Below are positions 1-64,000 of a DNA stretch of 64,000 nucleotides, in pieces. The position numbers were made by a program, and so were the translations under genes. The DNA is taken from the NCBI RefSeq assembly GCF_000011085.1, contig NC_006397.1:186001-250000 (forward strand). The letters are read 5' to 3'. Positions within the stretch are counted from its first letter, which is position 1. Every line of letters begins with the position of its first letter. The notes below the pieces were generated by a model that was not told where the DNA came from, searched no databases, and saw nothing but the letters and a program-made list of their open reading frames with translations. Source of the DNA: Haloarcula marismortui ATCC 43049 (GTDB taxonomy: Archaea > Halobacteriota > Halobacteria > Halobacteriales > Haloarculaceae).

Positions 1-1
1 C

Positions 2-364
2 CAGTACACCGAACTGTACAGGCTGGCTGGTGGAATGGCGATCCTCTCAGTGTTGCCGAAACACCGGCGGGAATCAATCCTCGAAAGCTACGACTACCCC
101 CTTCCGGACGGTCGAAATCGGCAAGAACTCGAAGCGGAGCTCGACGAGATTCAGGACCGTGGGGTCGCCTACGGCATTGACCAGTTCCTCGAAGGCGTAG
201 CCGGTGTCGGGGCACCGCTGGTAGACAACGCCGGCAACGCGTACGGTGCAATCAGTGTCTCGGGCCCAGCGAACCGGTTGGACTCGGAACGCATCGAGAA
301 CGAACTGACCGACCTCATCCGTGGGATCTCCGGCGAACTACAGGTGAATCTCTCATACCAATAG
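2..364 (+). CDS. IclR-family regulator, C-terminal part
   Basis: This reading frame is open from the window edge, so only the last 120 or so residues of an IclR-type transcription factor are present. The visible part is the C-terminal ligand-binding domain. It contains the family pattern 'GVAYGIDQFLEGVAGVGAPL' followed by 'GAISVSGPANRL' and a short helical tail. Both patterns recur almost unchanged in the complete IclR protein at 11034-11804, which supports the call. The helix-turn-helix lies outside the window. It faces the Liv-type transporter genes and ends about 260 bases from them; that gap shows no obvious feature. IclR proteins commonly sense aromatic acids or their CoA derivatives, so control of the neighbouring catabolic genes is a reasonable inference, but nothing here shows the ligand. 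Confidence 0.85.
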   Translation, partial: QYTELYRLAGGMAILSVLPKHRRESILESYDYPLPDGRNRQELEAELDEIQDRGVAYGIDQFLEGVAGVGAPLVDNAGNAYGAISVSGPANRLDSERIENELTDLIRGISGELQVNLSYQ

Positions 365-621
365 TTCTACTAACTCGAACACCGCTGATTTGGGCGATCT
401 ATCCGCAAGACCGTTTGTTCCCCCATCCAATAAGGCGCTGACACGACAACTCCCTATTCAATAGAATAGAACGTTCCATGTGGTGTGTTTACATCAAACT
501 AGTCGCTACTGCTCGGTGCATGGCACTCGAACGATGGTCGAGGCCTTGCGTTGAGCGAGGTCCTACGCCATATGATCCAATGACCGGAGATTGGATCGAT
601 ATCTGCCGATTGTCGCCGCAA

Positions 622-1344
622 TCAGTCAGTGACACCGACGCCGAGGTGTCTGTCGAGTACTTCCTCGTCATCCTGGATCTCCGCCGCAGTTCCCTCGTGG
701 ACTATCTTGCCCTTTTCGAGGATGTACGTATACTCCGAGACCTCCAGTGCAACCGGGATGTTCTGCTCAACGACGAGTACTGTGATGCCTTGCTCGTTCA
801 GCTCACGGATGAGGTCCTCTATCTGCCGGACGACATATGGTGCGAGTCCTTCGGTCGGTTCATCAAGCAACAACAGATCCGGGTCGGCAGTCAGGGCACG
901 ACCGACTGCGAGCATCTGCTGTTCGCCACCCGAAAGGACCGACCCGTCTCTGTGTTCGCGCTCTGCAAGGTTCTCGAACATATCCAGTACGTCGTCAACT
1001 GACGGCCCCTCAGGTGACTCGGAACCGATCTCACCCATTCTGATGTTCTCTCGGACGGTCAGTTCGGGGAAGATCCGCCGCTCTTCGGGAACGAACCCGA
1101 TACCGCGCCGGATCGTCGTCTCGGAAGTGAGTGTCGTGATGTCCTCGCCGTTGAACGTTACTGACCCTCCGTTCGGGGTGATGTTGCCGACAATCGACCG
1201 GAGCGTCGTTGTTTTGCCGACCCCGTTTCGCCCGACCAGCGACACAACGCTTCCGCGTTCGACATCCATTGAGACGCCCTGTAGTACCTCAGTCATCCCG
1301 TACCCGGCCCGAACATCTTCAAGAGAGAGCAGTGGGTCGGTCAT
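622..1344 (-). CDS. livF: ABC transporter ATPase, LivF type
   Basis: One of two cytoplasmic ATPases of a branched-chain-amino-acid-type (HAAT) importer. The 240-residue length is typical. Walker A is 'GRNGVGKTT' near residue 38, the signature is 'LSGGEQQML' and Walker B is 'LLLLDEPTEGL'. The tail 'EKGKIVHEGTAAEI' is characteristic of LivF. The start codon overlaps the end of the LivG-type gene by four bases, so the two are translationally coupled. The gene is last in the operon livK-livHM-livG-livF. Liv-type systems carry branched amino acids but also aromatic acids, urea or amides. The neighbouring phenylacetate genes make an aromatic acid a plausible cargo; that is inference. Confidence 0.93.
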   Translation of the reverse strand: MTDPLLSLEDVRAGYGMTEVLQGVSMDVERGSVVSLVGRNGVGKTTTLRSIVGNITPNGGSVTFNGEDITTLTSETTIRRGIGFVPEERRIFPELTVRENIRMGEIGSESPEGPSVDDVLDMFENLAEREHRDGSVLSGGEQQMLAVGRALTADPDLLLLDEPTEGLAPYVVRQIEDLIRELNEQGITVLVVEQNIPVALEVSEYTYILEKGKIVHEGTAAEIQDDEEVLDRHLGVGVTD

Positions 1345-2105
1345 TCTCGAACACCACCGAGGTACGCATCGCGGACATCCTCGTTGTTTGCGATCTCTTC
1401 GGGTGTCCCGCTTGCGAGTTCTTCACCGCGAGTAAGGACGGTAATCCGGTCCGAGACACGCATCACAAGGTCGATATCGTGTTCGATGAGCATCAGCGAC
1501 CGGTCTGAGAGGACGTCATCGATAAGGTTCATTGTGGCCTGTGTTTCCTCGCTACTCATTCCGGCAGTTGGTTCATCAAGCATGATGAGATCAGGGTCTG
1601 TCGCCAGTACGAGACCCAGTTCAAGTCGGCGCTGGTCGCCGTATGCCAGTGCCTCTGCGTGCTCGTCAGCCCGGTCTCGAAGGCCGATCTGCTCCAGTAC
1701 CGTCCCAGTTTGCTCCGTGATCTCGTCGAATCCGTTCTTGTCACGGAACAGTGCCTCGCCGGGGTTGATCTCGTCACTGTGGACGGACTGGGCTGCCAGA
1801 CGCACATTTTCTCGAACGGTGAGGCCGCCGAAAACATTCGTAATCTGGAACGACCGCCCCAGTCCGCGGCCGACCCGTTCGTGTGGCGCGACGTTAGTAA
1901 TATCTTCACCCTTGAACCGAACGACGCCTTCTGACGGCGATAGTGCGCCAGTGATGAGATTAAACGTCGTTGTCTTCCCGGCCCCGTTTGGCCCGATAAC
2001 GCTCCTGAACTCACCATCCGCAACCGACAGTGACACGTCGTCAACAGCGGTGAGCTTGCCGAACCGCTTCGTCAGTCCATCCGTTTCGAGTACAGTCTCA
2101 GTCAT
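1341..2105 (-). CDS. livG: ABC transporter ATPase, LivG type
   Basis: Second ATPase of the HAAT importer, 254 residues. Walker A is 'GPNGAGKTT' near residue 38. The signature region reads 'LAYGDQRRLELG', the variant usual in LivG, and Walker B is 'LIMLDEPTAGM'. The segment 'RSFQITNVFGGLTVRENV' is also typical. It overlaps the permease gene upstream by eight bases and the LivF gene downstream by four, so the whole operon is tightly packed. It should form a heterodimer with the LivF-type protein below the fused permease. Confidence 0.93.
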   Translation of the reverse strand: MTETVLETDGLTKRFGKLTAVDDVSLSVADGEFRSVIGPNGAGKTTTFNLITGALSPSEGVVRFKGEDITNVAPHERVGRGLGRSFQITNVFGGLTVRENVRLAAQSVHSDEINPGEALFRDKNGFDEITEQTGTVLEQIGLRDRADEHAEALAYGDQRRLELGLVLATDPDLIMLDEPTAGMSSEETQATMNLIDDVLSDRSLMLIEHDIDLVMRVSDRITVLTRGEELASGTPEEIANNEDVRDAYLGGVRE

Positions 2106-4122
2106 CGCTTCTCACTTCCGGCTCATCCATATCTACGGACCCATCCGCGTTGTTGGCCGTCTCCAGTCGCTGTGCGACGAGAGACGGAATCGATACGATA
2201 CCGCGTGGGACGAACAGCACGAACAGGATAAACATCGTCCCGATGATAAGCCGCCACTGGTCGGTGTACGACGAGAGGAACTCCTCGGCACCGAAGAAGA
2301 CACCGGAGCCTATCATGGGACCGTACAGTGTCCCCATTCCACCGAACAGCGCAATGACGATGACTTCTCCCGAGTGAATCCAGTTGAGGGTCTGGTCCGG
2401 CGAAACGATGACAGTCGACGGACTGACTGCGAGCAGGCCGCCGGCCAGTCCAGCCATGCCGCCGCTGATGACAAACGCTCGGCGTTTGTATCTGTTGACG
2501 TCGTACCCGATGAACTCCGCCCGTTCTTCGCTTTCCCGGATCGACTGCAAGACGCTGCCGAAGGGCGCGTTCATCATGCGCCGAGCGAACAGGAACGAGA
2601 GTACCGCAATGAGCAGGGCCAGATAGTAGAACACGAACTGTTGGCCGATTTCGTACCCGAGGAGCCCGAACTCGATATTCGAGAGTGACGCCCCGAGGCT
2701 ACCGAGTCCGATGAACGCCTCAAAGCCGAGCAAGCCGTCGCTCCCGCCGGTGAAGTCGAACTTGAACACAGCGCTGTAGAGCAACTCCGCAAACGCCAGC
2801 GTAATCATCGCGAAGTACACGCCGGACACCCGGATAGAGAGGCTGCCGACGATCCAGGCCAGGATAGCACAGAGGAGAATCGCCCCGAGTAACACGACAA
2901 AAACCGACTGCGAGTAGTGCAGCATGACGAGCGCAGCGGTGTATGCGCCGACGCCGTAGAACATCGTGTGGCCGAGCGGGACCAGTCCGGCATAGCCCAT
3001 CACGATATCCAGACTCAGTGCGAAGATGGCCCAGATGAGGATCTCGTTGAGGACGACAAGGTAGTACTGATTGCCCATGAGCAGAATCGCGACTGGGGCG
3101 AGTGCAAGCGCGACAACAGCGACACCGCCGAGCCGTACCCGTGTGCTGTCTGCCAGTATCCCGCCGTACCCGCCGACGAGAATCTCGCCTTCGCCGTCTG
3201 ACTCTTCACCTCGCGTTCCGAACAGTCCTTGCGGTTTCACGAGCAACACCGCAATCATAAGCAGGTACACGGTCAACCCCTCCAGATTGGGGACGGTCAG
3301 CGTTGTGTCACCAAACGTGGCCAAGACAGTCCCACTGTAGGCTCGCATCAGCGTCTGGACGACACCGACGAGCAACCCACCGAAGACGGCCCCTCTGAAG
3401 CTACCGAGCCCACCGAGGACGACCACAACGAATGCCGGAATAATGACGCTGTTCCCCATGCCGGTGTTCACGTTCTGGTAGCCGCCAAGGACAATCCCGG
3501 CGACGGCGGCGAGCGCCGCACCGACACCGAAGACCAGCGTGTAGTACTGGTCGATGTCAATGCCGACGTTCCGAACCATTTCGCGGTCCTGCGACCCGGC
3601 ACGGATGATCATCCCGTACTTTGTCCGGTTCAGCAGGTACCACGTCACTACCGCGAGCAACGCTGCGAAAACGATCATGAAATAATTATACACAGACACC
3701 TGGACACCCAGTATGGATATTGGCTGGCTCAGGTACTCCGGGACAGCTAGCTGCCGTTGCTGTGTCCCCCAGATAAGACGGATCGCGTCATTGATGACGA
3801 GTACAAGTCCGAACGTCAGGAGAATATGATACAGCGGGTCGCGGCCATACAGCGGCCGGACAGTTGTTCGCTCGATGGCGGCACCGATGAGACCGACGAC
3901 GACCGGTGCAACCACTATCGCGATCCAGAACCCGGTCCCCGCACCGAACGGCGCAATGATGCTCAGAGCGAAATACGCACCGAGTGCGAACAGTTCGCCA
4001 TGGGAGAAGTTGATCACGTCCATGACGCCGAAGATGACTGACAGTCCGGCGGCTAGCAGGACATACACCATCCCCAGGGTGAGGCCATTCAGCAGTTGTT
4101 CGATGAAGTCGGCAGCAACCAT
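2098..4122 (-). CDS. Fused LivH-LivM permease of a HAAT ABC importer
   Basis: A 674-residue membrane protein that joins the two permease subunits usually made separately. Residues 1 to about 300 are LivH-like ('LTLGMVYVLLAAGLSVIFGV', 'VVLGGLGSFRGAVFGGLLVG'). Residues from about 325 are LivM-like ('LSLDIVMGYAGLVPLGHTMF', 'FGGMGTLYGPMIGSG'). A hydrophilic linker containing 'GTRGEESDGEGEI' lies between them. Each half has the coupling segment expected to contact one ATPase. The gene starts eight bases after the lipoprotein gene ends and overlaps the next gene. No stop codon or frame change is visible at the junction, so the fusion is read through as one protein. Confidence 0.9.
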   Translation of the reverse strand: MVAADFIEQLLNGLTLGMVYVLLAAGLSVIFGVMDVINFSHGELFALGAYFALSIIAPFGAGTGFWIAIVVAPVVVGLIGAAIERTTVRPLYGRDPLYHILLTFGLVLVINDAIRLIWGTQQRQLAVPEYLSQPISILGVQVSVYNYFMIVFAALLAVVTWYLLNRTKYGMIIRAGSQDREMVRNVGIDIDQYYTLVFGVGAALAAVAGIVLGGYQNVNTGMGNSVIIPAFVVVVLGGLGSFRGAVFGGLLVGVVQTLMRAYSGTVLATFGDTTLTVPNLEGLTVYLLMIAVLLVKPQGLFGTRGEESDGEGEILVGGYGGILADSTRVRLGGVAVVALALAPVAILLMGNQYYLVVLNEILIWAIFALSLDIVMGYAGLVPLGHTMFYGVGAYTAALVMLHYSQSVFVVLLGAILLCAILAWIVGSLSIRVSGVYFAMITLAFAELLYSAVFKFDFTGGSDGLLGFEAFIGLGSLGASLSNIEFGLLGYEIGQQFVFYYLALLIAVLSFLFARRMMNAPFGSVLQSIRESEERAEFIGYDVNRYKRRAFVISGGMAGLAGGLLAVSPSTVIVSPDQTLNWIHSGEVIVIALFGGMGTLYGPMIGSGVFFGAEEFLSSYTDQWRLIIGTMFILFVLFVPRGIVSIPSLVAQRLETANNADGSVDMDEPEVRSDD

Positions 4123-4130
4123 TGTGCTAC

Positions 4131-5378
4131 CTACATCTCACAGCCGAGGTCACTGGCTGGTGGCAGCGTCTCCGAACCCGGGACCTGCTCGAGGAGTTCG
4201 ACGTCCGCTGAACCACCATCGCCTTCGACGATTTCAGCCATCCACGTCGGATTCGTGGCCTGATGGTCGCTCTCCCGAAGCGTAATGTCCCCCAGTACTG
4301 TCGTGAACGTGCCACCTTCCAGAGCGTCTCGGACATCCCCCGGTTCGGTGCTCCCAGCCTCGTGCATTCCCTTGGCCATCAGCCGCATCGAGTCATAGCC
4401 GACGCGGGCGAAGTTGCCGGGCTGCCTGTCGTTCTCGCTGGAGTAGGCCTCAACGAACGCCTGATTGTCTCCCGTTTCGAGCGAGGGGTCGTACCGAGCG
4501 CCGCCGAATGTGCCGACGCTGTTTGCCCCAGTCCCGGCACGGACACTCTGGAACGTCTGGGTCGGCCCGACAACAGCGATCTGGTCGGTGAGACCCTGGT
4601 CCGCGGCCTGATTGGTGAAGTTCACCAGATCACCACCAGTCATCCCCAGTACGACCACGTCAGCGTCGGAGTTGCTGATCTGCGTGATGAACGAGCCGTA
4701 GTTGCTTGCACCCAGCTCCGACGTTGATGTCCCGACCTCGGTGTAGTCGTCGCTGGCACTTTCCATACGCCTGCTCGTGCGGTTGTACACCGAATCGCCG
4801 TACGCGTAGTCCGCGTAGTGGAACCAGACGTTGTTCCCCAGATTGTTGACTGAATACGACGATATCGCCTCGGCAATCTGTGCAGTGTTCGTTTCAAAGC
4901 GGAACACCCATTCGTTGCAGGCAGACCCAGTGATCGGAACGGCTGCACCACCGGGGAAGTAGATGTGCTCCGACTGAGCGGCAAAGTCATTCAGCCCGAG
5001 CGCCACGGAGCTGGAAATCGCACCGAATACGAACTCCGCCCCGTCTTCCTGAACGACGCGCTGTGCCTCAGACTGTGCAGCGCCGGCCTCGGTTTCTGTA
5101 TCGCCCGTCACTAGCTCGAACTCGAAGTCGTAGTCGTCGTTGTTGTTTATCTCCGTTACAGCGAGTTCGGCCCCGGTACGCTGGCCCGGTCCAAGAGAAC
5201 TGAACGGGCCAGTCATTGGGTTCAGGCTCGCAACAGTCACTGCCGCCTCGCCGCCTGTTGACCCGCCTTGACAGCCGGCGAGCCCAAGCGCGCCGGCTGC
5301 CCCGGCAGCGGCAATGAACTGTCTCCGTGAACGGTCGATTCCCACACTACTGTCTGGTGAGGTACCTTCGCTCGACAT
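4131..5378 (-). CDS. Liv-type substrate-binding lipoprotein
   Basis: The extracellular binding protein of the importer, about 415 residues (Peripla_BP_6 family). The start at 5378 is chosen because it gives a twin-arginine signal ('SRRQFIAAAGAAGALG') and then a lipobox 'LAGC', as usual for haloarchaeal lipoproteins. An in-frame start 63 bases further upstream would add a tail with no signal features, and a TATA-like element lies about 30 bases upstream of 5378. The mature protein has the family motifs 'SLNPMTGPFSSLGPGQRTGA' and 'EFVFGAISSSVALGLNDF'. It is the first gene of its operon. The ligand cannot be read from sequence; a phenylacetate-like acid is suggested only by context. Confidence 0.9.
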   Translation of the reverse strand: MSSEGTSPDSSVGIDRSRRQFIAAAGAAGALGLAGCQGGSTGGEAAVTVASLNPMTGPFSSLGPGQRTGAELAVTEINNNDDYDFEFELVTGDTETEAGAAQSEAQRVVQEDGAEFVFGAISSSVALGLNDFAAQSEHIYFPGGAAVPITGSACNEWVFRFETNTAQIAEAISSYSVNNLGNNVWFHYADYAYGDSVYNRTSRRMESASDDYTEVGTSTSELGASNYGSFITQISNSDADVVVLGMTGGDLVNFTNQAADQGLTDQIAVVGPTQTFQSVRAGTGANSVGTFGGARYDPSLETGDNQAFVEAYSSENDRQPGNFARVGYDSMRLMAKGMHEAGSTEPGDVRDALEGGTFTTVLGDITLRESDHQATNPTWMAEIVEGDGGSADVELLEQVPGSETLPPASDLGCEM

Positions 5379-5406
5379 AGGTTCATTATCTATTGTTAAG
5401 CAAATC

Positions 5407-5415
5407 GTATTAAAG
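5407..5415 (-). promoter_or_regulatory. TATA-like element of the Liv operon
   Basis: On the minus strand this reads CTTTAATAC. It is centred about 33 bases before the ATG at 5378, so transcription would begin within roughly six bases of that codon. This supports the shorter start of the binding protein. Confidence 0.55.
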
Positions 5416-5507
5416 CCTTGCCCCCTGTCGGCGCGTCTCACGCTGTTCGCTGCGTTCAGTCGCGCGCTATCGCGTCCTGTCGCTCACGCTTCCCGGTGCC
5501 GTAGTGA

Positions 5508-8357
5508 CTAGCTGGTGCTGTCGTCCTGTCTGTACAGCCACGCAAGCACAGTCCCGAGTACCGCGGTGACCCCAGTGAGTGTGGTAAAGCCGGGCCCACT
5601 GGCGTCCGTCCCGGTGTTTGCCTCCGTCGCTGTGTTTGTGCTCTCTGTTTCTTCGGTAGCTGTCGGGCCGCTCGCCACAGTATTCTCGTCTGTCTCAGTG
5701 CCGTCACTCGTCGGCGTGTCACCGATAGCAGCACCAGCTGTATTTGCTGGCCTCGACAGCGTTCGGGTCTCGGCTGTGGCGGACTCGATATCTGCGTCGG
5801 CGAACAACAACTGCTTGTACTCGAAATTCTCGAACATCGCCAGCTGGTCGTCGTAATGCTCGCCAGTAGTGCCGTCCGAAGCGACGTAGCCGTCGTTTCC
5901 GGGCGGGAGGATGTTCTCTGCCTTCGGGTCGTCGCTGAGCCGGACAACGTGATTCTCAGTCCCGCGGTTCAGCAGCGCCGTGTTCCCCGCGGACGTGACG
6001 CCGATAGGCATCCCGAACAGCGCGAGGTTATCGAACTCGTGCAGGGCCGCCTCACGCCGCCAGGTCGCCGGCTCACCGTCGTATTGCTCGGCGAGTTCGC
6101 TCACGGCGGTTCGGAACGCGCTGATTAGCGCGTCCGTGATATCTCCATCGGCGTACTCGGCCTGTGTCGCCAGTGCTGTCTCCGCCGGGTTGAGGACCCG
6201 CATCAGGGTGCCGCGACCGTAGTCGTAGCTAAGGAAGTACGATGCTGGCCCGTATGCGCTCCCGAACGTCTCGCTGAAAACCTCCTCCAGGATGTACGGA
6301 AACGTCGCATCCCAGATGGTGTAGCCAGCAGAGTGTCGGCCTTCGTTGTCTTCGCCGTCGGCCTGCGCGAAGTGGTCCCACGAGGCCAGTTCGTCGCGTG
6401 CTTGCTGTTCGGTATTAGAGAGGTCTGCGTCTGCAAGCGCGTCGAGCAGATGGTCTCTGTACCGAATCGAACGCAGGTCGGTGAAAGAGATGTCGTAGAT
6501 AACGGTCTTCAGGAAGTCATAATCGACTGTCCCCTCCTTATCTAACCGCTGCTCAAGCAGATTGATGATCCGTTGCACGCGGTGGTCGGTCGACCATGAA
6601 TAGCTCAGGTCACCGTTGTTCCACGCGGGCGCAGGTTTGTTGTTCCACTGTGCCGAGTACCCCGGATTGGGATTGATCGCGTAGGGGACATCACCGTCAG
6701 CCGCACGGAGGTAGTCCGCCGACGTGAGTTCGTATTGTGTTCCATCGGCTGGCAACCGAGTGTCCCAGTCGACTGCTTCGCTATCCGGGTACCGACCCAG
6801 ATGGACATACGCGATGTCACCATCCTTGTCGGCCCACATGAAGTTCAGCGCATAGTCACAGCGCTGTGCTGACTCCCGGAACTCCTCGGCGTCCGTCGCG
6901 AACTGACACTCATAGAAGGCTCGCCAGCAGTTCATGTGCCGACCGGCGTATGACTTCGTCTGCGCCAGTGCTTCGCCGTTGTCGGGGTCCCACTGGGTCA
7001 CAACACCGTGGCGTGTGAACCGCTCTGTATACGTTACGTCCTCGCCATCGGCGACAGTGATTGTCTGCTCGGCCGTTTCAACCTCATACTCCTCACCACG
7101 GAAGGTGTACGTGTCCGGGCCGGACGAGTTGGTCGTGATCGATTCCGTAAACATCTGGATGCAGTTGTCGATCCCGGCAGTCGAGGTCATTGCCCCGTTG
7201 CGATTGTGTCCGAACATAATGAACGGATACCCCGTAACGGTGACACCGGCGACGTCGAAGTCCGGGCCATGCAGGCTTGCCTCGTACATTATCGAGGGAG
7301 TGTTGAACCCCATCTGGGGCCCACCCATCAGTAGCGCATCGCCACTGGCCGTGATATCACCCTGAACAGCGAGGGCGTTGCTGCCGTACTTGATCGGGAG
7401 GCCAAGACTGTCGAGTCCGGACGCAAGCGTTCGCATCCGCTCTATCTCTCCGTCGTGCATCCCTTCGGCATCAGATGGCGGCGTGTAGTCCCCGCCAGTC
7501 ACCAGGTTGCTCGGTGTCGCAGACGGACCGCTGGCCCCGCGCGTCACCCTGTCTGTCTGCTGTCCTCCGGCCACATTGGGTGTCGGCCCTGCGCCCACGT
7601 CAGTATAGGGTGGGGCATAGATATCCGATGGCTGGACCGTCGAGGTCGGACAGCCAAGGTCGTCGCCTCACTGCAGGTCCTCGAACAACTCCAGCGCACG
7701 TTGTTCGCTCCCGGTTTCCTGCGTGAGTGCGTCGAGAACAGTCGCACTGAGCGTTTCAAGCTGGAAGCCGCTGAAATACGCCATACTGGCGACGAACATC
7801 CCGGCGGCGTCTGTCGTGGTAAATTCCTCAGGCTCGAACCCGTGTTCCTGAAACGCCTGATGGAACTCCAGTTCCTCGCTCTCACGAACTTCGGTAATGT
7901 ACCGGTTGATACCGTCGGTAAACGCCTGCAGGACCGCTCGCTGGTCCGCTGTCAACTGTTCAGCAGCCTGCTCGTCGAGTGATGGCTCGCCGGCGGTGTT
8001 GTGCCGCGCCTCGATATCGAACTGGACCCAGTCGGTGTCCCCGTCACCTGAACCGAGGACCGCCGCGACAGTCCCGTGATAGTACCGCCGGTACAGTTCT
8101 AGCTGATAGAGCCGGTCTGCCGCGGTTGCATATCCGAACCCGTAGAACACCGGCGCGCGGCTGTCAGCGTCGCGGGCGTAGATGTGTGGGACGCCGTAGT
8201 CGTCTCGTCGTATCGTGACCGTGGCATCGTCTTCCTGCGCGTACGCCAACTCCGTCTCAACGGCTCCGATACCGGTCATGCCGGTAACCGCCGCGCCTGT
8301 CTTCAGAAGCGTTCGTCGTGAAAGGTGCTGCCACGACTGCTGGTGCTGTGCTGACAT
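5508..8357 (-). pseudogene. Penicillin-acylase-family enzyme with one in-frame TGA
   Basis: An Ntn-hydrolase of the penicillin G acylase family, which cleaves acyl side chains (often phenylacetyl) from amides. The N-terminal part (7668-8357) starts with a twin-arginine signal ('LSRRTLLKTGAAVTG') and has the family motif 'RDDYGVPHIYARD'. Translation stops at TGA, 7668-7670. The same frame continues with 'GDDLGCPTSTVQPSDIYAPP' and reaches the self-processing site 'YGSNALAVQGD' about 95 residues later, whose serine would become the beta-chain nucleophile. No frame change is needed, so one substitution explains the break; a TGG tryptophan codon is the simplest ancestor. The C-terminus has a Thr/Glu-rich stretch, then 'GPGFTTLTGVTAVLG' and a basic end, resembling a PGF-CTERM anchor. 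A sequencing error is possible. Confidence 0.85.
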
Positions 8358-8377
8358 CCCGTAGTTGACAGTCTGGA

Positions 8378-8392
8378 TATTTAATAAATATT
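8378..8392 (-). promoter_or_regulatory. TATA element of the acylase gene
   Basis: The minus strand reads AATATTTATTAAATA, centred 27-28 bases before the ATG at 8357. This predicts a leaderless message and fixes the start ahead of the twin-arginine signal. The promoter looks intact even though the gene is interrupted. Confidence 0.6.
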
Positions 8393-8564
8393 TGGGGATA
8401 TGTCTGGCCACACCGACAGCATGGCTCTCCAGTTCTGGTATCAACGTCGGTCACTCCCCGTGGCGCGCTGGACAAATTCGCCCAGCGGCTGCCATTCTCC
8501 CAATGACCGTATCAAGATACCCTAACAGCGGGTAGCTGAGACGATAGCTGTCGGCAACTGCCAA

Positions 8565-9851
8565 TCAATTGCGATGGTCGTAGACCCGCTGAATCTTGCC
8601 GACTTCGGTTCGCTCGATAGTCCCGGGGTTGACGAGGTTAAGCTGGTCCGGAGTGAACGAAAGCACGGATTGCAGGCGAGACAGAACGTCGTCACGGAGT
8701 TCGCTGTGGTCTTTGCTGGACCCTTCGGCGCGCTCAACAGTGAGTTCCATGACGTCGAGATTGTCCTCCTCGTAGAGGTCGATCCGGTAGTATGGCGCGA
8801 CGCCGTTGATGTCAAGCACTGCGTGTTCGATTTCGCTTGGATAGAGGTTCACGCCGCGGACAATGAGAAGGTCGTCGGTTCGACCGGTGACGTTGTCCAT
8901 CCGTACCATTGTCCGCCCACACGCACACTCGTCGTAATTTAGCGTCGTCAGGTCACCCGTTCGGTATCGTATCACCGGCTGTGCCTGCTTGGTAAGCGTC
9001 GTGAGAACGAGTTCGCCCTCTTTGCCCGCCTCGAGTGGCTCTTTCGTGCGTGAATCGATAACCTCCGGGTAGAAGTGGTCTTCCCAGATGTGGAGTCCGT
9101 CCTGCGCTTCGTGACATTCCGCAGCCACACCGGGGCCGATAATCTCTGAGAGCCCGTAGTTGTTGATCCCGGTGGCGTTCAGTGCGGTCTCGATTTCCAT
9201 TCGCATCGGCTCTGTACACGTCTCAGCGCCGTAGGAGACAACCGAAATCGGAAGCGCCTGCGGGTCATATCCCATCTCCTCGGCCGTTTCGGCGAGGTAC
9301 AGTGCGTATGACGGGGTACAGGCCAGCACGTCGGTGCCAAGATCAGCGGCGAGTTCGACCTGCCGCTGCGTGCCGCCACTGCTGGTCGGAACGACGGTCG
9401 CTCCGAGTTCTTCAGCGCCCTCGTGAAAACCCATCCCACCGGTAAACAAGCCATAGCCGTAGGCGTTCTGAACCGTATCGTCGGGCTCCACACCAGCAGC
9501 CGACAGCGACCGCGCCATCGTCTTGCCCCACAACTCCAGATCTGCATCGACGTAGGAGACGATCTTGGGTTTCCCGGTCGTGCCAGAGGAGGCATGAAAA
9601 CGGCTGACCTCGTCGTCATCGACGGCGAAGAGTCCGTCTGGATATTCGTCTTCGAAGTCCTCCTTGGTCGTCATCGGGAGCGAACTGATGTCGGCAATCC
9701 CGTCAATATCCGTCGGAGAGACCCCTGCGGCATCGAGCCGGTCTCGGTAAAATGGCACATTTTCGTACACGTAGTTCACGATTGACCGGAGCCGCTCGCT
9801 CTGCACGCTCCCAAGCTCGGCGCGGTCGAGACACTCGTTACTGTGGTACAT
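8565..9851 (-). CDS. paaK: Phenylacetate-CoA ligase
   Basis: AMP-forming ligase of 428 residues that activates phenylacetate to phenylacetyl-CoA in the cytoplasm. The ATP loop is 'SSGTTGKPKIVSY' near residue 88. 'YGLSEIIGPGV' and 'DHFYPEVID' follow mid-protein, and the C-terminal lid begins at 'GRTDDLLIVRGVNLYPSEIE'. All are PaaK signatures. It is closely similar along its whole length to the ligase at 17593-18882, so the two are recent paralogues. A Cys pair in 'ECACGRTMVRM' is also shared. It stands alone, downstream of the divergent VOC gene and upstream of the acylase. Specificity for phenylacetate is inferred from family and from the epoxidase genes in the window. Confidence 0.9.
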   Translation of the reverse strand: MYHSNECLDRAELGSVQSERLRSIVNYVYENVPFYRDRLDAAGVSPTDIDGIADISSLPMTTKEDFEDEYPDGLFAVDDDEVSRFHASSGTTGKPKIVSYVDADLELWGKTMARSLSAAGVEPDDTVQNAYGYGLFTGGMGFHEGAEELGATVVPTSSGGTQRQVELAADLGTDVLACTPSYALYLAETAEEMGYDPQALPISVVSYGAETCTEPMRMEIETALNATGINNYGLSEIIGPGVAAECHEAQDGLHIWEDHFYPEVIDSRTKEPLEAGKEGELVLTTLTKQAQPVIRYRTGDLTTLNYDECACGRTMVRMDNVTGRTDDLLIVRGVNLYPSEIEHAVLDINGVAPYYRIDLYEEDNLDVMELTVERAEGSSKDHSELRDDVLSRLQSVLSFTPDQLNLVNPGTIERTEVGKIQRVYDHRN

Positions 9852-10033
9852 ACGCAGCCGCTTCGACTAGCACCGGGAAAAAGTTCGGGGACCACCAGCG
9901 CAGATGACGGTTGATACGGTGACCGCACAAAACAGGACGGCTGAAGGCTGGTTCGCAGTTCAGTAGCGCTTTCTGCCACTGCGAGGGCGGCCACGGAGAC
10001 AAACGTAATCACGGCCTCTACTCCCGACCCGAG

Positions 10034-10041
10034 CATATAAT
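10034..10041 (+). promoter_or_regulatory. TATA element of the VOC gene
   Basis: CATATAAT lies 25-32 bases before the ATG at 10066, predicting a leaderless or very short-leader transcript. Confidence 0.55.
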
Positions 10042-10065
10042 GGGGAGCCTGACGCAGTCCTTGCC

Positions 10066-10536
10066 ATGTCTCAGGAGACCCCGATCCGTGTCGACCACAT
10101 CGGAATCGCTGTCGAGGACATCGGCGACGCTGAACCGTTCCTGTTCGCACTCGGCTGTCGGAAGCTCATCGAAGAGTCCGTCGAGGGGCGGTTTCGCTGG
10201 GCACAGTACGATTTCGGTCGGGAGGCGTCGCGGCTAGAACTCATCGCACCGGAGGCATCGGACACGTTCCTTACGTCGTATCTCGACAACCACGGTCCGG
10301 GCCTACACCACGTCACGCTCGAAGTGGCCGCTGTCGACGCAGTGAAAGCGGTACTGGAGCGCAACGGATACAGCGTCATTGAGTACCGCGAGTATCAGGA
10401 CTGGACAGAGGCATTTGTGCCACCATCGAACCCGACCGGGGCGCTGTTTCAATTGTTCGAGTATCACGATAGCTACGACGCTGACCGGCCACCTGCCGGC
10501 AAACTCTACGTCGATGGAAGCCGGCTTGATGGGTGA
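10066..10536 (+). CDS. VOC-superfamily protein (methylmalonyl-CoA-epimerase-like)
   Basis: A 156-residue vicinal-oxygen-chelate protein with two beta-alpha-beta-beta-beta modules. The first begins 'RVDHIGIAVEDIGDAEPF' and the second contains 'GPGLHHVTLEV'. Metal-ligand positions expected in this fold are met by His in 'VDHIGIAV', Glu in 'RLELIAPE', His in 'LHHVTLEV' and Glu in 'LFQLFEYHD'. The pattern is nearest to methylmalonyl-CoA epimerase, but glyoxalase or a ring-cleaving dioxygenase relative cannot be excluded. It is transcribed away from the ligase gene and ends about 60 bases from the EthD gene on the other strand. The substrate is unknown; the setting suggests an acyl-CoA or aromatic intermediate. 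Confidence 0.75.
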   Translation: MSQETPIRVDHIGIAVEDIGDAEPFLFALGCRKLIEESVEGRFRWAQYDFGREASRLELIAPEASDTFLTSYLDNHGPGLHHVTLEVAAVDAVKAVLERNGYSVIEYREYQDWTEAFVPPSNPTGALFQLFEYHDSYDADRPPAGKLYVDGSRLDG

Positions 10537-10594
10537 TATCTGCAGAAGGTCGCTCAGGGAAAACGCATCGGTCGGCAAAACAGGTGGAGCGCTA

Positions 10595-10921
10595 TCAGTC
10601 GTCTCTTTCGTCGAGCTGGACCGTTTCCTCGACGATAAGCCGGGGGCCGGCCTCCAGATCGATAAACTCGGCTGCGTCGGCCTGCACTGTTTCGGCAAGG
10701 TCTGAATCAAACGCGTCGCTGAGTGCATCCATGTCCTCGAAATACAGCTCAAGCACGCCGTCGTAGGCCGCACGCTCCGGGTCTGTTGGCACGGATGTCA
10801 CGTAGCGCTGCAACCCCGGCAGATCCTTCGCTAGCTCCGAGTGGTCGCCTTGCCATCGGTCGGCGAACTCCTCGTGAGTGTAGCCATCTCTCCGGACGAG
10901 CAAATCAACGATTTTTGTCAT
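10595..10921 (-). CDS. EthD-domain protein
   Basis: A 108-residue protein with the dimeric alpha-beta-barrel EthD pattern: 'MTKIVDLLVRRDGYTHEEFA' followed by 'WQGDHSELAKDLPGLQRYVT', where His and the 'PGL' turn are typical. EthD-type proteins often accompany oxygenases or aromatic-degradation enzymes as small auxiliary or isomerase-like proteins. A TATA-like GGTAAAAGCC lies about 27 bases before its ATG, so the message should be leaderless. A 17-base inverted repeat sits just upstream of that box, between this gene and the divergent IclR regulator, suggesting direct control by that regulator. The biochemical role is unknown. Confidence 0.7.
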   Translation of the reverse strand: MTKIVDLLVRRDGYTHEEFADRWQGDHSELAKDLPGLQRYVTSVPTDPERAAYDGVLELYFEDMDALSDAFDSDLAETVQADAAEFIDLEAGPRLIVEETVQLDERDD

Positions 10922-10953
10922 GCGTGCGCCATGTCGTCACGGATTGGCTTTTA

Positions 10954-10970
10954 CCTGCCGATCTGGCAGG
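10954..10970. promoter_or_regulatory. Inverted repeat, possible IclR operator
   Basis: CCTGCC and GGCAGG form perfect 6-base arms around a GATCT spacer. The repeat lies in the 112-base gap between the divergent EthD and IclR genes, directly upstream of the EthD TATA-like box. Placement and symmetry suit a dimeric repressor or activator. Confidence 0.45.
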
Positions 10971-11033
10971 GCCACCACTGATTCAAGCTACTCGAACAAA
11001 ACACTTGTAAGTCGATTAGTCATGTGTGTACGT

Positions 11034-11804
11034 ATGGCAATCCCGCCCGCTGTCAACAGGCCGGTCGGAACGATCGAGAGAGCAATCGAGATCATGGAGT
11101 ATCTCAAGGAACACGACACGGCCACGGTGTCTGAAATGACAGCCCACCTCGACTGTGCGAAGAGTACAACACACAGATACATGAAGACACTCGCGGCCAA
11201 CAGTCTCCTCGTCGAGGACGATAACGAGTATCAGCTCGGGATCCGCTTTCTGGACTACGGCGAAGTGGCACGGAACAAATACCGGCTCTACGACGAGGCG
11301 AAGCCAAGAGTCGACGAACTCGCGGAAGAGACCGAGGAAAAAATCTGGTGTGCCGTTGAAGAACACGGCCGGAGCGTCCACATCTACGGCGCTCAGGGGA
11401 AACACTCGGTGCAGACGTACGCCCGAGTTGGCCATCGGAACTATCTCCACCAGCACGCCGCGGGGAAGGCCATACTGGCACACCTTCCAGACAACCAGAT
11501 CACGAAGACCATCGACAGGCATGGCTTGCCTGGCCGGACGCCACAGACGATCACCGACCGGGACGAACTCTGGGAGGAAATCGAGGCCATCCGTGACCGC
11601 GGATACGCGTTCAACTTTCAGGAGTCGGTGGAGGGACTGCACGCGGTCGGGGCCCCGATCACGGACGAGAACGACATTGCCATCGGGGCGATCAGTGTCT
11701 CTGGCCCAGCAAGCCGGCTTGAAGGCCCCATTCTTCGGGACGAACTGCCGACGCTGCTACTGGGCGTTGTCAACGAGATCGGGATAAACATGGCCCATCC
11801 TTGA
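11034..11804 (+). CDS. IclR-family transcription regulator
   Basis: A complete regulator of about 256 residues. The N-terminal winged helix-turn-helix covers roughly residues 10-70 ('IERAIEIMEYLKEHDTATVS', 'CAKSTTHRYMKTL'). The ligand domain follows, with 'HQHAAGKAILAHLP' and 'SVEGLHAVGAPI'. The ATG at 11034 is preferred because it sits just before the conserved helix; another ATG 12 bases upstream is possible. The C-terminal part closely matches the IclR fragment at the window start. It is divergent from the EthD gene, with an inverted repeat between them. IclR proteins in such settings usually respond to aromatic acids or CoA thioesters. The ligand here is not shown. Confidence 0.88.
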   Translation: MAIPPAVNRPVGTIERAIEIMEYLKEHDTATVSEMTAHLDCAKSTTHRYMKTLAANSLLVEDDNEYQLGIRFLDYGEVARNKYRLYDEAKPRVDELAEETEEKIWCAVEEHGRSVHIYGAQGKHSVQTYARVGHRNYLHQHAAGKAILAHLPDNQITKTIDRHGLPGRTPQTITDRDELWEEIEAIRDRGYAFNFQESVEGLHAVGAPITDENDIAIGAISVSGPASRLEGPILRDELPTLLLGVVNEIGINMAHP

Positions 11805-11909
11805 GGCTACCAGCGTAGTTCCAGCGGGGCAACGAGCAGTTTTCGAGTTGTACTTCGCTGCGTGTGGCTGCGGTCGAACGATGGACCCCGTTTTGGGGAC
11901 GAGATGCGC

Positions 11910-12722
11910 TCACTCGCTGGCCCACTCTGGATCTCTGTCTTCGAGGAACGCGTCGATACCTTCGTCCTTGTCACCGGTTGCGAACAGTTGAGCGAACAGT
12001 TCGGCTTCGTACTCAATGCCGGCTTCGAGGTCCATTCGGGAACTGGCACGAACGGCTTTCTTCGCTAATTCGAGCGCCGCAGGGCTTTTTTCTGCAATCG
12101 ACGACGCGATGTCGTAGACACGCTCATCGAAGGAGTCGTCATCGTGAACTTCGTCGACGAGGCCGATATCGACAGCCTCCGACGCGTCGATAAGTTCGCC
12201 AGTGAGGATAAGCCGCATTGCGTGGCCCTCGCCGACCAGGCGCGGCAGTCGCTGTGTGCCGCCACCACCAGGCATGATGCCAAGGTTGATTTCCGGCTGC
12301 CCAAATTTCGCATCCGTATGCGCGATCCGGATATCAGCCGCCTGAATCAGCTCACAGCCGCCGCCGAGGGCGTGCCCGTTGATACGGGCGATGACCGGCA
12401 TCGGGCACTCGTCGACGTACTCGTAGACGCGAGGTCGCTTGCTCGCCTCCCGTTGCTCTAGCATATCCCGCTCGCGGAGTTCCGTTACGTCCGCACCCGC
12501 AACGAATGCGCCGGTGTCTGCCGCGCCAGTCAACACGACAGCACGAACGTCGCTGTCCGGGATTGCGTCGAAGACCTGCTTGAACTCCGACCGCAACTGG
12601 GTGTTGAGCGCGTTTCGAGCCTCCGGGCGGTGTAATTCGACGGTAGCGACGTTCTCCACGCGGTCCCCGACGCGCACCGAGACCGTTTCACAGTCCGCCG
12701 CAATGTCAGCGAGGTCCGTCAT
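11910..12722 (-). CDS. Enoyl-CoA hydratase/isomerase (PaaF-like)
   Basis: A crotonase-fold enzyme of about 270 residues. The oxyanion-hole motifs are 'GAFVAGADVTELRE' and 'RINGHALGGGCELI'. The first catalytic Glu is seen in 'FGQPEINLGIMPGGGGTQRL'. By eye the second catalytic Glu of classic hydratases, which precedes the 'LTG' turn, is replaced by Arg in 'HAMRLILTGE', so full hydratase chemistry is not certain. Starting at 12722 gives a four-base ATGA overlap with the dehydrogenase gene upstream. With that gene it likely handles the dehydroadipyl-CoA steps of phenylacetate breakdown or general beta-oxidation. Confidence 0.85.
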   Translation of the reverse strand: MTDLADIAADCETVSVRVGDRVENVATVELHRPEARNALNTQLRSEFKQVFDAIPDSDVRAVVLTGAADTGAFVAGADVTELRERDMLEQREASKRPRVYEYVDECPMPVIARINGHALGGGCELIQAADIRIAHTDAKFGQPEINLGIMPGGGGTQRLPRLVGEGHAMRLILTGELIDASEAVDIGLVDEVHDDDSFDERVYDIASSIAEKSPAALELAKKAVRASSRMDLEAGIEYEAELFAQLFATGDKDEGIDAFLEDRDPEWASE

Positions 12723-13606
12723 GCGTCCCCCCACTCGCCGCTGGTGCCAACGATGTCACCGTCCTCCCAGACGTAGAACCCCTCGCCGGATTTCTTGCCG
12801 AGTTTGCCCGCACGGACCTTCCGTTTCAGGATCTGTGGCGGACGGAACCGTTCACCGAGTTCGTCACGCAGGTATTCGAGGATGTCGAGTCGGACATCAA
12901 GACCGACGACGTCGCCGAGTTCGATAGGTCCCATCGGGTGATTGTAGCCGAGTTCCATCGCGGTGTCGATGTCCTGCGGTGTTGCAACGCCTTCCTGCAC
13001 CATCCGCATCGCTTCGACTCCCAGCGAGACGCCAAGGCGGGAGGAGGCAAAGCCCGGTGCATCGGCCACCTCCACCGGTGTCTTGTCGATCCCGTTCACG
13101 AACTCCCGGGCACGCGCAATCGTTTCGGCACTCGTCTGTTCCGCGACGACAATCTCGACGAGTGCCATAATGTGCACCGGATTGAAAAAGTGAAGGCCAA
13201 TAGCTCGCTCGGGATAGTCAAGGACGCTCGCTATCTCAGTCAGTGACAGCGAAGAAGTGTTTGAAGCGATAAGCGTCGCCGGGTCGACGTGGGATTCGAC
13301 CGCAGTGAGCGTCTCGTGTTTGATCGCCATCTCTTCGGGGACTGCTTCCACGACGAGGTCTGCCCCAGTCACGGCCTCTTCTAGCGAGGTCGTCCCTTTG
13401 AGGCGGTCTATCGTTGCCTCGGCCGTCGATTCGGTCACTTTCTCCCGGGCGATACCCTCCTCCAGATTCGACTCGATGGCGGTCAGGCCGTCGTCGACGA
13501 TATCCGCCTCGATATCACGGAGAGAGACGTCGTGACCGGCCATTGCAGATACTTGAGCGATACCGTGGCCCATGGTACCGGCGCCTAGGATAGCTACGTG
13601 CATCAT
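12719..13606 (-). CDS. 3-hydroxyacyl-CoA dehydrogenase (PaaH-like)
   Basis: A 295-residue NAD-dependent enzyme that oxidises 3-hydroxyacyl-CoA to 3-ketoacyl-CoA. The Rossmann motif is 'ILGAGTMGHGIAQVSAMAGH' at the N-terminus. 'ASNTSSLSLTEIA' and 'GLHFFNPVHIMALVEIV', with the catalytic His, follow near residues 115-150. The C-terminal helical domain has 'GFASSRLGVSLGVEAMRM'. Start is at 13606 or at the next Met (13603). It is coupled to the enoyl-CoA hydratase and divergent from a thiolase gene, so the trio covers the last beta-oxidation-like steps. In phenylacetate breakdown it would act on 3-hydroxyadipyl-CoA; that specificity is inferred from the cluster. Confidence 0.9.
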   Translation of the reverse strand: MMHVAILGAGTMGHGIAQVSAMAGHDVSLRDIEADIVDDGLTAIESNLEEGIAREKVTESTAEATIDRLKGTTSLEEAVTGADLVVEAVPEEMAIKHETLTAVESHVDPATLIASNTSSLSLTEIASVLDYPERAIGLHFFNPVHIMALVEIVVAEQTSAETIARAREFVNGIDKTPVEVADAPGFASSRLGVSLGVEAMRMVQEGVATPQDIDTAMELGYNHPMGPIELGDVVGLDVRLDILEYLRDELGERFRPPQILKRKVRAGKLGKKSGEGFYVWEDGDIVGTSGEWGDA

Positions 13607-13668
13607 TTCTCAGCACAGTAGCGAGGGGTAAAAACGTTGCCTGCGTCCCGCTGCCAGTGTGGCCTGCA

Positions 13669-13675
13669 TTTAATA
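13669..13675 (+). promoter_or_regulatory. TATA element of the thiolase gene
   Basis: TTTAATA is centred about 31 bases before the ATG at 13703. On the opposite strand, near 13628-13635, GTTTTTAC plays the same part for the divergent dehydrogenase gene. Confidence 0.5.
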
Positions 13676-13702
13676 CGGCGGCCGCGATATGAACCGGTGA
13701 GG

Positions 13703-14848
13703 ATGACTGCTTCCGACTCGCAAGCCGTTGTTGTCGATGCCGTACGAACGCCACAGGTACCGAAGGATGGCGCATTGGCTGGGACACATCCCGAAGACCT
13801 CGTCTCCACTGTGCTTACTGCACTTGTTGACCGGACCGGTGTCCCGGCCGTCGAGTGGGATGACTTCCGGCTCGGGTGTGCAAACCAGGAGGGCGAGCAG
13901 GGCCGAAACCTCGCCCGGCAGTCGATACTCGCCGGCGGGTTTCCCGAGACAGTGCCCGGGGCGACAACGACCCGCCTGTGTGGCTCTTCGCTGACGACGC
14001 TTGTCGACGCCGCTCGCGCCATCGAGGCGGGCGACGGGGCGGTGTATCCGGTGGCCGGTGTCGAACACATGAGCACCGTCCCTTTCTCCGACTGGCTGCA
14101 TCCCGCTATCGAACAGCGGTACGACCCCGACAGGCTTCCGATGGGACAGACGGCCGAAACCATCGCACGGACCCACGATATCAGCCGAAAAGCCCAGGAC
14201 GAGTTCGCGTTGCGTTCACACGAGCGGGCGGTCGCTGCCATGGAAAGCGGTCGGTTCGATGCAGAGACCGTGCCAGTCCACACCGACGAGACAGCGGTAG
14301 AGAGCGATAAAACACCGCGAGCAGACACGTCAGTCGAGCAGTTGAGCGAACTCCCGACAGTGTTCCGTGACGACGAGGCAGCGACAGTCACGCCGGGGAA
14401 CGCATCACCGCTGACCGACGGTGCGGCCGGGATGCTCGTCACTTCGGCGGCGTACGCGGACCAGCACGGTCTCGATGTCCTCGGCCGGATCGAGACGCGG
14501 TCTGTCGCTGGTGTCGACCCGCTGGTCATGGGACGGGGACCGATTCCGGCCACGCGTGCTGCACTGGACAATGCCGGCCTGACAATCGACGATATCGATC
14601 TCGTGGAACTCAACGAGGCGTTCGCGGCCCAGAGTCTCCACTGCAAGCGCGAGCTGGGGATTCCGACTGAGCGGCTCAACGTCAACGGTGGGGCTATCGC
14701 GTTAGGCCATCCGCTTGGCTGTTCGGGGGCACGAATCACGACGACATTGTTACACGAGATGCAACGGCAGGACGCGACCCACGGACTGGCGACGATGTGT
14801 GTCGGTTTCGGTCAGGGCATCGCGGTTGTGTTCGAGAATCCCTGCTAG
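13703..14848 (+). CDS. Acetyl-CoA acyltransferase (thiolase, PaaJ-like)
   Basis: A thiolase of about 381 residues. The nucleophilic Cys is in 'TTTRLCGSSLTTLVDAARAI', the catalytic His in 'NGGAIALGHPLGCSGARI' and the second Cys in 'ATMCVGFGQGIAVVFE'. 'ELNEAFAAQSLHCKREL' is also typical. The ATG at 13703 is preferred to one 66 bases upstream because it follows the TATA-like box at leaderless distance and precedes the conserved 'VVVDAVRTPQ'. With the hydratase and dehydrogenase opposite, it would cleave 3-oxoadipyl-CoA to succinyl-CoA and acetyl-CoA in phenylacetate breakdown. A general beta-oxidation role remains possible. Confidence 0.9.
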   Translation: MTASDSQAVVVDAVRTPQVPKDGALAGTHPEDLVSTVLTALVDRTGVPAVEWDDFRLGCANQEGEQGRNLARQSILAGGFPETVPGATTTRLCGSSLTTLVDAARAIEAGDGAVYPVAGVEHMSTVPFSDWLHPAIEQRYDPDRLPMGQTAETIARTHDISRKAQDEFALRSHERAVAAMESGRFDAETVPVHTDETAVESDKTPRADTSVEQLSELPTVFRDDEAATVTPGNASPLTDGAAGMLVTSAAYADQHGLDVLGRIETRSVAGVDPLVMGRGPIPATRAALDNAGLTIDDIDLVELNEAFAAQSLHCKRELGIPTERLNVNGGAIALGHPLGCSGARITTTLLHEMQRQDATHGLATMCVGFGQGIAVVFENPC

Positions 14849-14854
14849 TGCCGG

Positions 14855-16291
14855 CTACCGGCGCTGGCTGGCGACCTGTGCTTTGAAGCCGTATCTGATG
14901 ACCCCCTCCTGCGTGTAGATGCGTCGCGTCGTCAGCACGACAGGTGTGCCTATCGTGACTTCGTCCGTCGCCTGAAGCACCTGTGCAGGGACACTCACGG
15001 TCTGCTCGCCTGATTGACTATGGAGCGCGATGATAGCACTATCGAACTGGCCGCTTTTCGACTGCTGGGCGACGAACTCCGGTGGCGCACCGCCCTGTCG
15101 GATAGTCGTTACTGCCTCGACTGTCCCTGTCCCGGGCAGTTCGACAGCCTCGAAATCGCTGGTGCGCTCGTGACAGTCCGTACAGGCCCCGGTCGGCGGG
15201 AAGTTCAACGCCTCACACGCGGAACACCGACCGGCGACAAGCCGGTGGCGTTGCGGAATCGTCCGCTGCCAGGACGGGACACTGACGTACGCTCCGCCAC
15301 CTTCGGGTTCGTCGCGCGTAATCTCGCCTCGCCGCCTGAGGTACGCGGCGTAGGACAGGGAGACAGCACCGTCCAGCGCAGTGTTGACCGGAACGGGACC
15401 AGTGGCGACGAAGAGCGTCGCACTCGCGCCGCTTCCGTACGCAGCAATCAACACACGTTCAGCGCCATCCGCAAACGCTGTCGCCGCCCCGAGAAATGCG
15501 CTTGCTGCGCCGGTGTCCCCGAGCGAACTAACTGTGTCAGCGGCGGCGATAGTCGCTGCGTCAACCCCGAGCGCACCTGTTGCCCGATACGGGAGCTTTC
15601 CGTCCGGAGACTGGACCGCTGCTGCATCGACTGTCTCCATCGGCACGTCCAGTCTGTCCGCCGCACTGCCGAGTGTGGTCGTGAACGCCTCGCGGTCGTA
15701 CTGCGTCACGCCCAGACCGGTCGTCCGGTCGTCCCCGCCCGTTCTGAAACGCGTTCCGGGGTAGGCCTCCGTGTGTGACGCTCGCTCAATGACGGTTCCG
15801 GGACCGTCATCGTCGACAACGAGCGCGACGCTCCCGGCACCGGCGGCGTGCTCGACCTCGCTGTCAGGGTCGCCCCGCGGACAGTCACTGATGATGACGA
15901 GGCCGATGTCCTCCCCGAACGGCCCGCCGTCCATGGTTGCGTCCAGTGCTTGCGCACCGGCGTGCGTGGAGCCGGTTATCGTCTGCGTCTTTGCATCGTC
16001 GGGGACGTTGAGAATACTGCAGAGTCTCGCTGCAAGGTCCTCTTCGGCCATCGGCGGTGTCGTCGTCGCAAAGGCCAGATGCGCAACGGCCGCGCCGGAC
16101 GCGTCAGCTGCAGTGAGCGCACGGCGGGCCGCTTCGACACCCATCGTGACTGCGTCTTCGTCGGCATCGGGGACCGCCTTCTCATCAACCCCCGCCGCAT
16201 CGAACCGACCCCAGGCGGCTTCGAACTCTTCAGCGTCGATCCGCAGGCGAGGTGCGTACGCACCGATGGCCGCAAGCCCTGCGGCAGTCAT
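14855..16291 (-). CDS. HMG-CoA-synthase-like protein fused to a DUF35 domain
   Basis: A 478-residue two-part protein. Residues 1 to about 340 have the HMG-CoA-synthase/thiolase-like fold ('LAAIGAYAPRLRIDAEEFEA', 'HLAFATTTPPMAEEDLAARL'). Where archaeal HMG-CoA synthases carry the acyl-binding Cys ('ACKAGTAA'), this one reads 'TGSTHAGAQAL'; my by-eye alignment puts Thr109 there, so condensation chemistry is doubtful. Residues from about 345 form a DUF35 module: a zinc ribbon 'CSACEALNFPPTGACTDC' and then an OB fold. DUF35 proteins bridge thiolase and HMG-CoA synthase in archaea. The gene overlaps the SCP2-type thiolase gene by four bases, so the two products probably form a complex. Substrate unknown. 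Confidence 0.8.
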   Translation of the reverse strand: MTAAGLAAIGAYAPRLRIDAEEFEAAWGRFDAAGVDEKAVPDADEDAVTMGVEAARRALTAADASGAAVAHLAFATTTPPMAEEDLAARLCSILNVPDDAKTQTITGSTHAGAQALDATMDGGPFGEDIGLVIISDCPRGDPDSEVEHAAGAGSVALVVDDDGPGTVIERASHTEAYPGTRFRTGGDDRTTGLGVTQYDREAFTTTLGSAADRLDVPMETVDAAAVQSPDGKLPYRATGALGVDAATIAAADTVSSLGDTGAASAFLGAATAFADGAERVLIAAYGSGASATLFVATGPVPVNTALDGAVSLSYAAYLRRRGEITRDEPEGGGAYVSVPSWQRTIPQRHRLVAGRCSACEALNFPPTGACTDCHERTSDFEAVELPGTGTVEAVTTIRQGGAPPEFVAQQSKSGQFDSAIIALHSQSGEQTVSVPAQVLQATDEVTIGTPVVLTTRRIYTQEGVIRYGFKAQVASQRR

Positions 16292-17460
16292 CGTGCGGCC
16301 TCCCGTTCGAGGATGTGGACAACTGCGCTGCCGCCGCTCCCACCCACGTTGTGAGTCAGCCCGTACTTCGGGGCCGCTAGCTGCCGGTCCGCAGCGCCGC
16401 CGGTGAGTTGTTTGAACGCCTCGACAAGCTGTCCGGCACCGGTTGCGCCGATAGGGTGACCCTTTGATTTCAGCCCGCCGGAGAGATTGACCGGCATTGC
16501 TCCGTCAGATTCGGTCGTTCCCGCTTCAAGTAACTGTGGGGCCTCGCCGCGGTCACAGAACCCGAGGTCCTCGTATGCAAGCAGTTCGGCGATCGTGAAG
16601 CAATCGTGGACCTCTGCGAAATCGAGGTCGTCAGGGCCAACCCCGGCACGGTCGTAGGCTGTGTCTGCGGCCATTTCCGAGGCAGAAATCGAAGTGTAGC
16701 TGTTTCGCTGGAAGAGACCGACCCGGTCGCTGGCCGCGCCGACCCCGGCGATCCGGACCGGGTCGTCGGTGTACTGCCCGACGACGTCCTCACTCGCGAT
16801 GAGCGCGACCGCTGCGCCGTCAGAGGTCGGACAGCAGTGATAGAGGTTCAAGGGGTCTGCGACGACCGGTGCGCCGACGGCGTCTTCGAGGGAGCATTCG
16901 AAGCCCAGGTGGGCCTTCGGGTTCTTTGCGCCGTTCCGATGGTTCTTGACCGCCACCATCGAGAGGTGCTCCTCGCTGGCCTCGTACTCCCGTAGATACG
17001 CACTTGCCATCTGTGCGTAAACGCCAGAGAAGGTCGTCCCAGTCAGCCGTTCCCACTCTGTTTCACCGGAAACACCAAGCCAGTACTTCGTCACATCGCT
17101 GCTCATGTCTGTCATGACTTCGACGCCGCCAGCCAGCGCTACGTCGGCCATCCCGCTTTTGACTGCCTGCACTGCCTGTCGGACAGCGTAGCCCGACGCG
17201 GCGCAGGCGTTTTCAACGCGCACGCTGGGGACGCCGTGCAGCCCAGCGTGTTCAGTCGCTGCCGGTCCAGAGAGACCGAGCTGTCGACCGCCCACGCCGA
17301 GTGAGCCGACGACCGCTTCGTCTATCGCGTTCGTATCGATACCATGGTCGACACTGTCGATGGCTTCGCTGACTGCGTGGTCGAACAGTGATCTGTAGCT
17401 CTCTTCGGGCATCGAGCCAAACGGCGTTTGCCCTGCGCCGATGAGATACGCATCCCGCAT
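16288..17460 (-). CDS. SCP2-type thiolase family protein
   Basis: About 390 residues, of the thiolase branch that works with DUF35 partners. The nucleophile Cys is in 'VENACAASGYAVRQAVQAVK'. The His of 'EVHDCFTIAELL' and the motif 'GGLKSKGHPIGATGAGQLVE' complete the active site. The start at 17460 precedes 'MRDAYLIGAGQTPFG' and lies about 27 bases after a TATA-like CTATTTTTC, so the message is probably leaderless; an upstream in-frame start adds unrelated sequence. It is coupled to the HMG-CoA-synthase-like/DUF35 gene. It may be an acetoacetyl-CoA-type thiolase or a carbon-carbon lyase such as the steroid aldolases of this group. Confidence 0.85.
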   Translation of the reverse strand: MRDAYLIGAGQTPFGSMPEESYRSLFDHAVSEAIDSVDHGIDTNAIDEAVVGSLGVGGRQLGLSGPAATEHAGLHGVPSVRVENACAASGYAVRQAVQAVKSGMADVALAGGVEVMTDMSSDVTKYWLGVSGETEWERLTGTTFSGVYAQMASAYLREYEASEEHLSMVAVKNHRNGAKNPKAHLGFECSLEDAVGAPVVADPLNLYHCCPTSDGAAVALIASEDVVGQYTDDPVRIAGVGAASDRVGLFQRNSYTSISASEMAADTAYDRAGVGPDDLDFAEVHDCFTIAELLAYEDLGFCDRGEAPQLLEAGTTESDGAMPVNLSGGLKSKGHPIGATGAGQLVEAFKQLTGGAADRQLAAPKYGLTHNVGGSGGSAVVHILEREAAR

Positions 17461-17559
17461 ACATGGAACTCTGAGGGTACTGAAAAATAGCTTTGCATCG
17501 TTTGCTGACAGCCTTAGACCAAGCACGCAACTGGCGGTGCAGTGACCAATCCCAAACCA

Positions 17560-17566
17560 TTTTATC
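17560..17566 (+). promoter_or_regulatory. TATA element of the second ligase gene
   Basis: TTTTATC is centred 29-30 bases before the ATG at 17593. This supports that start over a TTG codon six bases earlier and predicts a leaderless transcript. Confidence 0.55.
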
Positions 17567-17592
17567 ATTAACATTCAATTCTATCATTGAAG

Positions 17593-18882
17593 ATGGTGTA
17601 CAAGCCACTGGAGGCGTCTGACCGGACAGAGCTGCGTGCGTTGCAATCTGACCGATTGCAAAGAATTGTCACACACGCCCACGAGAACGTCCCGTTTTAC
17701 CGGGAGAAACTCGATGCGGCAGGTGTCTCGCCCGAAGACATCCAGAGTATCGACGACATCACGAAACTGCCGATGACGACGAAAGAGGATTTCCGCGACG
17801 AGTACCCAGATGGACTCTTCGCCGTAGACGACGAGGAGGTCGCCCGCATCCACGCGTCGTCCGGGACGACCGGGAAGCCGAAAATCGTCTCGTACACGGA
17901 TGACGACCTCGACACCTGGAGTGAAGTTGTCGCGCGTTCGCTGGCTGCGAGCGGCACTGAAGCGGGCGATACCGTCCAGAACGCCTACGGGTACGGGTTG
18001 TTCACTGGCGGACTTGGTATCCACTACGGAACTGAGGAGTTGGGGGCCTCAGTTGTTCCTATCGGAAGCGGCCAGACACAGCGACAGGTCGAGTTGATGA
18101 CCGACCTAGAAAGCGATGTTTTCACATGCACCCCATCGTATGCACTCTACCTCGCCGAAACGGCCGAAGAGATGGGCCACGACCCCAGAGATCTGCCGAT
18201 CTCGACGATAATCTTCGGCGCTGAGCCGTGTACCGACCCGATGCGGGAGGAAATCGAAGAGCGGCTGGGCGTTGATGGCATCGATATTTACGGACTCTCG
18301 GAGATCATCGGTCCTGGGGTCTCGTGTGAATGCCACGAAGCGAAGGACGGACTCCACATCTGGGAGGACCACTTCTACCCGGAAGTCATCGACCCACACA
18401 CGAAAGAACCGGTCGAGGAAGGCGAAGAAGGTGAACTCGTTCTGACAACACTCACCAAGGAAGCGTTGCCGGTCTTCCGGTACCGAACTGGCGACCTCAC
18501 GACACTGAACTACGACGAGTGTGCGTGCGGACGGACGATGGTACGGATGGACAACGTCACCGGCCGGACCGACGACCTCCTCATCGTTCGGGGCGTGAAT
18601 CTCTATCCCAGCGAAATCGAACACGCTGTATTGGATATCGACGGCGTTGCTCCACATTACCGGATCGACCTCTACAAAGAGGACAACCTCGACATCCTGG
18701 AACTCACCATCGAACGAACTGCAGAGCAGGGGCCGGGTGACAAAGCGCTGGAAGACGAAATCATCGAGCGGCTAGAAAACGTACTCGCGTTCACCCCGGA
18801 CGAACTCGAACTCGTTGCGCCCGGCAGTATCGAACGAACGCAGGTCGGCAAGGTAAAACGCGTCTACGACCACCGTGACTGA
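17593..18882 (+). CDS. paaK: Phenylacetate-CoA ligase, second copy
   Basis: AMP-forming ligase of 429 residues, closely similar end to end to the enzyme at 8565-9851. They share 'SSGTTGKPKIVSY', 'NAYGYGLFTGG', 'LSEIIGPGV' and 'GRTDDLLIVRGVNLYPSEIE'. Differences cluster in the N-terminal 20 residues and the last 80, where this copy has 'TAEQGPGDKALEDEIIERLE'. It is divergent from the SCP2-type thiolase and followed at once by the convergent PaaI thioesterase. Two ligases may differ in substrate (for example phenylacetate and a hydroxylated form) or in regulation, since their promoter surroundings differ. Confidence 0.9.
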   Translation: MVYKPLEASDRTELRALQSDRLQRIVTHAHENVPFYREKLDAAGVSPEDIQSIDDITKLPMTTKEDFRDEYPDGLFAVDDEEVARIHASSGTTGKPKIVSYTDDDLDTWSEVVARSLAASGTEAGDTVQNAYGYGLFTGGLGIHYGTEELGASVVPIGSGQTQRQVELMTDLESDVFTCTPSYALYLAETAEEMGHDPRDLPISTIIFGAEPCTDPMREEIEERLGVDGIDIYGLSEIIGPGVSCECHEAKDGLHIWEDHFYPEVIDPHTKEPVEEGEEGELVLTTLTKEALPVFRYRTGDLTTLNYDECACGRTMVRMDNVTGRTDDLLIVRGVNLYPSEIEHAVLDIDGVAPHYRIDLYKEDNLDILELTIERTAEQGPGDKALEDEIIERLENVLAFTPDELELVAPGSIERTQVGKVKRVYDHRD

Positions 18883-18885
18883 CTG

Positions 18886-19281
18886 TCAGGGCCGGTAGAC
18901 TCGTCCACGAAACGTCGCGATGCGCTCGCCATCCTGTGCAGTCACCGTTACCTCGTACTCTGCGGTGCTGCCTGCGAGATGTGTTTCTTCAGCGATCGCA
19001 GACAGCGTCTCACCGGTGTCGACGGCGTCTAAATACGAGATGTTCGTCTCCAGTGCGACCGCTGCCTCGCCATGAGAGTTCGACGCCGCGGCGAACGCCG
19101 CATCTGCAAGTGAGTAGATCGCTCCGCCATGCGGTGTCCCATGAAAGTTCAGCAGGTCCTCGGTAATCGTCAGTTCAGTCTGGGCGTACCCCGAATCAAG
19201 TTCGACGACATCGATACCAAGGGTTTCGCAGTACGCATCCGATTCGATACGCTCTCTGACTTCATCGGCGACACCGGACAT
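18886..19281 (-). CDS. paaI: PaaI-type acyl-CoA thioesterase
   Basis: A 131-residue hotdog-fold protein. The segment 'NFHGTPHGGAIYSLADAAFA' holds the 'HGG' and Asp features of PaaI thioesterases. PaaI hydrolyses stalled ring-hydroxylated phenylacetyl-CoA or dead-end thioesters and so frees CoA. The start is supported by a TATA-like stretch centred about 27 bases upstream. It is divergent from the MaoC gene and convergent with the ligase gene, three bases apart. Confidence 0.88.
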   Translation of the reverse strand: MSGVADEVRERIESDAYCETLGIDVVELDSGYAQTELTITEDLLNFHGTPHGGAIYSLADAAFAAASNSHGEAAVALETNISYLDAVDTGETLSAIAEETHLAGSTAEYEVTVTAQDGERIATFRGRVYRP

Positions 19282-19302
19282 ACGGGTCGTGGTTCCATCA
19301 CT

Positions 19303-19358
19303 AATAATAAATATATACCGGTCACTGCTGCTGTCAGCGGAGCGTAAAAATATAAATG
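19303..19358. promoter_or_regulatory. Divergent leaderless promoters of paaI and the MaoC gene
   Basis: Minus strand: an AT-rich box at 19303-19312, 27 bases from the thioesterase ATG. Plus strand: AAAAATATAAATG at 19346-19358, centred 27-28 bases before the MaoC ATG at 19380. The two boxes share a 99-base gap, so one regulator could control both. Confidence 0.55.
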
Positions 19359-19379
19359 GCTGCTATTAGATAAAAAAAT

Positions 19380-19838
19380 ATGGCATACAGCTACGAGCCA
19401 CACCACTTCGAGGACTTCGAAGAAGGACAGGAGTTTATCAGTGTCGGCCGGACCGTTACCGAGTCCGATTTCGTCATGCACTCTGCGCTGTCGGGAGACT
19501 GGACAGAGCTGCATACGAACAAGGAATACGCGGAAGAACAGGAGTTCGGTGAGCGGATCGCACACGGTCCAATGACGTTCGTGCAGGCGACCGGCTTCGT
19601 CTACCGGACCGGGATCGTCGAGCGGACCGCATTCGCGTTCCTCGGGATGAACTACATGGACCTCCCAAACCCGGTCCACATCGGCGATACACTCCAGCTG
19701 GAGATTGTCGTTGACAACACCAAAGAAGTCGGGCGCGACGACGCCGGGCTGGTCGTCCTCGACACTGAAATGGAAAACCAGGACGGGACCGTCGTCTTCG
19801 AGGGCGACATGAAGTTCCTGATCAAGAAACGCGAGTGA
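19380..19838 (+). CDS. MaoC-family enoyl-CoA hydratase
   Basis: A 152-residue single hotdog hydratase. The active-site pattern is 'SALSGDWTELHTNKEYAEEQ', with the Asp and His typical of R-specific hydratases, followed by 'FGERIAHGPMTFVQATG'. In bacteria PaaZ fuses such a domain, which opens oxepin-CoA, to an aldehyde dehydrogenase. Here a MaoC gene lies just before a separate aldehyde dehydrogenase, next to the epoxidase operon. A split PaaZ is therefore likely but unproven. Confidence 0.85.
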   Translation: MAYSYEPHHFEDFEEGQEFISVGRTVTESDFVMHSALSGDWTELHTNKEYAEEQEFGERIAHGPMTFVQATGFVYRTGIVERTAFAFLGMNYMDLPNPVHIGDTLQLEIVVDNTKEVGRDDAGLVVLDTEMENQDGTVVFEGDMKFLIKKRE

Positions 19839-19985
19839 GTCTACTGACGCGGCCGAAGGCGATGCATCGATAGCGCGTAGTACCGCAATTTTGTGGCTTG
19901 AAGCTCAGAGCTAGCGCTCTTGTCGCCCAGACATTAATAATCAATAATAACAACTAAGACGCCGCGCACTCCCTCTGTTACTGCA

Positions 19986-21437
19986 ATGGAGTACACCGGC
20001 CCGACAGACCTGTATATCGGCGGAGAATGGCGAGAAGCGACCAACGGCGACAGCATTGAGACGGAGGACCCGGCAACTGAACGGACCTACGCGTCGGTAC
20101 AGAAGGCCGAGGCGTCCGACATCGATGCTGCAGTAGAAGCGGCACAGGCGGCCGTTGCAGAGGGTTCCGAGTGGGCGACGATGGACCCCGGAACGCGCCG
20201 GGCGAAACTCCATGCGATGGCCGACGCCATCGAGGCGATGAAAGACGAACTGTCCATGGTTGAATCCCACGACAACGGGAAAACGCCGTTCGAGGCTGGG
20301 CTGGAAATCGACATGGTCATCGATACGTTCCGCCATTATGCCGGCTGGACGGACAAGGTCCGCGGTGACGAGATTCCTGTCGAAAATGGCCGGCTCAACT
20401 ACACCACTCGTGAGCCAGTCGGTGTGACCGCACACATCGCGCCGTGGAACTATCCCTTCCAGCTCGCCGGCCGCGGCCTAGCACCGGCGCTGGCGACAGG
20501 AAACAGCGTTATCCTCAAACCGTCCGCTATGACGCCGCTATCGGCGCTGTACTACGCGAAAGCCGCGGAGGAAGCGGGCCTTCCGGACGGCGTCGTCAAC
20601 GTCGTTCCCGGGAAGGGGTCCGAGGCCGGTGACGCACTCACCGGACACGAGGGCGTCGATCACGTCACCTTCACCGGGAGTACCGGTGTCGGAAAGACAG
20701 TCCAGCGCACTGCTGCCGATGCAGTCGCTGACGTAACGCTCGAACTCGGCGGCAAAGGGCCGGCAGTCGTGTTCCCCGACGCTGACCTCGATGCCGCCGC
20801 CCGCGGCATCCAGTACGGGATCTTCATGAACGCCGGGCAGATGTGCTGGGCGAACTCGCGCATTGTCGTCCACGAGGACGTCTACGAGGAGATGGTTTCC
20901 CGGATGGCCGAAATCGCTGAAAACATCCCACTCGGCGGCGGTATCGACGACGATGGCCAGATGGGACCAGTCGTCAGCGCGGGCCAGCAACAGGAGATTC
21001 TCGATTATATCGAGACCGGCAAGGAAGAGGGGGCGACTGTCGCGGCCGGCGGTGGCGTTCCTGGGGACAAAGAAACCGGCCACTTCGTCGAGCCGACCGT
21101 CTTTGCTGACGTGGACAACGAGATGACGATTGCCCAGGAAGAGATCTTCGGCCCTGTGCTCACTGCAATCGAAGTGAGCGACGAGGAAGCGGCCATTGAC
21201 GTGGCGAACGACTCGCCGTTCGGCCTCACCGCCTGTGTCTGGACGAACGACCTGACTCGCGCTCACACCGTCACAGACAGACTGGACTACGGGATGGTGA
21301 TGGTCAACGAGACGCCCAACACGTGGCCACAGACCCCCTTTGGCGGCACGAAGCAGAGCGGTCACGGTCGCGCACAGGGCGAACAGGCTATCGAGAGCTA
21401 CACCGAGGTGAAAAACGTCCACATCAACCTCGGCTGA
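19986..21437 (+). CDS. Aldehyde dehydrogenase
   Basis: A 483-residue NAD(P)-dependent aldehyde dehydrogenase of the betaine/aromatic-aldehyde type. The cofactor motif is 'FTGSTGVGKTVQRTAADAVA', the catalytic Glu is in 'VTLELGGKGP' near residue 255 and the nucleophilic Cys in 'NAGQMCWANSRIVVH' near 289. The C-terminal 'TPFGGTKQSGHGRAQGEQ' is usual. An AT-rich box (19942-19951) precedes the ATG. It follows the MaoC gene by about 150 bases and converges on the paa operon. A PaaZ-like role oxidising the ring-opened semialdehyde-CoA is suggested by position. Phenylacetaldehyde oxidation to phenylacetate is an equally good alternative. Confidence 0.88.
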   Translation: MEYTGPTDLYIGGEWREATNGDSIETEDPATERTYASVQKAEASDIDAAVEAAQAAVAEGSEWATMDPGTRRAKLHAMADAIEAMKDELSMVESHDNGKTPFEAGLEIDMVIDTFRHYAGWTDKVRGDEIPVENGRLNYTTREPVGVTAHIAPWNYPFQLAGRGLAPALATGNSVILKPSAMTPLSALYYAKAAEEAGLPDGVVNVVPGKGSEAGDALTGHEGVDHVTFTGSTGVGKTVQRTAADAVADVTLELGGKGPAVVFPDADLDAAARGIQYGIFMNAGQMCWANSRIVVHEDVYEEMVSRMAEIAENIPLGGGIDDDGQMGPVVSAGQQQEILDYIETGKEEGATVAAGGGVPGDKETGHFVEPTVFADVDNEMTIAQEEIFGPVLTAIEVSDEEAAIDVANDSPFGLTACVWTNDLTRAHTVTDRLDYGMVMVNETPNTWPQTPFGGTKQSGHGRAQGEQAIESYTEVKNVHINLG

Positions 21438-21547
21438 AGCTCTCTTCGACGAGTCGGCATCACACCGCCAGTCAGTGCAATCAATGGCACCATTGCCCTG
21501 ATTCACGATATAAAATTGCGACGCCAGAACTAGCGAGTAATAACTGC

Positions 21548-21715
21548 TTACTCGAACTTCTTGAACTGCTGCAGGCACTCGTTACAGTAATGAATCGACT
21601 GACACCGTGACGGTCCTCGTGGGTGTTTCCGTTCGGTGTCGGTCGAGCCACAGTACGGGCACTCCGCGCCTGTCTGTTCGCCGCTGGTCGTAACGCTGGG
21701 GTCCGGCTCGCTCAT
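21548..21715 (-). CDS. 55-residue zinc-ribbon protein, detached PaaD C-terminus
   Basis: A small gene that matches the C-terminal zinc ribbon of bacterial PaaD. The two metal-binding pairs are 'CPYCGSTDTE' (residues 19-22) and 'YCNECLQQFKKFE' (44 and 47). Between them lies 'RGPSRCQSIHYC', like the 'S..CKALYRC' pattern of PaaD. The ATG overlaps the stop of the DUF59 gene by four bases, giving tight coupling as the last gene of paaA-B-C-D. In most bacteria the DUF59 part and this ribbon are one protein; here they are two. It should help assemble or mature the diiron epoxidase. It is easily missed because of its length. Confidence 0.85.
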   Translation of the reverse strand: MSEPDPSVTTSGEQTGAECPYCGSTDTERKHPRGPSRCQSIHYCNECLQQFKKFE

Positions 21716-22146
21716 CCGTCAAAGCTCATCCCGAAGTCACGCAACGCTTCTTTGCCCTGTTCGGTGACCAGATCAATGGACCAGTCCGGGGACCAGACCA
21801 GCCGGACCGATGCAGTCTCGATTCCGTCGACACTCTCGGCGGCTTCTTCGACTTCATCGAGGATGATTTCGCGTGCCGGACAGCCGCTGTAGGTGAGCGT
21901 CATATCAACCGTGGCTTCGCCGTCGGACACGTCGAGCCCGTATATGAGGCCCAGATCGACGATGCTGACCGGCATCTCCGGGTCCTCGACCTGATACAGG
22001 GCCGCCCACACGTCGCGTTCGATGCCGTCGGCGTCTTCGCCCGTGGCTGGCACGTCGTCCGCCGCGTGGTCTTTGGTCTCGTAGTCAGTGTACGAACACG
22101 CGGTGGCATCAGCGTCTGCGCGTGGCCGGTCGTAGTCGCTACTCAT
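21712..22146 (-). CDS. paaD: PaaD, DUF59 (MIP18-like) part
   Basis: A 144-residue protein with an acidic N-terminal extension (about 45 residues) and then a DUF59 domain: 'ALYQVEDPEMPVSIVDLGLI', 'VDMTLTYSGCPAREIILDEV', where the Cys is the conserved thiol, and 'VRLVWSPDWSIDLVTEQGKE'. DUF59 proteins act in iron-sulfur or metal-centre maturation. PaaD is needed for active phenylacetyl-CoA epoxidase. It overlaps the PaaC gene by eight bases and the zinc-ribbon gene by four. The missing C-terminal ribbon of bacterial PaaD is supplied by that next gene. Confidence 0.88.
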   Translation of the reverse strand: MSSDYDRPRADADATACSYTDYETKDHAADDVPATGEDADGIERDVWAALYQVEDPEMPVSIVDLGLIYGLDVSDGEATVDMTLTYSGCPAREIILDEVEEAAESVDGIETASVRLVWSPDWSIDLVTEQGKEALRDFGMSFDG

Positions 22147-22972
22147 CGTCGTCCGCCATTATCAGCGTCGCTTTGTCACGTCCCAGATTCCGGTAGCTCG
22201 AAGTCATTTGTTCGTGAAGGTCGTGCCAATGGTCAGTGTGTTCGTTGTCCCGGCCCGTCGGCGTTGCGGGGGCAACGTCGGTCGGCACGTCGAACCCCAG
22301 TTCGGTCAGGAACGATTCGACACGAGTCTCCCACTCGGTGCGCATCTCGTCGAGGGTCATCGTTCGGATGCCCAGCCGGTCGATGTCGGCCTCCACGTCG
22401 CCAACGGGTTCGAACAGCGTGAGGGCGTACGGATAGAGCTCGTCGATAGCCGCCTGAACGCGTTCGCTGGCTTCCTTGTCCAGTGCCATCCGGTCCAGCC
22501 AGCTTTCGGCGTGTTCGAGATGATAGCCTTCCTCGCCCTGGATGCGGCTCGTTCTGTTCCGGATTGTCTCGTATGACGAGTTCTCAAGCGCGGAGAGGCG
22601 GATGTCTTCAGCAACGTCGTAGAGGTACGCTCTGACGATGGCGTCGGCCCAGTCACCTTCCGCAAACGGCAGCTCGACGAACGTACTGTGCTGGAAGTCG
22701 CTGGGGTCGCTCTCGTAAATGAGCGATTCCTCGGAATAGCCCAGTTGCTGCACTGCATCGTACCACAGCCGTGCGTGGCCCAGCTCGTCCTGTGCGTTGT
22801 TCGAGATCGAGAGGTCCGATTCCAGTGTCGGCGCACGCACCTGCCAGAACGTGTAGCGTTCGGCCTGAATCAACTCGTCGTCAGCAAGCCGGAGCAGCTG
22901 TGCCTCGACTGCGCGCTGTTCTTCCTCCGAAAGGTCGGTTGGACCGCCGAGGTCGGATTCTGTTGTTGCCAT
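22139..22972 (-). CDS. paaC: Phenylacetyl-CoA epoxidase structural subunit PaaC
   Basis: A 277-residue ferritin-like subunit, related to PaaA but acting as its scaffold partner. Visible helices carry 'SNNAQDELGHARLWYDAVQQ' and 'GEEGYHLEHAESWLDRM', in line with the family. An acidic C-terminal stretch ('PTGRDNEHTDHWHDLHEQM') extends past the bacterial length of about 250. It overlaps PaaB by one base and PaaD by eight. PaaA and PaaC form the catalytic heterodimer that epoxidises the ring of phenylacetyl-CoA. Confidence 0.9.
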   Translation of the reverse strand: MATTESDLGGPTDLSEEEQRAVEAQLLRLADDELIQAERYTFWQVRAPTLESDLSISNNAQDELGHARLWYDAVQQLGYSEESLIYESDPSDFQHSTFVELPFAEGDWADAIVRAYLYDVAEDIRLSALENSSYETIRNRTSRIQGEEGYHLEHAESWLDRMALDKEASERVQAAIDELYPYALTLFEPVGDVEADIDRLGIRTMTLDEMRTEWETRVESFLTELGFDVPTDVAPATPTGRDNEHTDHWHDLHEQMTSSYRNLGRDKATLIMADDDE

Positions 22973-23499
22973 TAGATTTCACCTCGTTGTTTCTCCGCTT
23001 CTATTTGCTCAGACTCGGAGGCTTCGACCTCCTCAGCAGCCGGGTTGACGTTGTACGTCTGTGCAAACCGGTAGGACTTGTTGGTCGTCCCGCCAAACGT
23101 TACGTCATCCGCTGTGACTTCACCAATGTACTGGTGCTGGACGACCCAGAGACTGTTCGGGTCGTCGTCAGTGAACGCCGCGATCGCCGCCTGTTCTGCG
23201 TCGGCGGCGCTGGCAGCGTCGACATCACCGCAGTGCGTATGATACCCACCGGGCTTGTCCTGCCGAAAGACGGCCCACGGTTTCTCGGCACCGTCCCCAG
23301 TCTCGTCGCGGCTCTCTGCATCGGGGTCGACCTGCGTGATTTTCTCCTGCGGGGCAACCCAGAGTGCGTGGGTTGGCTTCCGCCGTCCGTGCTGAATGAC
23401 CGAGAACTGCTTCGCCATCTCTCGGTCGGGTGCGTGGACATCCCGGCAGTGAACGAAATCCGCGTCCGGACTCTGTTGTCGGAATACTTCCCAGATCAT
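22972..23499 (-). CDS. paaB: PaaB with two tandem PaaB repeats
   Basis: At 175 residues this is nearly twice the bacterial PaaB. Two repeats are visible. Residues 1-52 begin 'MIWEVFRQQSPDADFVHCRD' and end 'THALWVAPQEKI'. Residues about 74-126 begin 'WAVFRQDKPGGYHTHCGDVD' and end 'SLWVVQHQYIGEV'. Both share W-x-VFRQ, an 'HC-x-DV' element and an 'LWV' strand. An acidic tail follows. Bacterial PaaB bridges two PaaAC units as a dimer, so a fused double PaaB may do that as one chain. It is second in the operon, five bases after PaaA. Confidence 0.88.
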   Translation of the reverse strand: MIWEVFRQQSPDADFVHCRDVHAPDREMAKQFSVIQHGRRKPTHALWVAPQEKITQVDPDAESRDETGDGAEKPWAVFRQDKPGGYHTHCGDVDAASAADAEQAAIAAFTDDDPNSLWVVQHQYIGEVTADDVTFGGTTNKSYRFAQTYNVNPAAEEVEASESEQIEAEKQRGEI

Positions 23500-23504
23500 T
23501 GTTC

Positions 23505-24446
23505 TCAGTCCGCCGCCTGTGACTGCGGGCCGCTGTTCGTCGTCGTCTGGTCGTCCATCATGTCACGGACCCACTGTACCGCTTCCTGAGCCTGCCGGCG
23601 ACCGGTGATCTGCTCGATACTGCCCTCGTATTCGTTCTGTGAGACCGTGAAGAACTCGTCCCAGTCGAGGTCATCCTCAACGACCTCGTAGCTCCCGTCA
23701 CCGTTTTCGCGGATGCGTGGCTCATCGGGCATCTCCAGGCCGTATTTCTTGGCCTTCGGGATGTACGTGTTGAGGAACGCGGTTCGAAGTTCGTCGTTTG
23801 TACACGTCTTCAGTCCGACTTCCGCAGCGAAGTCGTGGTGGGTGCTCTGGTCGTCGGTCGGGCCGAAGAACTGCAGGATTCGGGGCCACCACTCTTCGAA
23901 GGCCTCCTGAGTCATACGCTGTTCCTTCCGGGAGCCGTTCATCAGTTCGCGGAGGATCGACTCACCATGTTTGACGTGCATCCCCTCTTCGAAGCAGATC
24001 TTGTCCATCGCGTGGGCGTATGGCTCCCAGCTGGACTTTTTCAGGGTCGCCTGACGACGCATCGCAGCCCCGTCGACAAAGAACGCGATCATCGGCGTCT
24101 CGACGTAGCTCTCCATTGGGTAGTGGAAGCAGTTCAGGAACTTTCCGTCTCCGTTCGCCAGATCGTCGAGCATCTCTTCACGGGTCTTGACGCCGAGCGA
24201 TTCCGCCGCTCGGTAGAGCATCTGGCCGTGGCCGATCTCATCCTGAACCTTCGCGCTGAAGGCCATCTTTCGCTCGATACTCGGTGCTTTTCTGATGAAG
24301 GGCCGTTCAAGGAACGCGCCCATAATCTCGCTGTTGGCGTGGAACTCAAGCATCCGCGTGGCTGCCTTCCGATACTCTTCGGGAAGGTCGTCTTTCGGGC
24401 TGAACTCCCGGGGTCCGGCGCGGTCTTTGACTTCGTCGACGTTCAT
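23505..24446 (-). CDS. paaA: Phenylacetyl-CoA epoxidase catalytic subunit PaaA
   Basis: A 313-residue diiron subunit, close to the bacterial length of about 310. The iron-binding E-x-x-H motifs are in 'AKVQDEIGHGQMLYRAAESL' and 'KICFEEGMHVKHGESILREL'. Further family segments are 'FHYPMESYVETPMIAFFVDG' and 'AAMRRQATLKKSSWEPYA'. The start at 24446 begins 'MNVDEVKDRAGP'; the frame is open far upstream but that part lacks PaaA features. It heads the operon paaA-B-C-D-zinc ribbon and is divergent from an HTH_10 regulator 88 bases away. No PaaE reductase gene is in the window, so electrons must come from a protein encoded elsewhere. Confidence 0.92.
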   Translation of the reverse strand: MNVDEVKDRAGPREFSPKDDLPEEYRKAATRMLEFHANSEIMGAFLERPFIRKAPSIERKMAFSAKVQDEIGHGQMLYRAAESLGVKTREEMLDDLANGDGKFLNCFHYPMESYVETPMIAFFVDGAAMRRQATLKKSSWEPYAHAMDKICFEEGMHVKHGESILRELMNGSRKEQRMTQEAFEEWWPRILQFFGPTDDQSTHHDFAAEVGLKTCTNDELRTAFLNTYIPKAKKYGLEMPDEPRIRENGDGSYEVVEDDLDWDEFFTVSQNEYEGSIEQITGRRQAQEAVQWVRDMMDDQTTTNSGPQSQAAD

Positions 24447-24502
24447 ATCTATTCTATAAATCGTGAGGAATGTTCTTACTAATTTGCCCCCATATAGGCG
24501 GG

Positions 24503-24510
24503 TTTTATAA
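24503..24510 (+). promoter_or_regulatory. TATA element of the paa regulator
   Basis: TTTTATAA is centred about 28 bases before the ATG at 24535, which favours that start and a leaderless message. On the other strand an AT-rich TTAGTAAG near 24474-24481 stands at a similar distance from paaA. Confidence 0.5.
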
Positions 24511-24534
24511 CTACATCCACACATGTGCGAGGCA

Positions 24535-25209
24535 ATGATAGAGGAGTGCCTGATGGTCGAGTTTCGCATCGAGGGTGACGACTGCCCACTGGCAGATGCG
24601 AGCAGTGTCACGGGGACACCCATCGAGGCGGCCCCGCCGCTCCTCCGGGAGGACGGTAACGTGTTGCTGCGGTTCAGCGCACAGGCGAGCGACGACCTCA
24701 AAGACTACCTCGACGGAGACGACCGGATCCGCTATCTCTACCAGTCAGTTACCGAGGGGCGGTATAACTATCGATGCCTGTCACTCCAGCAGTGTGTTGT
24801 GCATAAACTCATTAGCGCGGGGTTCATGGTAGAATCGCTGACGTATCGGGACGGGAACGCGGTTTTAGCTGGTGCTGTGGTTGGGCACGAGATTCTCCAG
24901 ACAGTCATGGAGACGGCCGGTGAAACTGTCGGCGTGAAACTACAGCGGGTGTACGCACTGCGTGCAACAGAAGACGCGTCTATCGCACAGCAATGGGACC
25001 TGACCCCGGCACAGGAGGAGAGTCTCCGATACGCAGTCGCGATGGGCTACTTTGTCGTCCCACGACAGACGACTGCGAGCGAAGTCGCTGGCGAGCTCGG
25101 GATCAGTAAGTCTGCATTCCTCGAACGACTTCATCGCGCACAGCACTCGTTGTTCACACAGCTGTTCGGCGGCGTCGGTGACGGCCATCCGGGAGACGGT
25201 GGAGAGTAA
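24535..25209 (+). CDS. HTH_10 (bacterio-opsin-activator type) regulator
   Basis: A regulator of about 224 residues. The C-terminal HTH_10 motif reads 'LTPAQEESLRYAVAMGYFVV' followed by 'TASEVAGELGISKSAFLERL' near residues 160-210. The N-terminal 150 residues are a sensor-like part of unknown ligand. Three in-frame ATGs are possible (24523, 24535, 24553); 24535 fits the TATA spacing best. It is divergent from paaA across 88 bases and followed by the paaG-like gene, so control of the epoxidase operon is the natural inference. Haloarchaeal regulators of this type usually act on neighbouring genes. Confidence 0.82.
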   Translation: MIEECLMVEFRIEGDDCPLADASSVTGTPIEAAPPLLREDGNVLLRFSAQASDDLKDYLDGDDRIRYLYQSVTEGRYNYRCLSLQQCVVHKLISAGFMVESLTYRDGNAVLAGAVVGHEILQTVMETAGETVGVKLQRVYALRATEDASIAQQWDLTPAQEESLRYAVAMGYFVVPRQTTASEVAGELGISKSAFLERLHRAQHSLFTQLFGGVGDGHPGDGGE

Positions 25210-25253
25210 CGACGACGACCGACCAGACGACGACAGAGAAAGACGGGTTCGGA

Positions 25254-25262
25254 GTTAAATAC
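25254..25262 (+). promoter_or_regulatory. TATA element of the paaG-like gene
   Basis: GTTAAATAC is centred 25 bases before the ATG at 25283, pointing to that codon rather than the GTG at 25271. Confidence 0.45.
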
Positions 25263-25282
25263 TCGGGCGTGTGAGTACGACC

Positions 25283-26044
25283 ATGCGCGTTGAAGACGGC
25301 GCTGTTCGACGAATCGTATTCGACCGTCCAGATTCGAAAAACGCGATAACGGCAGCGGTCGCTACTGAATTAGCCGATGCGCTCGAGGATCTCGACCCGG
25401 CGACGCACGACGCCGTCCTCCTCACTGGCGACGGTGATTCGTTCAGCGCTGGCGGGGATATCGAGGCGATGAGCGAGCGGGAAGAATCGGCAACGGAAGC
25501 CTACGAGCGAGTCCGGACAACACTGGGCCGGGTCGCCAGCAATATCCTCTCGGCACCCGTGCCTGTCGTCGCGAAGGTCAACGGCGACGCAGTCGGTGCC
25601 GGGCTGTCGCTTGTGGCCGTCGCTGATTTCGCGTACGCCGCCAGTTCCGCGCGGTTCGGTGCATCGTTCATCAGCGTCGGCCTCGTGCCGGACATGGGCG
25701 CAACCGCCATCCTCCCACGGCTGATCGGTCTCAGGAAAACCAAAGAACTCGCGTTCACTGGGAAGCTGATCGACGCCGAGAGCGCCGCCGAAATGGATCT
25801 GATCAACGAGGCTATCGACCCGGCCGAGCTCGATGCGCGGACAGCTGACCTGCTCGAAACGCTTCAGGCACAGCCAACGGAGAACCTCGGGCTGGCGAAG
25901 GAAGCGATCCACGACAACATCGGCCAGCCCCTGGAAACCGGGCTGCGTCGAGAAGCACGCATCCAATCACTGGCGTACGATACGCCGGGACATGCACGTG
26001 GTGTCGAGGCGTTTCTGGACGGGCGAACCCCGGATTTCGACTAG
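25283..26044 (+). CDS. paaG: PaaG-like ring-1,2-epoxyphenylacetyl-CoA isomerase
   Basis: A crotonase-fold protein of 253 residues. Oxyanion-hole motifs are 'DSFSAGGDIEAMSE' and 'AKVNGDAVGAGLSLVAVADF'. Where hydratases have the first catalytic Glu it reads 'FGASFISVGLVPDMGATAIL'. The 'VPD' Asp matches the Asp used by PaaG to convert the epoxide to oxepin-CoA. A Glu follows in 'KTKELAFTG'. This residue pattern and the position right after the paaA regulator favour PaaG over a general hydratase; I made the alignment by eye. It converges with the amidohydrolase gene, overlapping by four bases. Confidence 0.75.
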   Translation: MRVEDGAVRRIVFDRPDSKNAITAAVATELADALEDLDPATHDAVLLTGDGDSFSAGGDIEAMSEREESATEAYERVRTTLGRVASNILSAPVPVVAKVNGDAVGAGLSLVAVADFAYAASSARFGASFISVGLVPDMGATAILPRLIGLRKTKELAFTGKLIDAESAAEMDLINEAIDPAELDARTADLLETLQAQPTENLGLAKEAIHDNIGQPLETGLRREARIQSLAYDTPGHARGVEAFLDGRTPDFD

Positions 26045-26916
26045 CGGTCGAAAAACTCCTGTGCGTTCTCGAACAGAATCTTCCGCTGGACATCCGTATC
26101 AAAGTCAGTGTCGCGAGCGAACGATTCGAGCCACGTTTCTGGGTCGATCATCGGATAATCGGTGCCGAACATCACCTTGTCTTTGAGGACCGTGCCGGCG
26201 TAATGGAGTACCTGATCGTCGATATACTTCGGCACCCAGCCGGAGAGGTCCATGTACACGTTGCCCTTCTGCTGGCAGATGGCCAGCTGCTCTTTCTCCC
26301 ACGGGAAGGCGGGATGGGCGATGAGGATATCGAGGTCCGGATGTGCAGCAGCCACGTCGTCGATAAGCATCGGGTTGCCGTACTTGATTTTCAGGCCGCG
26401 ACCGCCGGCGCTACAGGCTCCCAGTGTCGAGTTCCCGCCGTGGAAGACAACGGGGACGCCGAGGTCTTCGATGGTACTCCACAGATGGTCGTGGCGTTCA
26501 TCGGAGGGGTCAAAGCCCTGTGCGATCTGCTGGAATTTGAACCCCGAAAGGTCCAGATCCTCAACGCACCGGATCGCCTCCTGCACGCAGTCGTCTTTCA
26601 GTGGGTCGACGCTCCCGAACCCGACGAAGAAGTCGGGATACTCGTCCCGGACCTCAGCGACGTAGTCGTTCGGGACGGGTGGGTTCCCGGTGTTCGTCTC
26701 CGCGTCCCAGCCAAGCAGGACAGCACCACCGACGCCCGCCTCGTGGTACTCCGCGAGCATTTCGTCGTAGTCCCACGTCTCCAGATCAGTGCCGAACCGG
26801 TCGGCGGCGTCTTGCATCATTTCGCCGCCGGCGTCGTGGAGGAACTCACTGGTCGGTTGGTGCGCGTGCGTGTCGAACAGTTGTCTGTCGGCGACACCCG
26901 GGAGGTCAGTTGTCAC
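26041..26916 (-). CDS. Amidohydrolase-family (ACMSD-like) TIM-barrel enzyme
   Basis: A 291-residue metal-dependent hydrolase or decarboxylase of the amidohydrolase_2 group. The N-terminal metal motif is 'FDTHAHQPTSEFLHDAG'. 'VFHGGNSTLGACS', 'ILIAHPAFPWEKEQLAIC' and 'VMFGTDYPMIDPETWLES' give the later His and Asp ligands. The start is a GTG at 26916; a TATA-like GATTTTTATG centred near 26943 puts transcription at that codon. Relatives decarboxylate aromatic acids (gamma-resorcylate or aminocarboxymuconate semialdehyde) or hydrolyse lactones. In this island a role on an aromatic intermediate is likely, but the substrate is open. Confidence 0.75.
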   Translation of the reverse strand: MTTDLPGVADRQLFDTHAHQPTSEFLHDAGGEMMQDAADRFGTDLETWDYDEMLAEYHEAGVGGAVLLGWDAETNTGNPPVPNDYVAEVRDEYPDFFVGFGSVDPLKDDCVQEAIRCVEDLDLSGFKFQQIAQGFDPSDERHDHLWSTIEDLGVPVVFHGGNSTLGACSAGGRGLKIKYGNPMLIDDVAAAHPDLDILIAHPAFPWEKEQLAICQQKGNVYMDLSGWVPKYIDDQVLHYAGTVLKDKVMFGTDYPMIDPETWLESFARDTDFDTDVQRKILFENAQEFFDR

Positions 26917-27130
26917 AGAGAGAGATTTTACCCAGTGTCATAAAAATCCATGCTGTTTGTGCCGTGCAGCAGACCCACCGAAGTAGACGGATAGTTGTGA
27001 TACCGATAGCTGATTCACGAAGCGGCGTACTGACTGCGACAGGGAACGGGTCGCCAGACCCACGGTCATCCTGTGCATGGCCGGGCGTCTATCCCCTACC
27101 ATCTTACTGCTGGGGGGTGAACGCACAGCT

Positions 27131-27964
27131 ATGGTTCGTCGCAGTGTTCTGTTTGCGCCGGGAGACAATGCGGAGTTAATGCGGAAAGCGGCCGGTGGCG
27201 ACGCTGATGTCGTCGTCTTCGACCTCGAGGATGCGGTTGCACCGGCTGATAAAGAACAGGCACGTGAATCGGTTCAGTCGGTACTCTCGGCTGTCAACTC
27301 GAACAGCCACATCTGCGTTCGTATCAATCCCGTGGGAGTTAGCGCCACAGCCGACCTCGGGGGGATACTGTCGGACACCAGTCCCGACAGTGTGATGCTC
27401 CCGAAAGCTAGTTCGGCCGAGGACATCTCGGCACTGGAACGGCTCCTCGGGGAGTACAATGCGGATCTCCCGGTGCTTGCGCTAGTGGAATCGGCCGCCG
27501 GCGTCCTCAACGCGGCGGAGATTGCAGCCGCCGACCCGACCGATGCCCTCCTCTTTGGGGCCGAGGACCTTGCAGCCGACCTCGGTGCGAGTCGCACCAG
27601 CGATGGACGGGAGGTGCTCTATGCACGCCAGCGGGTCGTCGTTGCGGCCAGCGCCGCAGGAATCGATGCAATCGATACGATCTACCCGGAATACGGCGAT
27701 CTGGATGGCCTCCGTGACGCAACTGAGTTCGCTGCCCAACTCGGGTACGACGGGAAGATGGCAATCCACCCAGATCAGGTCGCGGTCATCAACGACGCGT
27801 TTACCCCAAGTGACGAGGAGATAGCATGGGCCGAACGCATCATCGCGGCCGACGAAGAAACAGATGCTGGGGTGTTCGAAGTCGACGGGGAGATGATCGA
27901 CGCACCGCTTATCGCACAGGCAGAGCGTGTCCTCGAACGCGCTCGCGAGGCCGGGCAGCGGTAG
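27131..27964 (+). CDS. HpcH/HpaI-CitE-family acyl-CoA lyase
   Basis: A 277-residue TIM-barrel lyase of the malyl-CoA lyase/CitE type. The start is followed by 'VRRSVLFAPGDNAELMRKAA'. 'VVVFDLEDAVAPADKEQARE' holds the acidic metal ligands, and 'VLALVESAAGVLNAAEIAAA', 'LFGAEDLAADLG' and 'GYDGKMAIHPDQV' complete the family pattern. These enzymes split 3-hydroxyacyl-CoA with Mg2+. It lies between an aromatic set and a cluster resembling leucine breakdown that shows no classical HMG-CoA lyase. It may therefore cleave HMG-CoA, malyl-CoA or methylmalyl-CoA; I cannot choose from sequence. Confidence 0.82.
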   Translation: MVRRSVLFAPGDNAELMRKAAGGDADVVVFDLEDAVAPADKEQARESVQSVLSAVNSNSHICVRINPVGVSATADLGGILSDTSPDSVMLPKASSAEDISALERLLGEYNADLPVLALVESAAGVLNAAEIAAADPTDALLFGAEDLAADLGASRTSDGREVLYARQRVVVAASAAGIDAIDTIYPEYGDLDGLRDATEFAAQLGYDGKMAIHPDQVAVINDAFTPSDEEIAWAERIIAADEETDAGVFEVDGEMIDAPLIAQAERVLERAREAGQR

Positions 27965-28006
27965 CCAACGACAACACCTATCCGGGACCTGACTGTGCTG
28001 TCGTGT

Positions 28007-28729
28007 ATGAAAGCCGTCGTCCGGCAGAACTTCGATGCCAGCGTCGACGCCTACACGGCCTACGAGCGCCGGACCAATCGCTTCACGTCGCTCGCACGCC
28101 TGCTCGCCGTCGAGATGAGCACTCATGCTGACGACGGGCTTGGGACAGTGCTCGATGCGGGCGCAGGCACAGGTGTGAGCACACGCGTATTCACCGAGAC
28201 AGCAGCGGAGACTATTGCGCTCGACATCAGCCGCGAGATGCTGAGCGAAATCGAGTCCACTGCCCGACTGCAAGCTGATTTCGACCACCTGCCGCTCTGT
28301 GACCAGTCAGTCGACGGGGTGGCGTTTACCGCTTCGCTCTTTTTGGTCCCCGAGCCAGCGGCCGCAGTGCGGGAGGCCGCCAGAGTGCTCCGGTCTGGTG
28401 GGGTGGTCGGGGCCGTCGCGCCGCTTGGCTGGTTCCGTCCTGACGGCACGGACGTGTTCGAACAGTTTGAGCGCGAGTCACGCTCCCCGACTGACACATC
28501 GGCTCTCCAAGACGCCCTCGCGGGTGAGTTCTCAACGACGACAGGAACGTGGCGGTTTTCGACGACTGCCGAAAACATCCGGCTGTTCCACGCGATTCCC
28601 GCGATGGCCGCACGGCTCTATCCAAAGTTCGACATCGAAGAACGGGTTCTGCGAGCCCGTGAACTCCTCAGCTCTCTCAATGGGACGTTCGAGCAACGAT
28701 GGCGGTGGGTCATCGGTGTCCCAGAGTAA
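28007..28729 (+). CDS. SAM-dependent class I methyltransferase
   Basis: About 240 residues. Motif I 'TVLDAGAGTGVSTRVF' lies near residue 43, 'IALDISREMLSEIESTA' is motif II and 'RVLRSGGVVGAVAPLGWF' is the later strand. The N-terminal 'FDASVDAYTAYERRTNRF' resembles BioC or UbiE-type methyltransferases, which begin 'FDRAA..Y'. It follows the lyase gene by 43 bases in the same direction. ATG at 28007 is chosen; a GTG 12 bases before is possible. Substrate unknown. Confidence 0.78.
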   Translation: MKAVVRQNFDASVDAYTAYERRTNRFTSLARLLAVEMSTHADDGLGTVLDAGAGTGVSTRVFTETAAETIALDISREMLSEIESTARLQADFDHLPLCDQSVDGVAFTASLFLVPEPAAAVREAARVLRSGGVVGAVAPLGWFRPDGTDVFEQFERESRSPTDTSALQDALAGEFSTTTGTWRFSTTAENIRLFHAIPAMAARLYPKFDIEERVLRARELLSSLNGTFEQRWRWVIGVPE

Positions 28730-28770
28730 GCGACTGGGACCCGGGCTTCGTCCGTCAACCGGTCCCGGCG

Positions 28771-29235
28771 TCACTCAGCGGTATCGCGTCGCAGTGACAG
28801 CACGGTCCGGTCGAATTCACAGACGAGGACATCGTCCGAATCTGTGAGTTTGAACACCTCGACGTGCATCGTGACGATGCCGCGGTCACCGTCGCTAGTC
28901 TCGCGTTTGTCGGTCACGGTCGACTGCACGCGGATGGTGTCGCCGTAAAATACCGGGTTCGGATGCTCGACGCTGTCGTAGGACAGGTTCGCGACAATAG
29001 TGCCATCGGTCGTCTCCGGGATGGTCAGTCCGACAGCTAAACTCATGGTGTAGAGCCCGTTGACCAGTCGCTCGCCGAACTCCGTCTCGGCCGCGAACTC
29101 GGCGTCTAAGTGCAACGGCTGCTGGTTCATCGTCATATCACAGAACTGTTGATTGTCGCGCTCGCTGATCGTGCGGCGCTTCTCGTGTTCGATGGTCTCG
29201 CCGACCTCGAACTCTTCGTAATAAAGTCCTGTCAT
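28771..29235 (-). CDS. MaoC-family hydratase
   Basis: A 154-residue hotdog hydratase. It begins 'MTGLYYEEFEVGETIEHEKR' and has 'MTMNQQPLHLDAEFAAETEF' followed by 'GERLVNGLYTMSLAVGLTI'. The usual Asp of the 'GD-x-N-x-H' site is Asn here ('MNQQPLH'), as in mesaconyl-CoA-hydratase-like MaoC proteins. It is last in the run ligase, acyl-CoA dehydrogenase, biotin carboxylase, carboxyltransferase, hydratase, three bases after the carboxyltransferase. In leucine breakdown the step after carboxylation is hydration of 3-methylglutaconyl-CoA, so that is its most likely role. Confidence 0.82.
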   Translation of the reverse strand: MTGLYYEEFEVGETIEHEKRRTISERDNQQFCDMTMNQQPLHLDAEFAAETEFGERLVNGLYTMSLAVGLTIPETTDGTIVANLSYDSVEHPNPVFYGDTIRVQSTVTDKRETSDGDRGIVTMHVEVFKLTDSDDVLVCEFDRTVLSLRRDTAE

Positions 29236-29238
29236 AGC

Positions 29239-30957
29239 TCAGAGGATGGTTCCGTGTTTCTTGTCTGGCAGGTCTTTCTCGACGGTCTCGTAGAACGCAA
29301 ACCGGTTCGTCAGTTCCGTTCTGAGGTCGCTGGGCGGAACGATGTCGTCGACGACAACTTCGCTGGCCATTCGATGAATGTCGATATCCTCGCGATAGGC
29401 TTCGCGGAGTTCTTGCTCCTTTTGCTGTCGTTCGTCCTCGTCATCGATCTCGGAGAGCTTCCGTGCGTAAACGGCGTTGATAGCCGCCTCGGGCCCCATT
29501 ATGGCGATTTCCCCGCTCGGAAGCCCGATCGTCGACTCGGGGTCGTAGGCGGGACCGGACATGGCGTAAATGCCCGCACCGTAGGCCTTCCTGACCACAA
29601 CGGACTGCTTGGGCACTGTCGCCGAAGACGTGGCGTAGATCATCTTCTTGCCCTGTTCGAGGATACCTTCCTTCTCGACGCCTGACCCGGCCATGAACCC
29701 CGGCGTGTCACAGAGATACAACAGCGGGATGTTGTAGGCGTCACAGGTCCAGATGAACTGGGCGGCTTTCTCCGCTGCGTCCGGGAAGATGGCTCCCGCA
29801 CGCTGGGCTGGCTGATTGGCGATGACGCCGATTGGCCGGCCGTCTATCCGGGCAAACGACGTGATTATTTCCTTGCCGTACTCGGGCCGGAGTTCGAGTG
29901 TCGACCCAGCATCGACGACTCGCTCGATCACGTCGAACATATCATAGCCCTTGTTGGGCTTTTCTGGCACGACGGAATCGATACCCTCCGGCGAGCGCTT
30001 CGGGGCCGTCCCGCTGGTCTGTGGTGGGTCTTCGTCGGCGTTGTCGGGCAAATAGCTGATGAGTTGCGCAACGAGTTCGCGGGCGTGTTCCTCGTCGTCG
30101 GCGATGAGGTCCGCACTCCCGGAGTGCTGTGCGTGGATGTCAGGGCCACCAAGTTCTTCGAGACTGATCTCTTCGCCGGTGACCATTTCGACCATCCGGG
30201 GGCTGGCGATCGCCATTGCGCTCATATCCCGGACCATAACGGTGAAATCCGCGAAGACGGGCGTGTAGGCCGCGCCGGCGATACAGGGACCGTACAGCAC
30301 ACAGATCTGCGGGACCCGCCCAGAGAGCATCGAGTGATTGTAGTAGAACTTTCCGATACCTTCGCGGTTGGCGAAAAAGCCCGTCTGCTGGTCGATACGA
30401 CCCCCCGAGGAGTCCATCAGATACAGCACCGGTCGCCCGGTTTTCAGCGCCCGCTGTTGCATCCGGAGGAACTTCTCGACACCCTTTGCGGCCATGCTGC
30501 CGCGTTTGACCGTGTAGTCGTTGGCCATGAAATGCAGGTCACGGCCCTCGAACTCCGCGGCCCCCGTGATGAGCCCGTCGGCCGGGAGCTGGTCGTCGGC
30601 GTCGAACTCCGCAAATTTCCCGTCTTCGAACAGGAAATCGTCACCGAACCACAGGTCGATACGGTCCCGGACGAACAGCTTGCCCTCCTCAGGCAACTGC
30701 TCTTTGTACTTTTCCGGCCCACCTTCGAGGATCTCTGCAATCTCCTCGCGCAGGGCCTCCTCGCGTTCGGTCGGGCCGAGGTCGTCCTCGACTGGGTCCG
30801 TGGATTCATCCTGCCGAGTGCCGTCGTACGTGGCACTGCTGACCGTTTCGCCGCCGTCGACAACGAGGGTAATGTCGTCCTCGAAGTGTGTCGCCAGCGC
30901 CTCGGCAATGGCCTGTGCTTCCGATTCGGTCGCGTCGTCTGAAATTTTGACTTGCAT
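29239..30957 (-). CDS. Acyl-CoA carboxylase, carboxyltransferase (beta) subunit
   Basis: A 572-residue biotin-dependent carboxyltransferase. The N-terminal half carries 'GKLFVRDRIDLWFGDDFLFE', 'LYLMDSSGGRIDQQTGFF' and the oxyanion motif 'VLYGPCIAGAAYTPVFADFT'. The C-terminal half has 'IANQPAQRAGAIFPDAAEKA' and 'LYLCDTPGFMAGSGVEKEGI'. The first 45 residues ('MQVKISDDATESEAQAIAEA') are extra to the domain and resemble epsilon or PccX accessory subunits, followed by an acidic linker. It pairs with the biotin carboxylase gene two bases upstream. The acyl-CoA (3-methylcrotonyl, propionyl or other) is not certain; the surrounding genes favour methylcrotonyl-CoA. Confidence 0.88.
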   Translation of the reverse strand: MQVKISDDATESEAQAIAEALATHFEDDITLVVDGGETVSSATYDGTRQDESTDPVEDDLGPTEREEALREEIAEILEGGPEKYKEQLPEEGKLFVRDRIDLWFGDDFLFEDGKFAEFDADDQLPADGLITGAAEFEGRDLHFMANDYTVKRGSMAAKGVEKFLRMQQRALKTGRPVLYLMDSSGGRIDQQTGFFANREGIGKFYYNHSMLSGRVPQICVLYGPCIAGAAYTPVFADFTVMVRDMSAMAIASPRMVEMVTGEEISLEELGGPDIHAQHSGSADLIADDEEHARELVAQLISYLPDNADEDPPQTSGTAPKRSPEGIDSVVPEKPNKGYDMFDVIERVVDAGSTLELRPEYGKEIITSFARIDGRPIGVIANQPAQRAGAIFPDAAEKAAQFIWTCDAYNIPLLYLCDTPGFMAGSGVEKEGILEQGKKMIYATSSATVPKQSVVVRKAYGAGIYAMSGPAYDPESTIGLPSGEIAIMGPEAAINAVYARKLSEIDDEDERQQKEQELREAYREDIDIHRMASEVVVDDIVPPSDLRTELTNRFAFYETVEKDLPDKKHGTIL

Positions 30958-30959
30958 AC

Positions 30960-32744
30960 TTATTCCTCCAGTACAACCAGGGTGTCACCCATGTCTACGG
31001 AATCGCCCTCTGCGACCGGGACAGATGCAACAGTGCCGCCCGCAGATGCCACCACGTCGTTTTCCATTTTCATCGCCTCCAGCACGCAGACGACATCGCC
31101 CGCAGCAATATCGTCACCGGGTACAACTTTAGTCGAAAGAATAGTGCCCTGCATCTCGGCCGTAATCGCACCCGACGTGGTCACGTCCACCGTGCCGCCA
31201 CCGGATGAGTTGCCGCCCGAAGTGCCACTGCCGGAGCCGCCACTGGCGTTGCCATCACGGGAGATGCGGGGCAGTCCGTCCGTAACGACGACATCGAAGC
31301 GCTTCCCATCGACTTCGACAGCGATTTGATCCGTCGACGCCGCCGAGGCGTCGCCACCGACCTCGTCAGTCCCCCATCGTGCAACAGCCGCGTCGAGGGC
31401 ATCGTCGGCGAGTTCCTGGTCGAGGTATTTTGTTGTATGCGTCCCGGCGCGGAAGGTGTCGTCATCCAGCATCAACCGATGGAACGGGATAGTGGTATGG
31501 ACCCCCTCGACAGTGAAATGGTCGAGAGCACGCTTTGACCGGTCCAGACAGTGCTCCCGGTCCTCGCCAGCGACGATGAGCTTCGCGATCATCGAGTCGT
31601 AGTCGCCCCCGATGTCGTCGCCCTGGGAGACCGCGTGGTCGAGCCGGACACCGATACTGCTTGGCGGCGCGTACGTCGTTAGCGGCCCTGGCGTCGGCGC
31701 GAAGTCTTCCGCCGGGTTCTCCGCGTTGATCCGGTACTCGACGGCGTGCCCGTCTATCGACACGTCGTCCTGTGTAAAGTCCAGTCGCTCGCCTGCAGCG
31801 ACCCGGAGCTGCCAGCGAACGATATCGATCCCGGTCACTGCTTCAGTGACGGTGTGTTCGACCTGAATTCGGGTGTTCACCTCCATGAAATAGAATTCCC
31901 CGTCTTCGACGAGGAACTCCACGGTCCCGGCGTTCGTGTACCCGGCTTCACTGACACCGCGTCTGGCGGCCGCCCCGATCTCCGTACGCAGTTCGGCGTC
32001 AAGCGCTGGACTCGGGGCTTCCTCGATGACTTTCTGGTGGCGACGTTGCAGCGAGCAATCGCGCTCGCCGAGGTGGCGGACATTACCGTGTTCGTCCGCA
32101 AGCACCTGCACTTCGACGTGCTTTGGGGCTTCGAGATACTTTTCGACGTACACCGAGTCATTGCCGAAATACGCTTCCCCCTCGCGTTTTGCGCTTTTGA
32201 GCGCCTCCGCAACTTCGGCCTCGCTCCGAACGATCTTCATGCCACGACCGCCACCGCCGCCTTCAGCCTTGATTGCGATGGGGTAGCCGTACTTGGCACC
32301 CAGTTCGCGCACTTCGTCCGGCTCACTGACCAGGTCCGTCGTGCCGGGGACGACTGGGACACCAGCCTCCTGCATCACCGTCCGGGCTTTCGTCTTTTCG
32401 CCCAGCGTTTCCATCGCGTCGCTTGGCGGGCCGACCCAGGTGAGACCGTCAGCGGCTTCGACGCGGCCAGCGAACTCAGCGTTTTCGGCGAGGAAGCCGT
32501 ACCCGGGGTGGATTGCGTCGGCCCCGGCCCGCTCAGCGACATCAAGGATAGCGGTCTGGTCGAGGTACGACTCGCTTGCAGGTGCCGGGCCGACGTTGTA
32601 TGCGTCGTCGGCGTACTCAACGTGGCCGGCGTTGCGGTCGGCGTCGCTGTAGACGGCGACCGTCTCGATACCCAACTCTTCACACGCAGCCATCACACGA
32701 ACCGCGATTTCGCCGCGGTTTGCGACAAGGACTTTCTCGAACAT
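30960..32744 (-). CDS. Biotin carboxylase with biotin carrier domain (alpha subunit)
   Basis: 594 residues. Residues 1 to about 450 form biotin carboxylase: '[20 protein letters not shown]', the ATP-grasp loop '[14 protein letters not shown]' and the active-site pattern '[20 protein letters not shown]'. A linker rich in Gly and Ser near 500-525 leads to a carrier domain whose biotin Lys is in '[20 protein letters not shown]'. It overlaps the dehydrogenase gene by one base and precedes the carboxyltransferase by two. The pair would carboxylate an acyl-CoA produced by that dehydrogenase. Confidence 0.93.
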
Positions 32745-33910
32745 TAGTAGGATCTGGGGAAGCCGAGGTGCTGGCCGATATGGTTGTACGCCATCTGCTG
32801 GGAAACTGGGGCCAACCGTGTCAGGTTGATTTCACGCCACCAGCGCTCGACGTCGTACTCCTTCGCGTAGCCCCAGCCACCAAACGCCTGCATCGACTGT
32901 TTGACCGCTTCGATACCAGCACTGACGGCCGTCGCCTTCGCGACGTTTGTCTCGTATCCACACTCTTCGCCCTGGTCGTAGAGCCATGACGCCTTCTCAC
33001 GCATGAGTGCCGCCGTTTCCATACGGGCGTACGCCTTGGTGATCGGGAACGAGACCGCCTGATGGCTCCCGATAGGCGCATCGAACACCTCCCGGTCGCT
33101 GGCGTACTCGATAGCAGTGTCCGCGGCTAGTTTGCCGATACCGGTCCCGGCGGCGGCAAAGCCAATACGTTCCGGGTTCAGCATATCGACCAGGGTCCAC
33201 CAGCCGTCGTCTTCCTCGCCCAGCAGGTTCTCCTCGGGGACCCGAACGTCCTCGATAAAGACTTCACAGGACTTCGAGTAATTGATACCGTGTTTGGGAA
33301 TCGGAGACACGTCGATGTTGGGGTCGTCCATATCGACGATGAACAGGCTTATGCCGTCAGTCCCGCGCTCGACCTCGTCACGTGGGGTCGTGCGCGTGAC
33401 GAGAATCATGTTGTCAGCCCGGTCGGCGAAGGTAATCCAGGCCTTGTTCCCGTTCAGCACGTACTCGTCGCCGTCTTTCTCGGCACGGGTCGCGACGTTC
33501 AGCGTGTTTGTCCCGGCTTCGGGCTCTGTGATACCGATAGAGAAGTTTCGCTTGCCGTTAGCGATGTCCGGCAGATAGGTCTGTTTCTGCGCTTCTGTCC
33601 CGTTCTCGCTGATACCGACAGCAGCCATGCCGGCGGTGAGCACCAGATACCACGTGCCCGCCATGCCACAGCCTTCGGCACAGAGCGTCTCCATGACCAG
33701 CCCCATCTCCTGTATGCCCATCCCGGCCCCTTCGTACTCCGGCGGGACCAGCAGGCCGTGGAAGCCGGCTGCAGCCAGTTCGTCCCAGAATTCCTGTCCG
33801 AACTCGCCTGCTTCTTCTTTTTCGCGCCAGTACTCCGGTCCGTACTCGGCCGCCACGTCCGCTGCGGTCGACCGAATCATCGAGCGTTCCTCTGTAGCTT
33901 CGAAATTCAT
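32744..33910 (-). CDS. Acyl-CoA dehydrogenase, isovaleryl-CoA-dehydrogenase-like
   Basis: A 388-residue FAD enzyme: '[20 protein letters not shown]', '[20 protein letters not shown]' and '[20 protein letters not shown]' are family motifs, with '[20 protein letters not shown]' near the end. The base used by medium-chain enzymes (Glu in 'YEGT') is absent; the aligned stretch is 'RLAPVSQQ'. A Glu instead appears in '[13 protein letters not shown]', the helix-G place used by isovaleryl-CoA and long-chain dehydrogenases. This was judged by eye. Together with the carboxylase genes that follow it points to leucine or isovalerate breakdown. Confidence 0.85.
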
Positions 33911-33955
33911 TGTGGTTGTGTCTGCGTTGGCACTCGTACTGCTTGATACCCTGTG

Positions 33956-35638
33956 TCAGGATTCGACTTCAGCTTCTGCTTCGGCGTCGTCGTGGAGCTC
34001 GGTTCGGCGGATCTTTCCAGTCACGGTCTTGGGCAGTTCCTCGCGGAACTCGATTTCGCGCGGGTACTCGTGTGCGGAGAGCTCTTCTTTCACGTAGCTC
34101 TGGATGTCTTCTTTGAGTGGGTCGGACGGCTCCGCGTCATCGCTCGGCACAACATAGGCCTTGACGATGTTGCCCCGCGCTTCGTGAGGTTTGGGAACGA
34201 CGGCCGCCTCAGCGACCGCTTCGTGTTCGCCCAGCGAACTCTCGACCTCGAACGGCCCGATGCGGTAGCCCGAAGAGAGGATCACGTCGTCTGCCCGCCC
34301 TTCGAACCAGAAATACCCGTCCTCGTCCTTGTGTGCCAGATCGCCCGAGAGATACCATTTCCCGTCGGGACCGTCGATGAACGCCCGCTGGGTTTTCTTG
34401 GGCTTGTTCCAGAACTCGGCGAAGAAACACGGATAGTCTCCTCGTTGCGCAATCTCGCCCGTTTCGCCGGGTTCCAGAACTTCACCGCTCTGTGGGTCGA
34501 CGATGTCGGCCTCGATTCCAGGGAGTGGTTTCCCCATCGACCCGGGCCGGAGTTCCATCGTCGGATAGTTGTTGATAATCATGTTCCCGGTCTCGGTCTG
34601 CCCGTACGTATCGAGAATCGTGACACCGAGTTCGTCCTCTCCCCACTCGACGACCCCGGCACTGAGTGGTTCGCCGATAGAGAGCGCATGCCGTAAATCA
34701 AGGTTGACATCGGCAAGCACGTCTTCGTTTTCCCGGAGCATCCGGTAGGCCGTCGGGACCGAGAACAGGACGCTGATCGGGTATTCATCCAGCAGGGCGG
34801 CCCACTCGTCGGTGTCGAACTCGCCCTCATACGTGAACAGCGACGCACCCCAGAACCAGGCACCGAGTGTGTTGATTGCACCCGTCAGCCAGCCGAGGTC
34901 GCCAGTTGACCAGTACAGGTCGCCATCCTGAAGATCCACGGCGTGTTTTTGTGTTGCCGCGACACCGGCGATCCAGCGCTGCTTGTGGAGGACGCCTTTG
35001 GCCAGCCCAGTGGTTCCTGAGGTGTAGTACAGCAGTGCGTCGTCTTCCCCGCTGGTCTCGGCAACCTCGTAGGCTGTGCTCGCGCCGTCGAGCGCAGTAT
35101 TGAAGACCACGTCGTCAGCGGGTGCGCCGCCCCCGCGGTCAACAGTGATTACGTGTTCGACCGCCGGCGCATCGTCCAGTGCGTCTTCGACCGTGTCGCG
35201 ATTGTTAGTCGTAGTGACGACGACCTTCGCGTCGCAGTCGTCCAGACGGTACGAGATGCCATCGGGCCCGAACCGCTCGTTGACGCTTCCCCAGACCGCA
35301 CCGTGTTTGAGCGTTCCGACCAGCGCCACGTAGTGCTCGGGGATTCGAGGCATATACGAGAAAACCCGGTCGCCCTGCGCAACCCCGAGGTCGTCAAGGA
35401 CGTTGGCAAACTGGCTTGAGCGGTCAGCAAGCTCCCAGAACGTCATTTTCGACAGCTCTCCGTCGGTCCCGACCTGATAGAGTGCGACCTGTCCCCGGTC
35501 GGTCGCGTGTCGGTCGGCAACTTCGTGTCCGATGTTCAGGTCGTTCGGTGCATCCCAGTCCGCGTCCGCGTAAATATCGTCCCAGGAGAATTCTTGCCGT
35601 GCTGTGTCGTAGTCCGGGAGGTTGTGGCTGGTCACCAT
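33956..35638 (-). CDS. AMP-forming acyl-CoA synthetase
   Basis: A 560-residue ligase of the acetyl/medium-chain acyl-CoA synthetase group. The ATP loop is 'LLYYTSGTTGLAKGVLHKQR', the adenine-binding motif 'TILDTYGQTETGNMI' and the lid 'GRADDVILSSGYRIGPFEVE'. The acetylatable Lys is in 'LPKTVTGKIRRTELHDD'. The start at 35638 is preferred; 56 further upstream residues are Cys- and Tyr-rich, unlike halophilic protein. A TATA-like box with flanking repeats lies 54-63 bases upstream. It precedes the dehydrogenase and carboxylase genes by 45 bases, so it may activate isovalerate or a related branched acid. Confidence 0.88.
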   Translation of the reverse strand: MVTSHNLPDYDTARQEFSWDDIYADADWDAPNDLNIGHEVADRHATDRGQVALYQVGTDGELSKMTFWELADRSSQFANVLDDLGVAQGDRVFSYMPRIPEHYVALVGTLKHGAVWGSVNERFGPDGISYRLDDCDAKVVVTTTNNRDTVEDALDDAPAVEHVITVDRGGGAPADDVVFNTALDGASTAYEVAETSGEDDALLYYTSGTTGLAKGVLHKQRWIAGVAATQKHAVDLQDGDLYWSTGDLGWLTGAINTLGAWFWGASLFTYEGEFDTDEWAALLDEYPISVLFSVPTAYRMLRENEDVLADVNLDLRHALSIGEPLSAGVVEWGEDELGVTILDTYGQTETGNMIINNYPTMELRPGSMGKPLPGIEADIVDPQSGEVLEPGETGEIAQRGDYPCFFAEFWNKPKKTQRAFIDGPDGKWYLSGDLAHKDEDGYFWFEGRADDVILSSGYRIGPFEVESSLGEHEAVAEAAVVPKPHEARGNIVKAYVVPSDDAEPSDPLKEDIQSYVKEELSAHEYPREIEFREELPKTVTGKIRRTELHDDAEAEAEVES

Positions 35639-35650
35639 ACACCGCTCGGA

Positions 35651-35714
35651 ATACCGGTTTCCGGTATAACTGTACCGGTTACTTTCCACGCAAAATATAT
35701 TGTACCAATTACTA
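35651..35714. promoter_or_regulatory. Operator-like repeats around the synthetase promoter
   Basis: Three elements lie together. ATACCGG-TTT-CCGGTAT is a perfect inverted repeat at 35651-35667. The 13-mers TGTACCGGTTACT (35671-35683) and TGTACCAATTACT (35701-35713) are direct repeats 30 bases apart. Between them is the TATA-like CAATATATTTT (minus strand, about 35691-35701). The arrangement places one copy at the expected transcription start and one just upstream of the TATA box. Confidence 0.5.
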
Positions 35715-35808
35715 TTTGGCTTCCTTCGTAGGTAGTATTTGTACTGTGTATAGCGTAAACAGATGCGTTTACGACATCCGTGAAGATATACACACTCGGG
35801 AGACATAT

Positions 35809-37212
35809 TCAGCGAGACGCGCCGCTTTCAGTCGTGTCTTCGGGACCGGTGTCGGATTCGTCCCACAGAGCACGCGCCACGTCGCGGACGTTGCCCGGGA
35901 AGGAGTTCTGGAACGTGACCCGTGGCGCGATGTACGTTTCCTTCCAGCGCGGGTCCCATGCCGCATTCACGTACAGACGCGAACCGGTTTCATTGTCCGT
36001 TCGGTAGTGCGGCCGTGTCGCCGCCGGTGCGTCCGGTTCGCTGAACGTCCAGTCGCGAGCAGGGTGTGATTTCAGCCAGACGTCGGCCAGAACGCGGCCG
36101 AAATCCTGTGGCGGCACGTCTTCGTCGACGATAACCACCGTGTCAAAAAGCGACGAGAAGGAAAAGAGGATATTCGCGAGTTGCCACTCGAAGCCGCCAT
36201 ACAACACGTCACTGGCCACGAAACAGATACCAAGCTCGGCCTCTGCTGGTAACATGACCCATTCGACTGGTGAGATACCCCAGTAGTTGTTGACCCGGTG
36301 ATAGAGCGTTGCGGCGGTCGCAAGCCCCGTAAGCTGGATATCATCCGCGAGTGGGCGGCCGACCGGGGAGATGGGGATGACTGGGGTGTCAGTAGCGCGG
36401 ACGCTCTCGACCGACAGTGAGAGCGGCCCGCTCACAACGACGTACTCCCAGCCTTCTCGACGGTCGGAGCGGAAGTCAGGTTGACGGTCCACAACTGTCG
36501 TCTCGATAACAACCTCCGTCGCACTCGGGACGAGTCCGCCGTTGGTCGGGACGAGCGGAACGGTGCCAGTTACCCCACAGGACTGGATTGGCGTGGTCGT
36601 TTGCTCGGTGACAGCGAGCAGGTATGCCGTCGTAATCGCCGCCGGCGGCACGCCAAGCGCTATCGTCATCGTGGTCCCGTCAGCAACAAGCGACGACAGC
36701 GCGTCCGGGACGCGCACTCTGAGCGTGTCGCCGCCCACAACCGAGCCGTGAACCGGTGCCCAGTGTGTGCCGTCAGCGGTCGAGACCGATGCGACACCAA
36801 GCGTCACTGCAGGCCACATGTCGGTTTCGCCCTGCGGGAGCTGCAGGTCCTGTACGTCGATATCTGTCCCCGAGGCTGCCTGCCCCGCATATGTCGGCTC
36901 CGGATTCCCGCCGGTTGGGCCGAGAGTGCTGATTGTCTCCAGCAGATCAACAAGCGTGGCGTCCGGCTCAAGTCCAAGGCCGAGCGCCAGTCGCGACCAC
37001 GGCCGGGCCTCGCGGTGCTGTGTCTGGTCCGGACCGCTGAACACACCGCTAACTAGATCTATGCCTGTGGGTCGCTGGAACCGAAGCGTCGGCCCACTCG
37101 CACGGAGCGCCTCCGCCGCAAGCACGTCAACCGGGACCTCGAATGGGCCGTCGAGTCGGACGAGGTCGTCGTCGCCGGCCAGTCCACGGACGTACTGCGT
37201 GAACGGTATCAC
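35809..37212 (-). CDS. Divergent UbiD-like protein lacking the usual acidic motif
   Basis: A 467-residue UbiD-family protein, recognisable from 'REARPWSRLALGLGLEPDAT', 'YLLAVTEQTTTPIQSCGVTG', 'ATEVVIETTVVDRQPDF' and 'TLYHRVNNYWGISPVEWVML'. Active UbiD enzymes have an 'EGPFG' loop and conserved Glu/Arg residues around the prenylated flavin. The matching region here reads 'RQPDFRSDRREGWEYVVVSG' and lacks it. The gene overlaps the canonical UbiD gene by four bases, so a catalytic subunit with a degenerate partner is likely, as in heteromeric decarboxylases or carboxylases of phenolic rings. Function otherwise unknown. Confidence 0.72.
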   Translation of the reverse strand: MIPFTQYVRGLAGDDDLVRLDGPFEVPVDVLAAEALRASGPTLRFQRPTGIDLVSGVFSGPDQTQHREARPWSRLALGLGLEPDATLVDLLETISTLGPTGGNPEPTYAGQAASGTDIDVQDLQLPQGETDMWPAVTLGVASVSTADGTHWAPVHGSVVGGDTLRVRVPDALSSLVADGTTMTIALGVPPAAITTAYLLAVTEQTTTPIQSCGVTGTVPLVPTNGGLVPSATEVVIETTVVDRQPDFRSDRREGWEYVVVSGPLSLSVESVRATDTPVIPISPVGRPLADDIQLTGLATAATLYHRVNNYWGISPVEWVMLPAEAELGICFVASDVLYGGFEWQLANILFSFSSLFDTVVIVDEDVPPQDFGRVLADVWLKSHPARDWTFSEPDAPAATRPHYRTDNETGSRLYVNAAWDPRWKETYIAPRVTFQNSFPGNVRDVARALWDESDTGPEDTTESGASR

Positions 37213-38714
37213 TGTGATTTGCCCTCCCGCTCGTCGAGCCGGTCGAACCGCGCAGCGTCTAGTCCCGCTTCGACCAGCCGCTCTTGGGCTCGCTTCCGTG
37301 TTTCTGCGGTCGCCGTCGTGTCCGTCGCATCACCGTCAGTCGTTGCGTCGATGTAGGCTTTAGCCGTCTTCGCCTTCGAAGTCCCCACATCCGCACTGCC
37401 CTTCTCGTCGGGCGTCTGGTAGATGTTGAGCGGGACTTTCGGCATCCGCTCGACGCCGAACTGGTGGAAGTCGGCGTCCGGATCAGCCTCAAGCGCGATG
37501 GTCGTCAACACTGCCCGCGGGTCAAGCGGGTCGACAGCAGCGTCGACAAATACGAAGAAGTCGATGTGGAGCATCCCCCACGTCGTGAAGATAAAGTTCG
37601 CCAGTTCGTGGAGATACCCCGGATACGGTCGGTCAGTCGCGATGACCCAGACGGTGCGGGAGGTAAAGCGCCACGGGACCGCCATCGCAACGTCAAATCC
37701 GGCGGCTCGGAGTCCAACGGTCGCGTCGGGGCCGGCTGCGACGAGTCGGAGCGTACTCGTCGAGTTCTGTCCGTATCCGACACCGCTCCCCTCGACGCAA
37801 AACGGTAGCCGCGGTTCGTGGCGGTGAGTGATCGCATCGACCTCGAACACCGGCATGGAGCGCCGCGGGCCGTTCATGTAGCCGAAGTAGTCTCCGAACG
37901 GTCCCTCATCAAGCCGGTCGTCGGGTCGAACGTGCCCTTCGAGAACTAGCTCGGCCGTCGCCGGAACGTACAGGTCATTGGTTTCGCACTGGACGAGGTC
38001 TACAGGCGCATTTTTCAGGCCGCCCGCGAAGGCCGCTTCGCTCCGCCCTGTCGGGATCCACATATCTGCAGTACTCTCGACAGTGGGTTCTGCACCGATA
38101 ACGACCGCGACTGGCATCGGTTCGCCCCGCGGCTCGTAGTCGTAGTAGTAGCGGTTGGGAACCTGCTCACCGGCCAGTAACAGCAGACTGGCCTGGGAGC
38201 TGTCGTGGATCATCATTCGATGGCTCGACCAGGTCCCCCACTCTGTGTCGGGGTCCGGTGCGACGATGGTGTGGTGGTTAGAATACCGCCCCCCGTCGCC
38301 CTCGTGGATATATGGCCACGGGAACGACAGGAGGTCGACCTCGGTTCCCGTCCGCACTGTTTCCTTACAGGGGGCCCTGTGACTCGCAACGGTTCGAGGC
38401 GCTTTCGTCCTGTTGAGGCGGGCAATCACTCGGTCGTAGTACGTACAGCCTGAAAGGCCACTTGGGAAGCCCAGCGCTTGAGCGAAGTGATCCCAGGGGC
38501 GTGTCTGAGGGCCGCGGTACGGGTCGCCAACCAGTTTCGACTCCGTTTCTATCCCTGCGATGGACTCGAACACCGGGACCGGTCCGTCACGGATGTTGGC
38601 AAGCATCGTCGCTGCACTTGCTTCGAGGTCCCACGACACCGGTTGGTCGAAGGACCGAAGCCAGCCGGTCGTGTCGAGCAAATCGAGGTACTCGCGGAGC
38701 GAATTGACTGCCAT
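37209..38714 (-). CDS. UbiD-family decarboxylase
   Basis: A 501-residue member of the prenyl-FMN-dependent UbiD family. Characteristic stretches are 'PWDHFAQALGFPSGLSGCTY', 'HHTIVAPDPDTEWGTWSSHR', 'AVVIGAEPTVESTADMWIPT', and above all 'ELVLEGHVRPDDRLDEGPFG' with the conserved acidic loop, then 'VFEVDAITHRHEPRLPFCVE'. It follows the small 38718-39212 gene by three bases and overlaps the degenerate paralogue. No UbiX prenyltransferase is in the window. It could act on an aromatic or unsaturated carboxylic acid feeding the aromatic island. Confidence 0.85.
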   Translation of the reverse strand: MAVNSLREYLDLLDTTGWLRSFDQPVSWDLEASAATMLANIRDGPVPVFESIAGIETESKLVGDPYRGPQTRPWDHFAQALGFPSGLSGCTYYDRVIARLNRTKAPRTVASHRAPCKETVRTGTEVDLLSFPWPYIHEGDGGRYSNHHTIVAPDPDTEWGTWSSHRMMIHDSSQASLLLLAGEQVPNRYYYDYEPRGEPMPVAVVIGAEPTVESTADMWIPTGRSEAAFAGGLKNAPVDLVQCETNDLYVPATAELVLEGHVRPDDRLDEGPFGDYFGYMNGPRRSMPVFEVDAITHRHEPRLPFCVEGSGVGYGQNSTSTLRLVAAGPDATVGLRAAGFDVAMAVPWRFTSRTVWVIATDRPYPGYLHELANFIFTTWGMLHIDFFVFVDAAVDPLDPRAVLTTIALEADPDADFHQFGVERMPKVPLNIYQTPDEKGSADVGTSKAKTAKAYIDATTDGDATDTTATAETRKRAQERLVEAGLDAARFDRLDEREGKSQ

Positions 38715-38717
38715 CTG

Positions 38718-39212
38718 TCACTCCTGTTTTCCGAGCACGCGCCTGAGTGGGTCGTCATCGGGTTCGCGGCGGACCTCCGCGTAGGCGTCCAGCAGGGCCG
38801 GTCGCTCTGTGGCGAGGTGGTCGAACGCGACCTCACGAAGCGCATCGGCCGTTGATTCGTACTCGCCAGTCTCGACGAGATACTGCAAGAGTACCTTCAG
38901 ATCGTCGGACCGGGTGTTGAGGATATTCGACGCCGTCTCCTGTTCGGCCGCCAGATGGGCTACGAGCTCGTGATCGATACCGGTCGCATCGGTCTCATCG
39001 AGTAGTTCGACGTATCTGGTCTCGCTGACGCTCTCGTGTGGCCCGGCAACGATTGTAAGCGGTTCCGGGTCAGTGAGTTCAGCAGGGTCCTTGGCAATCC
39101 GGACGCGTGCCTCGAAGATGCGTTTCGTCTGCGCGTCCGTGATCTGTAGTGTGGTTTCTGCCTGTGCTTCCTCAGGGAGATGGTCTGTTGACGTGATGTA
39201 GTGGCTCGACAT
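38718..39212 (-). CDS. Small protein of unknown function, first gene of the UbiD operon
   Basis: A 164-residue acidic protein that I do not recognise. It has no signal peptide, membrane segment or Cys pair. The N-terminal half looks beta-rich ('AETTLQITDAQTKRIFEARV', 'PEPLTIVAGPHESVSETRYV'). The C-terminal half looks helical ('TRSDDLKVLLQYLVETGEYE'). It lies three bases before the UbiD gene, so a third subunit or chaperone of that enzyme is the simplest guess. A TATA-like GTACATATATG (minus strand, about 39266-39276) lies some 60 bases upstream, giving a short leader. Confidence 0.7.
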   Translation of the reverse strand: MSSHYITSTDHLPEEAQAETTLQITDAQTKRIFEARVRIAKDPAELTDPEPLTIVAGPHESVSETRYVELLDETDATGIDHELVAHLAAEQETASNILNTRSDDLKVLLQYLVETGEYESTADALREVAFDHLATERPALLDAYAEVRREPDDDPLRRVLGKQE

Positions 39213-39603
39213 TACCTGCCCTCAGTTGGTTTGCTGATGTTCTTAGCAACCTCTTGTTCCAATGGCATATATGTACCGTCGTCGCGTCACTATCGCATCG
39301 GTTCGTACGTCACCGTCACAATCTGACCGAAGTGGCAACGGTAGATTGTGATCCCGGCATCTGTAGTTGGAGATGCTCCACACACCCACCCCACTGCTTC
39401 CGCTGTTAGCCACCCCACCGGTTCCGCTGTTAGACAGAGAGCAGAACTATACTACCCACAGTGACGTAACTCTGGACGGGTACCAGCCTACTGAAAGCCA
39501 ACGAATACAGGACTTACCCGATACCGATGGCGTGCTCTGACTTTCACTGGCGCTGGCCAGTACCGTGCCGACGTGTTTTATCGAACCGCGCTGTATGATG
39601 CGT
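39213..39603. other. 391-base intergenic region between divergent genes
   Basis: Holds the UbiD-operon promoter near 39266-39276, a near-perfect tandem repeat at 39386-39433, and a TTTTAT box at 39575-39580 that is 26-27 bases before the regulator start. I see no gene in it. Confidence 0.5.
39386..39433. repeat. 24-base tandem direct repeat
   Basis: Two adjoining copies (39386-39409 and 39410-39433) each begin CCACCCCAC and end TTCCGCTGTTAG. They differ at two bases. The unit sits about 170-220 bases from either flanking gene. Confidence 0.75.
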
Positions 39604-40353
39604 ATGCGCGAACTCGTCTTCGCCCTTGACTACGAACCGGGCTGTAACAGGGTTGCAGACGCCCTCGCCGAGCATCCCGATGCCCGCGTCCGCTCGCTGT
39701 CGCTGCACGCCACTGCTGACCGTCTCTGGCGGGTTGACCACGCAACTGGAACGCCAGCCGCACTCACCGCCATCGAGGACGCCTTCCTCACCAGCGACTA
39801 CTACGCTGACTGTCTTGCCACCGAGGACTGCGGTGCCACACAGACCACTCGCGTCCTTGACCGAGCCGATGACATGCTCGTCCTCTACTCTGACTGGGAG
39901 CGCACCCCTGCCTGTGCCTCGGTTCCCCACATCGCTCAGGACCACCTGGGCGACGGGGTGCTGTTCGAGACGCGCCACGAGGGGCGTCACTACACGTGGC
40001 GACTCATTCACTCCGGCGACGGTGACGTGGCCGCGTTCTTCGACGAGCTCGCGGCGGCCGTCGGGGAACGTGCTCAGATGGAGATACTCCGTACTGCCGA
40101 CACGACGGCGTCGATGCGAGAAGCCAACGGGACACAGAGCGCTCTATCGCCGGAACAAGAGGCCGCACTCCAGGCCGCCGTCGAGCACGGCTACTACGAG
40201 TCACCCCGGGAAGTCGACGGCGGCGAGTTAGCCGAGCACCTCGATGTCCCGCGGTCGACGCTCACCTACCGACTGCGTCGGGCCGAGGAACAGTTGGCAA
40301 AACAGTACGTCGCAGGCAGGCACCTGACCGAAGAGCCGCCGGTATCACGCTGA
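39604..40353 (+). CDS. HTH_10 regulator with Cys-rich sensor part, next to a metal pump
   Basis: A regulator of about 249 residues. The C-terminal HTH_10 reads 'LSPEQEAALQAAVEHGYYES' and 'ELAEHLDVPRSTLTYRLRRA'. The N-terminal part holds Cys in 'DYEPGCNRVADAL', 'ADCLATEDCGATQTTRV' and 'RTPACASVPH', which could bind metal. The ATG at 39604 fits the TTTTAT box at leaderless distance; ATGs at 39595 and 39598 also exist. It ends 60 bases before the metal-transporting ATPase, with a 14-base palindrome between. Metal-responsive control of the pump is therefore likely. Confidence 0.8.
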   Translation: MRELVFALDYEPGCNRVADALAEHPDARVRSLSLHATADRLWRVDHATGTPAALTAIEDAFLTSDYYADCLATEDCGATQTTRVLDRADDMLVLYSDWERTPACASVPHIAQDHLGDGVLFETRHEGRHYTWRLIHSGDGDVAAFFDELAAAVGERAQMEILRTADTTASMREANGTQSALSPEQEAALQAAVEHGYYESPREVDGGELAEHLDVPRSTLTYRLRRAEEQLAKQYVAGRHLTEEPPVSR

Positions 40354-40361
40354 CGCTCGGT

Positions 40362-40388
40362 TTGGAATATTCCAATAAAGCCTTATCG
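40362..40388. promoter_or_regulatory. Palindrome and TATA element before the metal pump
   Basis: TTGGAATATTCCAA at 40362-40375 is a perfect 14-base palindrome. CCTTATCG at 40381-40388 is centred 28 bases before the ATG at 40413. The palindrome is just upstream of the TATA box, a usual place for an activator of a leaderless haloarchaeal gene. Confidence 0.6.
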
Positions 40389-40412
40389 AACTCACGCACC
40401 AATCATGAAGTA

Positions 40413-42833
40413 ATGACAGAGAATCCGGATGCGGCGGAGGGGGCGGGTGGCGACGGTCAGCGACAGGAGCGGACTGTCCGCCTCACAGTCCCCGAGATGG
40501 ATTGTCCCTCCTGCGCCCAGAAGGTAGATAAGAGCCTCCAGCGCGTTGACGGCGTTGTCGACGCTACCCTCCAACCGACTACTGGGACGGCCGCTGTCAC
40601 GTACGACCCTGAGCGCACCAGCGGGACAGACGTGGTCAAGGCGATTGAGGCTGCTGGCTACGAGGTCAGCGGCGGCCCGGACTCCGACGCCGCTGAGCAA
40701 GCGGAGACGGGTGGCGGTGCCGATATCGCGCCGCCGTCGGAGGTCTGGACGAGTCCCCGCGCGAAGAAGACGTGGCTCGGCGCAGCGCTGGTCACGTTCG
40801 GTCTCCTGTTCAAATTTCTCCTGACGGCACAGAACGTCGCGGTAGCAAGCGCTCTCGGGTATCCGTTGTCCGTTGCCGACGCCCTATTTCTGGGGGCCGT
40901 CGCCGTCAGCGGTGTCCCCGTCGTCCGCAGTGGCTACTACTCTGCGAAGAATCTAAGTCTCGATATCGACCTGCTGATGGGCACGGCTATCATCGCCGCG
41001 ACCGGCATCGGTTATTTCGTTGAGGCTGCGACGCTGGCCGTCCTGTTCAGCATTGCAGAACTGCTCGAAGACTACGCGATGGACAGGGCACGAGACTCTC
41101 TGCGTGAACTGATGGAACTGTCACCTGACGAGGCCACCGTTGTGCGCGATGGCGAGGAAGTGACGGTGCCCGCCGACGAGGTAGAGGTGGGTGAGACTGT
41201 GGCCGTCCGCCCCGGTGACAAGATCCCGCTTGACGGCACGGTCGTCGATGGCGAGAGCGCGGTCGACCAGTCACCGATCACCGGCGAAAGTGTCCCCGTC
41301 GACAAGGTCGCCGGTGACGAGGTCTACGCCGGCGCAATCAACGAAGAGGGATACCTCGAAGTGACGGTCACGTCGACGGCGGGCGACTCGACGCTCTCGC
41401 GCATTATCGAGATGGTGCAGGGCGCACAGGCGAAAAAGACCGACACTGAGCAGTTTGTCGACCGGTTCTCGGGCTACTACACGCCAGCCGTCGTTGTGCT
41501 GGCGATTCTGACCGCCGCCATCCCGCCACTGGTCATCGCCGACCCAGTGTCAGTGGCTGTAGCGGGGTATGGAGTCACGTTCGTCGGCGACTGGCAGACG
41601 TGGTTCATCCGTGGGCTCACGCTGCTGGTGATTGCCTGCCCCTGTGCGTTCGTTATTTCGACGCCCGTCTCGGTGGTCTCGGGCATCACCAGCGCCGCAA
41701 AGAACGGCGTTCTCATCAAAGGCGGCAACTATCTCGAGGCGATGGGCGAGGTCGACGCTGTCGCCGTCGACAAGACGGGGACGCTCACGAAAGGCGAACT
41801 CGCTGTCACCGATGTTGTCCCTGCCGGCGACACCGACGCGGCGACGCTCCTCAGTCACGCCGCCGGACTGGAACGTCGCAGCGAGCATCCGATCGCCACG
41901 GCGATTCTCACCCGTGCCACCGAGGACGGTGTAGAGGACCTGCCTGCAGTGACTGGCTTCGAGACTCTCACCGGAAAGGGTATCCGCGGAGAGATTGACG
42001 GCGAGATATATTACGCGGGCAAGCCTGCGCTCTTCGAGGAGGTGGGCTTCGACCTCTCACGTACTCGCCGCGAGGCAGACGGTGTCCTCAGGAGCGGAGC
42101 GACCGGGGACTCCTCAGATCATCGGTCTGACGGTGGCGTCGTGTCGGAAGAGACACCTGCGTCCGGTGGCGGGGCATTCGCCGGGAATACACTCGCCGCA
42201 CTGGAGCGGGAGGGCAAGACAGTCATTATCGTCGGAACGGACTCGGAACTGCTGGGTGCCATCGCTATCGCCGACGAGGTACGCCCCGCCTCAAAACAGG
42301 CTGTCGAGCGATTACAGGCGCTCGGTATCGAGCGTGTCGTGATGCTGACTGGCGACAACGAAGGCACCGCCCGCGCCATCGCCGACACGGTCGGTGTCGA
42401 CGAGTATCGCGCCGAACTCCTGCCAGATGAGAAGGTCGATGCGGTCGAGGAGTTGCAGGCGGAGTACGGTACGGTGGCGATGGTCGGCGACGGGATCAAC
42501 GACGCACCAGCACTCGCCACCGCAGAGGTCGGCATTGCGATGGGTGCTGCCGGCACCGACACAGCGCTGGAAACTGCGGATATCGCACTGATGGGCGATG
42601 ACATCGGGAAGCTCCCTTACCTGTACGAGCTGTCACACACCGCCACCGACGTGATCCGACAGAATATCTGGGTGAGCCTCGGCGTGAAGCTCCTGCTCGC
42701 ACTGGGCGTCCCACTGGGACTGGTAAGCGTAGCGCTCGCGGTCGTGGTCGGCGACATGGGGATGAGCCTCGGCGTCACCGGAAACGCGATGCGGCTATCG
42801 CGAATCAAGCCTGACCGGTTTTTCGACGCCTGA
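40413..42833 (+). CDS. Heavy-metal P1B-type ATPase (zinc/cadmium/lead class likely)
   Basis: An 806-residue membrane pump. An N-terminal metal-binding domain has 'VPEMDCPSCAQKVDKSLQRV'. The A domain has 'ITGESVPVDKVAGDEVYAG'. The membrane motif is CPC in 'LLVIACPCAFVISTPVSVVS', the phosphorylation site 'DAVAVDKTGTLTKGELAVTD' and the hinge 'MVGDGINDAPALATAEVGIA'. The last helix pair reads 'GDMGMSLGVTGNAMRLSRIK', whose Asp and 'NAMRL' resemble the Zn/Cd class rather than copper pumps. A poorly conserved insert of about 35 residues ('RSGATGDSSDHRSDGG') splits the nucleotide domain. Start at 40413 follows the TATA box. Confidence 0.9.
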   Translation: MTENPDAAEGAGGDGQRQERTVRLTVPEMDCPSCAQKVDKSLQRVDGVVDATLQPTTGTAAVTYDPERTSGTDVVKAIEAAGYEVSGGPDSDAAEQAETGGGADIAPPSEVWTSPRAKKTWLGAALVTFGLLFKFLLTAQNVAVASALGYPLSVADALFLGAVAVSGVPVVRSGYYSAKNLSLDIDLLMGTAIIAATGIGYFVEAATLAVLFSIAELLEDYAMDRARDSLRELMELSPDEATVVRDGEEVTVPADEVEVGETVAVRPGDKIPLDGTVVDGESAVDQSPITGESVPVDKVAGDEVYAGAINEEGYLEVTVTSTAGDSTLSRIIEMVQGAQAKKTDTEQFVDRFSGYYTPAVVVLAILTAAIPPLVIADPVSVAVAGYGVTFVGDWQTWFIRGLTLLVIACPCAFVISTPVSVVSGITSAAKNGVLIKGGNYLEAMGEVDAVAVDKTGTLTKGELAVTDVVPAGDTDAATLLSHAAGLERRSEHPIATAILTRATEDGVEDLPAVTGFETLTGKGIRGEIDGEIYYAGKPALFEEVGFDLSRTRREADGVLRSGATGDSSDHRSDGGVVSEETPASGGGAFAGNTLAALEREGKTVIIVGTDSELLGAIAIADEVRPASKQAVERLQALGIERVVMLTGDNEGTARAIADTVGVDEYRAELLPDEKVDAVEELQAEYGTVAMVGDGINDAPALATAEVGIAMGAAGTDTALETADIALMGDDIGKLPYLYELSHTATDVIRQNIWVSLGVKLLLALGVPLGLVSVALAVVVGDMGMSLGVTGNAMRLSRIKPDRFFDA

Positions 42834-42926
42834 CGTTTCGCCACCTCACCACTCACGTCCATAGCTATTCTGAGACCGTCGCGACACCAGAGTTGTGTGA
42901 CCGCAGTCGGTACAGGCTTTTAGACG

Positions 42927-42942
42927 CGCTCTCTTGAGAGCG
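42927..42942. terminator. Hairpin between convergent genes
   Basis: CGCTCTC-TT-GAGAGCG is a perfect 7-base stem in the 133-base gap after the metal pump and before the convergent MgtC-like gene. No long T run follows, so termination is only a suggestion. Confidence 0.35.
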
Positions 42943-42966
42943 ACGTAGCTCCGCTAGCGTAGCGAA

Positions 42967-44205
42967 TCACAGGACGACGACAACGATGCCAGCGGCGGCG
43001 ACGGCCCCAAGAGCGACCGTCACCCGCCGGCCCAGTTCGACCGTCCCCAGTAGCCACGCGAGGCCGGCCTTTGTGAGCGTATTCGCAATAGCACCGATGA
43101 CGATACCGGTAGTTGCGACTCTGGCAGAGATCTCACCGTCCGCTTCGAGTGCGCTCAGCGTAAGCGTGATCGCATCGACGTCAGCAAGCCCCGAAAGAAA
43201 CGCAGTCACGTAGATACCCGAATCGCCGAACCAGGTATTTGCGGACTGGGACACCAGGAGCACGATTGCGAAGACAGCGCCGAAAAACAGTGCCGGTCGG
43301 AGACGAAACGGGTTCGTGAGATCGGTCTCGACCGCCGACTCTGTGGTCGATTGCCAGTAGACGATGCCGGCGATACACACGCCAACACCAGTCATCACTC
43401 CGAGCGGCACAGCGACTTGAGGGAGGAGTGCCCGGTTCACGACAGCGACCTCGAGGAGTGCGCGCGGAAACATGACAATCGATGCGACAACAACCGAAAA
43501 CGAGCCGATCCTGTAGAGGTCGGGAGTTTCACTGATTCGCTCGGCCACCGAGACCGTCGTCGCGGTTGAAGAGACGAATCCGCCAAAGATTCCCGTGAGG
43601 GCAATTCCTCGCTTGGCTCCGACAGCCCGACTCAGGATGTAGGCAACGAAGCTCAGCCCGGTGACAAAGCCGACCATCACCCAGATAAACCGTGGATTGA
43701 GACCATACAGCACATCGAGTTCACGATCAGGCAGAATTGGCAGCACGACCACCACGACGAGGATGAATTTGAGGGAGGCACGGCGTTCACGTTCGTCAAT
43801 TTTGTCGACGAACCTGTGGATCGTCGGCTTCGCAGACAGGAGGATAGTGACAAGCCCGCCGAGAATGATCGCGAAGACCGTCCCGCGTTCGGAGGACACT
43901 GCTAACGCGCCCAGAAGGACAGTGAGCAATGCAGCAGTCACCGTCGTGAGTCCGATATCTCCTTCGGTCAGAACTTTCCCGGCATACGCGACGGTCAGGA
44001 GGATTGCAATAGCGAGGACTGTGACAGGGAAGAGGGCAGGAAAGAACGCCTGAACGGTTGCGCCGGCGAGGGCAAACAGCGGAAACGTCCGGCTGCCGGC
44101 GAACATTCCCCCAGATTCCGCCTGTTCCCGTTCCAGTCCGATGAGAGCGCCAATACCGAATGCAACGAGGAGACGAAGGAGAAGCGAGTCGATGATCTCG
44201 ACCAT
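42967..44205 (-). CDS. MgtC/DUF4010 membrane protein
   Basis: A 412-residue integral membrane protein with about a dozen hydrophobic segments. The N-terminal MgtC-like part has 'LLVAFGIGALIGLEREQAES' and 'GSRTFPLFALAGATVQAFFP'. The C-terminal DUF4010 part contains 'GIFGGFVSSTATTVSVAERI' and 'LSGLADVDAITLTLSALEAD'. MgtC-type proteins act in magnesium or phosphate balance; DUF4010 has no settled role. The 219-base gap upstream holds nothing I can name. Confidence 0.82.
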   Translation of the reverse strand: MVEIIDSLLLRLLVAFGIGALIGLEREQAESGGMFAGSRTFPLFALAGATVQAFFPALFPVTVLAIAILLTVAYAGKVLTEGDIGLTTVTAALLTVLLGALAVSSERGTVFAIILGGLVTILLSAKPTIHRFVDKIDERERRASLKFILVVVVVLPILPDRELDVLYGLNPRFIWVMVGFVTGLSFVAYILSRAVGAKRGIALTGIFGGFVSSTATTVSVAERISETPDLYRIGSFSVVVASIVMFPRALLEVAVVNRALLPQVAVPLGVMTGVGVCIAGIVYWQSTTESAVETDLTNPFRLRPALFFGAVFAIVLLVSQSANTWFGDSGIYVTAFLSGLADVDAITLTLSALEADGEISARVATTGIVIGAIANTLTKAGLAWLLGTVELGRRVTVALGAVAAAGIVVVVL

Positions 44206-44424
44206 TCTCTAGAGTTCAGTCCTCCAAGTTGTCAAACTTCGGGTGTGAGGCCCGGAATCAATTGTCTACTGTGGGTGCTATGGGGCCATGCTCGGTTCGA
44301 GTTATTTGGAGAGCAGCAAACTGGACGAGCCATTTCAGATGACCGTCTCCCCGTGCTGTCACTCTCTGTCCTGTTCCTTGAGCGAATTGCCGTCTGTTCT
44401 TCTGGGACCCGGTGAATCTGAAAA

Positions 44425-45990
44425 TTATGACCCGATGTCGACAAGATAGAACAGCAGAAAGCCGGCTGCGGCGGCACCCACGGGGATTTCGTACGGGCGC
44501 TCGTGGAACGTCAGAATTGCTGCGGCCACGATGAGCGCGCCGGCGACCACCGCGTAGCCGAGCTTCTGTGCACCCGTTCCGCGTCCCTCAACCGGGTCTG
44601 TACGGACGACCAGTTCGCCCCGCTCAAGCCGGGACAACGTTCTATCGACCCGAGAGGGGACCCGTGCCAGTGCAGGAAGCGACCGGCGAATATCTGCCCG
44701 CGTTTCCTCGATGAGTGCATTGAGTTCGTTCTCGATGAGCCCCTGTTCGACGAGGAATGAGCGCACAGCGGCGAGAAAGTCAAACTCCGGATCGAGCTGC
44801 CGACAGACACCCTCACCGACGGTCCCGACCCGGATGAGTAACATTACGTCCGGCGGAATCCGGAACGGGAACGCACGGAGATTTGTCGTCAATTCCGTAA
44901 TTATCATCCGCCAAGTGATTTCCGAGCGGCCTTCGAGGTTCTCGATGACGAGCGCAAGCACCCGGCCGACCTCAGCACGGTTGACGTGTGGCTCAAGGAC
45001 ATCGAGCGCGACAAGCACATCTACCAGATCATCCACGTCACGACGGACGAGTGCCCGATAGAGCGCGACAATGTCCTCCTGAACCGTGGGTGGAAGGCGT
45101 TCGTTCATGCCGAAATCGAAGAGCAACAGACGGCCGTCGTCTGTGACGGCGAGGTTACCCGGATGGGGATCAGCGTGGAACACGCCGTCGACGAGTCCCA
45201 TCTCCAGATACACATTGATGATCCGTGTCGCCATCTCGTGTGGCGTCATATCGATACCGTCGAAGGCGTTGCCGTCAGTTACTTTCTGCCCGGTCAGATA
45301 CTCCATCGCTAGCACTCGTTCCGAGCACAGGTCTTCATAGACGGCAGGGATCACGACTCGCTCATCGCCGTGGAAATTCTCCCTGATGTCAGCCATGACC
45401 GTCGCTTCGCGGTCGAAGTCCAGTTCGTCCAGAATTATGTCCTCAAAATCGTCAGCCGCATTTTCGATCGAATACTGCTGGCGCTCGGTAGCGAAGGGGC
45501 GAATCAACGGAACCAGTCCCCGGACGACCCGAAGGTCACGCGTAATCATGGGCTTCAGTTCAGGACGTCGCACCTTCAGTGCGATTCGCTCACCTCGGTA
45601 GGTCGCCGTATAGACGTACGCGAGCGACCCGCCGGCGACCGGTTCGAGTGTCGACTGATCGAGTTCGTCGCCAAGCTCTTGTGCAATGACGTGCTTTGGA
45701 TCTCCCCCCGCGCCCTCGGGGACCTCGTCTTGGAGGGTTCCGAATACGTCGGCATAGACCGGCGGGACGATATCGGGGCGTGTCGAGAGTACCTGCCCGA
45801 CTTTGATGAACGCTGGTCCGAGTTCGAGCATCGTATCCCGGATCTGCTCGGCTCGCTGTCGATGGGCCTCGTCCGGGACCTGCCTTCGTGAGCCAAACAG
45901 GATGAACCGCCGTCGATCGCGGAGAAATGCCAGCGCGAATGGGAAAAACCGGACGAGAACGACCAAGTACCGGCGAAACAACCCGCTCAT
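44425..45990 (-). CDS. ABC1/UbiB-family atypical kinase
   Basis: 521 residues. Family motifs include the KxGQ element 'GPAFIKVGQVLSTRPDIVPP', the Ala/Gly loop 'VAGGSLAYVYTATYRGERIA', 'KVRRPELKPMITRDLRVVRG', 'DFDREATVMADIRENF' and the metal site 'GLVDGVFHADPHPGNLAVTD'. Two C-terminal membrane helices anchor it. UbiB-type proteins support quinone or lipid metabolism through ATPase activity. A TATA-like CCATTTATATATG (minus strand, about 46055-46067) may drive it with a leader of about 40 bases. Confidence 0.88.
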   Translation of the reverse strand: MSGLFRRYLVVLVRFFPFALAFLRDRRRFILFGSRRQVPDEAHRQRAEQIRDTMLELGPAFIKVGQVLSTRPDIVPPVYADVFGTLQDEVPEGAGGDPKHVIAQELGDELDQSTLEPVAGGSLAYVYTATYRGERIALKVRRPELKPMITRDLRVVRGLVPLIRPFATERQQYSIENAADDFEDIILDELDFDREATVMADIRENFHGDERVVIPAVYEDLCSERVLAMEYLTGQKVTDGNAFDGIDMTPHEMATRIINVYLEMGLVDGVFHADPHPGNLAVTDDGRLLLFDFGMNERLPPTVQEDIVALYRALVRRDVDDLVDVLVALDVLEPHVNRAEVGRVLALVIENLEGRSEITWRMIITELTTNLRAFPFRIPPDVMLLIRVGTVGEGVCRQLDPEFDFLAAVRSFLVEQGLIENELNALIEETRADIRRSLPALARVPSRVDRTLSRLERGELVVRTDPVEGRGTGAQKLGYAVVAGALIVAAAILTFHERPYEIPVGAAAAGFLLFYLVDIGS

Positions 45991-46114
45991 TCTATCGGAG
46001 TGAATAGCGGTCGAGGAGCGTCAATTGACAGTACATACATTGGTTTCGATCAAGTGGCATATATAAATGGATGAAAACTGGATCCCCTCGGATATCTAGT
46101 CTCTTAGGATTGCA

Positions 46115-46284
46115 GGCACTGTCTAGTTGGGCGAGTTTGAGAAACGAGGAGGTCGTAGCGAGAAGTGTCCATGCAACTCGCAGACCTCCTCAGAGAAACG
46201 TTAGATGAGGACAACCAAGACGTTTGGGAGAATGAGCGCACGCCGACACCCGTCCGGCGGTTTGGGGTGCGTCTCCATACTGCG
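46115..46284 (+). mobile_element. Left end and N-terminal transposase fragment of an IS6-like element
   Basis: The stretch begins GGCACTGTCTAGTTGGG, like the ends of haloarchaeal IS6-family elements. At 46171 an ATG opens a frame reading 'MQLADLLRETLDEDNQDVWE' and then 'NERTPTPVRRFGVRLHTA', which I recognise as the N-terminus of such transposases. After about 38 codons the likeness stops and an acetyltransferase reading frame begins in another phase. Only about 170 bases remain and no right end is visible. Also present are the complementary arms GAGGAGGTC and GACCTCCTC around the start. The family label is from memory. Confidence 0.6.
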
Positions 46285-46742
46285 GTGAACTCGAATCGAC
46301 CGTTGATGCGTTCTCACTCGCCGACGACATCGACCTCGTCGCGACGGAACTCCCATTCCGCGTCGACCGCCTCGATTCGCCGGACTATCGAACATGGATC
46401 GCCGTCGATGGATTCACCGATGGGACTCCGCTCGCCGATATCGACGGTGAGTTTGCCGGGTATATCGCGGCCGAAATCGACGAAGCGCCGCGTGTCTTTG
46501 ACCGCCCCGACCGACTGTTCATCTGTGACATCTACGTTGACGAACCGTATCGTGGAACGGGATTGGCAGAGGACCTGTTTGACCGTCTCAGACACTGGGC
46601 ACACGACGCCGGGTGTGAAGAGTTCAGTCTCGATCCGCATGTCGACAACGACCGATCCAACGCCTTCTACGAGAAGCTCGGGTTCGAACAGACGAAGTGT
46701 CATATGGTAGCCAGCGCAGAAGCCCGGATGAACCACGAGTAG
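46285..46742 (+). pseudogene. GNAT acetyltransferase lacking its N-terminus
   Basis: A frame ending at TAG 46740-46742 encodes the core of a GNAT N-acetyltransferase: 'FICDIYVDEPYRGTGLAEDL' is the acetyl-CoA loop and 'DNDRSNAFYEKLGFEQTKCH' the C-terminal motif. Upstream 'DLVATELPFRVDRLDSPDYR' and 'GEFAGYIAAEIDEAPRV' also look coding. No start codon lies before the core. The frame can be followed back to the IS fragment, where an upstream TGA closes it. The gene therefore lost its start when the insertion-sequence fragment was joined. A one-base loss in a G run could instead fuse the two frames, but the transposase likeness makes that less likely. Confidence 0.75.
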
Positions 46743-46774
46743 TGGCAGTACGTCGGACACAAGCGCACAGCGAA

Positions 46775-47056
46775 CTACCTGATCCAGCGGTCGGGGACGG
46801 ACTCGAAGGTGACCTCCCCGACCGGTTCCATCGACACTGAGTAAGAACTGCTCGCGGTCGCCGCGTCCTCGGCCGTAGTCCCCTGCTCATCGGTGAGTGT
46901 CGCCGTGTCCTCGTTCTCTGCTGGCGTGTCTCCAGTCGCGGACGCCGCCTCTTCGGTCCCGGACTGGCAACCAGCTACCCCCAGCGTCCCAACAGTACCG
47001 ACGCTCGTTCGCAGGATGCGACGCCTCGTCACTGATGTCGCCTCGCTGTCATCCAT
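46775..47056 (-). pseudogene. Truncated iron-uptake binding lipoprotein
   Basis: 93 residues: a twin-arginine signal 'VTRRRILRTSVGTVGTLGVA' with lipobox 'VAGC', a Thr/Glu/Ala-rich linker, then 'SYSVSMEPVGEVTFESVPDR' before a stop at 46775. The intact gene at 47219 has 'SYTVSMEPMGPVTFDGPPED' at the same place and runs on for 300 more residues. Past the stop only scraps of similarity remain and the region runs into the beheaded acetyltransferase. It is thus a leftover of a paralogous binding protein. Its promoter still carries a DtxR-type palindrome. Confidence 0.75.
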
Positions 47057-47061
47057 AAAAT

Positions 47062-47077
47062 TTTAGGCTGGCCTAAA
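47062..47077. promoter_or_regulatory. DtxR-type iron box, first copy
   Basis: TTTAGGCTGGCCTAAA is a near-perfect palindrome five bases before the ATG of the truncated lipoprotein. It matches the TTAGG-CCTAA half-sites bound by DtxR/SirR/Idr iron-dependent repressors. Confidence 0.75.
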
Positions 47078-47196
47078 TACAATAAGCATTGTGCTTCGGG
47101 CACGTCGGAGTCACGGCAACCGGCGGAGAATGCTGTGATTCTGCACAGCAGCGCAGACTAATTTCAGCCAGAGATACATTCCAATAGGCCTTTATG

Positions 47197-47214
47197 TTTT
47201 TAGGCTAGCCTAAA
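47197..47214. promoter_or_regulatory. DtxR-type iron box, second copy
   Basis: TTTTAGGCTAGCCTAAAA is a perfect 18-base palindrome four bases before the GTG at 47219. With a TATA-like CCTTTATGT centred about 27 bases upstream of that codon, the box covers the transcription start, a repressor position. Confidence 0.8.
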
Positions 47215-47218
47215 ATCT

Positions 47219-48319
47219 GTGCGACGACGAACCTATATCGCAAGTGGAACAGTAATGGCAAGCGGCCTGCTGGCGGGCTGTAGTAGTGGGAGCAGTGAGA
47301 GTGAGTCAACGCCCGAATCGGCCGACTCTTACACTGTCTCGATGGAACCGATGGGGCCCGTGACCTTCGACGGGCCTCCGGAAGACTGGGTGGCACTGCT
47401 CCCGAGCTACGCCGACATGGGGATGGCCCTCGACGCAGGCCAGACGCTCGGAATACAGTTGCCATACCGGTATGCCACCGGGTTTTACGAAGAACTCCCC
47501 GGTGTCGAGTACGACCCCGATGCGGTGACGACCCTCTATCAGGATGGCGTCGATAAAGAGTTGTTCTACGAGATAGATGCCGACGTCCACTTCATGGAAC
47601 CAAACCAGCTACGCAACTGGTACGACTGGGACGACCGAGACATTCGGGAAGTCAAAGAGAACATCGGTCCCTTCTTCGGGAACTTCATCCGGCGGCGTAG
47701 CGACGACTGGCACGACTACCCGTACTACTCGCTGTACGGGGCCTTCGAGAAGATTGCCCAGGTCTTCGACCGCGAGCAGCGCTACCAGCAGTTCGCGTCG
47801 TTCCACGAGGAGTTCCTGACCAACCTCCAGGAGCGACTGCCCGAAACGACTCCAGAGGCGGCACTGCTCTACCCCGCAGACAAGACACCGGAGACGTTCT
47901 ACCTCTACCAGCTCTATGACGGTGGTGTCGGAAAGAAACACTGGCGTGATCTACGGCTCCGGGACGCTTTCGAGGGGACCGACGTAGGACACTATTCGGG
48001 CAACACGAGTCTCAAGGTGGATTTCGAGACGCTGCTGGATATTGATCCGGATGTTCTGCTGGTCCGTGGACAGGTTGAAGAGGATCAGGCGACCTTCGAG
48101 GAGACCATCGTCGACTCGCTGCGGAACAACCCTGTCGCCAGCGAACTGACCGCTGTCCAGAACGACGCAGTCTACCGTGGTGGATATCTTGATCAGGGGC
48201 CGATCATCAACCTCTTCCAGACCGAAGCCGCGGCCCAGCGGATCTACTCCGACGAGTTTTCCGAGGAGACAGTGTTCGACCGGCAGCGGGTGGCAGATAT
48301 CATCACCGGCTCTACCTGA
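47219..48319 (+). CDS. Iron-regulated ABC substrate-binding lipoprotein
   Basis: A 366-residue exported binding protein starting at GTG. The N-terminus 'MRRRTYIASGTVMASGLLAG' followed by Cys gives an arginine-rich signal and lipobox. The mature part has 'VALLPSYADMGMALDAGQTL', 'ADVHFMEPNQLRNWYDWDDR' and 'DIDPDVLLVRGQVEEDQATF', typical of metal/siderophore (TroA/FhuD-fold) binding proteins. The DtxR-type box over its promoter indicates repression by iron. No permease or ATPase gene is nearby, so it must work with a transporter encoded elsewhere or as an orphan. Confidence 0.82.
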   Translation: MRRRTYIASGTVMASGLLAGCSSGSSESESTPESADSYTVSMEPMGPVTFDGPPEDWVALLPSYADMGMALDAGQTLGIQLPYRYATGFYEELPGVEYDPDAVTTLYQDGVDKELFYEIDADVHFMEPNQLRNWYDWDDRDIREVKENIGPFFGNFIRRRSDDWHDYPYYSLYGAFEKIAQVFDREQRYQQFASFHEEFLTNLQERLPETTPEAALLYPADKTPETFYLYQLYDGGVGKKHWRDLRLRDAFEGTDVGHYSGNTSLKVDFETLLDIDPDVLLVRGQVEEDQATFEETIVDSLRNNPVASELTAVQNDAVYRGGYLDQGPIINLFQTEAAAQRIYSDEFSEETVFDRQRVADIITGST

Positions 48320-48394
48320 CTGACTGCGGTGACGGCCAGACATGAAACCAGTGTCATCGATGGCGAGCGCTATCACGCTACTGCCACGGTTCTG

Positions 48395-48466
48395 GACACA
48401 CCACTGTTTCCAGTAAAATACCACCAGATAGCGACCAGATTTCACAGGAAATGTGGAGTGGTGGAC
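48395..48466. repeat. Imperfect long inverted repeat in a 324-base gap
   Basis: The minus strand of 48395-48419 contains ATTTTACTGGAAACAGTGG; the plus strand from 48439 contains ATTTCACAGGAAATGTGG. The arms match at most positions with one gap and are about 20 bases apart. The rest of 48320-48643 holds no gene I can support. The arms recall both insertion-sequence ends and origin recognition boxes (CTGGAAAC core), but neither identity is shown. Confidence 0.4.
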
Positions 48467-48643
48467 AGATGAACAGTCATAATCGGAAATTAGTCTGTGC
48501 GTGTCCGAACTACCTGGCGAACACAGGTGTCGGCGAGATGACTCGCGAGTGTGTCGCAACGAACTCAGGGCCCCCGTTCCAGAGAGCGGTATTGTGCGTT
48601 AGCTACAAAACAAATAAACGCCACGAGCGCATACTAAACGGTG

Positions 48644-49054
48644 ATGACCGACGAGCTAGCAGAGATCCGACAGAAGAAGCTCGAAGAGCTCCGAAACGGA
48701 GAGCGAGGGACCGCTGCTGAGAACGAGAACAGCGAGTCGGCAGCCGAACCAGTCCACGTCCACGGCGCAGGCGACCTACAGGACACCGTTGATGATGGGG
48801 TCGTCCTCGTGGACTTCTACGCCGACTGGTGTGGCCCGTGCAAGCAACTCGAACCCGTCGTCGAGCGCATCGCCGCTGGCACCGCCGCGACCGTAGCGAA
48901 AGTCGACATCGACGCAAACCAGCAGTTGGCAGCCAAATACGGCGTCCGTAGCGTACCGACGCTGTTGCTGTTCGTTGATGGGGAGCCGGTCGAGCGCTTA
49001 GTGGGGATGCAACAGGAACCGCAACTCCGGTCGCTCATCGAGAGCTACACCTGA
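48644..49054 (+). CDS. Thioredoxin with N-terminal extension
   Basis: A 136-residue thioredoxin. The redox site is WCGPC in 'VLVDFYADWCGPCKQLEPVV' and the cis-Pro loop 'YGVRSVPTLLLFVDGEPVE'. About 40 acidic residues precede the fold, beginning 'MTDELAEIRQKKLEELRNGE', a charged helix not needed for activity. ATG at 48644 is used; a GTG lies one codon earlier. It opens the sulfur island and could reduce persulfide or thiol carriers there. Confidence 0.9.
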   Translation: MTDELAEIRQKKLEELRNGERGTAAENENSESAAEPVHVHGAGDLQDTVDDGVVLVDFYADWCGPCKQLEPVVERIAAGTAATVAKVDIDANQQLAAKYGVRSVPTLLLFVDGEPVERLVGMQQEPQLRSLIESYT

Positions 49055-49224
49055 TTCTCTCGGCTGTGTCATCCCAGTTTGCTACCGCACTGGAGTCACA
49101 TCTGGTGTATTGGTGGATTCACGTCTCAATCGCCAGCGGAAGATCGCTAACCGGCTTAGACTTTAGCCAGTATGGCTTCTGAGCGCTGGTAGCGACCCAG
49201 TGTTTCAACAGAGCTACTATTGTT

Positions 49225-49249
49225 TATATTGTACAATCAAAGATTTATT
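49225..49249 (+). promoter_or_regulatory. Promoter of the DUF2892 gene with an ATATTGT motif
   Basis: GATTTATT near 49242-49249 is centred about 29 bases before the ATG at 49275. Just upstream, ATATTGTACAAT (49227-49236 region) contains the palindrome ATTGTACAAT and shares ATATTGT with other sulfur-island promoters. Confidence 0.45.
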
Positions 49250-49274
49250 GTTCTTGTAGGACTAACTGTGTTGT

Positions 49275-49499
49275 ATGGAGCGTAACGTCGGTTCGACAGA
49301 CAAGACTGCCAGAATCCTCATCGGTGCCATCGCGGGGCTGGTATCGCTCGGTATCCTCGCCAGCACCGTTCCGCTGCCAGCAATACTTGCACCTGTGCTC
49401 GGGCTCGCCGCGGTGCTGCTGCTCGTCACTGGCTTCACCAGATTCTGCGGGCTGTACGGACTCCTGGGTGTCGACACCTGCTCTGTCGACACCCGGTGA
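49275..49499 (+). CDS. DUF2892 small membrane protein
   Basis: 74 residues. 'MERNVGSTDKTARILIGAIA' leads into two hydrophobic helices and then 'FTRFCGLYGLLGVDTCSVDT'. The 'N-V-G-x-x-D' start and 'F-C-x-x-Y-x-x-LG-x-x-TC' end are typical of DUF2892, a domain also found fused to membrane rhodaneses such as YgaP. The two Cys may take part in sulfur transfer at the membrane. It lies within a run of sulfur genes and ends 123 bases from the convergent DUF1641 gene. Confidence 0.85.
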   Translation: MERNVGSTDKTARILIGAIAGLVSLGILASTVPLPAILAPVLGLAAVLLLVTGFTRFCGLYGLLGVDTCSVDTR

Positions 49500-49621
49500 A
49501 CAATCGGGGCGGGGCCTGATCGGCTTACGCCGAGCAGCGACTGATTCTTCGAATCGAGGTTCCCGGTCAGCCTATTCTCAGACAGGTGGCCAGGCATCTG
49601 GCAATGACGAAAAATACGATT

Positions 49622-50020
49622 TCACTGGTTCTGGACCGCACGACCGAGCGACCGGACGATGGCGAGCACGTATCGGATGCCGGTAAGAAACTCGCCGCTT
49701 CGAATCCCATCCAAGACATCGTGCAGATCGACTGGCCCTCTAGAGTTCGCGTCGCCGAGTGCGCCGAGGACAGTCTGTAGCGCGCCTCGTGTGTCATCAC
49801 TGGCGGCTGTCTCAGCGAGTTCGCCGAGCGAGGCGCCAGTCCCGGCGAGGGAGGTGACCATCTCGTCGTCCATCGCAGCGGTCCCGAGTTCGGCTACTTC
49901 GACCAGTTCGTTGACCGTATCGAGATTGCGGACGAACGTGGCGAAGGCCTCGGGGTTCTCCTCGATGGCGGTGGTCAGTTCCTCGCTCAGATCGTCAGCC
50001 GATGATTGTTGTTCACTCAT
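49622..50020 (-). CDS. DUF1641 protein
   Basis: 132 residues, mostly helical and acidic. 'AFATFVRNLDTVNELVEVAE' and 'DLHDVLDGIRSGEFLTGIRY' followed by 'VLAIVRSLGRA' match the DUF1641 pattern. Members commonly sit beside sulfide:quinone-reductase-like or formate-dehydrogenase genes, as here. It starts 11 bases after the flavoprotein gene ends and is last in the operon tusA-SQR-DUF1641. A regulatory or structural partner of that enzyme is likely. Confidence 0.8.
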   Translation of the reverse strand: MSEQQSSADDLSEELTTAIEENPEAFATFVRNLDTVNELVEVAELGTAAMDDEMVTSLAGTGASLGELAETAASDDTRGALQTVLGALGDANSRGPVDLHDVLDGIRSGEFLTGIRYVLAIVRSLGRAVQNQ

Positions 50021-50031
50021 TGTTTGTCACC

Positions 50032-51177
50032 TCAGAGTAGCCCCCGCGCTGTGAGCCAGTAGGATTCGTTGTACGCAAGCTTCGACCAGTGCATGGCCCG
50101 ACTCGGTTCACTCGGCTCAGGCGGGCGTTCGTAGTCGAACTCGACGAACGTGGCGTCATCCATCCCAGTCTCGATGAAGCAGACGGTCTTGCCGCCGTAG
50201 ACAGCTGTCGCTGGCTGGCCGCGGACCTCACTCGCGAGTCGCTGAGCGACGACGTGGGCCTGATAGTGCGCCGCGCTCCCGGCCTTTGGGACCCCGGTCT
50301 GGGCGGCATCGCCGATGGCGTACACGTCGTCGAAGCCGGTCGCTTCGAGCGTGTGCTTGTCGACATCTACCCACCCTCCATCGCCGAGGCCGGCCGACTC
50401 GACGAAGTCGCTGCCGGTGTGTGGCGGGATGGCGACGAGGAGGTCGTAGTCCAGCTCCGTCCCTTCCATCGACGTAATCGTCTCCGCATCGGGGTCGACA
50501 GCCTCGGCGTTGAACATCGTCTCAATGGCGATATCGCGCTCCCGGAGTCGCGGGTCGGCCCACTCCGCGATGTGTTCGTTTCCGTGGACCCGCATGATGG
50601 GGTAGGTGTAGGTGATGTCGAACGCGTCCCGACGGCCGCGTTCTCGGAGCCAGTCGTCGACCATGAACGTGAACTCAAGCGGCGCGGCCGGACACATATG
50701 TGGCGTCCCGACAACGCTCAGGACGATGTGGCCGCCGTTCATTTCCAAGAGTTCGTCACGGAGAGCTTGGGAACCGTCTTCGCCGTAGAAGTGGTGCCCG
50801 CCCTCGGCGAGGCCCGGAACCCGCTCTGGTTCGAGCTGTGCCCCTGTCGCGACGACAAGTTTGTCGTACGGCGCAGGGTCGATAGCGTCGACAAGTTCGA
50901 GTTCCTTGCGCTCGTGGTCAACATCAACGACGGAGTCCTGCCGGATGGTGACGCGGTTATCGACGACCTCTCGAAGGGGCCGGCGGCCGTCCGCAGGTTC
51001 GCGCTGTCCGAAAGCGACGTAGAGCCAGACCGGCTTGTAGACGTGGTCCCCGCTGTCGTTGAATAGCGTGATCTCGACCTCGCCGGCGGCTAGCTCCGCA
51101 TCGAGTTTCTCCGCGAGGGTATTCGCCAGTACGGTACCACCGGTGCCGCCACCGACGATTGCGATATGTTCGGTCAT
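50032..51177 (-). CDS. Sulfide:quinone-oxidoreductase-like flavoprotein
   Basis: A 381-residue FAD enzyme. The FAD motif is 'IAIVGGGTGGTVLANTLAEK'. 'KLVVATGAQLEPERVPGLAE' and 'GFDDVYAIGDAAQTGVPKAG' are the later nucleotide motifs. Possible redox Cys are in 'GTPHMCPAAPLEFTFMVDDW' and 'YGGKTVCFIETGMDDATFVE'. These follow the SQR/flavocytochrome-c layout. SQR oxidises sulfide to sulfane sulfur with a quinone. It overlaps a TusA gene by four bases, which suggests the sulfur is passed to that carrier. Confidence 0.85.
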   Translation of the reverse strand: MTEHIAIVGGGTGGTVLANTLAEKLDAELAAGEVEITLFNDSGDHVYKPVWLYVAFGQREPADGRRPLREVVDNRVTIRQDSVVDVDHERKELELVDAIDPAPYDKLVVATGAQLEPERVPGLAEGGHHFYGEDGSQALRDELLEMNGGHIVLSVVGTPHMCPAAPLEFTFMVDDWLRERGRRDAFDITYTYPIMRVHGNEHIAEWADPRLRERDIAIETMFNAEAVDPDAETITSMEGTELDYDLLVAIPPHTGSDFVESAGLGDGGWVDVDKHTLEATGFDDVYAIGDAAQTGVPKAGSAAHYQAHVVAQRLASEVRGQPATAVYGGKTVCFIETGMDDATFVEFDYERPPEPSEPSRAMHWSKLAYNESYWLTARGLL

Positions 51178-51422
51178 AGTTTCTTCACGTGAATCCTGTA
51201 GTGGTCGCCTTCATCGGCGATATCAAGGACTTCGTTGCCGGACTCGTCGGCCCACTCCTGGACCTCCGACGACGACTTCTCAGCGTCGCTCAACAGGGCG
51301 ATAACGGAGCCGGTGTCGACGGCCCGAACCTCCGAGATGAGGTCCATCAGCGGACCCGGACAGGTCGCGCCCCGAGCGTCGACAGTCGTGTCAGCCTCAG
51401 TGTGACTTTGATTGGTGGTCAT
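51174..51422 (-). CDS. tusA: TusA-family sulfur carrier
   Basis: 82 residues. The sulfur-binding Cys is in 'VDARGATCPGPLMDLISEVR'. 'WADESGNEVLDIADEGDHYR' is the usual second half. It heads the operon with the SQR-like and DUF1641 genes. A TATA-like ATTATTAAATT (minus strand, about 51453-51463) stands some 35 bases upstream. It probably takes sulfane sulfur from the flavoenzyme. Confidence 0.88.
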   Translation of the reverse strand: MTTNQSHTEADTTVDARGATCPGPLMDLISEVRAVDTGSVIALLSDAEKSSSEVQEWADESGNEVLDIADEGDHYRIHVKKL

Positions 51423-51544
51423 GCTTTCTCATCTGTACATAGGCAAGCTATGAATTTAATAATGTATGGGTGTTCCAAGACTGTGAGAAAGCAGTTTATC
51501 TATACGCAAACACCCTCGGTGACCACACACCAGTTTAAGTAAAG

Positions 51545-51590
51545 TTCGGGGCGAACGTGCCGCCCTTCAGAGCGGGGAGGATGGCAAGAA
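51545..51590 (+). mobile_element. Right end of an IS200/IS605 (TnpB) element
   Basis: Two adjoining stems, TTCG-GGG-CGAA (51545-51555) and CCGC-CCTTCAGA-GCGG (51560-51575), are followed by GGAGGATGGCAAG. This is the layout of haloarchaeal TnpB-element right ends, which also form the 3' part of the guide RNA. No transposase gene remains, so it is a solo remnant. It lies directly before a protein fragment. Confidence 0.6.
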
Positions 51591-51596
51591 TCCGGT

Positions 51597-51737
51597 GGGG
51601 CCGACGAACGGCTGGCCGATGAAGGCATCGTCGTCCGTTCGCTACCCGAGCCATCGGCGGTGCGGGCGTCGACACACGCAGTCAATACTGAGTCAGAAGT
51701 CGACCGGCTTGCGACGGCACTGACGGCGGAATTCTGA
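51597..51737 (+). pseudogene. C-terminal fragment of a class V aminotransferase (cysteine-desulfurase-like)
   Basis: An open stretch without a start encodes 'ADERLADEGIVVRSLPEPSA' then 'VRASTHAVNTESEVDRLATA' and stops at TGA 51735-51737. 'Gly-Ile-x-Val-Arg-x-x-Pro', 'R-x-S-x-H' and 'N-T-x-x-E-V-D-R-L' are the usual end of SufS/cysteine-desulfurase-type aminotransferases. The rest of the gene is gone and the TnpB-element end stands where it would continue. A desulfurase relic inside a sulfur-carrier locus suggests loss of a once-functional member. Confidence 0.7.
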
Positions 51738-51746
51738 CGTACCGAG

Positions 51747-52457
51747 TCAGTCGAGTCGACCCGGTCGCCGCTGATGGGTGGCGACCAGTCCGAGGAAGTT
51801 CTCGAACACCGTCGTCGCCTCCCGGGCGGCTGCGACCGACTCATCAGTGATCGTTGCCGTTACTGTCTCCCGCCGTTCGTCGGTGAGGTCCTTGTTGCCG
51901 ATGACCCACTCGGCTGTCTCGCGGTCGTACTCGGGGTGGAACTGCACGCCGTAGCGTGTGCCGAGCCGAAACGCCTGTATGCCGTACTGGTTTCGCGCCA
52001 GTTCTACCGCACCCGCAGGCAGTTCGGCGACGCGGTCAGAGTGTGTCTGGAACGCGGTGAACGACGGCGACATATCGGCAAACAGCGGGTCCTCGCCTCG
52101 CCGGTGAACTGTTCGGTATCCGAGTTCGTGTTCGCCCATGTCGACCACGCGCCCACCGAGAGACTGCGCAAGGAACTGGTGGCCCCAGCAAATCCCCAGG
52201 GTTGGTACGTCCGCCCGGTGGACGTCCCGGACCCACGACGTGAGGTCGTGAATCCAGCCGTGGTCGTCGTACACCGATGTCTGTGACCCACTGATAACCA
52301 CGCCGTCGTACCGCCAGTCGCCGCCCGCGGGCACCGGTGGGAGATGACCATCGCTGACTTTGTACACCGTCGTCTCGGCGTCAAGCGACCGGGTCAGGTT
52401 TCGTTCTGCGGGTGTCTCACCGACTGATGCATCGACGATTGCGATTGTCTGGTTCAT
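51747..52457 (-). CDS. Class I glutamine amidotransferase-like protein
   Basis: 236 residues. The nucleophilic Cys is in 'VPTLGICWGHQFLAQSLGGR' and the catalytic His and Glu in 'RYGVQFHPEYDRETAEWVIG'. The N-terminus is 'IAIVDASVGETPAERNLTRS'. It is a stand-alone GATase related to the GMP-synthase glutaminase domain or to gamma-glutamyl peptidases. It follows the DsrE gene by 41 bases. Cleavage of gamma-glutamyl thiols is an attractive idea in this sulfur setting but is only a guess. Confidence 0.82.
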   Translation of the reverse strand: MNQTIAIVDASVGETPAERNLTRSLDAETTVYKVSDGHLPPVPAGGDWRYDGVVISGSQTSVYDDHGWIHDLTSWVRDVHRADVPTLGICWGHQFLAQSLGGRVVDMGEHELGYRTVHRRGEDPLFADMSPSFTAFQTHSDRVAELPAGAVELARNQYGIQAFRLGTRYGVQFHPEYDRETAEWVIGNKDLTDERRETVTATITDESVAAAREATTVFENFLGLVATHQRRPGRLD

Positions 52458-52498
52458 GTTTGGGGGGCCGGGAAAAGCCGCTCAGTGGCTCTCGTCGC

Positions 52499-53071
52499 TC
52501 AGACGAGCAGTTGGATGTCGGACTCGGCCATATGCTGGAGCGCAGTGGCCGCCCCGACGCCGACAGTAACGTCGTCGTAGAAGTCGTCCTCGTCGTAGTC
52601 CATCAGTTCGATGGTCATCTGACAGGCCTGCAGTTCGACGCCCTGATCCAGCGACAGCTCAATGAGTTCGTCGATCGTCGCCGTCCCGTTGTCGTCGATA
52701 CGCTTTTCCATCATCCGCGTCGCCATGCGGTCCATGCCAGGCAGCGCCGCGAGCGCGTTCGGCATCGGCATGTTCGGGTTGCCGACGGCCGACAACTGGA
52801 GGTTCTCGGACTTCTCCTCGTGGAGGATATCCAGACCCCAGAACGTGTGGAACACGACCACGTCCCAGCCGAACGCGGCCGCGGTGCTGGCGAGAATGAG
52901 CGGCGGATATGCCATGTCAAACGACCCTTGGGTCGCGACGATAGTCATCTTCTTTTGCTCGTCGTCGGCTTCCAAGTCAGCGACGGTCTCTTCGAGCTCT
53001 TCGATCCGAGCCTGCAGCTCCGCCTCGGTCATCGAATCGCCGTCGCCCGCCGATGGTGTGTCCGTGCTCAT
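52499..53071 (-). CDS. DsrE/F-family sulfur-relay protein
   Basis: 190 residues. An N-terminal coiled-coil stretch ('MTEAELQARIEELEETVADL') precedes a DsrE-like fold with 'MTIVATQGSFDMAYPPLILA', 'GWDVVVFHTFWGLDILHEEK' and the Cys region 'DQGVELQACQMTIELMDYDE', whose Cys is the likely sulfur carrier. ATG at 53071 is two bases after the TusA gene ends; an upstream in-frame start would add a basic stretch that overlaps TusA. TusA-DsrE pairs move persulfide sulfur in the cytoplasm. Confidence 0.87.
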   Translation of the reverse strand: MSTDTPSAGDGDSMTEAELQARIEELEETVADLEADDEQKKMTIVATQGSFDMAYPPLILASTAAAFGWDVVVFHTFWGLDILHEEKSENLQLSAVGNPNMPMPNALAALPGMDRMATRMMEKRIDDNGTATIDELIELSLDQGVELQACQMTIELMDYDEDDFYDDVTVGVGAATALQHMAESDIQLLV

Positions 53072-53072
53072 T

Positions 53073-53318
53073 TTAGTCCGTCTTCTCGACGTAGTGTTTG
53101 TACACGTCGCCTTCGTCGACCTGTTCGAGTAGTGCCACGCCGTTCGTTCCCTCGGCCCAGCCCTCGATGTCACTCATACTGCCGCTGTCGGTCGCGATGA
53201 CCTCCAGTACTGACCCCTCGGCGAGGTCGTCTATCGCCTGTTTCGTCTTGACGACCGGCATTGGGCACGATGCACCTTTCACGTCGAGCGTCTCTGCGAT
53301 GTCGAATGCTTCACTCAT
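53073..53318 (-). CDS. tusA: TusA-family sulfur carrier, second copy
   Basis: 81 residues. The active Cys is in 'ETLDVKGASCPMPVVKTKQA' followed by 'IDDLAEGSVLEVIATDSGSM'. It starts with 'MSEAFDIAETL'; a longer frame adds unrelated residues. It is first in the operon tusA-DsrE-GATase. A 12-base motif that recurs before the divergent rhodanese gene lies 35-46 bases upstream of this start. Confidence 0.9.
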   Translation of the reverse strand: MSEAFDIAETLDVKGASCPMPVVKTKQAIDDLAEGSVLEVIATDSGSMSDIEGWAEGTNGVALLEQVDEGDVYKHYVEKTD

Positions 53319-53352
53319 TGTTGGAAAGACTCCAGCTACTGTATTGGAGCTA

Positions 53353-53364
53353 CTACACAATATC
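53353..53364 (+). promoter_or_regulatory. CTACACAATATC motif at the second tusA promoter
   Basis: The 12-mer CTACACAATATC lies 35-46 bases before the ATG at 53318. Its exact reverse complement is at 53497-53508. A weaker ACAATAT is at 53422-53428. Confidence 0.55.
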
Positions 53365-53496
53365 GGGTGGATGGTTAAAAGAATATCGATTATTGTGCTA
53401 TTCTAGCAACACCATCCTTGGACAATATGCCCTCAAATAGCTTTCAGAGAGTTTCTTATACCATAACTGTACTTTATCGGTGTTCTCTAACGAAAT

Positions 53497-53508
53497 GATA
53501 TTGTGTAG
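53497..53508 (-). promoter_or_regulatory. CTACACAATATC motif (reverse) at the rhodanese gene promoter
   Basis: Exact inverted copy of the motif at 53353-53364. It lies 24 bases upstream of the TTTTATG box (53532-53538) that serves the gene starting at 53568. Two identical sites facing opposite ways suggest one regulator for both directions. Confidence 0.55.
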
Positions 53509-53567
53509 ATTGGGAATTTCTATACAAACTCTTTTATGCCTCAACCCTGTAGCAATGAGTGTACTAC

Positions 53568-54809
53568 ATGAACGCTGAAGACTTCCCGACGCCGGACGCA
53601 GACGTCGAATCGGTCACGCCCGAAACGCTGAAATCGCGTATCGACGACGGAGAGTCGGTCACGATCCTCGACGCGCGTATGTCCGGGGACTACGAGGAAT
53701 GGCACATCGACGGGGAAAACGTCGAATCCATCAACGTCCCGTACTTCCACTTTCTGGAAGACGAGCTAGATGCAGACATCATCGCGGACGTGCCGGACGA
53801 CCGCGAAGTCACGGTTCTCTGTGCGAAAGGTGGGGCCAGCGAGTATGTCGCGGGCACACTCGCAGACCGCGGCTACGACGTTCACCACCTCGAAGACGGC
53901 ATGAACGGGTGGGCGCGCATCTACGAGACCGTCGAAGTCACTGACTACGACGGAGCCGGCACACTCCTACAGTACCAGCGGCCGTCCTCCGGCTGTCTCG
54001 GCTATCTGGTCTACGACGACGGCGAAGCCGCTATCATCGACCCGTTGCGCGCCTTTGCCGACCGATACTTCGACGATGCTGACGAGCTGGGCGTCGACCT
54101 GAAATACGCGCTTGACACGCACATCCACGCGGACCACATTTCGGGGGTCCGCGGCCTCGATGCGGCGGGCGTCGAGGGCGTCATCCCCGCAGCCGCCGTG
54201 GACCGCGGGGTCACCTACGCCGCGGAGCAGAGCTCCGCGAGCCCTGTCTCGCAAGCTCGGCAGGACGCCGACGACCTGACGACTGCCGAGGACGGCGACA
54301 CCTTCGAGGTTGGCGACGTCACCATCGAGACCGTCGCGACACCCGGCCACACGACCGGGATGACCTCGTATCTCGTCGACGACAGCCTGCTCGCCACCGG
54401 TGACGGGCTTTTCATCGAGAGTGTCGCCCGACCGGACCTCGAAGAGGGCGACGAGGGCGCACCCGACGCAGCTCGGATGCTCTATGAGTCATTGCAGGAG
54501 CGCGTGCTGACACTGCCCGATGATACGCTCATCGGGGGCGCGCACTTCAGCGACGCGGCCGAACCGGCGAACGACGGCACCTACACCGCACCGATCGGCC
54601 AGCTTGTCGAGGAGATGGACGCTCTCACTATGGACGAGGACGACTTCGTCGAGACGATTCTGGCCGATATGCCACCGCGACCGGCGAACTACGAGGACAT
54701 CATCGCGACGAACCTCGGCCAGAACACCGTCGACGACGAGGAGGCGTTCACGCTGGAACTCGGACCGAACAACTGCGCGGCGAGCCAGGAATCGCTCGCG
54801 GGTGACTAA
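53568..54809 (+). CDS. Rhodanese-metallo-beta-lactamase fusion (persulfide-dioxygenase-like)
   Basis: 413 residues. Residues about 10-120 are a rhodanese: 'SVTILDARMSGDYEEWHIDG' and the active loop 'VTVLCAKGGASEYVAGTL'. Residues about 130-400 are a metallo-hydrolase with 'ALDTHIHADHISGVRGL', 'VETIATPGHTTGM'-like and 'LATGDGLFIESVARPDL' segments. ETHE1-type persulfide dioxygenases have this second fold and use mononuclear iron. Known bacterial fusions usually carry the rhodanese last; here it is first. The ATG at 53568 fits the TATA box; a GTG three codons earlier is possible. It likely converts persulfides to sulfite or thiosulfate. Confidence 0.85.
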   Translation: MNAEDFPTPDADVESVTPETLKSRIDDGESVTILDARMSGDYEEWHIDGENVESINVPYFHFLEDELDADIIADVPDDREVTVLCAKGGASEYVAGTLADRGYDVHHLEDGMNGWARIYETVEVTDYDGAGTLLQYQRPSSGCLGYLVYDDGEAAIIDPLRAFADRYFDDADELGVDLKYALDTHIHADHISGVRGLDAAGVEGVIPAAAVDRGVTYAAEQSSASPVSQARQDADDLTTAEDGDTFEVGDVTIETVATPGHTTGMTSYLVDDSLLATGDGLFIESVARPDLEEGDEGAPDAARMLYESLQERVLTLPDDTLIGGAHFSDAAEPANDGTYTAPIGQLVEEMDALTMDEDDFVETILADMPPRPANYEDIIATNLGQNTVDDEEAFTLELGPNNCAASQESLAGD

Positions 54810-54815
54810 CCGTCG

Positions 54816-55307
54816 ATGGTAGCTGACCCTGTCCCGCTGCAACTGGCCGCCGAGCTGTTCCCCAACGGTATCAGCCGGTACGCCATCGGCGGCCTCTTCG
54901 TCGGTCTCGGCGCGGCGGTAATCTACGTGGGCACCGGCATTAGCGCCGGCGCGAGCACGTTCCTCGAATCGACGCTGTCGTACGTCTCCGGCCAGTCGCG
55001 GTTCCAGCAGTACGTCGCCTCTCGTGACTGGCGGCTCGTGTTCACGCTCGGCATCATCCTCGGCGCGGCCGTGTACGCGGTCGTCTACCAGGGTGGCGCG
55101 TGGACAACGGATGTCTCCTGGTGGCGGCTGTTGCTTGGTGGCATCTTCGTCGGTATCGGAACCCGCGTCGGGAAGGGCTGTACCTCGGGCCACGGCGTCT
55201 GTGGCGTGGGATCGGCCTCGAAAACGTCACTGGCGGGCGTCCTCGCCTTCCTGCTGGTCGCGATACTGACTGCACAGGTCGTCGCCGCACTGGGGGTGAC
55301 GCCGTAA
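54816..55307 (+). CDS. YeeE/YedE-family membrane protein, first half
   Basis: 163 residues with about four membrane helices. The signature 'GTRVGKGCTSGHGVCGVGSA' holds two Cys of the sort that pass thiosulfate through the transporter TsuA. 'GLGAAVIYVGTGISAGASTF' is near the N-terminus. It follows the rhodanese fusion by six bases and overlaps the next gene by one. Full YedE/TsuA is about 350 residues; this and the next protein look like its two halves. Confidence 0.85.
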   Translation: MVADPVPLQLAAELFPNGISRYAIGGLFVGLGAAVIYVGTGISAGASTFLESTLSYVSGQSRFQQYVASRDWRLVFTLGIILGAAVYAVVYQGGAWTTDVSWWRLLLGGIFVGIGTRVGKGCTSGHGVCGVGSASKTSLAGVLAFLLVAILTAQVVAALGVTP

Positions 55308-55777
55308 TGGCGACGTCGACGGACCGGCACCCGCTGTTCATCCCGCTCGTGCTGGTCGGCGGGCTCATCTTCGGCTTCGGCCTCGGCTACAGCCACATGG
55401 CCCGTCCCGAGGTGGTGCTGAACTTCCTCCAGTTCGAGGACTTCGGCCTGCTGTTCGTGATGTTCGGCGGCGCGGCCGTGACAGGGATCGTGTTCTTTGT
55501 CATGCCGCGCGTGCTGGACCGGGCACCGCTGACCGGCGACCCATTCGAACGTCGGCTGAAGTCCTTCGACCGGAACGTGCTGATCGGCGGCGCGATATTC
55601 GGCGTCGGTTGGGGGCTCTCCGGGATCTGTCCGGGTGCCGCCTATGCCAGCCTCGGCATCGGAAACGTGACTATTCTGTGGGCGCTCGCCGGGATGTTCC
55701 TCGGTGCGTACCTCCAGGGGTGGTGGCGAAGCCGCGCAACCGACGGCGTCGACCCGTCCCCCACGGGAGCGGACTGA
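55307..55777 (+). CDS. YeeE/YedE-family membrane protein, second half
   Basis: 156 residues, about four helices. 'LVGGLIFGFGLGYSHMARPE', 'AVTGIVFFVMPRVLDRAPLT' and 'GWGLSGICPGAAYASLGIGN' are the family marks, with one conserved Cys in 'GICPGAAYA'. The start at 55307 shares a base with the preceding stop (TAATG). With the first half it could make a thiosulfate or sulfur-compound channel. The next gene is a PiT-type permease 19 bases on. Confidence 0.85.
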   Translation: MATSTDRHPLFIPLVLVGGLIFGFGLGYSHMARPEVVLNFLQFEDFGLLFVMFGGAAVTGIVFFVMPRVLDRAPLTGDPFERRLKSFDRNVLIGGAIFGVGWGLSGICPGAAYASLGIGNVTILWALAGMFLGAYLQGWWRSRATDGVDPSPTGAD

Positions 55778-55796
55778 ACGTACCCCGATTTTCACA

Positions 55797-56978
55797 ATGG
55801 AACTCCAGCTTCTCGCGCTCTTCTTGACCGCCGGTCTCGCGAGCCTGTTCATGTCGTGGGTTATCGGTGCTGGCTCTAGCGGCGCGACGCCGTTCGCGCC
55901 CGCTGTCGGTGCCAACGCCATTTCGACGATGCGGGCGGCGTTCATCGTCGGCATCTTTGGTCTCGCGGGCGCGGTGACACAGGGGTCGAACGTCTCGGAA
56001 GCGGTCGGCCGCGGCCTCATCGGCGGCGTCACCCTTCCCGCCACTGGGGTCATCGTCGCGCTGCTGGCCGGCGCTGGGCTCATGGCCGTCGGTATCTACA
56101 CCGGTTACCCCATCGCGACGGCGTTTACTGTGACCGGCGCAATCATCGGTGTCGGGCTGGCCCTCGGTGGCACCCCCGTCTGGGGGAAGTACCAGCAAAT
56201 CGGTGCCGTCTGGGTCCTGACACCGGTCGTCGGCGGCGGTTTCGCCTACGCCATCGCGAGCGTGCTGCCGCGGTCTGATGCCCCCGAAAAGGCCACCATT
56301 CCGACGCTCGCGGCGCTGGTCGGCGTCGTGCTGGCCAACGTCGAGTTCGCGTTTCTCGGGTCCGGCGGCGGCCCCGGTTCGCTGACGAGCCTCGGCCAGC
56401 GACTGCTCGGCATCGACGGCGTCGTGGCGACAGTCGTTCTCTCCGGCACTGTCGCCGCCGTGGTGTGGGCCGCGGTGTACCGAGACATCCGCCACGACGA
56501 GGCGGGCGGACTCAGACACGTCCTGCTAGCGCTCGGTTCTCTGGTCGCCTTTTCAGCCGGTGGGAGTCAGGTCGGGCTGGCGGTCGGTCCGTTGCTCCCA
56601 TTGCTGGACGAGGTTGGGGCGCTCTCGCCAGCGGTCGTCCTGCTGGGGGGTGGCCTCGGAATTCTGGTCGGGTCGTGGACCGGCGCGCCACGGATGATAA
56701 AATCGCTCGCACAGGACTATTCTTCGCTGGGCCCGCGGCGCTCTATCGCCGCGCTCGTCCCCTCGTTCCTCATCGCGCAACTCGCCGTCTTCCTCGGTGT
56801 GCCGGTGTCGTTCAACGAGATTATTGTCAGCGCTATCATCGGGAGCGGTGCCGCAGTCGGCGGCAGCGAGGCGATCGACCCACAGAAGATTGTGGTCACA
56901 GTTGGCGCGTGGGCCGGGTCGTTCACGCTTGCGCTGGCCGTTGGCTTCGGGTCAATGACCGCGATGGGCGCGCTCTGA
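55797..56978 (+). CDS. PiT-family inorganic anion permease
   Basis: A membrane protein of 393 residues. The PiT signature appears twice in degenerate form: 'GANAISTMRAAFIVGIFGLA' with 'AVTQGSNVSEAVGRG' near the start, and 'SFLIAQLAVFLGVPVSFNEI' with 'GSGAAVGGSEAIDPQKIV' near the end. PiT proteins carry phosphate, and some (CysP type) carry sulfate. Since it follows sulfur genes directly, sulfate or thiosulfate transport is more likely than phosphate, but sequence alone does not decide. Confidence 0.85.
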   Translation: MELQLLALFLTAGLASLFMSWVIGAGSSGATPFAPAVGANAISTMRAAFIVGIFGLAGAVTQGSNVSEAVGRGLIGGVTLPATGVIVALLAGAGLMAVGIYTGYPIATAFTVTGAIIGVGLALGGTPVWGKYQQIGAVWVLTPVVGGGFAYAIASVLPRSDAPEKATIPTLAALVGVVLANVEFAFLGSGGGPGSLTSLGQRLLGIDGVVATVVLSGTVAAVVWAAVYRDIRHDEAGGLRHVLLALGSLVAFSAGGSQVGLAVGPLLPLLDEVGALSPAVVLLGGGLGILVGSWTGAPRMIKSLAQDYSSLGPRRSIAALVPSFLIAQLAVFLGVPVSFNEIIVSAIIGSGAAVGGSEAIDPQKIVVTVGAWAGSFTLALAVGFGSMTAMGAL

Positions 56979-56987
56979 CCCCCCGTT

Positions 56988-57827
56988 TCAGGCGGTTCGT
57001 GGCGGCGGGACGAGGTAGACGTTCCCGGTCGCCTGCGCGATGATATCCTCGGAGACGCTGCCGAGCAACAGCCGGCGCATCCGGCTCTGGCCACGAGAGC
57101 CGACGAGCGTTGTCGTTGGCGTCACGGCCGCTTCGACATCGAGAATCTCCTCAGCGGGGTCGCCACGGCGGACCTCGACGTTCGTTTCGATGTCCCACTG
57201 TGACAGTGTGTCGGCGAGCGACGCAAGCTGTTCAGCTGGGTCCGCCTCGCTCGTCGCATCTTTCGGTGATTCCACGTGGACGAGCGTCGCTTCCTGGGTC
57301 GCGTGGCGGAGATACTGAAACGCGTCGAAGGCACGCGTTGCGTTCTCAGAGAAGTCAGTCGCGTAGAGCACCCGCTGGAACAGGTGCTCCCTGAGCACGT
57401 CCGGTTCGTCTGTACTGCGTTCGATGCGGTTGACCAGCAACGGCACCACCGTGGTTCGCGCGAGGTTCCGAGCAGTGGAACCAATGACGCGGTTATTGAG
57501 TGGACTCTGCCCCCGGGACCCGATTATTGTCACGTCGGCTTTCTCTGCCTCCGCGATACCGTTGATGCGGCGGTGGGGAGTCCCACGCACGACGTGGGTC
57601 TCAGTGTCGAACCCGGCGTCCTCCATCACGTTCTGGTACCGCGTAAGTCCCTGTTCCCGTCGCTTGCTGAAGTTCATTCCCGGCATCCCTGCGTGGACGT
57701 TCGATGGGATGACGGTGACAAGGTGGATCGTATCGACACCGATGCGTCCGAGGCACTCAAGACAGGTCTCGTTCTGTATCGCCGCTTCACTCGCCGCCGA
57801 GAGGTCTGTCGCATAGATGGCTCTCAT
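56988..57827 (-). CDS. Tandem universal stress protein (UspA)
   Basis: 279 residues with two Usp domains. The first begins 'MRAIYATDLSAASEAAIQNE' and ends with 'VTIIGSRGQSPLNNRVIGST'. The second begins 'FQRVLYATDFSENATRAFDA' and ends with 'TTLVGSRGQSRMRRLLLGSV'. The 'G-S-R-G-x-9-G-S' loops would bind ATP in both. Its minus-strand promoter overlaps an ACAATATTAA element centred 27-30 bases before the ATG. It converges on the PiT gene and lies among sulfur genes, so a stress role linked to them is likely. Confidence 0.9.
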   Translation of the reverse strand: MRAIYATDLSAASEAAIQNETCLECLGRIGVDTIHLVTVIPSNVHAGMPGMNFSKRREQGLTRYQNVMEDAGFDTETHVVRGTPHRRINGIAEAEKADVTIIGSRGQSPLNNRVIGSTARNLARTTVVPLLVNRIERSTDEPDVLREHLFQRVLYATDFSENATRAFDAFQYLRHATQEATLVHVESPKDATSEADPAEQLASLADTLSQWDIETNVEVRRGDPAEEILDVEAAVTPTTTLVGSRGQSRMRRLLLGSVSEDIIAQATGNVYLVPPPRTA

Positions 57828-57851
57828 ACTCGACAGTACGCAGCCAACTGT

Positions 57852-57863
57852 TAATATTGTTTT
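57852..57863 (-). promoter_or_regulatory. AACAATATTA element at the UspA promoter
   Basis: Minus strand reads AAAACAATATTA, combining a TATA-like box with the ACAATAT core seen at other sulfur-island promoters. The rest of 57828-58205 shows only a second such element near 58095 and no gene. Confidence 0.4.
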
Positions 57864-58182
57864 GTTTGTACAAGACAGCCAGATTTGGATTGGTCTGTAG
57901 AGCTGCTGTCTCACCTGACGGTAGGTCAATCTAGGTAGCCACGCCGTACTGAGAGCCGATTACATAAACGCGACAGAACAGCGCGCGCAACATTATTACG
58001 GGCAAGAAGCAGGGGTTTGAACAGTGACCATATGTGGCCGATATTTGTGTAACGTATGCAGATATCTCCGTGGGATAGCGGTGTGATACCCGTCGATAAT
58101 ATTGTTCGACAGTCCCAAAACTGTTATCAGTACCCTCCGATTAGGGGTGATTGAGTAGAAAAGTATGATACGTTCACGACAG

Positions 58183-58191
58183 CACAATATC
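58183..58191 (+). promoter_or_regulatory. CACAATATC motif before the TauE pair
   Basis: CACAATATC lies 15-23 bases before the ATG at 58206, and a TATG box near 58164-58169 puts transcription at its end. A reverse-strand relative (GAACAATATTATC) is at 58095-58107. This is the same core as at 53353 and 53497. Confidence 0.5.
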
Positions 58192-58205
58192 AGAGGTGAA
58201 TCCCC

Positions 58206-58367
58206 ATGGTAGACCTCGCGGCCTTCACATCGATGGGCGCAGACGGCATCGACGCGGCAATGCTCATCGGCGCGGTGCTGCTGGAGGCGGCCATCCTCTA
58301 CGTCGGGTACGGGGCAGTAGAAGAGGCATTCGGACAGCGTGTCGTCGAGCGGTTACGAGGGGAGTGA
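58206..58367 (+). CDS. 53-residue single-helix membrane protein before the TauE gene
   Basis: A small gene: 'MVDLAAFTSMGADGIDAAML' is followed by a hydrophobic helix 'IGAVLLEAAILYVGYGAVEE' and ends 'AFGQRVVERLRGE'. It begins within 15 bases of a likely regulatory motif and ends three bases before the TauE gene, so the two are co-transcribed. The helix, charged tail and spacing suggest an accessory subunit of the transporter. I do not recognise the family with certainty. Confidence 0.75.
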   Translation: MVDLAAFTSMGADGIDAAMLIGAVLLEAAILYVGYGAVEEAFGQRVVERLRGE

Positions 58368-58370
58368 CGA

Positions 58371-59399
58371 ATGGAGATACTGGGACTCAGCCTGGCGATG
58401 GTGGTGTTGTTTGTCGGGTTCGGCCTGCTCATCGGCGTCCTGTTTGGCTTCTTCGGGATGGGTGGGTCGTTCCTGGTCACCCCGGCACTGCTGGTGATGG
58501 GGTATCCCACCCGGGTTGCCGTCGGGAGCGGGCTCGCATTCGTGTTTGGCACATCGGTTATCGCTACACTGAAACACCGAGATATGGGGCAGGTCGACTA
58601 CAAACTGGGGGTGCTGATGATCGCCGGAACGACCGCCGGCATCGAAGCCGGGAAAGAGATAGTCCTCCATCTGGAAACGCTCGGGCTGGCTGGCAGTATC
58701 ATCAGCGTCACGTACGTCGTCCTTCTGGGCGGTATCGGCGCGTTCGTCACCTACGAGGCACTTCGAGGTGGCGATGGCGGCGAGGGGATCGACCACGATG
58801 CCGCGGAGGGCGACGTCGACGCCGACGACATCCCGGACATCGCAAAGAAGATTCAATCGTACCGCATCCCGCCGATGATATCGCTTCGCGGCGGCGTCAG
58901 CGTCTCCCTCTGGATGATACTTGGCGTCGCGTTCGTTACCGGCCTGCTTTCGGGCTTCCTCGGTGTCGGCGGCGGATTCATCCGTATGCCCGCGCTGTTC
59001 TATCTCATCGGAGTTCCCGTCCCCATCGCTGTCGGGACCGACCTCTTCGAGATCGTCTTCTCAGGCGGGCTCGGGAGCTTCCTGTACGCGCTGGACGGTG
59101 GTGTCGACCTCTCCATTGTGCTCCCGCTGCTGGCAGGGAGCGCCTTCGGGGCCCGTGTGGGTTCCGCTGCGACGAGCATCGTCGACGAAGACGAAATCAA
59201 GGTGTACTTCGGGCTAATGCTGCTCGGCGGCGCCCTCGCTGTCGCGGTCCGTGAAATCGGCAACGTCTACGGTATCGACGCCCTGAACACGGTCAGTCTG
59301 GTGCTCATCCTCGGCTCCGCGTTGCTGGTCAGTGGTGCTGTCGTCTACAGCAGCATCACTGCGCTCCGGGAAGAGCGTCAGTCGTCATCGCCCGCGTGA
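58371..59399 (+). CDS. TauE/SafE-family sulfite/organosulfonate exporter
   Basis: A 342-residue membrane protein with two repeats. The first has 'LFGFFGMGGSFLVTPALLVM' and the second 'GLLSGFLGVGGGFIRMPALF', the two 'GxGGG' motifs of the family. An acidic cytoplasmic loop of about 40 residues ('GDGGEGIDHDAAEGDVDADD') divides them. Members export sulfite, sulfonates or related anions. With the persulfide dioxygenase-like enzyme producing sulfite, export of that product is the likely task. A strong stem-loop follows the stop codon. Confidence 0.87.
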   Translation: MEILGLSLAMVVLFVGFGLLIGVLFGFFGMGGSFLVTPALLVMGYPTRVAVGSGLAFVFGTSVIATLKHRDMGQVDYKLGVLMIAGTTAGIEAGKEIVLHLETLGLAGSIISVTYVVLLGGIGAFVTYEALRGGDGGEGIDHDAAEGDVDADDIPDIAKKIQSYRIPPMISLRGGVSVSLWMILGVAFVTGLLSGFLGVGGGFIRMPALFYLIGVPVPIAVGTDLFEIVFSGGLGSFLYALDGGVDLSIVLPLLAGSAFGARVGSAATSIVDEDEIKVYFGLMLLGGALAVAVREIGNVYGIDALNTVSLVLILGSALLVSGAVVYSSITALREERQSSSPA

Positions 59400-59444
59400 G
59401 GGTGCGTCAGACCACTTTTTTCTCACGGTCTGACACGCACCCTC
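59398..59444. terminator. Stem-loop after the TauE gene
   Basis: GAGGGTGCG and TCAGACC pair with GGTCTGA and CGCACCCTC downstream, with a two-base bulge, making a stem of 16 pairs. The loop contains TTTTTT. It begins within the stop codon. Its length and place between two transcription units suit a terminator. Confidence 0.6.
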
Positions 59445-59575
59445 AATTGAGCCGGTACTTACTTCCGAGTATGTCCCTGCCTCACTGCACAGTTCGCAAC
59501 TCGTTAAGTGGAAACATTGCGTTCTTTCCCCAATGGCCCGCCTAAACGTGACTGAACTCAGGGGAAGTTTTTCAC

Positions 59576-61567
59576 ATGAGTAACAACGAGTGCGGGAGTC
59601 CACGTCCAGACATTGGCACTAATGAAGGGTTGGTTGTGAGTGCTTCTGACGGGGAAATCGTTGAGACAACTGGGCTGGTCTCACGGGTGACCGGCTACTC
59701 AAAAGCAGAGTTGCTTGCGATGCCACTATCTGCCCTGTTCTGTGCCGCAGGTACGGATGATTCCGACAAGCAAGTTGGGACGGCGTTATCCGAGACGGAC
59801 GGACGATCTTATGTAGTTCTTGAATGTGCCGACGGGACGCGGACAACCGTCGAACAGCATAGCTACACGGTTCGTATCGGGCCGCAAACATACGTCTGCA
59901 CGACGCTTCGGCTGCCAGCGGCAGAACCTGGGTCGTTGACGCTGCCGGGAAAGGATGCGTTCCGACGACTGCATAAAGCTGCGATGGAGAGCGAGAGCGT
60001 TGCAGACACCGCACAGCGATTGCTGACGCTGGGATGTGACTACCTTGGAGCTGACGCCGGCGCGCTTGCACGCATCGACGATGCCACGTACACGGTTGAG
60101 TATACCAGCAGTGAATCCACCGTGTACGAACCGGGGCAGTCAATGCCCCTCGGTGAGACTATCGCCAGTGAAGTAGTCACTGGTGCCGTAACGGATCCTG
60201 CCACGTTTGTCGTGGGCGAAGGCCAGCACAGCTCTCTAGACGCGCACGGAGCGTACGCCGGCGCACCCGTGACAGTCGGTGAAGATACCTACGGTGTCAT
60301 TGAATTCACTGGTCTGGCGACACGCGAAGGTGCGTTTGGGCAGTCCGAACGGGAGTTTGTCGACTTCACTGCACAGTGGCTCGGGAGTAAAATCGAGCAG
60401 GAGAGACAGAGCAAACGGTTGGAACGGTGTGAAATGGCACTGGAAACTGTTGATGAGCCGGCCCACACACTTGAAACCGACGCAGTTGATGACCTGTTAT
60501 CTCATACCCGCGGCACGACTGCCAGCAAACAACGAGCCCGACTTTTTGACAGTGTGTTCAACCAGACCTATCAGTTCACTGCACTGCTCGAACCCGATGG
60601 AACGGTCATCGAGACCAACGATGCGACCCTCGAATTCGGTGGCTTCAACCGTGCAGATATGGTTGGGAAACCCTTCGCTGAAGCGCCATGGTGGAGTCAC
60701 TCTGAAACCGTCCGTGACCGTGTCTGGGACGCTCTCAAGCGCGCGGCCGACGGTGAGTCTGCCCGCTACGAGACAGAAGTTCGGGACCGTCAGGAAGTCG
60801 GGACTATCGACTTCACCGTCAAGCCCGTGACCAACGAAGACGGGTGTGTAAATATGTTGGTGGTCGAGGGGCGGGACATCACAAAACAGAGCCGACATCG
60901 AGATCATCTACAGGTCATGCAGCGTGTGATGCGACATCATATGCGCAACGACCTGACGAAGCTCCGGGGGTTCACTGGAGCGCTGTACACCCTGCCTGAT
61001 TCGGAAGCGCAGTCGAGATACTTCGAGCGCATTGAAGCGATTCTGGATAAGTGGACCGACATGACCGAAAAGACACGGCAGATTGGACAGGTGCTTGAAG
61101 AACAACGACACTCGCAAGCCACCACGGCGGTAGACGAACTCGTTGCCCACGCGACCGCCAGAGCTGACGAGTTCGTTGCCGAGACAAGAATCAGGAACGA
61201 CCTGCCAGATGGTGTGACACCACACCTCCCGACTGTCATGCGCGAAGCGGTCAGTGAATTACTCGGAAACGCCGCCGATGCTACTCCCGACTCGAATGGA
61301 CAGATTACAGTAACGCTCTCGCAAACCGCTGACGACTGGGTCGGTATTACCGTTGCAGACAACGGCTTTGGACTGCCGGATGCGGAAGCAAGCGTACTCA
61401 GGACGGGCGAAGAGACGCCACTAAACCACGGACAGGGGATCGGCCTCTGTATGGTGCGGATGATCGTCAAGCAGGTGGGCGGCGATGTCTCCGTTGATGT
61501 GACTCAGGGCGGGACCGAAGTGACACTGCACGTGCCGGCGAGCGAGAGTCTGCGAAAAAGAGGGTAA
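59576..61567 (+). CDS. PAS-GAF-PAS sensor histidine kinase
   Basis: 663 residues, without membrane segments. Residues about 20-115 look like PAS ('GLVSRVTGYSKAELLAMPLS'), about 130-280 GAF ('SVADTAQRLLTLGCDYLGAD') and about 325-440 PAS ('TALLEPDGTVIETNDATLEF'). The kinase core follows: phospho-His in 'MQRVMRHHMRNDLTKLRGFT', N box 'VSELLGNAADATPDSNG', G1 'VADNGFGLPD' and G2 'GQGIGLCMVRMIVKQ'. The 'RHHMRNDL' box is a common haloarchaeal type. It converges with the response-regulator cluster; no dedicated regulator is fused to it. Confidence 0.88.
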   Translation: MSNNECGSPRPDIGTNEGLVVSASDGEIVETTGLVSRVTGYSKAELLAMPLSALFCAAGTDDSDKQVGTALSETDGRSYVVLECADGTRTTVEQHSYTVRIGPQTYVCTTLRLPAAEPGSLTLPGKDAFRRLHKAAMESESVADTAQRLLTLGCDYLGADAGALARIDDATYTVEYTSSESTVYEPGQSMPLGETIASEVVTGAVTDPATFVVGEGQHSSLDAHGAYAGAPVTVGEDTYGVIEFTGLATREGAFGQSEREFVDFTAQWLGSKIEQERQSKRLERCEMALETVDEPAHTLETDAVDDLLSHTRGTTASKQRARLFDSVFNQTYQFTALLEPDGTVIETNDATLEFGGFNRADMVGKPFAEAPWWSHSETVRDRVWDALKRAADGESARYETEVRDRQEVGTIDFTVKPVTNEDGCVNMLVVEGRDITKQSRHRDHLQVMQRVMRHHMRNDLTKLRGFTGALYTLPDSEAQSRYFERIEAILDKWTDMTEKTRQIGQVLEEQRHSQATTAVDELVAHATARADEFVAETRIRNDLPDGVTPHLPTVMREAVSELLGNAADATPDSNGQITVTLSQTADDWVGITVADNGFGLPDAEASVLRTGEETPLNHGQGIGLCMVRMIVKQVGGDVSVDVTQGGTEVTLHVPASESLRKRG

Positions 61568-61692
61568 GTTGCTACCTGTATGTCCTTTTTATCTCCATAT
61601 GACGGAAACAGGCCGACAAACGCACTGGACACCTGTGGTCACAAGTGCCGGCCAACAGAACGCAGGCTAGCCAGAGCAACTGTCACCGGCTG

Positions 61693-62793
61693 TCAGGCCC
61701 GATTGAGGGTTACTGTGAAGACGCTGCCATCCACGTCCGGCTCACTGACCCATTCGTCGCGGTCTGCAATCGTGACCGTCCCGTCGTACATCTCTACCAG
61801 CGTATCCACGAGATAGAGGCCGATTCCTGACCCCTGACTCTTTGCCCCCATCTCCCCACGACCAAATATCTCTGTCTTCTGGCTATCGGGCACACCCGGG
61901 CCGTTGTCAGCGACGGAGACCTCGACTGTATCCGGGCTGACGTCCACTTCGACTGTGATCTCGGGGCTTGACTTATTGTTGTGTGTGACAGCGTTGTTCA
62001 GTAAATTGCGGAACACGGACGAGAGCAGATTGGTTGCCGAAACCTGGAGCGTCTCGGATAGTTCGCCGTTGACTGTGATGGTTGCCGCCGAGTGTGCGGA
62101 CTGTGACTTCTTGATTTCGCTCTGCAGAACGGGTTTGAGCGCAACGGGATGGAGTTCTGGTTCCCTGTTCCCTTCGAGTATCTCCATGAAGTCACCGGCG
62201 GTTTCAGCGATGCCGGCAATGTGCTCGCTTGCATTCATAATCCGCTCAAGATGGTCCTGTCCGGCTGGTTCGACGTGTTCACGGAGCGCATCACCCCAGC
62301 CGAGAATGACTGTCAGGTCGTTTTTGATATCGTGGCGGATGACCTGATTGAGTAGAGCGAGTTCCTTGTTACGTCGTTCAAGCACCTGTTGCTGGCGTTC
62401 ACGTTCGACAGCGTAGCTTAGTGTCCGCTGGAGGAGTTTCGGGTTGATGTCGCCCTTGACGAGAAAGTCTTGTGCGCCGCGTTCGACGGCCTCAATCCCG
62501 ACGCTGTCGTCGTCAAGTCCAGTGAGGACGACAACGGGTTCGTCCCCGGCTGCTTCGAGCATCGTTTCGAGCGTCTCGAACCCGTTGCTGTCCGGCAGCC
62601 CAAGGTCCAGCAAGATAATATCAATCGATTCGTCCCGGGCATCGACCGCCGCAGACAACCGGTCGAAGTGCTGGATGGTCGGCACTGTTTGCTGCCCCGA
62701 CCAGCCCGGCTCTTTGAGATACTCTTTGATGAGCCGCGCGTCGCTGGGATTGTCCTCCACGAGCAGGATATTGTATTGCTGTGTGTCAGTCAT
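61693..62793 (-). CDS. Response-regulator/histidine-kinase hybrid
   Basis: 366 residues. A receiver domain comes first (residues 5-125), with phospho-Asp in 'IDIILLDLGLPDSNGFETLE'. Then comes a kinase core with phospho-His in 'LLNQVIRHDIKNDLTVILGW', 'SSVFRNLLNNAVTHNNKSSP', 'VSVADNGPGVPDSQKTEIFG' and 'GSGIGLYLVDTLVEMYDG'. It has no sensor domain, so it likely passes signals from another kinase. It overlaps the single receiver gene by eight bases. Confidence 0.88.
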   Translation of the reverse strand: MTDTQQYNILLVEDNPSDARLIKEYLKEPGWSGQQTVPTIQHFDRLSAAVDARDESIDIILLDLGLPDSNGFETLETMLEAAGDEPVVVLTGLDDDSVGIEAVERGAQDFLVKGDINPKLLQRTLSYAVERERQQQVLERRNKELALLNQVIRHDIKNDLTVILGWGDALREHVEPAGQDHLERIMNASEHIAGIAETAGDFMEILEGNREPELHPVALKPVLQSEIKKSQSAHSAATITVNGELSETLQVSATNLLSSVFRNLLNNAVTHNNKSSPEITVEVDVSPDTVEVSVADNGPGVPDSQKTEIFGRGEMGAKSQGSGIGLYLVDTLVEMYDGTVTIADRDEWVSEPDVDGSVFTVTLNRA

Positions 62794-63232
62794 TGGTAGT
62801 TGAGCTACTGATTGGTGGCATCCAGAACCGCACTGCGGCGGTGATCATCTGGATAAATTCGTCGGGGTCGGTCGGCTTCGTCAAGTACGCGTTCGCGGAC
62901 GACTCATACACACGGCGGATGTCGTCCGGGTTCTCCGAACTCGACACAGTGAGGATAGGCACAGCGTCTAATTCCGAATCTTTGCGGAGATATCGGAGGA
63001 TTTCAAGCCCTGACTTGCCTGGTATATTGAGATCAAGCAATACTAATTGTACCGACTCTGCGGGGACGCCACCATCGCCGGTCAACTGTTCGATGGCATT
63101 TCGGCCGTTGTTGTATACGCGGAAGTCGATATCCCGGTCGACGGCAGCGACACCCTCTTCGATGAGTCGTACGTCGGCCGGGTTGTCCTCAACCGAGACG
63201 ACAAGCGGCGTCGGCTCACTCATGTTCCTCAC
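62786..63232 (-). CDS. Single-domain response regulator
   Basis: 148 residues with only a receiver domain. Acidic pocket 'VVSVEDNPADVRLIEEGVAA', phospho-Asp in 'VQLVLLDLNIPGKSGLEILR', switch Thr/Ser in 'PILTVSSSENPDDIRRVY' and Lys in 'NAYLTKPTDPDEFIQM'. This type follows light- or redox-sensing kinases in haloarchaea. It overlaps the kinase upstream by 17 bases and the hybrid downstream by eight, so all three are one operon. Confidence 0.88.
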   Translation of the reverse strand: MRNMSEPTPLVVSVEDNPADVRLIEEGVAAVDRDIDFRVYNNGRNAIEQLTGDGGVPAESVQLVLLDLNIPGKSGLEILRYLRKDSELDAVPILTVSSSENPDDIRRVYESSANAYLTKPTDPDEFIQMITAAVRFWMPPISSSTTND

Positions 63233-64000
63233 CTGCGGCGGGAAGTGTCACGAAGAACGTCGAGCCCTCGTCTGGTGCCGATTTGACCCGTATCTGGCCG
63301 GAATGTCGGTCAACGATCTTCCGGCACATCGAGAGCCCGATACCAGTCCCGCTGATTTCTTCGTGCGTGTGGAGTCGCTGGAACACTTCGAAGATATCGT
63401 CCAGTTGGCTCGGTTCCATTCCGATTCCGTCGTCGGACACCGCGTACTCGACGGTATCGTCGTCGGACCGGACGACAGAGATATCCACGTGTGGCGTTTC
63501 TTCGCTGTACTTGATCCCGTTCTCGACGAGGTTCTGGAACAACTGAACGAGCTGGTTCGTGTCGCCGACGACGTGGCCGCCTGCATCGGGGACGTTCACG
63601 ACCGCGCCGGACTCTTCGATGTTCACCTCAAGGTTTCGAGCGACTGTGTCAAACACTGCATCCATATCGGTTGATTCGAACGCCTGCCCGCGAGTATCGA
63701 CACGCGAGTAGGCCAGCAGTGCCTGTATCATCTCCCGCATCCGCTCGGCTCCGTCAACGGCGAAGTCGATGAACTCCAGCGCGTCGTCGTCCAGCACCTC
63801 CTCATTGCGTCGTTCGAGGAGCGTGAGGTAGCTCGAAACGGTCCGAAGCGGTTCCTGCAGGTCGTGGGAGGCCGCGTACGCGAACTGTTCGAGTTCTTCG
63901 TTGGACTGCTCCAGCCGTTCGCGAGTGTCTCGCAACACCTGCTCGCGCTCGGCCCGACTGAGTGCCGTTTCGACGGTCGCAGCGAGGATTTCGAACAGCC
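63216..64000 (-). CDS. Sensor histidine kinase, C-terminal part (runs off the window)
   Basis: The frame is open to the edge, so the gene's start lies outside. The visible part begins with a helix 'LFEILAATVETALSRAEREQ', like the end of a GAF domain. Then follow a coiled coil, the phospho-His box 'QFAYAASHDLQEPLRTVSSY', the N box 'FQNLVENGIKYSEETPHVD', 'VSDDGIGMEPSQLDDIFEVF' and 'GTGIGLSMCRKIVDRHSGQI'. This is a HisKA/HATPase kinase of the phytochrome-like class. It heads the operon with the two receiver proteins. Confidence 0.87.
   Translation of the reverse strand, partial: LFEILAATVETALSRAEREQVLRDTRERLEQSNEELEQFAYAASHDLQEPLRTVSSYLTLLERRNEEVLDDDALEFIDFAVDGAERMREMIQALLAYSRVDTRGQAFESTDMDAVFDTVARNLEVNIEESGAVVNVPDAGGHVVGDTNQLVQLFQNLVENGIKYSEETPHVDISVVRSDDDTVEYAVSDDGIGMEPSQLDDIFEVFQRLHTHEEISGTGIGLSMCRKIVDRHSGQIRVKSAPDEGSTFFVTLPAAGEEHE

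Follow-up and report, generated by a model that had tools for sequence, protein, structure and literature searches.

The window analysed here, a stretch of 64,000 nucleotides, belongs to chromosome II of the Dead Sea archaeon Haloarcula marismortui ATCC 43049, evidently in the form of its 2004 assembly, and contains a penicillin-acylase-family gene whose reading frame is broken by a premature stop a quarter of the way along. Two further contigs of the genome match plasmids of this strain at 99.99-100%. Is this gene lost, is the stop an error in the sequence, or is it read through? These were the three causes that a sequence-only reading of the same DNA had offered, and the first, very recent loss, fits best, while a sequencing error is unlikely and read-through finds no support. 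That reading was also right in taking the organism to be a Haloarcula. Our preferred explanation, to which we assign a probability of roughly 0.86, is that a recent, strain-private nonsense mutation has inactivated the only penicillin-amidase-family gene of this genome, in what would be an ordinary case of gene loss.

A penicillin-acylase-family gene cut at codon 230

The minus-strand frame at 5508-8357 comprises 949 codons plus a stop, and its codon 230 is a TGA at 7668-7670 (TCA on the plus strand), in frame both with the ATG at 8357-8355 and with the normal stop that ends at 5508. This is the single in-frame TGA that had been proposed to split a penicillin-acylase gene, and it is seen at that position (Table 1). 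With Trp substituted for the stop, the resulting 949 residues match profile positions 1-674 of the 675 in PF01804 (Penicil_amidase), with an E value of 1.4e-117 and a score of 394.9 bits against a cut-off of 21.3. The parts before and after the stop also match this profile separately (E 7.8e-31 and 6.1e-84, respectively), which agrees with the earlier view that the two sides share one frame and carry family motifs.

Table 1. Features of the interrupted gene and its surroundings, in window coordinates.
Feature	Position	Strand	Basis and remarks
AT-rich promoter-like box	8375..8400	-	Upstream of the ATG; core unchanged
Penicillin-acylase-family gene	5508..8357	-	Broken at codon 230; frame, PF01804, orthologues whole in ATCC 33800 and 11 congeners
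Putative Tat-type signal peptide, residues 1-40 (...SRRTLLKTG...)	8238..8357	-	PF10518 TAT_signal, E 0.0003, slightly below cut-off
Alpha-chain region before the stop, residues 41-229	7671..8237	-	Matches solved alpha chains, residues ~44-244
Premature stop TGA replacing Trp codon TGG, codon 230	7668..7670	-	Sequence; TGG in ATCC 33800, Trp in 12/12 intact orthologues
Codon 234, otherwise invariant, with another change private to the window	7656..7658	-	Orthologue alignment: Pro in 12/12, Leu in window; corresponds to a Pro in the E. coli enzyme
Beta-chain region downstream of the stop, residues 326-865, with Ser326 first, at the nucleophile position	5763..7382	-	Matches beta chains from residue 1, E 3e-86
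C-terminal tail, GPGF plus hydrophobic stretch, PGF-CTERM-like anchor	5508..5630	-	C-terminal part of TIGR04281 matched weakly, E 0.003

The comparison with penicillin G acylases of solved structure (PDB 6nvw/6nvy; 1gk9, 1ai4) reveals a common order of alpha chain, linker and beta chain, the latter starting with Ser in both. Residue 326, a Ser, aligns with residue 1 of the beta chains 6nvy_B and 6nvw_B, so that the distance of 95 residues from the stop to the Ser at the beginning of the beta chain was rightly given. The Trp and Pro of the penicillin G acylase stretch KWLVNPSAPTT align with codons 230 and 234. With the stop at residue 230, solved alpha chains spanning residues ~44-244 and the beta chain starting at 326, the cut therefore falls near the end of the alpha chain, which by the same comparison loses about its last 15-30 residues. 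Penicillin G acylases, however, are intact enzymes, whereas the ATCC 43049 gene is cut and is an acylase by homology only; and, unlike them, the haloarchaeal protein carries a Tat-type signal and a PGF-CTERM-like tail. Among the papers searched, none on a haloarchaeal penicillin acylase was found.

By homology, the intact protein would be an exported Ntn-hydrolase precursor that yields its alpha and beta chains by self-cleavage before Ser326. Translation that ends near the alpha-chain end would leave the beta chain, together with its nucleophile, unmade, and an active enzyme would not be expected. The single precursor of the PF01804 family is whole in 12 of 12 orthologues and cut at codon 230 in ATCC 43049.

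The intact gene is ancestral in Haloarcula

A 696-residue query was searched at E<=0.001 against 32 Haloarcula genomes, the window's own included. Close orthologues were found in 11 other genomes, at 89-95% over the downstream part and each as one open frame; overall, 14 of the 32 genomes gave no match and only 12 have a close orthologue. Two distant matches (L014 and L018), in two other Haloarcula genomes, are each interrupted by one in-frame stop (TAG and TAA).

One relative, ATCC 33800, has been assigned to the same species as ATCC 43049 (PMC12189638). Its orthologue, WP_004966573.1 (KDQ40_RS16925), located on pHsi540 of H. sinaiiensis ATCC 33800 (a strain of H. marismortui), is annotated as a penicillin acylase family protein of 949 residues. 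The two genes have an equal length of 2850 bp, are 99.1% identical and have the same neighbours, namely, paaK and ABC transporter genes; unlike the window gene, that of ATCC 33800 is uninterrupted, with Trp230 (TGG) and Pro234. They differ at 24 codons, 7 of them protein-changing and 17 silent. At codon 230 the sole change is from TGG in ATCC 33800 to TGA in the window. Once polarised by the 11 outgroups, the changes private to the window are R119H, M222L, W230stop and P234L, while three amino-acid-level changes are private to ATCC 33800.

Codon 230 encodes Trp in all 12 intact orthologues (11 congeners plus ATCC 33800), and both Trp230 and Pro234 are invariant across the genus among the orthologues compared. 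Thus, the alignment that had been recommended as a check finds Trp at the site in every close orthologue, and TGG to TGA as the simplest cause is upheld, with TGG seen directly in ATCC 33800. In the relatives, purifying selection acts on the gene, with dN/dS of about 0.07 in both the alpha and beta regions, and the intact state is therefore ancestral. Orthologues with a normal stop and a separate downstream start, which had been named as the observation that would speak against a split gene, were not encountered: every orthologue is one continuous frame, and this rules out a pair of normal genes, the first ending and the second beginning naturally at this place.

Three further observations fit a recent loss. 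First, the core of the AT-rich box upstream of the ATG, AAATATTTATTAAATAT, is identical in ATCC 33800 and in nine of the 11 congeners, with a one-base difference in the other two, in keeping with the suggestion that the promoter is intact. Second, the remainder of the gene, also predicted to be intact, has no frameshift, no other lesion and no private amino-acid change beyond codon 234; an older, decayed pseudogene is ruled out by the lack of other lesions. Third, among 59 ATCC 33800 genes with counterparts in the window, only the acylase gene is interrupted, and no frameshift was found in any of them.

Taken as a nonsense mutation, a G-to-A change would have turned TGG, encoding Trp230, into TGA in ATCC 43049 and given rise to a pseudogene. 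As in other nonsense pseudogenes, the stop is absent from the orthologues, which keep the sense codon. The gene also resembles the ordinary single-lesion pseudogenes of prokaryotic strains, with no notable difference: one strain-private base change, a promoter and remaining gene that are intact, and dispensability in the genus. The latter is apparent from its patchy presence. A PF01804 search of the genome found no second gene, and this, together with the patchy presence and the purifying selection in relatives, indicates that the strain can bear the loss, although the function would go with it.

A sequencing error is unlikely

The closest competitor is that the 2004 genome is in error at this place, through sequencing or assembly, and that the true gene is intact. 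The window genome does match the old (2004) assembly, and a lone single-base lesion in an otherwise undecayed gene is what such an error could look like. However, when the PacBio plasmids pHMA155 and pHMA411 were compared with the window's genome, the 2004 and 2019 assemblies differed by 0 substitutions and only 8 one-base indels over 259,455 bases, all on replicons other than that of the acylase locus. Errors of substitution are thereby limited to about 1.2e-5 per base (95% bound), or ~0.03 in the acylase gene, few of which would be stops. The authors of the PacBio assembly of ATCC 43049 likewise describe differences from the older one that are mainly single-base indels and IS (PMC6606915). 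Their records are CP039132-CP039138 and their reads SRR8914802, SRR8914803, SRR8985819 and SRR8985820 (PMC6606915); the acylase locus should be carried by NZ_CP039136 or NZ_CP039138, and locus-tag order makes CP039136 the probable one.

An error-rich assembly would also show more replacements. In 37 genes polarised with two outgroups, 129 changes on the window branch are silent, 45 are replacements and 1 is nonsense; on the ATCC 33800 branch, 113 are silent and 39 are replacements. The ratios of private non-silent to silent changes, 46:129 with the stop included versus 39:113, are similar, and therefore an excess of error-like changes is absent here, as it is from the comparison of the two assemblies.

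One observation in favour of an error is that three private amino-acid-altering differences, at 7657, 7668 and 7694 (codons 234, 230 and 222), bunch within about 38 bases around the stop. The probability of such clustering is about 0.002 under uniform placement, a post hoc figure, and codon 222 varies in the relatives. Relaxed selection after the stop, chance or a bad patch of reads could each explain it.

Continued use of the interrupted gene is very unlikely

It is very unlikely that ATCC 43049 still makes use of the gene, whether through UGA read-through at a low level or as an acylase naturally divided into two polypeptides. The lack of private amino-acid changes after codon 234 is compatible with such use, and equally expected of a recent loss.

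Read-through of the TGA, with Trp inserted by near-cognate decoding or with selenocysteine, would yield some full-length enzyme, in line with a frame that is open on both sides and a downstream part free of decay; but any recent lesion would show the same absence of decay. The stop is missing from every relative, so that conserved recoding does not apply to the site, and orthologues have Trp throughout, rather than the conserved UGA or Cys that marks a selenoprotein. The selenocysteine system is reported to be absent from H. marismortui, although the species has an orphan selD, which could be taken in favour of this option (PMC2276186). Together with this report, our searches of the genome for tRNA-Sec and SelB, which gave nothing above the cut-off, rule out selenocysteine. 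According to a review of recoding in archaea, the stop-codon read-through demonstrated in this domain consists of selenocysteine and pyrrolysine incorporation (PMC8211752). The RNA fold after the TGA is like that of shuffled sequence (z -0.9), with no SECIS-like structure downstream. A UCA anticodon was not seen among the tRNAs found, in an inventory that is incomplete and from which the Trp tRNA itself was not recovered. An Rfam tRNA match of 102 bases (L083, G000:C8:984958-985059) is left uncalled by ARAGORN, with or without introns. Lastly, TGA is the terminal stop of 38 of 59 neighbouring genes. A genome-wide reassignment of TGA is ruled out, this codon being the commonest terminal stop nearby and no other window gene having an in-frame stop. 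We consider read-through of this stop to be highly improbable.

We give as little credence to a split enzyme, in which an alpha chain ending at the TGA would assemble with a beta part started from an internal GTG or ATG. The stop does lie near the natural end of the alpha chain, the mature form in this family has two chains, there is a solved structure of a permuted penicillin G acylase (7reo), and in-frame GTG and ATG codons occur at positions 254-308. Yet these codons correspond to plain conserved residues in all relatives shown, and by eye a Shine-Dalgarno-like motif is not evident before them. The beta part would have no Tat (export) signal, and the alpha chain would miss Trp230 and the conserved Pro234 region.

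Neighbourhood and likely role of the intact protein

Positions 8565-24446 of the window hold a phenylacetate degradation cluster adjoining the acylase gene and a permease-type ABC transporter operon. In ATCC 33800 this neighbourhood is annotated as paaA, C, D, E and I, two paaK genes and the ABC transporter, and it is collinear in the window. From its homology and its signals, namely, the Tat-type match below cut-off and the weak PGF-CTERM-like tail, the intact protein is predicted to be an exported acylase. Given the neighbouring phenylacetate genes, it is reasonable to suggest that its substrates are perhaps phenylacetyl-amides, from which phenylacetate would be released for the adjacent pathway.

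Elsewhere in the window, about 6.7 kb at 39410-46114 are missing from the same place in ATCC 33800, reflecting either an insertion in the window or a deletion there; by eye, this segment contains an HTH regulator, a heavy-metal P-type ATPase, a 412-residue membrane protein and an ABC1/UbiB-like kinase. Three tracts (2098-4122, 12719-14848 and 30960-32744) are 95.8-96.8% identical to ATCC 33800, versus a background of about 99.3%, which suggests recombination with diverged Haloarcula.

Implications

The acylase lesion is ordinary in kind, and its importance is limited: it corrects an annotation in a much-used archaeal type strain. The approach, in which two assemblies of one strain are compared together with one sister strain, also illustrates how an error in an old assembly can be told from a real loss. 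Work on the acylase is better done in ATCC 33800 or in another Haloarcula; a natural null may be available in ATCC 43049.
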